DNA from: a virus
DNA: 34,733 nucleotides
Virus record (IMG/VR): IMGVR_UViG_3300017748_000040
Coordinates: 1-34,733 of that record
Reading direction: 5' to 3' (one strand)
Shown one piece after another: positions 1 through 34,733 of the stretch (the stretch's first letter is position 1; every line of letters starts with the position of its first letter). Made by a program: the position numbers and the translations under genes. The notes beneath the pieces are model-generated. The model made no database searches. It was not told the DNA's origin and saw only the letters and a program-made list of their open reading frames with translations.

Positions 1-1158
1 GAAGCGGGGGAGTTTAAGGAGTTGCTTAATGCTTATATGTCTTCTAAAGCTTGTTTTATGGATGGCGACATTCAGTATGGTGTTCCAATTATTGGTGGTA
101 CTGGTGGTGATATAGAATCTTCATCTAAAGACTTTATGGATATGTATTATAACGCAGAAGCATTTAATCTTATATCAATGTTTATACCTGCGACTAAATG
201 TTATCATGGTTTTTTTAATTTAGAAAATGGAGTTTCTGATATTAATGGTGCTGAAGAAAAACTATTAAAAGAACGTCAGCAGTTAAAGTCAAGTAAAAAT
301 CAAAAAGGTTACAATCTACATATACAAAATTATCCATTAACAGTTCAAGAAGCTTTTTTGCAAACTAAATCTTCTAAATTTAATGTTGGAAACATTAATA
401 ATCAAAGAAGTGTTATCATGGCAAGTGAAAAACTACAAAATCAAATACAGGTAGGTAGTTTAGAATGGGTTGGTGATGGAATGAATGTAGAATGGATACC
501 TGATGGTCAAGGGCCTTATAAAATATTGTCACATCCTATGATAGAATATAAAGGTTTAGACATAGGTGGTATTGACTCTTACGACCAAGATGTTGCAAAA
601 AGTTCTAAGTCTTTAGGTAGCGCTATTATTTATAGAAGATTTTACAGTCCAGATATTCCAAGCAACTATCCTATAGCAGAATATACTGAAAGACCAAAAA
701 CAGCAGAAGAATTTTGGGATGGTTGTCTTAAACTTGCTGTTTATTATAGTGCTAAAATGTTAATTGAGTTTACAAAAATTGGTATTATAGATTATTTCAA
801 AAGGATGGGTGGTATTAATTATATGAAAGAAAGACCAACTGCTGCTCATTCTCCAAAATCTGTAAATAGAAACAGATACGGAATACAAATGAATAAACAT
901 ACTAAAGCTGTTATGGAACAGTATTTACAAAAGTATGTAGAAGAAAATATAGAAGATGTTTGGTTTATGGATTTGTTAGACGAACTTGCTAATTATGGGG
1001 TAAGAAATACCGATAGGGTTATTGCTTTTGGTTTGTGTTTAATACATGACATAGATGTTTATGAAAAAAGTGTTAAATTTGGACAATCAGAATTTAAAAA
1101 CTTAGGATTCGTCTATTATAAACGAGAAAATGGACGACTAGTACCTTATAAAGAGTAA
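1..1158 (+). CDS. terL: Terminase large subunit, C-terminal part (5' truncated by window edge)
   Basis: This is the DNA-packaging motor and nuclease that pumps the genome through the portal. The frame is open to base 1, so the N-terminus with Walker A lies outside the window. The first visible residues are EAG, plausibly the end of the Walker B D-E-A-G segment, followed by the GTGGD coupling motif (about codon 30). The RNase H-like nuclease follows: the first acidic residue is in GGIDSYDQD (Asp at 574-576), the second in MLIEFTK (Glu at 766-768), and the third in NTDRVIAFG (Asp at 1012-1014). This acidic triad in order is the signature of terminase nucleases. The TTG at 22 is not a real start. 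The gene ends 2 bp before the portal start, which is the usual packaging-gene order. Assignment is secure; the crAss-like subtype is inferred from the neighbours. Confidence 0.9.
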   Translation, partial: EAGEFKELLNAYMSSKACFMDGDIQYGVPIIGGTGGDIESSSKDFMDMYYNAEAFNLISMFIPATKCYHGFFNLENGVSDINGAEEKLLKERQQLKSSKNQKGYNLHIQNYPLTVQEAFLQTKSSKFNVGNINNQRSVIMASEKLQNQIQVGSLEWVGDGMNVEWIPDGQGPYKILSHPMIEYKGLDIGGIDSYDQDVAKSSKSLGSAIIYRRFYSPDIPSNYPIAEYTERPKTAEEFWDGCLKLAVYYSAKMLIEFTKIGIIDYFKRMGGINYMKERPTAAHSPKSVNRNRYGIQMNKHTKAVMEQYLQKYVEENIEDVWFMDLLDELANYGVRNTDRVIAFGLCLIHDIDVYEKSVKFGQSEFKNLGFVYYKRENGRLVPYKE

Positions 1159-1160
1159 TT

Positions 1161-3401
1161 ATGGGCGTAAACAATTACGGTTTTCCCAGACAAGCTATTC
1201 CTGATAGCGAAAAGACTAAAGATTGGTGTATAGATAATTTAAGAGCTATAACTAAATACTTAGGTGGAAAACATTCAAATCAAGATAATTTTTTAAGTGA
1301 CAGAAATAAAGATATTGCTAATTATAGCCTTTATAATGGACACGTTAATCCTAAAGATTACGAGTATATTACAGACCAGTATGGTTTGCCTTTTCCTGCT
1401 CGCATGGCAAACTTTCCTCTTATACAAACAAAAATAGATTTATTAATAAACGAAGATGCATCAAGACCTATAGACAAAAAAGTTGCTGCAGTAAACAAAG
1501 ATGCGGCTCTTCGTAAAGAAAAATTTAAAGTAAATCTTATTGCTAATAAACTTCTTGAGGATATAAACTCGCAGTTTAAAAATATTTTTGGGCAAAAGCC
1601 AAACATGGAAATGGCTGACTATCCTATACCTGAAGATATAGATGAGTTTATGAGGTATGAGTATAAAGAACTTATTGAAGAAGTTTGTCAGGATGGTTTA
1701 GATTATTTGATAAAAAGATATAGGCTTAAAGATGTTTTTAGAGAAGGCTTTAGAGATTTTTTAGTTACAGGAAAATGTTTTTATAAAGTTTATGTAAAAA
1801 ATGGAGACCCATTTGTAAGAAGGGTAGACCCTAGAACTGTAATGTGGGATTCATCTATACAGTCTGATTATTTAGAAGAGTGTCAATGGGTGGCAGAAGA
1901 AAGGTTTTTAACAGTCAATGAGGTGCTTGATGAATACAATGATGAGCTTACTCTAGAAGATATTCAAGTTTTAGAAGAAATAAGACAAATAGATAACTTA
2001 GATAAGTTGTCAGATTTTAATTCTGAAATAGAATGGATAGATTATGATTCTGAAAAAGGAGCAAGAATAAGAGTTATAACAGCAGAATGGAAGTCTATAA
2101 AAGAAATTAAATTTAAGGTTTCTGAAAATAAACATGATATGTTTAGCCCTTTCAAGAAAGTAGTTTCTGAAGGGTATAAGAAAAGAAAAAATGATGTTTT
2201 AGAAAGCAGATATGTTGATGATATATGGGAAGCAACGCAAATTGCTGGTAAAATATTTGTACAATGCAGAAGAAGACCAAATCAAGTTAGGTCTGTTGAT
2301 GATGCAGGAACAACCCCATTATCTTATTCAGGTTGTATACATAATTACACAACAGGTAACTCGCAATCTTTAGTGGATTTATTGCGTCATGTTCAAATGA
2401 TGTATAATATTATTCATTATCATATAGAGTTGACTTTAGCAAGGGCTGGAGGTAAGGCTGTTGTATATGATGTATCTCAACTACCTACAAATATTGGTAT
2501 GGATATGCAAACTGTTATGTATCATTTAAAAACAGATGGTATAATTCCTATTAATAGTCAAATGGAAGGTCAGGATGTTGCTAGATTCAATCAATTCCAA
2601 CAAGTAGACTTTACCTTATCTAATTCTGTTAGACAACTTATTGAACTTAAGTTAATGCTAGAGCAAACTGCAGGACAAATTTCAGGAATATCACCACAAA
2701 GAGAAGGAGCTGTTCAGCAGTACGAATATGTAGGTAATGTACAAAGAAGCGTTGTTCAATCTTCTATGGCAACGCAAGGTTGGTTTTTTCAACATACAGA
2801 AGTTAAAAAAATGGTTTTAGAAAGACTATGTAATTTAATGAAAGTTTGTTGGTCAGAAGGAAAAAAAGCCTCTTACATATTAGGAGATGGTGGTTATAAG
2901 TTTTTATCAGTTTTACCTGATATAGCATTAAACGACTATGGAGTATTTTTAGGAGATGCTGGTAAAGATGATGCTATGAAACAAATGGTACAGCAAATGT
3001 CCCAAGCGGCATTACAAAGCGGTACTTTGACTATGCTTGATGCTATTAAAGTATTAAAAGCAGAAAGTTTGAACGAAGCAGAAACTATTTTAGAAAGAGG
3101 CATGGATACTGTTAAGAAGATACAGGAAAACGCACAAAAACAAGCCATGCAACAACAACAAGTTTCAATGCAACAACAGGCTCAAGAAAAACAATTAGAA
3201 GAACAAAGAAAAGATAAAGAACTTCTTAATAAAATGAATATTGCAAAAGTCGAAGCTGATAGTAGAATACAAGTTGCAGAAATAAATAGCGACACAAGAC
3301 TTCAGTCTGAAAATTTAAAAGAAAAAACTAAAATAAATATTGAGGCTGTAAAAGGCGATATTAAAGAGCAGTTAAACAAAGGTCAGCAAAACCTTAGTTA
3401 G
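1161..3401 (+). CDS. Portal protein
   Basis: This would form the dodecameric channel at the capsid vertex through which the terminase pumps DNA. The 746-aa product lies directly after the terminase. Its middle has a typical portal layout: an alpha/beta stem-and-wing region (about residues 170-260, including FREGFRDFLVTGKCFYKV and RRVDPRTVMWD), then helices around residues 400-560. The C-terminal 100 residues are very rich in Gln, Lys and Glu (QKQAMQQQQVSMQQQ and onward) and should be a long helical barrel or coiled coil projecting into the capsid. The CAA-rich DNA at about 3145-3185 encodes this tract. The start at 1161 is the first ATG after the terminase stop. A portal of this length and tail is usual for crAss-like phages. 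The call rests on position and overall pattern, not on a catalytic motif. Confidence 0.85.
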   Translation: MGVNNYGFPRQAIPDSEKTKDWCIDNLRAITKYLGGKHSNQDNFLSDRNKDIANYSLYNGHVNPKDYEYITDQYGLPFPARMANFPLIQTKIDLLINEDASRPIDKKVAAVNKDAALRKEKFKVNLIANKLLEDINSQFKNIFGQKPNMEMADYPIPEDIDEFMRYEYKELIEEVCQDGLDYLIKRYRLKDVFREGFRDFLVTGKCFYKVYVKNGDPFVRRVDPRTVMWDSSIQSDYLEECQWVAEERFLTVNEVLDEYNDELTLEDIQVLEEIRQIDNLDKLSDFNSEIEWIDYDSEKGARIRVITAEWKSIKEIKFKVSENKHDMFSPFKKVVSEGYKKRKNDVLESRYVDDIWEATQIAGKIFVQCRRRPNQVRSVDDAGTTPLSYSGCIHNYTTGNSQSLVDLLRHVQMMYNIIHYHIELTLARAGGKAVVYDVSQLPTNIGMDMQTVMYHLKTDGIIPINSQMEGQDVARFNQFQQVDFTLSNSVRQLIELKLMLEQTAGQISGISPQREGAVQQYEYVGNVQRSVVQSSMATQGWFFQHTEVKKMVLERLCNLMKVCWSEGKKASYILGDGGYKFLSVLPDIALNDYGVFLGDAGKDDAMKQMVQQMSQAALQSGTLTMLDAIKVLKAESLNEAETILERGMDTVKKIQENAQKQAMQQQQVSMQQQAQEKQLEEQRKDKELLNKMNIAKVEADSRIQVAEINSDTRLQSENLKEKTKINIEAVKGDIKEQLNKGQQNLS

Positions 3402-3417
3402 TAATTTTTTATATTTG
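3402..3417 (+). promoter_or_regulatory. Promoter-like site, Bacteroidota type (-7 TATATTTG)
   Basis: The sequence TAATTTTTTATATTTG lies between the portal stop and the scaffold start, 21 bp before the ATG. TATATTTG fits the TAnnTTTG -7 element used by the primary sigma factor of Bacteroidota. I see no convincing TTTG -33 element. A near-identical 16-mer (15 of 16 bases) occurs at 31124-31139, also in an intergenic gap, which raises confidence. It would drive the scaffold, capsid and neck genes. Confidence 0.6.
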
Positions 3418-3438
3418 TAAAATTAAAATAAAAGCAAA

Positions 3439-4458
3439 ATGGCAAACGAGGAAAATAGCATAATTGAATCAGTAACATCAGAGTCAAATAATAAAGGTTT
3501 TGATGCGTCTGCATTTATTAGTTCAGAAACAGCAAAAGATATTGAATCTATTGAGGATAATCAAGAACAAACAACCACAGAAGAGGAAGTACAAGCAGAA
3601 GATACTCCTAAACAAGAAGAAGCAACGACAGAACAAAGAGATGAAACAAAAGAAGGCGATAGAGAGGATTTTAGCTGGGATGAAATTAAAGTTGAGCAGA
3701 AGTCTGAAAAAGATGATAAGCCAACGGAATCAAAAGATGAAGATTGGGATACAGTAGAAAAAGAAGATAATTCTTTTGATTGGAATGAAATAGGTAGTGA
3801 ATTAAATATAAGCGCTTCTAATAAAGAAGAGTTTGTAAAGCAAGTAAAGTCTATGATAGAAAATCCTATAAAGGATAATGATACTGTAAACAACTTGCAA
3901 GAATATTTAAAGAATACTGATGAAGAATTAGTTATTGCAGACATGAAGGCTTCAAAATATGAAGATGATTATATTGAAGATACTGTAGGTAAATTAAAAG
4001 ATTCTGGATTACTTAAAAGAGAAGCGTCACAAATAAGGTTACAGCTTCAAAATTACATTCAAAAAGAACGTAATAAATTAAGACAGGAAAAATCTAATTC
4101 TGAAAAAGAAAACATTATTAAACAAAAAGAAGCTAGAAAAGGTTTACAAGACCATATAAAATCTAAAGATGAATTTTTTGGCGGTAAGATAAATAATGTT
4201 GAAAAAAAGAATTTATACAATTATATAACAAACGGAGGTTTCTCTAAAGAAATATTTGAAACTCATGCCAATGTTGCGGAGGCTGCTTTTCTTTGGAAAA
4301 ACAAGGATAAGATTTTTAAAATGATTAAAACGCAAGGCGTTGAACAAGGAAAATCTAAAATTCTTGATAATATAACTTCTCCTAGTCAGAATTCAAGAAG
4401 TCAGAATTCGTTTAAGACTAAATCGGACAATTTTGACCCTAAAGCATGGCTTCGTTAG
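3439..4458 (+). CDS. Probable capsid scaffolding protein
   Basis: This 339-aa protein lies between portal and major capsid protein, where scaffolds normally sit. Residues 1-120 are extremely acidic (runs of Glu, Asp, Gln, Thr) and likely disordered. They contain two similar short elements, DFSWDEIK and SFDWNEIGSE. Residues 190-245 are strongly helical and charged, consistent with a coiled coil. The C-terminus is short and basic with an aromatic (FDPKAWLR), resembling the helix by which scaffolds hold the coat protein. An 11-bp direct repeat (4384-4394 and 4399-4409) encodes a doubled SQNS just before this end. No protease motif is visible, so I do not call it a head protease. The leader is A-rich without a Shine-Dalgarno sequence, and a promoter-like site lies 21 bp upstream. 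Function is inferred from position and composition. Confidence 0.65.
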   Translation: MANEENSIIESVTSESNNKGFDASAFISSETAKDIESIEDNQEQTTTEEEVQAEDTPKQEEATTEQRDETKEGDREDFSWDEIKVEQKSEKDDKPTESKDEDWDTVEKEDNSFDWNEIGSELNISASNKEEFVKQVKSMIENPIKDNDTVNNLQEYLKNTDEELVIADMKASKYEDDYIEDTVGKLKDSGLLKREASQIRLQLQNYIQKERNKLRQEKSNSEKENIIKQKEARKGLQDHIKSKDEFFGGKINNVEKKNLYNYITNGGFSKEIFETHANVAEAAFLWKNKDKIFKMIKTQGVEQGKSKILDNITSPSQNSRSQNSFKTKSDNFDPKAWLR

Positions 4459-4488
4459 GGCATAATAAATATTTAAAATACTAAAAAA

Positions 4489-5919
4489 ATGAAGGTATTT
4501 AGTGCAAAGTACGACCCGTCGTACAACACAGCTGACAACTCGCTTGTCAACAATATGCTAAAGTATCCTGAGATAGCGAAGAAGATTATTGAATTATATC
4601 CTCGTTACTCTATGACATACTTACTAGAACGATTAGGATTCGGAGCTAGTGAAAAAGTAATCGGTGCAAACGCTTTCGAGTGGAAAGTAATGGGTCGATA
4701 TAAAAAACCTGCTGTATTAGATGTAGCTGATGCTACTGACCGCTCTGCAGGAGATGTTGTAACTTATAAAATTGCTTCGGCTGAAGCCGCTGATGAACAC
4801 TGCCACTTAGCAGTAAATGACATTGTTCGTATTGATACTACTGGAACAAGAGGTTTAGTTACTTCAGTTGGAACGTTAAACACAGGAACTGATGGTCAAA
4901 CAGATGTTACTATTAAATTATTAGAAGCACATAGTACTGACCTTACAACATCTACTAAATTTGCTGTTATTGGTTCTGCATTTGGTCAAGGTTCTCTTGG
5001 TGATGAAGTAGGTGAACTTTATGCTTATCCAGAAACTCACCGTAATCACTTAACTCTTTCTCGTAGAAAAGTTAAAATTAACGGTATAGATTTACATGAT
5101 GTAACTTGGGTAGAGCACAATGGTCACAGACTATGGTACTTTACAAAAGAACAACAAATGACTGACCAGTTTATGTATGAACTAGAATTAAATAGATGGT
5201 TTGGTAAGTCTTCTGTATCAGGAGTTATTTCATTCCCTGGTGATGCTGGTTCTGCAACTGCTGGTTTCCCAGTTATGGGTGATGGTATTATTGAGCAAAT
5301 TTCAAATAGTAATGTATTTGATTATACTCCTGGTAGTTTAACTGACGCTATTTTAACTAATGTATTAGCTTCTATTTCTTTAAATACTATTAATGCAACA
5401 GGAAATGAATATGTTGTATTTACAGGAATGCAAGGTATGGTTGATTTTCAAAAAGCAATGAAAGCTTTCTTAGGAAATGGTTCTGCTGCTCCTATATTTA
5501 CAGATAAAGCTGGTCAAGATGTTCAAGTTGGTGCTAACTTTACTACTTACTATGTACTTGGTAATAAAATGACTTTAGTTCACAACCCATGTTTTGATGA
5601 CCCTAATGTATCATCAATTACTTCAGGTGTAAGTGGGTTTACAGGTGCTGCTGCATTGTCTGGTGCAATGGTATTTATGGATATGTCTGCACAAGATGGT
5701 GTAGCTAATGTTGAGCTTATTGCTAAAGGTGCTGAAGGTTACAACAGAAACTACGTTAAAAAGTATGTTCCTGGTATGATTAACCCTAATGACCCTACAT
5801 CTATGATGGCTGCAAATGGTAATGATACATTTGAATGTCACATTATGTCTGAGTCAGGTGTAATTGTTCGTAACCCATTATCTTGTGGTATTTTGAAGCC
5901 GACTAATTTAACACTATAA
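4489..5919 (+). CDS. Major capsid protein
   Basis: This 476-aa protein is the likely HK97-fold shell subunit. It follows the scaffold and precedes a small decoration protein. Visible features fit the crAss-type capsid family: an N-terminal arm (MKVFSAKYDPSYNT), an amphipathic helix with LYPRYSMTYLLERLGFG, a region with YAYPETHRNHLTLSRRKVKI (residues 179-198), and the helix FMYELELNRWFGKSS. The C-terminal half is rich in Gly, Ala, Val and Thr, as in coat proteins. The start at 4489 follows an A7 run. The leader carries the 12-mer AATATTTAAAAT, also found before the next gene at the same distance from the ATG. The first 70 bp use many C-ending and G-rich codons, unlike neighbouring genes, consistent with selection for high expression. 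Confidence 0.85.
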   Translation: MKVFSAKYDPSYNTADNSLVNNMLKYPEIAKKIIELYPRYSMTYLLERLGFGASEKVIGANAFEWKVMGRYKKPAVLDVADATDRSAGDVVTYKIASAEAADEHCHLAVNDIVRIDTTGTRGLVTSVGTLNTGTDGQTDVTIKLLEAHSTDLTTSTKFAVIGSAFGQGSLGDEVGELYAYPETHRNHLTLSRRKVKINGIDLHDVTWVEHNGHRLWYFTKEQQMTDQFMYELELNRWFGKSSVSGVISFPGDAGSATAGFPVMGDGIIEQISNSNVFDYTPGSLTDAILTNVLASISLNTINATGNEYVVFTGMQGMVDFQKAMKAFLGNGSAAPIFTDKAGQDVQVGANFTTYYVLGNKMTLVHNPCFDDPNVSSITSGVSGFTGAAALSGAMVFMDMSAQDGVANVELIAKGAEGYNRNYVKKYVPGMINPNDPTSMMAANGNDTFECHIMSESGVIVRNPLSCGILKPTNLTL

Positions 5920-5942
5920 TTAATATTTAAAATTTAGAAAAA

Positions 5943-6404
5943 ATGGCTGAAGAAAAATACTTAGCGGAATATGAAAAAAGCGCAACAGGTAACTACCTAA
6001 AGCGTTCAAGAGGTTTGTTGAAAAACATTATCTCACAAGGTGCTGTAGCTAAAACTCTTACACAAGAAGAGTCTGGTTCAGTAATTATGGTTGCTATGAC
6101 TGGAAATTCGGATATAGCTGTAACTTTACCTGCAAAAAAAGCAGGTTTAAATTACAAATTTGTTAATACATTAACTCCTTCTGGTTCTGGTGATTTAGTT
6201 ATTACTGGTGAAGTAGCTGATACTATTGTTGCTATTTCTACAGGTGACGCAGATGCAGATGGTGCTAAAAATTTATTAGCAGATACTGTAACAATTGAAG
6301 CTGCTGCAACAGGTGGTGAAGTAATTGAATTTGAATGTGATGGTTCTTTTTGGTACTGTACAGTAATTCAAGATGTAGTTGGTTCTGTAACATTTGCAGG
6401 ATAA
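5943..6404 (+). CDS. Capsid decoration / head fibre protein
   Basis: This 153-aa protein directly follows the coat protein gene. Its layout matches small phage head-decoration proteins: a basic N-terminal segment (residues 1-35, likely capsid-anchoring), then a beta-rich domain. The domain starts with LTQEESGSVIMVAM, continues with AVTLPAKKAGLNYKFV, and ends with EVIEFECDGSFWYCTVIQD and a Gly-rich VGSVTFAG tail. The pattern in which a Leu-Pro-x-x-x-x-Gly strand precedes a C-terminal cysteine/tryptophan strand recurs in decoration proteins of marine phages. The gene has the same leader 12-mer as the capsid gene and is followed by the strongest terminator in the window, as expected for a highly expressed pair. 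The decoration role is inferred; head fibre is the main alternative. Confidence 0.65.
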   Translation: MAEEKYLAEYEKSATGNYLKRSRGLLKNIISQGAVAKTLTQEESGSVIMVAMTGNSDIAVTLPAKKAGLNYKFVNTLTPSGSGDLVITGEVADTIVAISTGDADADGAKNLLADTVTIEAAATGGEVIEFECDGSFWYCTVIQDVVGSVTFAG

Positions 6405-6415
6405 TAAATAATATT

Positions 6416-6443
6416 CATCCCCTCTTCGGAGGGGGTGTTTTTT
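6416..6443 (+). terminator. Intrinsic terminator with cUUCGg tetraloop
   Basis: The stem pairs CATCCCCTC (6416-6424) with GAGGGGGTG (6429-6437), with one T-G wobble. The loop is UUCG closed by C-G, an exceptionally stable tetraloop. Six T residues follow (6438-6443). It stands out in AT-rich DNA. It lies just after the capsid/decoration pair and 27 bp before the next start, with no clear promoter between, so it probably attenuates the transcript and does not fully end it. Confidence 0.9.
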
Positions 6444-6470
6444 AACTTAAATAAATAAAAGCAAGAAAAA

Positions 6471-7148
6471 ATGGAGAAAAAAAATTTAATTGCGTATTCG
6501 CATAAAACAAAAAAAAGTTTAAACTTGATGAGTTTTGGTGGTCTTTATATTGATAAAACAGGAAGAGAGCAAATACTTTTAGATATTAATGGTCGTGAAA
6601 GAGATTTTGTAGTCAGAGGCTCATCGTTTATTTTAAGAAAAGATATTGAAAATGATGTTATTTTAGATAAGTGGTTATCTAAGCATCCTGGCATACTGAG
6701 TTCTTGGTTAAGAGAAGATTATGTTGAAACTGAAAAAGAAGAAACTGAAAAAACATTAAATTCTGCTCAAGCAATTATTGAAGCTGCAAAAATGAATATT
6801 AAGTCTGTAGTCGATTTTGCAAAATTAACTAAAATGAATTTAAATTCTGATACAGAAGTATTAAGAGCCAAAATAATTACAATGGCTCAACAAAGTCCAT
6901 CTAAGTTTATGGAAATACATTTTGACCCAGAAAAAGATTATAGAGTTTTTATTGTAGACGCTCTTAAATCAAAAAATCTTACTTATAAAAATAGTACTTT
7001 TATGTACGGTAAGGAAGCGATTGGAACAAATGAAGAACAAGTTATAGTTTGGCTTAAAGAAAACAAAGACATCTTTGCTTTAATCAAACACGAACTTAGA
7101 GGTGATGAGCCAAAAAAAGTAAATAAAAAAAGTAAAGTAAATTCATAA
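6471..7148 (+). CDS. Unassigned virion-module protein
   Basis: I do not recognise this 225-aa protein. Residues 1-75 look beta-rich (YSHKTKKSLNLMSFGGLYID, then RERDFVVRGSSFILRK). Residues 90-140 are helical and charged. The C-terminus is very basic (DEPKKVNKKSKVNS). A small N-terminal domain followed by a helical part would suit an auxiliary head or head-neck protein. Its place between the decoration protein and the ring proteins supports a structural or assembly role. It starts 27 bp after a strong terminator, behind the leader AATAAAAGCAAGAAAAAATG, which resembles the scaffold leader. No membrane segment, signal peptide or catalytic motif is visible. It ends 3 bp before the next gene. Confidence 0.7.
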   Translation: MEKKNLIAYSHKTKKSLNLMSFGGLYIDKTGREQILLDINGRERDFVVRGSSFILRKDIENDVILDKWLSKHPGILSSWLREDYVETEKEETEKTLNSAQAIIEAAKMNIKSVVDFAKLTKMNLNSDTEVLRAKIITMAQQSPSKFMEIHFDPEKDYRVFIVDALKSKNLTYKNSTFMYGKEAIGTNEEQVIVWLKENKDIFALIKHELRGDEPKKVNKKSKVNS

Positions 7149-7151
7149 TAT

Positions 7152-7772
7152 ATGCCAGTAGCTATTTCTACACAAGATGATATGGAAGAAAGAATACGTC
7201 AGATTATAGACCGTGAGGATACGGCATATTTTTCTGACGACCAAATTCTTTTATATTTAGAGATGGCTACTGATGAATTTATACAACAATACTATAATGT
7301 TTTTGAAGCTAGTCAAGATGCTAGAGATAAAATAGAAAACTTAGTAGTAAGTGAAACAGTTTCTTTATCTAGTCCTTTTAATTATCAATTAAGCACTTTA
7401 ACGAGCACTTATTATAGATTATTATCTGCAAGATTAACTAATTCACCAACTACTTCTTTAAAAATAATACAACTAGCAGATTATTCTGCTTATTTAAATG
7501 ACCCTTTTAATAAAGCTGATGCTAACAATCCAGTTATATATCAAGAGGGTGCAATGCTTAAAGTTTTGGGGCTAACAACAACTACTTCAATAGATTTAAC
7601 TTACTTATCTTACACTACATTGTGGAGTGATTTGTCTAGTTATAACTATGAAGAAATAGCGCAAATTGCTTCGAGAAAAATCTTACAATCGTTAGGAGAC
7701 CCAAGGTATCAGATAATGCAAGCTGAAATCCTTGAGAGGAATACGATTTTAGGTGGAGGTCGGAGTAAGTAA
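7152..7772 (+). CDS. Probable neck/adaptor ring protein (P22 gp4-like position)
   Basis: This 206-aa protein begins with a helical segment of the kind seen in head-completion adaptors: short helices around IRQIIDREDTAYFSDDQILLYLEMATDEFIQ, here split as IRQIIDREDTAYFSDDQ (residues 14-30) and ILLYLEMATDEFIQ (31-44). A beta-rich centre follows (residues 70-160), then a helical C-terminus (EEIAQIASRKILQSLGDPRY). N-terminal helices that count and cap portal subunits, then a small barrel, is the usual adaptor architecture. The gene starts 3 bp after its neighbour and is followed by a second strong terminator. Which crAss ring it would be cannot be told by eye. A connector or stopper protein is a close alternative. 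Confidence 0.55.
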   Translation: MPVAISTQDDMEERIRQIIDREDTAYFSDDQILLYLEMATDEFIQQYYNVFEASQDARDKIENLVVSETVSLSSPFNYQLSTLTSTYYRLLSARLTNSPTTSLKIIQLADYSAYLNDPFNKADANNPVIYQEGAMLKVLGLTTTTSIDLTYLSYTTLWSDLSSYNYEEIAQIASRKILQSLGDPRYQIMQAEILERNTILGGGRSK

Positions 7773-7796
7773 AGATGCTTTTTGCTCCCTTGCTTT

Positions 7797-7838
7797 GAAA
7801 GAGCGGTTGTGGTGTTCGCTACACCGCTCTTTCTTTTT
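7797..7838 (+). terminator. Intrinsic terminator, long GC-rich hairpin
   Basis: GAAAGAGCGGT (7797-7807) pairs perfectly with ACCGCTCTTTC (7823-7833). The inner part adds GTGG against CTAC with one bulged T and a six-base loop. Five T residues follow (7834-7838). It lies in the longest intergenic gap (80 bp), 14 bp before the next start codon. No promoter motif is visible between the hairpin and that start, so some read-through is likely. Confidence 0.88.
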
Positions 7839-7852
7839 AAAAAAAATAGAAT

Positions 7853-8503
7853 ATGGCAACATTAAATGAAATAGCGTTCAATATTAAAAACATCGTCGAA
7901 GGTGGTGTAGGTTCAGATGACTCAAATTTGTCAACAAGACAAATAAAGCATTTAATAAATGTAAAAAGAGGTGAACTTTTATTAAAATATACAGATAATG
8001 GAAGAAAAACATCTGAATCTTGTTATCAATTAGATATTCTTACACCAGAGGCTTCAGGAGTTGTATATAAGCCTTTCTTAGGCTTTAATAACAATAGAGC
8101 CATAAGAAGTATTGTTTTTAAAGATGGAGACGCTATAGACGACTCTATAGAAATTCTACCTATTGTGCAAGACCATGATAGGATGTTTGTGAAACATTCA
8201 AGATTTATAAGAAGCGTAACAAGAAAATATGCAACACTGTCAAATGGTAAAATTTTTATCTTTGAAGATGATTCTTTAGTATCTGGTGGGACAATAGAAT
8301 TTAAAGCGATATTTTCAGACCCAACATCTGTTAGTAGTTATGTAGATGATGATACAACAGAGTACCCTATGCCTGATGAACTTTTAAGTGTATTAACACA
8401 AGAAATAATAGGAAAAGAAGTTGCTTTACTTTATAACTTGTCAGCAAATACTCCAAATAATCAAACGGATGAAAAAACTATCTCTAAAAACGTACAAAGA
8501 TAA
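7853..8503 (+). CDS. Probable neck/tail ring protein
   Basis: This 216-aa protein has the same general plan as the 206-aa product upstream. It has an N-terminal helical pair (MATLNEIAFNIKNIVEGG, then LSTRQIKHLINVKRGELL), a beta-rich middle (residues 55-165), and a helical end with MPDELLSVLTQEIIGKEV. In crAss-like phages small proteins of this kind stack below the portal as rings. The C-terminal 18 residues are polar and probably disordered, and their codons overlap the next gene by 35 bp. The start at 7853 lies 14 bp after a terminator, behind an A-rich leader (TTTTTAAAAAAAATAGAAT). Function is inferred from position and fold pattern. Confidence 0.55.
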   Translation: MATLNEIAFNIKNIVEGGVGSDDSNLSTRQIKHLINVKRGELLLKYTDNGRKTSESCYQLDILTPEASGVVYKPFLGFNNNRAIRSIVFKDGDAIDDSIEILPIVQDHDRMFVKHSRFIRSVTRKYATLSNGKIFIFEDDSLVSGGTIEFKAIFSDPTSVSSYVDDDTTEYPMPDELLSVLTQEIIGKEVALLYNLSANTPNNQTDEKTISKNVQR

Positions 8504-8891
8504 ATACACTAATTTAAAAGATATATATAAGCCAATAAGGAATGAGTTAAAGCATAAAAATAAAAGAATAACATATTCAACTTATTTTAAAATTATAACA
8601 AAATATTTTGAATACTTTATAGAGCATATTGCAGAAAAAAAAGAAAAGGCTGAAATGCCTTATAAACTTGGAAAGGTTTACATTAAAAAAGAATTACACA
8701 AAAGACCATTTCATGTAAGAATTGATATAAATGAATCAGAAAAACAAGGAAAGATAATAAAGTATAAAGTCCCTATACTTAATGATTATTACAATAAGTT
8801 AGTTTGGGAGAGGTTAACAAAGTATAAAAAATATAAAATACTTCCTTTAAGAAAATTTAAAAGGTTGATTGATAAAGTAAAAGAATATTAA
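8469..8891 (+). CDS. IHF/HU-like structural protein of crAss-like phages
   Basis: The 140-aa product starts MKKLSLKTYKDKY. I choose ATG 8469 over the upstream TTG at 8421, because the homologous-looking start matches the crAss-type family, as remembered. The layout is HU/IHF-like: N-terminal helices (residues 8-60), then a strand pair around PYKLGKVYIKK (64-74), which matches the V-G-F-G-T-F-E-V-R segment of HU. A variable arm follows, then the family-typical tail GKIIKY...NDYYNKLVWER and a basic end. It has about 37% Lys plus Arg-like residues by eye. In crAss-like phages these proteins belong to the neck rings and do not act as free nucleoid proteins. Crassvirales genomes commonly carry two such genes; only one is seen here. 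It overlaps the previous gene by 35 bp in another frame and ends 1 bp before the next start. Confidence 0.7.
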   Translation: MKKLSLKTYKDKYTNLKDIYKPIRNELKHKNKRITYSTYFKIITKYFEYFIEHIAEKKEKAEMPYKLGKVYIKKELHKRPFHVRIDINESEKQGKIIKYKVPILNDYYNKLVWERLTKYKKYKILPLRKFKRLIDKVKEY

Positions 8892-8892
8892 T

Positions 8893-9519
8893 ATGCAACT
8901 TAGAATTAGCGTAAAACAAGTAGTTCAATCTGTTATAAGAAATTTAGAAGTGCAAAATGCTGCGTCTGAGTTTCATAATTTTGTTGAATGGGCATTTGAA
9001 GCAGAAAAAAAAATAGGAACCTTTAAAACTTTTGTAACAAAAGAAGCCTCTTTAACTATATCTAATAAACAAGCAACTTTACCTACAGACTTTATAGAGC
9101 TTATTGATGTAAAAAATTCACACGATATATACTACGAGCCAGGTCAAATTCCTTTTCAAGAAAAATCTAGAGAGTATAATAATTATGTTTACTATTATAA
9201 AAATGGATTTTTAAGATTTCCTGATGCTTTAGATACAAGTATTGATATAAAATATATTGCCTTAGAAGTAGATGAAGATGGTTACCCTACAATAGAGGCA
9301 AATCATGAAGATGCTGTTTCTCATTATTTAATGTATAAATATAAAGCAAGAGATTACTACAATCAAAAATTACCAAAATATATTTATGATGATTTAAAAC
9401 GTGAATGGTTTAGACTATGTGCACAAGCAAGAGGTAATGACAACATGCCTAATAGAAATCAAATGCGTTCTATTTCAAAGTATTGGAACACATTAATACC
9501 TAATGTACCAAAATACTAA
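8893..9519 (+). CDS. Tail tubular / ring protein (crAss neck)
   Basis: This 208-aa protein shows a recognisable neck-protein pattern. A helical N-terminus is followed by EWAFEAEKKIGTFKTFVTKE (residues 28-47). Then comes a strand with a conserved proline turn, ATLPTDFIELIDVK, and a short beta domain (KNGFLRFPDALDTSIDIKY). The C-terminal helices contain YDDLKREWFRLCAQARG. The W..EAE..IG and LP.DF..L..V elements recur in the ring/tubular proteins of crAss-like and P22-like phages. It sits between the IHF-like gene and the muzzle gene, where such a protein is expected. Expected role: part of the tail tube linking portal and muzzle. The specific ring number is not determined. Confidence 0.65.
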   Translation: MQLRISVKQVVQSVIRNLEVQNAASEFHNFVEWAFEAEKKIGTFKTFVTKEASLTISNKQATLPTDFIELIDVKNSHDIYYEPGQIPFQEKSREYNNYVYYYKNGFLRFPDALDTSIDIKYIALEVDEDGYPTIEANHEDAVSHYLMYKYKARDYYNQKLPKYIYDDLKREWFRLCAQARGNDNMPNRNQMRSISKYWNTLIPNVPKY

Positions 9520-9522
9520 TAT

Positions 9523-12500
9523 ATGTCTACTAAGAGCGTAAAACAACAGTTAAGTGAACTGTTAGGTAACAAAAAGTCTAATGTTTTTTATAAAGGACTA
9601 GATACTGATACTGATGAACATGTATTTGCTAATGATAGATTTATTGATGCAAATAATATAAGAATAAATAATCAAAATTCTGGTTTAGGTTCAGCTCAAA
9701 GTATTAAATCTAATGTTTTAGCTTCAACATTAACTACAACAGGTATTTTATTTAATCCTACTGATGTTACTACAGAAATGGTTGGCTCTCCTTCTGGTGT
9801 AGCTGGATTAAATGCAGACAGATTTTGGCTTGAAGGCAGTCATACTTATAATACTACAGATAATAAAATTCAAAAAGTAAAATGGACTTTTACTTATGTA
9901 GGGGGCATAACTTTTTCTCATGAAGTTATTATAGGAAGCGGAAAAGCTATTTTTGGTAATGTTAGCTCGCAATCAATGGTTGGTGCTAACAAAATAAGTA
10001 ATGATACTTTTATTAAATATTGCTATGATAGCATGACTAGTAGCGAAACTTTTACAAATGCAATTACTCCTGTTTTAATAATAACAGAAGAAGGTCAAAG
10101 TTCAAATCTTTTATTTACATCTAACACAACTTTAGATTTATCTAACATTACTTTATTTGTATTATCAGAAGGTGCTTCTCCCTCTGGTGAGTATAATGTT
10201 GTAAGTAACATTAGCGCTCCTATTGGTGTAGATAATGAAAAATTTGGTGATTATAATTTTAATGTTTCTACATCTACATTAACCCACTTTCCTTTAAGTC
10301 TTGTATCTTTTACAGGATATATAATAGCAATATGTTATGTTTCTGATAATTTAAATAGTATTTTAAAATTAAATGTAGATGGTGGTAATTTAGTAAGTTC
10401 AATTACACCTATAGTTTTTTCAAACTTTGGTTTGCAAAATCAATTTTCATCTATTAGAGCGCAAAAAGTAGAAGAAAATGAAAATTATAATAGAATATAC
10501 TGGACTGATGGTGTAAATCCTATTAAGACAATAAACATAAATGCTACATCAAATGTGTATGCTACTTTTACAGGGCCAGATAATTTTAATTTATTTTCTA
10601 AATCCCCATTACTGCCTCCTGTTATAAGAAGCGTTGAAGATGCTGGTAATGTAAACTGTGGTAGCTGGTCGTATTGTTATAGATTAATTTCAATTGATGG
10701 TAAACAATCAGTAATTTCTCCTATAAGTAATCCAGTGCCTTTAGGCGCTAGTTCTAAAAATTTTATATATAAAGATTATGTAGGAGGTTCTATTTCTACT
10801 TCATCAGGAAAATCTGTTACATTAAGAATATCAGATATAGAACAGGTTTATAATAGTATACAATTAATTGGTATTCAATATTTAAATAATGATGGTGGAG
10901 CAGCTTTCTTTTTATTAAAAGACGAAAAAATATCAGGAACAACTATAAACTTAACTCATAATGGTAATGAATCAGTAACTGTAATAACTGCTGGAGAATT
11001 ATTTACTAAAAAAAATACATTTGATATTGCGCAAGATATAGCCATTAAAGACAATAGATTGTTAGCTGCAAATTTAAAAAATTCTTCTTCAGAAGTAGTT
11101 TCAGATAACACAACTTTTAGAGTAAAAACTTTTAAACATACAGGCGCTAGCGGTTTAAGTAATTTTGATACGGCTCCTGACGGCACATCTACTAATGCTT
11201 ATGTTGCGGATACTGAAATTCATTCTAGTAGTTTATATGAACCAGAATTGTATAAAATAACGCCTGCAAATGAAACTTTATTTAGATACGCTGAAGGTAA
11301 AACTTCAGATGCTAAATTAATATTTGGGGCTAGTACGCCTGGTTATCACAGTACTACAACAGATTTGAATGGAGATACTGTAAATGCAGACATAAATGGT
11401 GTGTATGTAAGTTTTAAATTAAAAAAGTTTTCTTTAGAAAAAACATCTTTTTGGCAAAAAATATCAGAAGATGATGCTAATTTTCCTCAAGATTCTACAG
11501 ATGATGGCTATACAGAGCCTCCTTACTATGGATTAAATTCTAAAAGTGGTGAAGATTCTCATTTTGATAATTACAAAAACTCAATATTTGCACAAAAGTA
11601 TGTAGGGTATATGCGTGATGAAATATATCGTTTTGGTATACAATTTTATGATAAAGATGGTAATCAAACATTTACATACCCAATAGGAGATATAAGATTT
11701 CCAGCAATAGAAAATGACTATAGATTTATAGGTACAACAATTAACTCTTACACTCCAACAGCAGGTGATGGTAGTTCTAACCCTAGAAAATACATTTTAG
11801 CTGACTCTAATGGTGATGGTTATATATTATATCCAGAATTTAGAATTAAGCTTACAGATAGCGTTAAAAGAAAAATATCAGGATTTAGTATTGTAAGAGC
11901 TGAAAGAAATGACGAAGATAGAAGAGTTGTTACTGCTGGTCTTTTAAATAATACTTTATCATATAGAGACCATATAGAAAATGGAACCCTAAAAAATAAA
12001 ACAGGTTTAGATAAACAAAACTTATTTACTCAAGTTACTGGAGCAACAAACTTTGATAGTTCAGAAACAACAGAGTTATATACTTTAGATTCCCCTGATG
12101 CTATTTTTGGAGATTTTTCATATACTAAAACAGGAACTGAAAGTTTAAAAATAGCTTCTAAATTTTTATGTTATTCATATTCTAGTTCTGAAAAGCCTGA
12201 CGGAGGTTCTGATGACCATTTACATTTAGGTAATAGTTCAAGTGATGTAGTATGGATGAGAGATAATTCTACTAATACAACTTTTTATGCTGCTCCATTA
12301 GCCTTTGATTACACCACATCTCCTGATATTTCTGTAAGAGAAATGTCTTTTTATAGTAAATATTATTGTAATGATGATGTAAGTACAGGATTAAGTCTAC
12401 ACACATCAGATGCTTCAAAATACACAAAAGCAATACATTATGGTCAAAATATTGCTCCTGGAGGTGTAATTCCAAATTCATTACATACTCATACACAAGA

Positions 12501-14334
12501 CTTTTTAAATACATCAATGGTCTATGGTGGTTCTTCAGGCTCAAGTGTACATATAGATTTAAATGCTTTAGTTACTACAAGCAATTTAATATCTCACAGT
12601 TCTGGAAAAGCTAATGATGGAAACACTACAATATTTTTATCTTTATCTGATTCTTTACATTTTGATATGTCAGATAGTTCTTTAGATTTAGACACCCCTT
12701 TAGTTGAAGGAAGTCATTATGCTGCATGCAAACCTTATGGTAAAATAATTAGAACACTTACTAGTAGTTCTGGTCAGTATGGAGGAAGTTCTTTAGTAAA
12801 TTTTGAACAAACAAGATGGATTAGTACAGGCGCATCTGTACATGGTTCTGGTATTTCAAGCAATACAGGTCAAGAAATGATTGTATCTGTTTTTGGTGGA
12901 GACACTTATATTAATATGTTTTCATTAAATAAATTTCATAGAACAACATTTAATAATGATTCTAAATTTAGAATTGTACAAGGAGTTGTTTTTCCAGTAG
13001 AATCTTCAATAAATATAGATTTAAGACAAGGAACATTTTTTGGAAAAAACAGAGCAAATCTGCAATCAGAAGACGAATATATATACAACAAATCTTATTC
13101 TGCGGGTAACACTCTAAAAAGTTTTCCAGCAAAAGATTCAAATGTAAAATTAGTTTCAGATTTTAAAAGTCAAATAGCCATTTCTAATACTAAAATAGGT
13201 GGTCAAACAGAAGACGCTTTTTCTAAATTTGATTCTAATGAAAGTTTTGAGGTAAATCCAAACTATGGAGAAATTAAAAATATAGTATTATTTAGAGATA
13301 ATATATATTCTTTACAAGAAAGAGCAACATCAATATTATCTATAAATAGTAGGGCTTTAATTCAAAGTCAAAATAACGCAGATATATCTATACAAAGTTC
13401 TGTAGGAACAGGAAATGTTATAGAAAGAAACGATTATATAAGCATTAGTTATGGAAGTCAACATAGGATGAATTGTTTATCAACAGATAGAGGTCTATAT
13501 TGGTATGATAATTATAATAATTCTATTTGTAAAATTAGTGATGTAAATCCAAAACAAGTTCTTGACTTAACTACTTTAAAACTTTGCACTAAATTTTTAA
13601 GTAATTTAAAATTAGTAAAATTAAAAGACCAACCTTTATTTATAATAAATCAAACTATAAATACAAATGGTGGTGGAGTAAATATTTCTTACAATCCATT
13701 TTTAAATGAAATACTTTTTAGTTTTAATTATTTTGAACTTACAACTCCTGGATTAAATGCTACAGATGTTTCTAATTATTCAATAAAAAGCATGACTTTA
13801 GCTTTTGATGAAACTTTAGATGTATTTATAGGAAAAAGGGATTACACTACATTAATTAATACTCATCATGAAGGTTATTTATATAGTGTAGGTGTTAAAT
13901 CAATTTCTGAATCTAATTTAAATAAGGTTTATGTTCATGATGGTATTGAACACGCTACATTACCATATAATAATTTTTACGAAAACACTGTTTATCCATC
14001 AATTACTTTTGTAAATAATGAAGAGGTTTCTGCTTTAAAAGTTTTTGATAAATTAAGTCTAATGAGTACTGATACTGCAACTACTCCGTTAATATCAGAA
14101 ATATTTGATAGTTTTGTATACAATACAAATCATAACGGAACTATTTTAGATGTTTCATCAACACCTATAGATAAAGTTGTAGCAGGTAAACATATTATAC
14201 CAATTACTAATATAGATGGAAAAAGAATAAAAGGTAATTTTTTAAAAACACAAATAGTTCAAAATAAAGATTCTGAAACAAAACAATTTAAACTGTTTTC
14301 AGCAACAACTTATTATAGAAAAAACATAATATAA
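9523..14334 (+). CDS. Tail stabilisation (muzzle) protein, P22 gp10-like
   Basis: This 1603-aa protein is the probable distal tail plug around which the short tail closes. The N-terminus has NVFYKGLDTDTDEHVFANDR and RFIDANNIRIN, followed by LGSAQSIKSN. This is the start motif of crAss-type tail stabilisation proteins, in which a K-G-L-x-T-D opening leads into a beta-propeller-like repeat region. Further matches are RIYWTDGVNPIKTININ (about residue 326) and KISGFSIVRAER (about residue 789). The bulk is Ser/Thr/Asn-rich beta structure, and the protein is far longer than P22 gp10. An EF-hand-like calcium-loop sequence, DSNGDGYILYPE (761-772), is embedded in it. The gene starts 3 bp after the ring protein, and its stop overlaps the next start (TAATG). 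A contribution to host binding is possible but not shown. Confidence 0.75.
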   Translation: MSTKSVKQQLSELLGNKKSNVFYKGLDTDTDEHVFANDRFIDANNIRINNQNSGLGSAQSIKSNVLASTLTTTGILFNPTDVTTEMVGSPSGVAGLNADRFWLEGSHTYNTTDNKIQKVKWTFTYVGGITFSHEVIIGSGKAIFGNVSSQSMVGANKISNDTFIKYCYDSMTSSETFTNAITPVLIITEEGQSSNLLFTSNTTLDLSNITLFVLSEGASPSGEYNVVSNISAPIGVDNEKFGDYNFNVSTSTLTHFPLSLVSFTGYIIAICYVSDNLNSILKLNVDGGNLVSSITPIVFSNFGLQNQFSSIRAQKVEENENYNRIYWTDGVNPIKTININATSNVYATFTGPDNFNLFSKSPLLPPVIRSVEDAGNVNCGSWSYCYRLISIDGKQSVISPISNPVPLGASSKNFIYKDYVGGSISTSSGKSVTLRISDIEQVYNSIQLIGIQYLNNDGGAAFFLLKDEKISGTTINLTHNGNESVTVITAGELFTKKNTFDIAQDIAIKDNRLLAANLKNSSSEVVSDNTTFRVKTFKHTGASGLSNFDTAPDGTSTNAYVADTEIHSSSLYEPELYKITPANETLFRYAEGKTSDAKLIFGASTPGYHSTTTDLNGDTVNADINGVYVSFKLKKFSLEKTSFWQKISEDDANFPQDSTDDGYTEPPYYGLNSKSGEDSHFDNYKNSIFAQKYVGYMRDEIYRFGIQFYDKDGNQTFTYPIGDIRFPAIENDYRFIGTTINSYTPTAGDGSSNPRKYILADSNGDGYILYPEFRIKLTDSVKRKISGFSIVRAERNDEDRRVVTAGLLNNTLSYRDHIENGTLKNKTGLDKQNLFTQVTGATNFDSSETTELYTLDSPDAIFGDFSYTKTGTESLKIASKFLCYSYSSSEKPDGGSDDHLHLGNSSSDVVWMRDNSTNTTFYAAPLAFDYTTSPDISVREMSFYSKYYCNDDVSTGLSLHTSDASKYTKAIHYGQNIAPGGVIPNSLHTHTQDFLNTSMVYGGSSGSSVHIDLNALVTTSNLISHSSGKANDGNTTIFLSLSDSLHFDMSDSSLDLDTPLVEGSHYAACKPYGKIIRTLTSSSGQYGGSSLVNFEQTRWISTGASVHGSGISSNTGQEMIVSVFGGDTYINMFSLNKFHRTTFNNDSKFRIVQGVVFPVESSINIDLRQGTFFGKNRANLQSEDEYIYNKSYSAGNTLKSFPAKDSNVKLVSDFKSQIAISNTKIGGQTEDAFSKFDSNESFEVNPNYGEIKNIVLFRDNIYSLQERATSILSINSRALIQSQNNADISIQSSVGTGNVIERNDYISISYGSQHRMNCLSTDRGLYWYDNYNNSICKISDVNPKQVLDLTTLKLCTKFLSNLKLVKLKDQPLFIINQTINTNGGGVNISYNPFLNEILFSFNYFELTTPGLNATDVSNYSIKSMTLAFDETLDVFIGKRDYTTLINTHHEGYLYSVGVKSISESNLNKVYVHDGIEHATLPYNNFYENTVYPSITFVNNEEVSALKVFDKLSLMSTDTATTPLISEIFDSFVYNTNHNGTILDVSSTPIDKVVAGKHIIPITNIDGKRIKGNFLKTQIVQNKDSETKQFKLFSATTYYRKNII

Positions 14335-15578
14335 TGCCAGATAAAAAAAGAAAAATTTCTAAAGATAGTGGAAAGGCTATATATGAATTAAGACCTCCAC
14401 AAGGAAGTTATTATAGTGAAGAAACTGGAAGACCAGATGTTATTGATATGTCTAAGGCTGAACTTAGTCTAGGCAAATTTGTTGATACTGCAAGTTATGG
14501 TGGCATGCAAGATTTGAAAGATTTTTATACTAGTTACTATGGAACTCCTAATGATTACTCTCCATCTATGCCTATAGAGGCTAGAGCAGAATATAATGTT
14601 CTTGATAATAAGCAAAAAGAAATGAATCCTCAAAAATATTTTGAGATTTATCCACCATCTATGGAAAGTGACGCAACTAGAGTTAATAGACCTATTATTC
14701 CTGAGATGAGATATGGCGGTAATTTTATAGAAAATAGTGTTAAAAAATATCAGAACGGTGGTACTGGATTTGAACTTCCCGCTATGACTTCAGCAAATAC
14801 TATAGATGCAGAAACAGGTATGAGTTATGAAGAAATGCTTATTCAGCAAATGAAAGATGACCAAAAACTTCAAAATGTAGCGGCTACTACAGGAGCCCTT
14901 ACTAGTTCAGCTTCAAATATTATTTCTGGTTCAAGTTTAACAAAAGACTTTTATAAGTTGCTAGAAGATTATAAAGGAGAGGAACAGTTTGATAGAAAAG
15001 CTTTAAAAAAACAATTTAAAGAAGGTAGGTCAGATAAAGCAGCAGGAATTGGAGAAGGTGTAGGTTTTGCTGCAGCAACTGCTTTAACAGGAAATCCAAT
15101 GATAGGGGCTGCTGTAGGTAAAGTAACTGGATTTTTATCAGGAGAAGTTTCTAAATTATTTAATATAGGTGACAAAGGTACAGAGGCTATAGATGAAGCC
15201 GAAGGGGTGTTTTTGGATACTCAAAGCGACAAAGCTTCTGATGCGGTTATGGCTCAAAGAAAAAAAGATTTATTAAAAAGTGATATAGATTATTTAAAAG
15301 GTATTGGTATAGGAAAGTATGGTGGAAATTTTAATGGCATGATATATGGCCCTAGACACGAAAGTGGAGGCGTTATGATGTATAAAGATGGAGCACCTAT
15401 AGCAGAAGTTGAAGGAGATGAATATGTAATAAATAATGACATTTTAAAAGATAAGCCAGAATCTAAAAAGAAGTTTAGTATACAGGGAACTCCTGTGCAA
15501 ATAGCATCTGCTTTAAATTCTATAAATAAATATGGCGTTAACACACACCCAGGTGGTAAAGTAAAACAAGTTAAATAA
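14334..15578 (+). CDS. Probable internal/ejection virion protein
   Basis: This 414-aa protein opens a set of three coupled genes after the muzzle gene (TAATG overlaps on both sides). The N-terminal third is polar. Residues 241-275 form a Gly/Ala-rich hydrophobic stretch (GFAAATALTGNPMIGAAVGK, then VTGFLSGEV) that could insert into a membrane. The C-terminal part has GMIYGPRHESGGVMMY, then PIAEVEGDEYVIN. This G-P-x-H-x-x-G-G ... E-V-E-G-x-E-Y-V-I pattern recurs in large phage virion proteins. A short YGGNF motif occurs twice (about residues 128 and 328). Likely role, by position and hydrophobicity: a cargo protein leaving with the DNA to help it cross the cell envelope. Its biochemical function is unknown. 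Part of a tape-measure-like or plug protein is an alternative. Confidence 0.55.
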   Translation: MPDKKRKISKDSGKAIYELRPPQGSYYSEETGRPDVIDMSKAELSLGKFVDTASYGGMQDLKDFYTSYYGTPNDYSPSMPIEARAEYNVLDNKQKEMNPQKYFEIYPPSMESDATRVNRPIIPEMRYGGNFIENSVKKYQNGGTGFELPAMTSANTIDAETGMSYEEMLIQQMKDDQKLQNVAATTGALTSSASNIISGSSLTKDFYKLLEDYKGEEQFDRKALKKQFKEGRSDKAAGIGEGVGFAAATALTGNPMIGAAVGKVTGFLSGEVSKLFNIGDKGTEAIDEAEGVFLDTQSDKASDAVMAQRKKDLLKSDIDYLKGIGIGKYGGNFNGMIYGPRHESGGVMMYKDGAPIAEVEGDEYVINNDILKDKPESKKKFSIQGTPVQIASALNSINKYGVNTHPGGKVKQVK

Positions 15579-17404
15579 TGGAACCAGTAAAAAAATCAGT
15601 AAATAGAGAAAAAAATAAAAAAGCGTTTTTAGCTGAACCTGGAGTTCAAAAAAAAATTACAGCTATTGCAAATAATTTAGGCATTAGTGAAGATGAACTT
15701 TTATACGCTATAGCTGTTGAAACAGCAGGTAGTTATAGTTCTGCACAAAGAAATTTAGGTGATGGTAGGGCTGTAGGTTTAATTCAGTTTTATCCTGATA
15801 ATAAAAATGTAGATTATAAAACTATACAAGGAGTAAGATATGAAACTTCTGATTTAGAAAAAATGTCTTCTTCTGAGCAACTAGATATAGTAGAAAAATA
15901 TTTAATAGAAAATTTTAAAAATAAAGGTGGTAAACCTGGAGAACTATATGTTTCAATAGCTTACCCTGATTTAATAGGAAAATCAGACGAAACAGAAATA
16001 GACCCTTCTAGACTTGACTCTGTATCAGCACAAAATCCTAGTTGGGTTAAAGATGGTAAAATAACAAAAGGTTCTATATCTAATTCTGGTAGTAAGCCTG
16101 AGTTTTCTAACTTTACTACAGAAAGTTCAAACAATAAACAAATAGATGTTGAAGAAAAAAATATTACAAATTTACAACAATCTGTAATAGATAATTTAAA
16201 TGCTAAAATAGACGAACAAGAAGGTTTAGGATTAGATAATGAAGAGGCTATATTAAAAAAAGGTGTAGAAGATTATATTCTTAGCTTAAATGAAAATGAT
16301 TTAATAAATGCTAATAAATTAAGTTATGATGATATAAAAAATTTATCTGAAAAACCAGAAGAAGATTATTCTAGTCAAAAAGATAAAATTCAAAATATTT
16401 TAGATAATAAAAGTGAATACAATATAGATGTTATTAATAACGCTAGATTAGCACAACAAAATATTGCTAGATATACTGATGATGATTCAGTGCCAATATC
16501 AAAAGAAAATTTAGATAAATCTTTAGTTTTTTTAAATGAATTAGAGCCAAAGCAAACAAAACAAGAAAAACAACCTGCACAGCCTGCTAGAGAACAAATA
16601 AAACCAATTACTTTAGACCCTGTAAAAACTGTAGTACCTGATACAGAACCTGCTGAGCCAATAAAACAAGAACAACCTCTTGAAAACATAACTAGACTTC
16701 AAAACTTTTTATCTAAAATGAAAAGAAGCGAGGGTCAAAGAAATGTAAATGCTTTAGCAAATACGGCTCAAGGAGTAACAGCAATTTTATCTGCTGCTGC
16801 TGGAATTAAAAGTATGATTAAAGCAACTGAAAAAGACCCTGTATCAAAATCTTATGTTGACCCATTATTTAAAGAAGCTTTATTAAAAATAAGACAAGTA
16901 TCTAATCAAGGTATTCCATATGAGGCTAGACAATCTGCAATGAAAGATATTAATAACGCTTATACAGGAGCCATGAAAAATGTAATGGCTATATCTGGAG
17001 GTCAAAGAGGATTGGCCTTATCTAATATAGGTGTAGTAGATGCTAATAGAGTAAATGCTTTAGTAAATTTAGCGGCTAAAGACTCTGATATTAGACAGAA
17101 AAATTTAGAGTTATTTGCTAAAACTTCTTCAGATTATTCTCAACAAAAGTTAAATGCAAACATGACTTATGATAAATTAAATAGTACTATAGAAGAAAAC
17201 AGGAAAAATAGATTGCAAACTATAGGCTCTGGTTTATTTGAGCAAGCAATGCAACAAGGAACAAATTATATGGCTACAAGAACAGCAAGTAATTTATTAA
17301 ATAAAAATGCTGATAATAATAATAATCAATCAATTTCTGAATTACAAAGTATTTTAGGAGAGTTGCAAGATGGGGTAAGTCAAACTAATACAATAAACGA
17401 GTAA
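15578..17404 (+). CDS. Ejection protein with N-terminal peptidoglycan-hydrolase-like domain
   Basis: In this 608-aa protein, residues 15-110 look like a lysozyme-superfamily (SLT-type) domain. The pattern is ELLYAIAVETAGSYSSAQRN with a candidate catalytic Glu48, followed by AVGLIQFYPD (66-74), which matches the G-L-x-Q-F segment of lytic transglycosylases. A polar stretch and a Pro/Gln/Lys-rich linker (about residues 325-370, e.g. KQTKQEKQPAQPAREQIKP) separate it from a helical C-terminal half. That half holds a Gly/Ala hydrophobic segment (AQGVTAILSAAAGIKSMIK) and GGQRGLALSNIGVVDANR. This fits a virion enzyme that locally opens the cell wall during DNA entry. The gene is translationally coupled to both neighbours: a 1-bp overlap upstream and a 1-bp gap downstream. 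The wall-hydrolase role is likely but untested; cleavage type cannot be read from the sequence. Confidence 0.65.
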   Translation: MEPVKKSVNREKNKKAFLAEPGVQKKITAIANNLGISEDELLYAIAVETAGSYSSAQRNLGDGRAVGLIQFYPDNKNVDYKTIQGVRYETSDLEKMSSSEQLDIVEKYLIENFKNKGGKPGELYVSIAYPDLIGKSDETEIDPSRLDSVSAQNPSWVKDGKITKGSISNSGSKPEFSNFTTESSNNKQIDVEEKNITNLQQSVIDNLNAKIDEQEGLGLDNEEAILKKGVEDYILSLNENDLINANKLSYDDIKNLSEKPEEDYSSQKDKIQNILDNKSEYNIDVINNARLAQQNIARYTDDDSVPISKENLDKSLVFLNELEPKQTKQEKQPAQPAREQIKPITLDPVKTVVPDTEPAEPIKQEQPLENITRLQNFLSKMKRSEGQRNVNALANTAQGVTAILSAAAGIKSMIKATEKDPVSKSYVDPLFKEALLKIRQVSNQGIPYEARQSAMKDINNAYTGAMKNVMAISGGQRGLALSNIGVVDANRVNALVNLAAKDSDIRQKNLELFAKTSSDYSQQKLNANMTYDKLNSTIEENRKNRLQTIGSGLFEQAMQQGTNYMATRTASNLLNKNADNNNNQSISELQSILGELQDGVSQTNTINE

Positions 17405-17405
17405 A

Positions 17406-19184
17406 ATGGACTACAATAAAATTAATGAAATACTAAACACTTATAACACAAGCCCTTCTCTTAAAAGAGCTTTGAATTATAGTACAGCAGAAATGCAAAG
17501 AACTGAAAGGTTTAATGACTATCAAGCAGATAGAAAAAATGATGCATATAATTCTGTGATGGATAGAATTCAAGGTATAGAAAAAATGGCTAATGAAGTT
17601 ACTTTTAATAGACCAGGAGTTTTAGAAAATATTCAAGAAGTATATAAAGAAGAAAGGGACAAGTTATCTAAAACTATTATAGAAAAATACGGTGGAGATA
17701 TTACAAAATTTTATTATGGAGGTGGTCAAGCAGAGCTAGATATGTTTGAAAGAAATTTATTTGGTGGAGAAGAAATGCAAAATTTATTAAGAAGCAAGCC
17801 AGAAGTTGAAAAATATTTAGATGCTGTTACAGGAAAGAAAGGTAATAAAAGTGTTTTTCATTCTACTCAAAAAAGATATTTACAATTTCAATCAGGATTA
17901 GCGCCTACTTTTAACTTTGGAGAAACAATGATTCCTTATAAAGATGTTCCTTCTAGTTATATAGAAAAAGCACCTCAAGGAATGAGACTTATAGATGTTT
18001 ATTTAGGTTTTGGAGATAATGAAAATATAGCTAAATATAATTACTATAATGAAAAAGGTTTAAGCCCTGATACTGAAGTAGGGTACGAAACTATTGCACA
18101 ATATGCTGGAGGGTATTTAGGTGGATATGAAGGCCCTCAATCTCTTATTACTTCAAATGACCCTAAACTATCTAAAACTTTATTTGAATCAATTACGGCT
18201 CTTGGAAACAATTCTAATTTAAATCAAATTTCTAAAAGAGATGGTAATGTAAAAATGCAAGTAGAAAGATTAACTGAACTTGCAGGTTTGAATTTAAATG
18301 AACAAGTTTCAGAAGGCCCTATAGGTGGCTATAAAGCTTTTAAAGGAGATGAAACTAAAATGGTAGAAATATTTGTTGACCCATTATTTGATAGTAAAGA
18401 TTTCGTTTCAGATGCTTTAATAAATGAAGATGGAGATATTTCTATTGACCATAATACAGGCGAGTGGTTTGGAGGAAATGGAGAAAAGTTAAACTCTTCA
18501 GAAACTCTGCCTACATTACAACAAAATGGTGTATTTTTAGGTTTTAAAACTTTAGACGGAACTAATAGACTTTTATTTAGAGATGAATTAGAAAGTCATG
18601 AAGGCAAAGTAAAACCTGTAATGATGTTAAATCTTAAAAATGATGGATATTTTGGAGATGATTATTACTATAAAGAACTAAGATTTGATAGCGCTAGAAG
18701 GTCTAAAAAATTAAATGAATTATTCAAAATTGAAGAAGATGAATTGGTTCAACAAATGAACTATGATTATAACTCTAAACCTTCTGAAGAAAAAATAAAA
18801 GTTTCTTTTGCTGATATAAATATGAATTCTAGTTCAAATAGATTTTACGAATATGCTCAATACAATGATTCTATATTAGAAAATAAATTACCTGCTTTAG
18901 GTCTTGAGAATCCAACATTAAAAACAAAATCTACATTGTTAGCATCTAAACTTTTATTTGGTATAGATGAAATGGAAGATTTTCTACAACAACTTCATGT
19001 AAGTGAAAATCCAGATTTAAATGATGGATTGATTACAAACGACCCTCAATTGTTTTTACATAATTTAAAGTTAATTGTAAATAAAAGAGGTGCTTCAGAA
19101 GAAGAAGCAAATAATTTGATAAATACTATAGCAGAATTAAGCAAAAAGATAAATAACGCTGTTATAAATAAACACCAAAGATGA
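17406..19184 (+). CDS. Unassigned probable internal virion protein
   Basis: I do not recognise this 592-aa protein. The N-terminal 120 residues are helical and charged (TAEMQRTERFNDYQADRKND, then VYKEERDKLSKTIIEKYGGD). The centre is mixed, with several Gly-rich turns (FYYGGGQAELDMFERNLFGG; YAGGYLGGYEGP). The C-terminus is again helical (ASEEEANNLINTIAELSKKI). No signal peptide, membrane span or catalytic motif is visible. It lies between the wall-hydrolase-like ejection protein and the giant polymerase-like protein and overlaps the latter by 4 bp (ATGA), so co-translation and a shared virion role (cargo protein) are plausible. A chaperone or packaging partner for the giant protein is an alternative. 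Confidence 0.6.
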   Translation: MDYNKINEILNTYNTSPSLKRALNYSTAEMQRTERFNDYQADRKNDAYNSVMDRIQGIEKMANEVTFNRPGVLENIQEVYKEERDKLSKTIIEKYGGDITKFYYGGGQAELDMFERNLFGGEEMQNLLRSKPEVEKYLDAVTGKKGNKSVFHSTQKRYLQFQSGLAPTFNFGETMIPYKDVPSSYIEKAPQGMRLIDVYLGFGDNENIAKYNYYNEKGLSPDTEVGYETIAQYAGGYLGGYEGPQSLITSNDPKLSKTLFESITALGNNSNLNQISKRDGNVKMQVERLTELAGLNLNEQVSEGPIGGYKAFKGDETKMVEIFVDPLFDSKDFVSDALINEDGDISIDHNTGEWFGGNGEKLNSSETLPTLQQNGVFLGFKTLDGTNRLLFRDELESHEGKVKPVMMLNLKNDGYFGDDYYYKELRFDSARRSKKLNELFKIEEDELVQQMNYDYNSKPSEEKIKVSFADINMNSSSNRFYEYAQYNDSILENKLPALGLENPTLKTKSTLLASKLLFGIDEMEDFLQQLHVSENPDLNDGLITNDPQLFLHNLKLIVNKRGASEEEANNLINTIAELSKKINNAVINKHQR

Positions 19185-22100
19185 GTAACGGAATAAATTC
19201 TCCAAAAGAAGACATAAAAAAGTACGATAGTTCTTTTTTGCAAGACCCAAAAAATCCAATTGTTGTAAGACAAGAAGATGCTATAATAGATTCAAACGCT
19301 ATAGACTCTATAGGTTTTGGTTATAGCGCAGAAGAGTTAGAGTCTCAAAGACTATACCAAGAAGAGCAAGAAAGGAAAAGTAAAATAGATTACTCAATGG
19401 GTAATGTAGAAAAAGCTTCGCGTTCTTTTGTTGCGGGTATAGGTGATTTAGTTGAGGGAATGGGTGATGCTATTGATTATTTTTCAGGAAGTCCTGAGTC
19501 AGGTCTTACAAAAACAGATATAGCATCTGGTATTTCTAAAGATATATATGGTTTAGATGTTAATAAACCTATATCAAATTATGTTCATGGTTTAGCAGAT
19601 AAGCTACAATCTGTTGGAGATTCAGTAGAAGAGCTACATTCTACTCAAGATATTTCTTTTGGTGATATGTTTGATTTAGACTTTTGGTCTACACATGCAG
19701 CAAGAGCTATTCCTTTTAGTTTGAGCTTTCTTATTCCTGGTACTTTAGGGGCTAAAGGTGCAGCAATGGCTTATAGAACTTTATCAGCTTCTAGTAAAAT
19801 CACTAAAGGTTTTAGAGCAGGTAGAGCATTAAATAAAATAGGTTTAGTAAGCACAGCAGAGAGGGGTTCAAAATTAGCACAAACTGCATCTCAATTTACT
19901 GGAGGAATGTTGGCTGGTAACTTATCTGAAGGAGCGATTATAGCGGGTCAAACTTATAATGATGCTATTGAACTAGGTTTATCTGAAGAACAAGCGTCTG
20001 TTGCAGCACATGACACCTATGTAGATAACGCTAAATGGATGTTTGTTGACGGTTTACAGCTTATGGGTGTATTAGGATTACCAAAGTTTTTTAAAGGCGT
20101 ATTGCCAGTTAAAATGCAAAAAGCAATAGGTATAAATAATATAGTTAAACCTGGAATAAAAAGTTTAGTTAAAAACATGTCTATGGCAAGTGGCGTGTAC
20201 TTAACTGATGGTATGCTAGAACAATTTCAAGAAGTCTATCAAGATTGGGCTACAAAGAAAAACATAGCAGAACAACAAGGCGAAAAGTTTATGCCTTATT
20301 TAGATTACTTTACAAGTCAAGAAGCTTTACCTACAAGAGTAATTGCGTTTGCTACTTCTGGCCTTATGTCTGGTGGTAGAAGTTTAATGAATATTTCTGC
20401 TGAAAGAAAGGCTGCGTTTGACCAAAAATACATAGATGGTAAAAAGTTTTTAGTTGCAGAAAATGCTGATGTTTTAGACCAAACTACTGATGAATTTGAG
20501 TTAACTAAAAAAGATGTAGGAGAAGAATATACTCAAGGTCTTAGTTCTACTAAAAGACTTGAAGGTATGAAAGAAAACCAACTAATGTCTTTATTAGTAT
20601 TTAGAGCCTTAGACGGAAAACTAGACTATTATCAACAACTTTTAGAACACCATAAAGAAGAAGGAAATATAAGTCAACAACAATTTGATGACTATATGAC
20701 TACATCAAAAGAAGTTGAAAAATTAATTGAAGACACTCCTTCATATAATTTAAATAGAAATGAAAAAGCAAGATTAGTTATAGCTCAACAATTTATTAAT
20801 GAAAATAATAATAAAATTGAAAAAAATATAAATGAGCTTAAAAAAGAAATAGAAAAAATAGAGGCTAGCGATATAAGTCAAGAAATAAAAGATGCTGAGA
20901 TTCAAGGTATTAATACAAGAATACAAGAAGTTGAACAAGGTAATGTTCCTTTAGTAGATGAGCAACAAAATGTAATTAAAAATGATGAAGGAAAAGAGGT
21001 AACTATTCGTGAAGAAAATATAGTTCATAAAAGAGAAAAAGACTCAATATTTATAGAAGCTAGAAATAGACAAGAAAAAGAAAGAATACAAGAAGAGGTA
21101 ATACCTGCTGTTGAAACTATATTAAATAAAGAAGATAATAACGAAAGTCTAACTGACTCTGAGCAGTCTATAAAAGAAAAAGAAATAGAAACCTATAATA
21201 GAGAAAAATCTATTAGAGTTAGACAAAAGGCTCAAGAAAAAGTAGGAAAAGCATTTTCTTTTAATCCTTTTATAAAAAAAGAAGACGGTTCTTTAGTTTT
21301 TGATAAAAAAGAAAATAAAAATAATAAAACTATTATTACAAGAAAAATTGTGTCTTCTGATGGTTCTGTGCAAACAGAAACTATTACACAAGATAATATA
21401 ATTAAAAATGCTAAAGAAAAGGCAAAAGAAAAAGAGCAGGCTGATAACTCAGGAAAAAAAGATTCTAAAAATAATCAAGAAAAATCTCAAGAAGTTGAAG
21501 AAGAGGTTGAGGAAGATTCTTATTATAATAATCAACAAGAAGATACAACTAGAAAACAAGTAGTAAAAAAACAACAAGAATTAGACGCTTTAAGGCAAGA
21601 AAAATTAAATGGAAGGGTAAGTCTTGGGGACTTAAAAGTGTGGGCTAGAAACTTAGAAAAAGACAACCCATATACAATGGTCTTTTTTGATGAAACATTA
21701 AAAACAGAATTAGGATATGATGCTATAGGTAAGGCTGCTGGTTTATCAATATTTATAAATCCTAATTTAGCAGAGCAAGAAGTTTTTCATCATGAGTTGT
21801 GGCATGTTTATCAAAAAACATTTTACAACACAAAAGAAATGCAGAGTCTTTTAAAAAATATTGTAAAACAACCAATATTTGAAAAGACAAAACTTAAAAA
21901 TCTTAATTATTTAAGAGTAAGAAAAGGTAATAAAATAGTGCCTTTGTATAACTTAGTGCAAGACCAAAACTCTGTAGTTATATCTTTAGAAGAATATATT
22001 TCAAATTTAGGTCTTGAAATGAATAGTATATCTGATACAGAAAGGCAAAGTTATTTGTCAGACATGGAATCTGTTTTAGAAAATGAAGGCTATACAATAC

Positions 22101-25100
22101 TGCAAAATAGTAAACAAAAAGAAATAAAAGATGAAGCGTTAGCAATAGCTGGTGGTTATCAAAGTACTGGAGATGGAGCTGTTTTTGTTCAAGCAAAAAA
22201 ACAAAATAATAAAGTAAAAGATTTATTTAGAAATGTTTGGTCTAAAATTAAAAAGTCCACAAATGAAGAAACATCTTCTGCTTTATTAGCATCACAATAT
22301 CCAGATTTTTATAATAATGACTTTGCTATAATGCTTAGGAATTTTAAAAATGAAACTGCAAAAGGTGTAAATAATAAAATTTCTTGGAGTGTATATAAAA
22401 AAATGCAAGCAGGTTATTTATCTGCAAGAAGTCAAAAACAATCTAATGCAAAAGCTATAACAGAAATAACTAATGCTATTAGAGAAAATGAGGAAATAAA
22501 AAATATAATAGACTCTTTAAAAGAAAAATATGATATATCTGAAGGAACACGACTTCAAGCTTCAGATATGGAAGAAGCAGTAAATGAATCTGCTGAACAA
22601 TTTTCTAATACAAGTACAGATATATTAATTGATGTTTTAGCCACCGCTTTAAATAATGCGAAAGGAAAACCATTAGTTGTTGATGCTATTGAGAAAGTTT
22701 ATGATAATTTTCCAGCAATAGTAGAAGATAAGATTAAACATTATATAACATCTAAGGTTAGTAATGTTTTAAAAAACAATCCTGATTTAGAAAACATCAG
22801 ATTTGGAAGGCTTATTAAAGAAGAGTACAAAAGAGGTATTAACGATAGAGTGACAGCAATGTTAAATGGATTTGTTGACTCTTATAATACAAAAAATAAA
22901 AAAAATAGAATATCAAGAAGTATATTACAAAAAGAAATAGATAATCTTATAGATAATAATAGATTTGATTTAGAATCTTTTCTTGAAGAGGCTAATAGCG
23001 TAATTGAAAGAAATAACACCTTTGAAGAAAAATTATTTAAAGAGTTTGTTGATTACTCAAAGTCTGATTTAAAGTCTCCTGGAGCTGGGTATAATGGTGT
23101 TTTAAATAACATCTATCAATACTTTAAAGGTTTTAGGCATGAAAACATATTTCAATTTAATATATCTCCTGATGGGCAAATTTTTGTTGAAGAAAAAATG
23201 CCTAAAAATATATCTATGCCTAATAAAAGATTTTTAAATTATCTTTCAGGTAAGATGAAAAATGATGTAAGTTTTGCCCCAAGAATAATGGCTTTTTTAG
23301 TTGGTGCTAGAGATAATATTGGAGGTGAAAAATCAAAATACATTGCAAATATTTTTAATAAAATTATATTAGAAAATCAAGAAGTTAGATTAGTACAAAA
23401 CAATATTAGTCAATTAGATGTTTCAAGTTTAAAGATAGACGGAATGTTAGTAGAAGATTATTTTACTACAGAAAGACTTGATGAAATATTAAACTTTTTT
23501 ACAGACATAAACTTTAATGAAGCTTTTGATTTATACGCAAAAAAGAATCAACTTAAAGGAGAGTTTACACCACAACAAAAAATAGAAAATTTAATTCCTT
23601 TAATAGAAGATAGTATTAATAACTCTCAAATGGGTAAAGTCTATAAAGATGACAACCCAATTAAAATTGCAGTTATTAAAAAATTAAAAGACAGATTAAA
23701 CGAATATTACACTTTATCAAGTGAAGAACAAAAAGTTTCAAGACCTATAAAACTAAATAATCAAGATTTTATTGGTAGAGAAGGTTTAATGCCTGAAGTT
23801 CAAAGAAGAAAACGTTCAATAACAATAAACTTTTTCGATTTAAAAATTAATAATGTTCTTACAAAACTAACAGATTCTTTAGTTTATAAAGCAGATAAAC
23901 GATTAGCATTAGGTCAAGTTCAAGACCCCAATAATAACTTAATAGGAACATATAATAAGTCTTCATATTTATATGACAATATAGATATAACAAAAGATTA
24001 CTTTTATAATATGCAGTTAGAAGCGTCAAGCTCTGATATAATTGCTTATCCAAAAAGATTATTTGATTTGTTTGGGTTTAATTTTTATGCTAAAGGTTTA
24101 TTTCATGCATCTATTAGTCCTGACAACTTACTTCAGTATACAAAAAATAAAACACCATTTATTTTTGAACCAGAAATAGGATATATGTCTGGATATTATG
24201 ATGGTGTTTCAAGTAAAGGTTTTTCTTCAGGAAATATAAATCCTAAAACTTTTACAGCTTTAAAGATTATGCACATTTTTAATGCTATTAAAAACAAACA
24301 AAATACATATAAACAATTTGTAGGTCAAGCAGGAGATTCAGGAAGACAGTATTTTGTAAATAACGCTTCTGTTTTAAATATAGAACAAATAGCATCTAAT
24401 ATTAAACTTATAAATAGAGAGGCTAATAATATTTTAGACCAATCTGTTTATAATGAAAAAATAATTAGTTTATATAACAAACTAGTTAATGATGGCTATT
24501 TAAAAAGAAACAATAGCAATTTTAGATTATTTAAGATTGCTTACATGAATAATGTAATTAATAAATACTTTTTGCAAGATTTATTATTAAACAAAAAAAA
24601 TGTTTTAAATAATAATAAATTTTTAACTGACCATCCAAAAAGATTTAAAGGCGTAACATCTCCTGGAATACCTATGGGTAACACTAGAATTGTACCTATA
24701 ATAATTCAAGACCCTGAAGTTGATATTACTATTCCCTTATATAATAAAGAAAACCCTATAGTTTATAAAAACTCTCCTTTAGCTGACTCAGAGTCATTTA
24801 TACTTTTAGAACACCAAGAGTTTATACAAAATACTTTTGGAGAATTAAATGAAAGTGGTCAAAATATTAAAGGTTTATATTTTGGTCAAAACTTAGACAA
24901 TACATCTTTTGAAGAAGCTGTAGGAGGAAAAAAACGAGTTCCTATATATTTGAAATCTCATCACAAGGTTTTATCAGATTCATTTTCTAATGATAAGCCA
25001 GTATATAGGGCTATAAACTTTGTTTTGAAAGAAATCACTGAAAATCTAAAAGGAGAAAACGCTATACCTATAGTGTATTTTTCTAGCGCAATTAAAGGTG

Positions 25101-28100
25101 GCCTTACTAATGAAGATGTAAATAATATATCTTTTAATCTTTCTGATATAGTTAAGGCAGGAGAAGATGTAGTTTTTTTAAATAAAAAAATAAAAGAAGG
25201 TTCTAATAAAGTAGACTTAATAGAACAAGGTAGTTTGCAATCTTTAAACGAATTAGAACAAAAAATTATCAAAACATATAGGTTTAAAAATCAACAAGGA
25301 GGTTTTTCTTATGGATTTGATGGCAGAAACTATAAAGTTCAAACACTTTTAGACAATCAAAATAGAACAGGTGTAATTTCAAAACAAGAAATAGCTTCTT
25401 ATAATATATACGAAACTATTAAGTCTTTTGAAAGTGGAAATTTTGAAAATGGTTTACAAGCCATACAACCAATTAAAGAGGCCTTAGGTAAGTTACTTAA
25501 ACTGAACTACGAAAATAATTTTCAACAAAAAGATTTTGATACAATTTTTTCTGAAAACAAAGGAGTTTTACAAACGTTTATAGATAGGTTTGTGGCTGAA
25601 AAATTTGGGTCAGAATATATTGGAAATGAAGACATTATAAATAATGTAGTAAACTCAGCTTTTAAAAATCAAGTTATGAGTTTAAAAATGCAAGGAACTT
25701 TTTCAGTTGAAATGTCAGATATAGGTTTTAACGCTTCTGTAGATGGAGAAAATATTACATATTCGGATGAATTAAAATCTTATAGAGTTGATGATTCTGG
25801 TCAAACATTTTTTGCTGAAATAATCATGCCTTCTTATGCTAAAACCATGGGCGTAAAAGAAGGTGATTTTGTTATAGCAAGAAGAATACCTCACTCTAAG
25901 CCTGGAGATAGTCCAGTATATCAAGTTAAGTCTTTTAATGATGAACAAGCAGGTAATGTCACTATAATACCTACATCTCATGCGATAGCCATAGGTTCTG
26001 ATAAAGATGGTGATGGTTTGCATATTAGTATTAGAAATAATAAAAAAGACTTAACTGACATTGAGTCTGCACAAAATGAATATTTTGACTCTGTTGTATC
26101 TTTGTTTAGAGAGCCAGAAGTTCATGAAGTTGTAATGCAACCTATAGATTTCGTAGAAAGTTTTACAAATAAAGGACTAAACTATATAAAAGACAATTTA
26201 GGAATACAATTAAAAGATGATGCTGTTGACTTGTATCTTGATGAAGAAGAAATGATTCAAGATAGATTTTTAGGAAACTTTATAGGAATTATAGCATCAA
26301 TGAATAGAACTTTTAATTATTTTGCTAGAGGCGCTAAATCTGACTCTACAGTTATGTATGTGTCAAAAAATAATAAACCTGTTAGAGCAGGGATTAAAGT
26401 TCAATCTGCTATAAGTAACAGACAATACTCTATAGATAGAATATCAAATTTTGATGCTGATAACAATTCTTTATGGCTTACATACGCTAAAGCAGCTAAC
26501 TTTATTATAGATGATACAAAGTTTGGTAATAGAGCAAAGTTTGGTATAGTTAAAGAAACGGCTAACGATTTCTTTTTATTATTAAGAATGGGTGTTGATT
26601 TAGAAACTATTATTAGTTTAATGTATCACCCTAACTATAAATCATATATTGAAAATAAAGCTTTAGGAAAAAGCAATAAACTGGCTATTATAGATGCTTA
26701 TAAAATAAATCCTAATTCTTTAACTTATCCTGATTTAGAAAAAGATTCTGTTGTTAAAATAGAAAAAGATAAAAACATTTCTCCTGAAAGTCTTTATCAA
26801 CTTGTTGAAACCTTAAGTTCTTTTGCAAAAGACATAAGAGGGGTTCAACAACTTATAAATTTAGACCAAGAGGTTCCATCTAATTTATTTTCATTAATAA
26901 CATTAGAAAAACAAATAGAACAAATTTTATCTAAACAAAAATCTTTTAGTTTAATTATTGATAATGACCCTTATCTAAAAGCACATAAAGATATAGTTTT
27001 TGGAGGCTTTAAAGAAGAAGTAAAAAAACGTTCATTAATATCTGAAGAGGAAGCTTCTGAAGTTGTAAATGCTCTTAAAAACTTTGTTGATTTAACAAAT
27101 AAAGAAACTACAAATCTTTTAAACAACACATTGCAGTTTTATAAATTAGCCCTTGAAAGTTCTGAATCTATATATAATGATAAGTCATATCAAAGCCTTT
27201 ATTTAAGTCCATTAGACATGCTAGAAGAAGCAATCATGGAGTCTTATTCTAGTCAAATATCTAAAGGAGAAATACCAGTAGAATATAAAATGTTTTCTAC
27301 TGAAGAATATGCTTTTATAAAGGCTAGCGAATTAGCTAAAGACATGTTGGTTTTAGAGCAAACAGAAACAGGCAATATATTTGCTCAAGCAATAAAAGTA
27401 AATCCAGTTAGCACTGTTAAAAATTATCAAAATGAAAAAAATCAATATTTAGATAAATCATTTGAAGTTTACAGATTTAATTTTGACTTTAATACATTTA
27501 AAAATATTGAATCGGAAGAAGATTTAAATAATTACAAAAAGGCTTTCGAGCAACTTCCTGAAAAATTAAAAGAATTTTTTATAGGGTATGAATTTTATGT
27601 TAACAAATTTGGATTAGGAACAAATCAATCTTTAAAATCGTTTTTTCCTAACTCAGTAAATAATGTTTTAAAAAATAATAGTAAAAAAGTTGCTAAAAAT
27701 TCTAAAGCAACAAGTATAGTAGATTTTTTAAACAATTCAACATTTAATGATAATAGTGTTATACATAAAGCATATGTAGGTAGTGAACAATTTTTTGATG
27801 GTCAAACTATGTCTGCTATATTATTGTTAGAATTGTCTGGTAACTTTAATCCTAGTGTTTTTAGAAATGTTCTTCAAACATATAGAAATAAAAAAGTAGA
27901 AGTTGGTGAGTTAAATGGAAGGCTTCTTTTAGAAAAACCTAAATTTAAAATTAAAGATAAAGGAGTATCTGAATTTGATGTAAATCTTTACGAACAATTA
28001 CCAGAAGAACCTGCAAAAATTTCAGAAAAGTTTTCTATTAAAATAAATAATGACTTTACGGAGTTAAATGTGTTAAAACATTTTTCTCAACCTTTAGATT

Positions 28101-31100
28101 TAAAAACTGATACTAAAAAACTTAAAGGCGGAGAAATGTATTTGTCTAGGGTAAATGATTTAAATGAAGGTCAGTATGGTAAAGAAAGAAAAGAAAATGA
28201 AGAACAATATTATAGACAAACAGGTTTATTAAATACTAATGTTTCTTTTATAGATTTTGTTGAAATACCAGAATACAAAGAAGCTTACTCTGCGGCTAAA
28301 GCCAAATACGAAAGATACTTATCTGACTTAGTAGATTCAGAGGTTTTAAGACAAGATATGCTTCAAACAATATCTGTCCCAAGACTTTATGATAAATTTG
28401 ATGATGATTATTTTATTAAATTAAATGATAAAGTTTCTACTATATATAAAAATTCTTTAAAACTAGATTCTTTAGCTAAAAGAAATTTAATTTCAGAATT
28501 ATATAGAAGATATTCACAGGCTACTACACAAGGTCAAATTAAAAAATGGAAAAGCACTGAAGAAGGTAGAAAATTATTTGAAAGAATTGACTACAAACAA
28601 AATCAAGATAGGGACTTAGATATAGCAAGCACTTGGTTTAGTCCAGGAGACTTTGGTCAATACTTTCCAACTCTTGCTAGTGTAAGAAGAAACTTGGAAT
28701 TAGAAAATATGCGGATGCATAGAGATTTAAGAAAAGTTCAAAAAGAATTAAATGATGCTTATGTTGCTTTGTTTAATAGTAAGTATACATTGCCAAGAAA
28801 ACTAGTAGAAGGTATATCTGTTACGCCTATTGTAAATTTAATTTATTCTCAAACTCAAATAGCAGATAGCCTTTTTGAAAACTTACAAACTCAAAGGTCA
28901 TATTTAAAGAAAAATTCTAAAAATAAATATGAGTATGTAAGCGAAACAAAACTAAATGAAAAGTTTTTTACTGCTGATAATAAAGTAAAACTTTTAGTTA
29001 AAGGTACTAATCAAAAAGTTTCAGATGTTTTAAGTAAAGAAGAATATAATTACGCTAAACTAATTGAAAAATATACCACGTTCTATTCAGACTTGATAAA
29101 TTCAAAAGTTAGTAAAAATGAACTTTCTAGAAACTTTAAAACTAGACAATATTATACTCCAATAAAAACAGCCTCTTTATATGAAACATATAAACGAAGA
29201 GGTATATACGGGTTGTACTATAAAAGTTTAGATAAAGATTATTTATTTGATAATGTGTTTATAGATGCTTACAATCCTGTATCTAGAAAACAAGAAACTT
29301 TAACTTACAGAGACTTTAAAGCCATATACTCTACTAGTAATGAGGAAATTAAAAAATTTATAGAAGAAAACAAGTACACTAATATTGATATAAATGATTT
29401 TAATCAAGTAAAAAGAGTTAAGGCTTTAAAGAAAGCGAGAAAAGATGCTAGGGCATATTACGAATCTGGTAAAGACGCTTTAGGAAATACTATAGTAGAA
29501 GATAGTGGAGAAATGCAAGCTATAGATGCTGAGCAGTCTATTATGAATCGTTATATATCTAAACGTTCAAGAAGAGCTTCTTACTTTGCGGGTAACAATT
29601 TACATCATGCTATATATTCTTATATAAAAGCAATGACGTTTCAGTTTGGAACAGCCTATCAAAGTAATGATAATATATATAAAAGATTATCTTTTAAGGT
29701 TGCTGAAGATGAATTGTATGGAAAAAACTCTGTTCGTTCAACAATAGAAAGTTTAGGTAAAAACTCTTTTTTAAATTTAGAAAATAGCGAGCAAGGTGGT
29801 AGAAACTTTGAAGGTTTTGAAAAACAAAAACTTATGGTTCATGCCGCTAAGTTTAAAATGGAGTCTGAAAACAAAAAAAATTCAGCAAGATATTTACAAG
29901 AAGTAATTTTAGATAAATTTATAAGTAAAGAGCCTAAAAAAACTTTTACTAGATTTGAAAGAACTGAAAGAGGTTTAGCAAATTTTCTAACTAAGTGGAC
30001 AATGTATGTTGGTTTAGGTTTTAATATACCTGCTGCTAAGTATAATGTTTTAATTGGTAAATACAACTCTTATAGGTCTCAAGGAGGTAAAGATTCTATG
30101 GTTGGTATAGCTAGATATTTTGGAGTAGATAATATAACAAGCGGCAAGTTTGACCATAGGGCTATGAAAAAAGCATCTAAAATGCTAGATGAGTTTGGTA
30201 TACTTACATATAGGCCTGAAGAACAACTTGAAGGAGTTTCGGCAGAAACTTGGTTTGATAAAATATTATTCTCTCCTATGGTTGCTGCTGAAAAGTTTAT
30301 ACAAGCCTCTCAATTTTTAGGAGACCTAACTCAAGAAGAGTACGACTCTTATTACTTAGACAAAGATGATAACCTACAAATAAAAGATACAGCAAATGTT
30401 TTAAGTGCAGATAGGCTTGCTGCTATATCGAGAAGAATACAAAACACACAAGGTAGAGGTTATTCTGACTTAGACCAAAGACTAATACAGGTATACGCTT
30501 TGACTAATATGACTTTGCAATTTAAAAGATGGTTGCCTACATATCTTACTGATAGGTTAGGTAAAGGTGGCTATGAAAGTTATATTGATGATTTTGGCAA
30601 TATATATAGAGGAAGTATACAGTCTGCTGTTTCTAATCCAAAAACATTATTAGGAATTGAAAGTTTAGGTAATCAAGATACTGGAACAAAAGAAGGTATA
30701 GAAAGATTTAGAAGAGGCGCTATAGGGTTTGCTTTAGTTGCAATGTTATTGCTAGCCACTGCTGATGATGATAAAAAAGAAGAAGATATGTTTATAGACT
30801 TGCAAAGAGTTATAGATGACCAAGCTTTACTTTTAAATCCTGAAGATTGGAAATGGTTGGTTACAGTTCCTGGTTTTGCAACATTAGAAAACATGATTAT
30901 GTTGTTTTCAGAAATAATTAAAGGTGCAATTCCTGGAATAGATGCTGGAAGATATACTAGAGATGCTAAATATGGGGCTAAAGGAGATTTAAAGGCTACA
31001 AGAAGGGTTGCTTCTCTATTACCAACTTTTGCTAGAAGTTTATTAGAAAGACCTCAAACAAGAAGTGAGAAATCTAGGCAGGCTAAAAGAAGCCAACAAA

Positions 31101-31126
31101 AACGTAGAGAAAAAAGTACTAGATAA
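19181..31126 (+). CDS. Giant virion protein: RNA polymerase-like core plus zinc-peptidase motif
   Basis: This is a 3981-aa product. Residues 1-60 are polar. Residues 165-400 have hydrophobic, Gly/Ala-rich segments (PFSLSFLIPGTLGAKGAAMA). Residues 540-590 are coiled-coil, followed by a highly charged linker to about 830. A zincin motif, FHHELWH, has its HExxH at 871-875. Residues 1869-1974 run from ADSESFILLEHQEFI to YFSSAIKGG (Lys1972). Residues 2234-2280 run from ARRIPHSKPGDSPVYQV to AIGSDKDGDGLHI (Asp2274, 2276, 2278). These two regions resemble the two double-psi barrels of single-chain RNA polymerases, the second matching the catalytic DxDxD of beta-prime. phi14:2 gp66, a virion RNA polymerase, is the nearest known type (about half this length). 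Residues 3847-3864 form a hydrophobic segment, and the last 30 are basic. It is probably packaged and ejected. Polymerase activity is inferred, and no sign of a frameshift is seen. Confidence 0.7.
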   Translation: MSNGINSPKEDIKKYDSSFLQDPKNPIVVRQEDAIIDSNAIDSIGFGYSAEELESQRLYQEEQERKSKIDYSMGNVEKASRSFVAGIGDLVEGMGDAIDYFSGSPESGLTKTDIASGISKDIYGLDVNKPISNYVHGLADKLQSVGDSVEELHSTQDISFGDMFDLDFWSTHAARAIPFSLSFLIPGTLGAKGAAMAYRTLSASSKITKGFRAGRALNKIGLVSTAERGSKLAQTASQFTGGMLAGNLSEGAIIAGQTYNDAIELGLSEEQASVAAHDTYVDNAKWMFVDGLQLMGVLGLPKFFKGVLPVKMQKAIGINNIVKPGIKSLVKNMSMASGVYLTDGMLEQFQEVYQDWATKKNIAEQQGEKFMPYLDYFTSQEALPTRVIAFATSGLMSGGRSLMNISAERKAAFDQKYIDGKKFLVAENADVLDQTTDEFELTKKDVGEEYTQGLSSTKRLEGMKENQLMSLLVFRALDGKLDYYQQLLEHHKEEGNISQQQFDDYMTTSKEVEKLIEDTPSYNLNRNEKARLVIAQQFINENNNKIEKNINELKKEIEKIEASDISQEIKDAEIQGINTRIQEVEQGNVPLVDEQQNVIKNDEGKEVTIREENIVHKREKDSIFIEARNRQEKERIQEEVIPAVETILNKEDNNESLTDSEQSIKEKEIETYNREKSIRVRQKAQEKVGKAFSFNPFIKKEDGSLVFDKKENKNNKTIITRKIVSSDGSVQTETITQDNIIKNAKEKAKEKEQADNSGKKDSKNNQEKSQEVEEEVEEDSYYNNQQEDTTRKQVVKKQQELDALRQEKLNGRVSLGDLKVWARNLEKDNPYTMVFFDETLKTELGYDAIGKAAGLSIFINPNLAEQEVFHHELWHVYQKTFYNTKEMQSLLKNIVKQPIFEKTKLKNLNYLRVRKGNKIVPLYNLVQDQNSVVISLEEYISNLGLEMNSISDTERQSYLSDMESVLENEGYTILQNSKQKEIKDEALAIAGGYQSTGDGAVFVQAKKQNNKVKDLFRNVWSKIKKSTNEETSSALLASQYPDFYNNDFAIMLRNFKNETAKGVNNKISWSVYKKMQAGYLSARSQKQSNAKAITEITNAIRENEEIKNIIDSLKEKYDISEGTRLQASDMEEAVNESAEQFSNTSTDILIDVLATALNNAKGKPLVVDAIEKVYDNFPAIVEDKIKHYITSKVSNVLKNNPDLENIRFGRLIKEEYKRGINDRVTAMLNGFVDSYNTKNKKNRISRSILQKEIDNLIDNNRFDLESFLEEANSVIERNNTFEEKLFKEFVDYSKSDLKSPGAGYNGVLNNIYQYFKGFRHENIFQFNISPDGQIFVEEKMPKNISMPNKRFLNYLSGKMKNDVSFAPRIMAFLVGARDNIGGEKSKYIANIFNKIILENQEVRLVQNNISQLDVSSLKIDGMLVEDYFTTERLDEILNFFTDINFNEAFDLYAKKNQLKGEFTPQQKIENLIPLIEDSINNSQMGKVYKDDNPIKIAVIKKLKDRLNEYYTLSSEEQKVSRPIKLNNQDFIGREGLMPEVQRRKRSITINFFDLKINNVLTKLTDSLVYKADKRLALGQVQDPNNNLIGTYNKSSYLYDNIDITKDYFYNMQLEASSSDIIAYPKRLFDLFGFNFYAKGLFHASISPDNLLQYTKNKTPFIFEPEIGYMSGYYDGVSSKGFSSGNINPKTFTALKIMHIFNAIKNKQNTYKQFVGQAGDSGRQYFVNNASVLNIEQIASNIKLINREANNILDQSVYNEKIISLYNKLVNDGYLKRNNSNFRLFKIAYMNNVINKYFLQDLLLNKKNVLNNNKFLTDHPKRFKGVTSPGIPMGNTRIVPIIIQDPEVDITIPLYNKENPIVYKNSPLADSESFILLEHQEFIQNTFGELNESGQNIKGLYFGQNLDNTSFEEAVGGKKRVPIYLKSHHKVLSDSFSNDKPVYRAINFVLKEITENLKGENAIPIVYFSSAIKGGLTNEDVNNISFNLSDIVKAGEDVVFLNKKIKEGSNKVDLIEQGSLQSLNELEQKIIKTYRFKNQQGGFSYGFDGRNYKVQTLLDNQNRTGVISKQEIASYNIYETIKSFESGNFENGLQAIQPIKEALGKLLKLNYENNFQQKDFDTIFSENKGVLQTFIDRFVAEKFGSEYIGNEDIINNVVNSAFKNQVMSLKMQGTFSVEMSDIGFNASVDGENITYSDELKSYRVDDSGQTFFAEIIMPSYAKTMGVKEGDFVIARRIPHSKPGDSPVYQVKSFNDEQAGNVTIIPTSHAIAIGSDKDGDGLHISIRNNKKDLTDIESAQNEYFDSVVSLFREPEVHEVVMQPIDFVESFTNKGLNYIKDNLGIQLKDDAVDLYLDEEEMIQDRFLGNFIGIIASMNRTFNYFARGAKSDSTVMYVSKNNKPVRAGIKVQSAISNRQYSIDRISNFDADNNSLWLTYAKAANFIIDDTKFGNRAKFGIVKETANDFFLLLRMGVDLETIISLMYHPNYKSYIENKALGKSNKLAIIDAYKINPNSLTYPDLEKDSVVKIEKDKNISPESLYQLVETLSSFAKDIRGVQQLINLDQEVPSNLFSLITLEKQIEQILSKQKSFSLIIDNDPYLKAHKDIVFGGFKEEVKKRSLISEEEASEVVNALKNFVDLTNKETTNLLNNTLQFYKLALESSESIYNDKSYQSLYLSPLDMLEEAIMESYSSQISKGEIPVEYKMFSTEEYAFIKASELAKDMLVLEQTETGNIFAQAIKVNPVSTVKNYQNEKNQYLDKSFEVYRFNFDFNTFKNIESEEDLNNYKKAFEQLPEKLKEFFIGYEFYVNKFGLGTNQSLKSFFPNSVNNVLKNNSKKVAKNSKATSIVDFLNNSTFNDNSVIHKAYVGSEQFFDGQTMSAILLLELSGNFNPSVFRNVLQTYRNKKVEVGELNGRLLLEKPKFKIKDKGVSEFDVNLYEQLPEEPAKISEKFSIKINNDFTELNVLKHFSQPLDLKTDTKKLKGGEMYLSRVNDLNEGQYGKERKENEEQYYRQTGLLNTNVSFIDFVEIPEYKEAYSAAKAKYERYLSDLVDSEVLRQDMLQTISVPRLYDKFDDDYFIKLNDKVSTIYKNSLKLDSLAKRNLISELYRRYSQATTQGQIKKWKSTEEGRKLFERIDYKQNQDRDLDIASTWFSPGDFGQYFPTLASVRRNLELENMRMHRDLRKVQKELNDAYVALFNSKYTLPRKLVEGISVTPIVNLIYSQTQIADSLFENLQTQRSYLKKNSKNKYEYVSETKLNEKFFTADNKVKLLVKGTNQKVSDVLSKEEYNYAKLIEKYTTFYSDLINSKVSKNELSRNFKTRQYYTPIKTASLYETYKRRGIYGLYYKSLDKDYLFDNVFIDAYNPVSRKQETLTYRDFKAIYSTSNEEIKKFIEENKYTNIDINDFNQVKRVKALKKARKDARAYYESGKDALGNTIVEDSGEMQAIDAEQSIMNRYISKRSRRASYFAGNNLHHAIYSYIKAMTFQFGTAYQSNDNIYKRLSFKVAEDELYGKNSVRSTIESLGKNSFLNLENSEQGGRNFEGFEKQKLMVHAAKFKMESENKKNSARYLQEVILDKFISKEPKKTFTRFERTERGLANFLTKWTMYVGLGFNIPAAKYNVLIGKYNSYRSQGGKDSMVGIARYFGVDNITSGKFDHRAMKKASKMLDEFGILTYRPEEQLEGVSAETWFDKILFSPMVAAEKFIQASQFLGDLTQEEYDSYYLDKDDNLQIKDTANVLSADRLAAISRRIQNTQGRGYSDLDQRLIQVYALTNMTLQFKRWLPTYLTDRLGKGGYESYIDDFGNIYRGSIQSAVSNPKTLLGIESLGNQDTGTKEGIERFRRGAIGFALVAMLLLATADDDKKEEDMFIDLQRVIDDQALLLNPEDWKWLVTVPGFATLENMIMLFSEIIKGAIPGIDAGRYTRDAKYGAKGDLKATRRVASLLPTFARSLLERPQTRSEKSRQAKRSQQKRREKSTR

Positions 31127-31139
31127 TTTTGTATATTTG
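31124..31139 (+). promoter_or_regulatory. Promoter-like site, Bacteroidota type (-7 TATATTTG)
   Basis: The sequence TAATTTTGTATATTTG begins inside the stop codon of the giant gene and ends 15 bp before the next ATG. It differs at one of 16 positions from the site at 3402-3417. TATATTTG fits the TAnnTTTG element of Bacteroidota promoters; no clear -33 TTTG is visible. It would start a transcript for the tail/surface genes independently of the 12-kb gene. Confidence 0.6.
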
Positions 31140-31154
31140 CTTAAATTAATATAA

Positions 31155-31733
31155 ATGTCAGCAACTGAAGTAAACACAAATGTAGCTCAAGAAATGAACA
31201 TCACGCACAGGCGTGGTGATTCTTTTGAGTTACAAGTATCTGTAACCGATACAGCAAATAACTCTTCTTTTGATTTAAGTCAAGCTCAATTAGGGACTAA
31301 TCCATTTCCTTTAGCTGGCATAATGCCAGTATATCAAGCAAAAATGACTATTAAAAAAAGAAACTCACAACATGAGGCTTTAAATATATACACATACTAT
31401 TGGCAAGATGTTCATGGAGAGAATAAAACTCCAACTTTAATAAAGACTGGACATTATTATGGAGAAAAAATAGGAGGTAATTTAGGTGATGGAGCAGGAA
31501 ATCAAAGTCCTTTATATGCAGGCATATATTTACTTGAAAGTACTGGTGCAAGTTCTGAAGAAAATATATTTATAAAAGCGCCTAATTCTTATATAAACTT
31601 TGACCCAGGTCAATATATATATGACTTACAAATTAGAAGAAAAGATGAATATTCTACATCTGATAATGGAGCCATATATACTACATGGCTTTTTGGAAAG
31701 TTTACTTTAATAGATGATGTAACAGAAATATGA
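31155..31733 (+). CDS. Probable tail fibre/baseplate adaptor protein
   Basis: This 192-aa protein begins with a short polar leader and then HRRGDSFELQVSVTD, a strand pattern seen in the small beta-sandwich domains of baseplate and fibre-anchoring proteins. It ends with FDPGQYIYDLQIRRK and TWLFGKFTLIDDVTEI. The Y-D-L-Q-x ... G-x-F-x-x-x-x-D-V-T end is common in such domains. In between are Gly-rich loops (YYGEKIGGNLGDGAGNQS). The size suggests a single Ig-like or jelly-roll domain. It follows a promoter-like site and overlaps the next gene by 4 bp (ATGA), forming a three-gene set with the large surface protein. Role inferred: connecting the fibre to the tail. Confidence 0.5.
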   Translation: MSATEVNTNVAQEMNITHRRGDSFELQVSVTDTANNSSFDLSQAQLGTNPFPLAGIMPVYQAKMTIKKRNSQHEALNIYTYYWQDVHGENKTPTLIKTGHYYGEKIGGNLGDGAGNQSPLYAGIYLLESTGASSEENIFIKAPNSYINFDPGQYIYDLQIRRKDEYSTSDNGAIYTTWLFGKFTLIDDVTEI

Positions 31734-32263
31734 GTGTAATTATAAACCCTACAACACAACAAGCGACTATAGCTTTAAATGCTAATAATTTAGGTGTAGT
31801 AGGTCTTCCTAGCGCTATATCTGAATCATTAATTGAAATTAAATATTCTTTTAGCGATTTTAATCAAGCTGATATATCTTCTTTTAAAAAAGGAGATGTT
31901 GTTGTTTTTACATTATCACCTAATGAAAATAGTTATGGTTGTAAAATTACACAAGCATCAACTTCATTTATTGCTAATGCAAGTAAAATGCTTATGGCTT
32001 TTGTAAGTTATTCAGGCTCTACTTTAGTTTTAATGCATAAAGGCTATTTAGATTTTGATAATATTTCTACAGACTCAAATCCAAACGCTTTACAATCTTG
32101 GCAAATAGGTCAAACTATTTACTTAAATAATAACAAAATAAGCATAACACCCCCAAACGCTTCTGGTAGTTGGGTTAAATCAATTGGCTTTTGCATGCCA
32201 AATAATATTAATAAAAAAAGAATTTGGTTTGAATCAGACAGTACATTCTTAACCTTACAATAA
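31730..32263 (+). CDS. Unassigned small tail/surface protein
   Basis: I do not recognise this 177-aa protein. It is beta-rich with alternating hydrophobic residues (ATIALNANNLGVVGLPSAI; GDVVVFTLSPNENSYG; LVLMHKGYLDFDN) and ends with a polar, aromatic strand (KKRIWFESDSTFLTLQ). No signal peptide, membrane span or catalytic motif is visible. Its ATGA overlap with the adaptor-like gene before it and the 11-bp gap to the long surface protein after it suggest the three products are made together and assemble together. A carbohydrate-binding or fibre-base domain is a guess from composition only. Confidence 0.6.
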   Translation: MSVIINPTTQQATIALNANNLGVVGLPSAISESLIEIKYSFSDFNQADISSFKKGDVVVFTLSPNENSYGCKITQASTSFIANASKMLMAFVSYSGSTLVLMHKGYLDFDNISTDSNPNALQSWQIGQTIYLNNNKISITPPNASGSWVKSIGFCMPNNINKKRIWFESDSTFLTLQ

Positions 32264-32274
32264 AAAAATAAAAA

Positions 32275-34733
32275 ATGGCAACTTATCCAAAAATAACAGG
32301 TAACGCAGCAAGTGGTAGTGTAACTGCAGCTCAGGCAGCAAAATTTGATTTACTTACTTTAGAAAATTCAAGCTATTCTTCAAGTGTAGCAATAGACTCT
32401 ACAGCAAATTTAGATATTCTTACTAAAAGGTTTATTCATTCGTCTGATGGTCACACAGAAGTTTATTGTACTTTAATAATAAAAAACACTTCATCTACGG
32501 CTACAAATTTAAGAATTAATCAAATATCACTTATGAAAGGTAGTATTCAGAGTGGTACTCTTGAAGGTAGTGTTTGGAGTGTAGGTTCTGCGGGTAGTGT
32601 ATCTCACGACACAACTGGCCCTATTGAGCTTGATTATTTTAAGAAAAATACTAATGGTACAGATAGCACAACTCCTTTTATAGGAATACAAAGTGAGACT
32701 GCAGGCTCTGGAGGTACAGAAGATAGTGGTAATGGAAATCAAATTGAAGTTGGCAATAGTAGCTTTTCAGCCTACGCTACACCGCCAAATTTTTTAAAAT
32801 TTAAAGTTTCAAACAGACTTGGACAAGGAGTTGTAGAATATCAGGCTGCAAACACTGCAGAAGATGATTTTGATTTTAGATGTCCTATATATACGGCAAC
32901 AAGTTTAACTACTGATACTACAGGAATTCCTGCTGGTCGTTATGCAACAATTACTTTTAGAGTAAGTGTAGATAATGTAGCTGCTTTTAATAATGATACT
33001 TATAGTTTAGTTATAAAACACGATGGTGTTAATGGTGGTTTTGAAAATCAAGATGTTTCGATTCCAATTACTTTAGAAATGACTAACAATATGTCTGTTG
33101 TTCTTAGACTTGATGATGCAACAGTTCAAACAGGTGCAGGGTCAACTACTGCAAGTACAGTGTTAAGCGGTGTTTTGAATACATTCCCTGCAGTAACTAC
33201 TACCACTGATAGTAACACTGCTAATTTTGCTAGTGCTGCTGTTGCTGAAGATTATATAGCAGGAGTAGGTCAAGATAATTTAGATTTAACTAGACAATTA
33301 TTTAGAAATAATACTTTTAGTTGGAATGATATTAGTCCTGTTGGAGAAAATGTTTCATTAAATATAGAGATTACAGACAGTGTTTTAAATACTCTTGGTA
33401 GCAGCCAACTACAAGAATCTATTTTTGAAGGAATTGCTGGTTTAGGCGCCTCAGTTAGAAGTAAGTCATTTAAATTAGCTACAAGTCCTTTAGGGACTGG
33501 AACAAGTAATGTTTATCCACAAAATTATAATGCTGTTTATGGGGTACATGAAAACTTTGATTTTGCATCACAAAATCAGGCAAATAAAATACAATTTATA
33601 GCAAATACTACAAATCCAAATGCAGAAACTATACAATCAACTATTGGAATAATAATAGTAAAGCATAGTTTATTTACAGTTCCTGATGTTACTGTAAATA
33701 AAATGGTGAATCTTAACAATAGTCAAGGTGCTATTGCAGGTGTGAATCATACAAAACCAAATTGGAGTGTTGCTAATAATTTAACTACAGAATCAATTAT
33801 ACATACTACTGCTACTGGTGATTTTAACACAGAATTTTTACATATTTATGGAACAGGCAAACAAACTACCCATCAATGTGCGCCAGGTTACCTTTCAAAT
33901 TATTTCGATAGAAATGGTAATTTTTCTGAATTTTCCTCTATTACAGGTCTAAGTGAGTTTGACATAAATGTTAGAATAAATGTAACACAAAGTAGTGATG
34001 ATTTGGTATTTAACGGAATAACTACTTGGACTGCTGTTTCAGATAATATAACTAACATAAAAAAAGGGCTTGGATTTGCAAAATCAAATTGTTCTGTTCA
34101 TATGACAGCATATGCTTCTAATCCAGAAACTATAGAATCATTAACTTATGGAAATGATGCTAGTCATACTGGCGGTGATGGTAACAATGATTCTGTAACT
34201 AGCGCAATATCAGGTATTTCTGCTAAAAGAAAAGATTATTCTGTAAAATTAGAAACAAGTAATCCTTCTTTTGGAAGTAGTCCGAGAGGATATAACCTTA
34301 CTGATATTAATGGTAATTTTGATACAGACACCTATAATTACATTCAAGGTCTTGGTGCTGAAACTTATACAGCGCAAATTAGTTTACCTACAGGTCATAT
34401 TGATTATGGGTTGGGAAGAGTTCCTAATCATACAACACACTCAAGAACAGTAAGTTTTAATGTAGCGAAATATCCAGTTTTGCCAGATTTAGGTATAGTT
34501 CTTTTTCAAACAAATTTAGGTAATACATATATTGATGCTGTAGGTAGTTATAATGATGGAATATATGATGCTAACGCTATAGTTAACCCTATTGTAGTTG
34601 ATAAATGGCAAAAACTAAATGTAACAGCAAATGCTGACATTGGTCAGGTAGCCTCTACAAGAACTAGTCCTACAGATGGTTTATATGATTGGAATCAAAA
34701 TGCTTTAGCAGACGGTGGCGCTGTTGATACTGC
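32275..34733 (+). CDS. Large tail fibre / surface protein (3' truncated by window edge)
   Basis: The frame from ATG 32275 stays open to the last base: 819 complete codons, no stop. The start follows an A-rich leader (ATAAAAAAATAAAAAATG). The product opens MATYPKITGNAASGSVTAAQ and is then almost entirely Ser/Thr/Asn/Gly-rich with alternating hydrophobic residues, i.e. extended beta structure with few charged helices. It looks like a chain of small beta-sandwich modules. A short sequence recurs 507 bp apart: NPNAETIQS (33613-33639) and NPETIES (34120-34140), which suggests repeated modules. Position after the tail genes and composition favour a receptor-binding fibre or other exposed virion protein. 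Depolymerase activity cannot be excluded, because the C-terminus is missing. Exact family is unknown. Confidence 0.75.
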   Translation, partial: MATYPKITGNAASGSVTAAQAAKFDLLTLENSSYSSSVAIDSTANLDILTKRFIHSSDGHTEVYCTLIIKNTSSTATNLRINQISLMKGSIQSGTLEGSVWSVGSAGSVSHDTTGPIELDYFKKNTNGTDSTTPFIGIQSETAGSGGTEDSGNGNQIEVGNSSFSAYATPPNFLKFKVSNRLGQGVVEYQAANTAEDDFDFRCPIYTATSLTTDTTGIPAGRYATITFRVSVDNVAAFNNDTYSLVIKHDGVNGGFENQDVSIPITLEMTNNMSVVLRLDDATVQTGAGSTTASTVLSGVLNTFPAVTTTTDSNTANFASAAVAEDYIAGVGQDNLDLTRQLFRNNTFSWNDISPVGENVSLNIEITDSVLNTLGSSQLQESIFEGIAGLGASVRSKSFKLATSPLGTGTSNVYPQNYNAVYGVHENFDFASQNQANKIQFIANTTNPNAETIQSTIGIIIVKHSLFTVPDVTVNKMVNLNNSQGAIAGVNHTKPNWSVANNLTTESIIHTTATGDFNTEFLHIYGTGKQTTHQCAPGYLSNYFDRNGNFSEFSSITGLSEFDINVRINVTQSSDDLVFNGITTWTAVSDNITNIKKGLGFAKSNCSVHMTAYASNPETIESLTYGNDASHTGGDGNNDSVTSAISGISAKRKDYSVKLETSNPSFGSSPRGYNLTDINGNFDTDTYNYIQGLGAETYTAQISLPTGHIDYGLGRVPNHTTHSRTVSFNVAKYPVLPDLGIVLFQTNLGNTYIDAVGSYNDGIYDANAIVNPIVVDKWQKLNVTANADIGQVASTRTSPTDGLYDWNQNALADGGAVDT

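Follow-up and report, generated by a model that had tools for sequence, protein, structure and literature searches.

The window analysed here, 34,733 bases long, comprises an entire IMG/VR contig. It carries the gene set of the Crassvirales in its conserved order (TerL, portal, MCP, ring proteins, muzzle), and the muzzle gene is followed by three genes of cargo size and then, directly after these tail and cargo genes, by a single giant reading frame that is intact from 19181 to 31126 and without internal stop. The principal features are as follows.

1..1158, + strand: terminase large subunit (TerL), C-terminal part (phrog_6681, 3.4e-54)
1161..3401, + strand: portal protein (phrog_6547, 1.7e-107)
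4489..5919, + strand: major capsid protein (phrog_11589, 3.9e-34)
7853..8503, + strand: crassvirus tail ring protein 2 (PF25702, 6.2e-18)
8893..9519, + strand: crassvirus tail ring protein 1 (PF24228, 6.4e-30)
9523..14334, + strand: crassvirus muzzle protein (PF25731, 1e-114)
19181..31126, + strand: giant ORF of 3981 aa, assigned by blastp and hhalign domain mapping as a fused crAss-like virion RNA polymerase with gp67/gp47-like, gp66/gp50-like and gp65/gp49-like parts

An IHF gene was sought in the structural block and gave no Pfam or PHROGs match, and an unassigned 156-aa ORF (8421-8891) lies near the expected place. Scanned against PHROGs and Pfam, the giant protein returned nothing useful; one match, to IL22 (0.065), is noise.

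The lineage and its relatives

The phage is a distant relation of the gut crAss phages, and its lineage has no near kin among deposited ones: when the first 12 kb were compared by megablast with 50,697 phage records nothing matched, and portal proteins reach ∼31 per cent identity at best (cr7_1, Suoliviridae). Its hosts are probably marine or other aquatic Bacteroidota. In a portal tree with a midpoint root and several weak forks, the lineage falls in a clade of its own beside Steigviridae, Suoliviridae, Intestiviridae and the Flavobacterium phage Fpv3. Single-sequence scans of viral contigs (with the core described below) and of genome contigs brought up no relative; relatives were found by scanning contigs with the portal and then with alignments. 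The portal led to sister phages with giant ORFs of 4011 and 4047 aa, and the alignment-based scans reached 16 loci and then 27. In all complete relatives found the protein is one ORF, of 3508-4627 aa, with GSD[KLM]DGD near aa 2150-2590.

A two-barrel RNA polymerase core

A preliminary description of this DNA had recognised, from short motifs in the 3981-aa protein, two barrels like those of RNA polymerases, and had proposed a divergent ejected enzyme related to phi14:2 gp66. The strings that it quoted all lie at the positions it gave: ADSESF begins at aa 1868 (D1869), SSAIKGG contains K1972, ARRIP begins at 2233 and GSDKDGD at 2272. Sequence, profile and fold evidence each independently lead to two-barrel RNA polymerases and place the core at aa ∼1660-2670, with phi14:2 gp66 as its nearest solved relative. 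The core and its parts are these.

24164..27181, + strand: RNA polymerase core, aa ∼1662-2667 (AF2 model, fold match to 6VR4, hhalign to the gp66 family)
24686..25099, + strand: predicted DPBB-B, a beta-type barrel, aa ∼1836-1973, with invariant D1869, K1925 and K1972 (strand pattern of the model; alignment with gp66 TDAQAW, YLK and GVKVG)
25685..26029, + strand: predicted DPBB-A, a beta-prime-type barrel, aa ∼2169-2283, with R2235-x-P2237 (strand pattern of the model; gp66 GYRIP aligned; Pol II fold match)
25994..26014, + strand: catalytic loop GSDKDGD with the expected metal-binding triad D2274, D2276 and D2278, encoded at nt 26000-26014 (aligned to gp66 GSDFDID, D1361; GSD[KLM]DGD in all homologues)

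With tblastn, aa 1601-2600 matched crAss RNA polymerases in Dulem virus 41 (6e-5, unannotated) and in cr128_1 (2e-4, 'putative RNA polymerase'), and blastp of the giant protein against gp66/gp50 homologues gave values from 3.5e-9 to 1.1e-5. When a profile of the new family was compared with one built from phi14:2 gp66, crAss001 gp50, cr128_1 and Dulem 41, hhalign joined the two over aa 1600-2300 (98.7%, E 1.7e-16) and over aa 2100-2800 (98.5%, E 3.7e-15), and all other segments of the giant protein scored 1% or less against the same profile. The preliminary description had named an HMM-HMM search of residues 1800-2700 as a check; aa ∼1800-2600 align with the phi14:2 gp66/crAss001 gp50 family. 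Against the PDB, phmmer with the single sequence found nothing and a profile was required; hmmsearch with the new-family profile then gave the P23-45 virion RNAP as its top matches. PHROGs assigned no consistent family across all 15 core sequences. The gp66 and gp65 profiles had 0 hmmsearch matches among the new homologues, so that it takes profile-profile comparison and fold comparison to bring out how they are related.

The profile alignment with phi14:2 gp66, at ∼15 per cent identity over the core, makes these pairs: ADSESF with TDAQAW (961), VPIYLK with TPTYLK (K1925 with K1027), SSAIKGG with DGVKVG (K1972 with K1065), RRIP with YRIP, and GSDKDGD with GSDFDID (D1361). For a bare DxDxD the chance expectation is about 0.9 per shuffled protein of the same composition, and a second one does occur at 3143, outside any R-x-P...G[SA]DxDxD context. 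In 0 of 2000 shuffles of the giant protein did an R-x-P have a G[SA]DxDxD 25-50 residues behind it.

The alternative that DKDGDG is a calcium-binding loop of EF-hand type, and the polymerase likeness fortuitous, draws on the agreement of D-x-D-x-D-G with the first half of an EF-hand. The preliminary description had set it aside, rightly as it now appears: loop position 6 is unconserved (Gly in the window, while relatives have Q, A, S, M or N), position 12 is R instead of an acidic residue, Pfam places no EF-hand in the giant protein, and the whole core folds like gp66. With fold and alignment already refuting it, its probability is negligible.

The AlphaFold2 model of aa 1640-2800 (pLDDT 79.7, pTM 0.75) supports the same assignment, and the barrel geometry was assessed by secondary structure and fold alignments of this model. 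VIA-align superposed model positions 23-1028 on 6VR4, the phi14:2 gp66 structure, with Z 21.4 and rmsd 4.3 over 871 residues, which together with the profile evidence upholds the identity as an RNA polymerase. P74-26 gp62, an independent single-chain RNAP, was matched with Z 12.1 over 455 residues that span both barrels, and the remaining matches listed were almost all largest subunits of multisubunit RNA polymerases. The DPBB-A region superposes on the Pol II largest subunit at 2.2 A rmsd over ∼108 residues. The DxDxD metal loop is placed in a beta-prime-type double-psi barrel and is flanked in the model by a helix and a strand, just as it is in gp66, and a second double-psi barrel bearing the lysines is predicted in the same chain. 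Both barrels thus appear where the preliminary description had put them, and the outcome it had named as contrary to its reading, a fold lacking two adjacent double-psi barrels, is not borne out by the fold alignments or by the strand pattern of the model.

Foldseek ranked 6VR4 first (1.7e-19) and QDE-1 second (2.6e-4), the two structures with which a superposition had been proposed, and below them cellular and phage RNA polymerases; in BFVD the matches of the core model were mostly to crAss-like phages. The rank of QDE-1 invites the thought that this two-barrel polymerase may use another template or make another product, being for example RNA-templated as QDE-1 is. Such a role is very improbable, given that gp66 is by far the nearest match, that published accounts make it a DNA-dependent enzyme whose targets are early phage genes (PMC7886860; PMC10136315), and that the host genome is dsDNA. 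A DNA-dependent enzyme is the reading followed here.

There is also reason to ask whether the fold could have outlived its activity, given that the polymerase is fused with domains of ejection type; the protein would then serve mainly in ejection or as a channel. The pattern of conservation makes this improbable, if somewhat less so than an RNA template. Among 15 giant homologues with 19-40 per cent identity to the window, only ∼97 of the 3981 positions are invariant, and these include D1869, K1925, K1972, R2235, P2237, G2272, S2273, D2274, D2276, G2277 and D2278, among them every residue that the preliminary description had named. Had activity been lost, the three Asp, both Lys and the R-x-P should not all have persisted at ∼20 per cent identity, and GSDxDGD is kept in every further homologue. 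The core is therefore taken to be a probably active polymerase.

The middle residue of the loop is K, L or M in the window's lineage and F in the crassvirus RNAPs examined, a difference that counts against the polymerase reading.

The flanking parts and their fusion

The chain on both sides of the core resembles virion proteins that other crassviruses encode beside their polymerase.

19325..20227, + strand: N-terminal region, aa 49-349, like crAss002 gp32 and phi14:2 gp67, a cargo protein whose gene precedes that of the RNAP (blastp, hhalign)
21692..22156, + strand: putative gluzincin metalloprotease domain, aa 838-992, with H871-E872-x-x-H875, to whose active site Q979 and E985 may also belong
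29975..31024, + strand: C-terminal region, aa 3599-3948, like phi14:2 gp65/crAss001 gp49, an RNAP-associated virion protein (hhalign, blastp)
30707..30763, + strand: most hydrophobic 19-residue segment, aa 3843-3861, a possible membrane helix followed by an acidic run (Kyte-Doolittle scan)

The N-terminal region matches crAss002 gp32 (blastp 2e-8, hhalign 89%) and phi14:2 gp67 (1.6e-4, 86%). At the C-terminus, aa ∼3540-3950 align with gp65/gp49 in hhalign (98.1%, E 7e-14, 336 columns); blastp gave 0.006 against a 1331-aa homologue in Dulem virus 41, tblastn of the C-terminal third against phages found nothing, and the relationship to gp65 is shown only by profile comparison. A similar hydrophobic stretch with an acidic run lies near the C-termini of cr4_1 gp27 and crAss002 gp33.

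Between the N-terminal part and the core lies the putative zincin. H871, E872, H875, Q979 and E985 are invariant in the 15 homologues; one complete relative, L090, is without HExxH. By motif and position only, the HExxH with its possible downstream Glu ligand resembles the annotated zincin of crAssphage LMMB. The AF2 model of the region is mostly below pLDDT 50 and confident only locally around both helices, and with this low-confidence model no PDB fold match was obtained; hhalign of aa 700-1300 against the gp47 zincin region likewise gave no confident link.

Taken together, the giant ORF very probably encodes the known crAss-like virion RNA polymerase in a new form, fused completely with its partners. 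That these partners, elsewhere virion proteins of neighbouring genes, share its reading frame was missed by the preliminary description.

The closest parallel is phi14:2. Its gp66 shares the two-barrel single-chain core, the R-x-P, the GSDxDxD loop (DFDID there, DKDGD in the window) and the lysines of DPBB-B, and its genome shares the layout of a muzzle-size gene, three genes and then gp67, gp66 and gp65, which is the order that the parts follow in the single chain of the window; in phi14:2, however, they are three separate proteins (1797 + 2180 + 1421 aa) and not one of 3981 aa. In crAss001 the same three homologous parts are gp47, which has a C-terminal HExxH, gp50 and gp49, all three detected in virions by mass spectrometry (PMC10172136); unlike in the window they are three genes, with gp47 on the opposite strand and 6102 aa in total.

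In the other crassvirus families examined, only two of the three parts are fused. In crAssphage LMMB (Intestiviridae) and crAss002 the catalytic subunit is joined to the gp49-like subunit and the zincin lies in the RNAP-associated protein (LMMB annotations: 'RNAP catalytic subunit/RNAP subunit fusion' and 'RNAP associated protein/zincin protease fusion'), which makes two genes and not one (4070 + 1957 aa in LMMB, 4245 + 2020 aa in crAss002). The Suoliviridae cr4_1 and cr7_1 have an HExxH-bearing gp47-like part fused ahead of the core, with internal stop codons that need readthrough, and cr4_1 has a gene of its own for the gp49-like part. The possibility that cr7_1 is an earlier triple fusion was weighed and rejected, for zincin and RNAP share one ORF but no gp65-like match was found there. 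Fpv3 gp32 (4287 aa) is a giant RNAP ORF in the corresponding position, behind the muzzle gene and a pair of cargo genes, but its gp65-like part is, unlike that of the window, probably in the next gene, gp33 (hhalign 75%). Thermus phage P23-45 gp96 likewise joins a two-barrel virion RNAP to a giant virion protein; it differs in belonging to an unrelated phage, in having a tail tape measure protein as the fusion partner and in details of the fold.

As judged from these sequences, then, all three parts stand in one ORF only in the window's lineage among the phages compared. The enzyme class itself is already known in crassviruses, and what is new is the uncultured lineage and the completeness of the fusion. 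No report of a complete triple fusion was found in the literature, and an earlier description is possible, since a review mentions RNA polymerase genes reaching ∼6000 aa (PMC10136315).

A proposed route from virion to early transcription

The phi14:2 polymerase is a virion component that is translocated with the DNA and transcribes early genes (PMC7886860; PMC10136315). Because of the homology with phi14:2, the chain described here would be expected to be packaged, extruded and used in early transcription, and packaging is also suggested by its gene neighbourhood. The ∼450 kDa chain would be made late and packaged in the virion, and later extruded together with the DNA, with its N-terminal part perhaps contributing to the channel through which it enters. 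Once in the cytoplasm, the core would fold and bring its two barrels together; D2274, D2276 and D2278 may then bind the catalytic magnesium, and the companion barrel would contribute K1925 and K1972 to the active site. Early phage genes would be transcribed by this enzyme without the host RNA polymerase. The window is a fragment, so the early genes that would be its targets are not in view.

A bolder version is possible, though somewhat doubtful. The cargo channel protein, internal zincin, RNAP and associated subunit might form one obligatory polyprotein, a complete transcription machine that is ejected whole and passes the tail as one continuous chain; it would then either act as a membrane-tethered unit transcribing the incoming DNA or be cut by its own zincin into the subunits that are separate in other crassviruses.

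The variation between K, L and M within an otherwise fixed GSDxDGD, together with the short and compact form of the protein, makes it a practical target for structural and activity work. More broadly, with this locus the range of virion-packaged two-barrel RNA polymerases probably comes to include an uncultured lineage without close deposited relatives, and one chain is seen to hold the whole crassvirus set for transcription and ejection, at a length about a quarter to a third below that of the separate proteins added together. This bears on how these proteins pass through the tail and on the roles of the partner proteins: if a single molecule can comprise all three, it is probable that they work at the same site and in equal number.

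Crassvirus relatives of the polymerase core

Among the top fold matches in BFVD to the model of the RNA polymerase core of the giant ORF are the crassvirus proteins cr118_1, cr50_1 and ctcfK29, which UniProt names 'DNA helicase', a label that, on the modelled fold, is probably a misnaming. Two giant RNA polymerase ORFs of Suoliviridae are annotated 'hypothetical protein' in their records:

L069, 1027-17358: giant RNA polymerase ORF of cr7_1
L070, 524-13999: giant RNA polymerase ORF of cr4_1

Under table 11 these contain in-frame stops (148 in cr7_1 and 38 in cr4_1), which is what a reassigned stop codon in Suoliviridae would predict, whereas the window lineage requires none.

Other proteins of the structural cassette

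15578-17404: 608-aa protein at the cargo position
8421-8891: basic ORF of 156 aa, flanked by tail ring proteins 2 and 1

Residues 21-170 of the 608-aa protein match phrog_196 (baseplate hub), phrog_4928 and phrog_21656 (peptidase), and this stretch is probably a domain that degrades the cell wall, carried by a virion protein. The 156-aa ORF, which overlaps ring protein 2 by 83 bases when its start is called at TTG, is also carried by the sister contig G003, and searches of Pfam and PHROGs found no family that it matches. Its position is close to the crassvirus IHF gene site.

HExxH motifs in the giant homologues

In two of the sister giants, L052 (HETIH, aa 3261) and L079 (HESVH, aa 3244), a second HExxH lies around aa 3250; the giant protein of the window lacks it. 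HExxH is also found at aa 245 of phi14:2 gp65 and at aa 342 of cr4_1 gp27. One complete relative, L090 (3969 aa), keeps the catalytic loop as GSDLDGD and has no HExxH, so some members of the lineage can do without the putative zincin motif.
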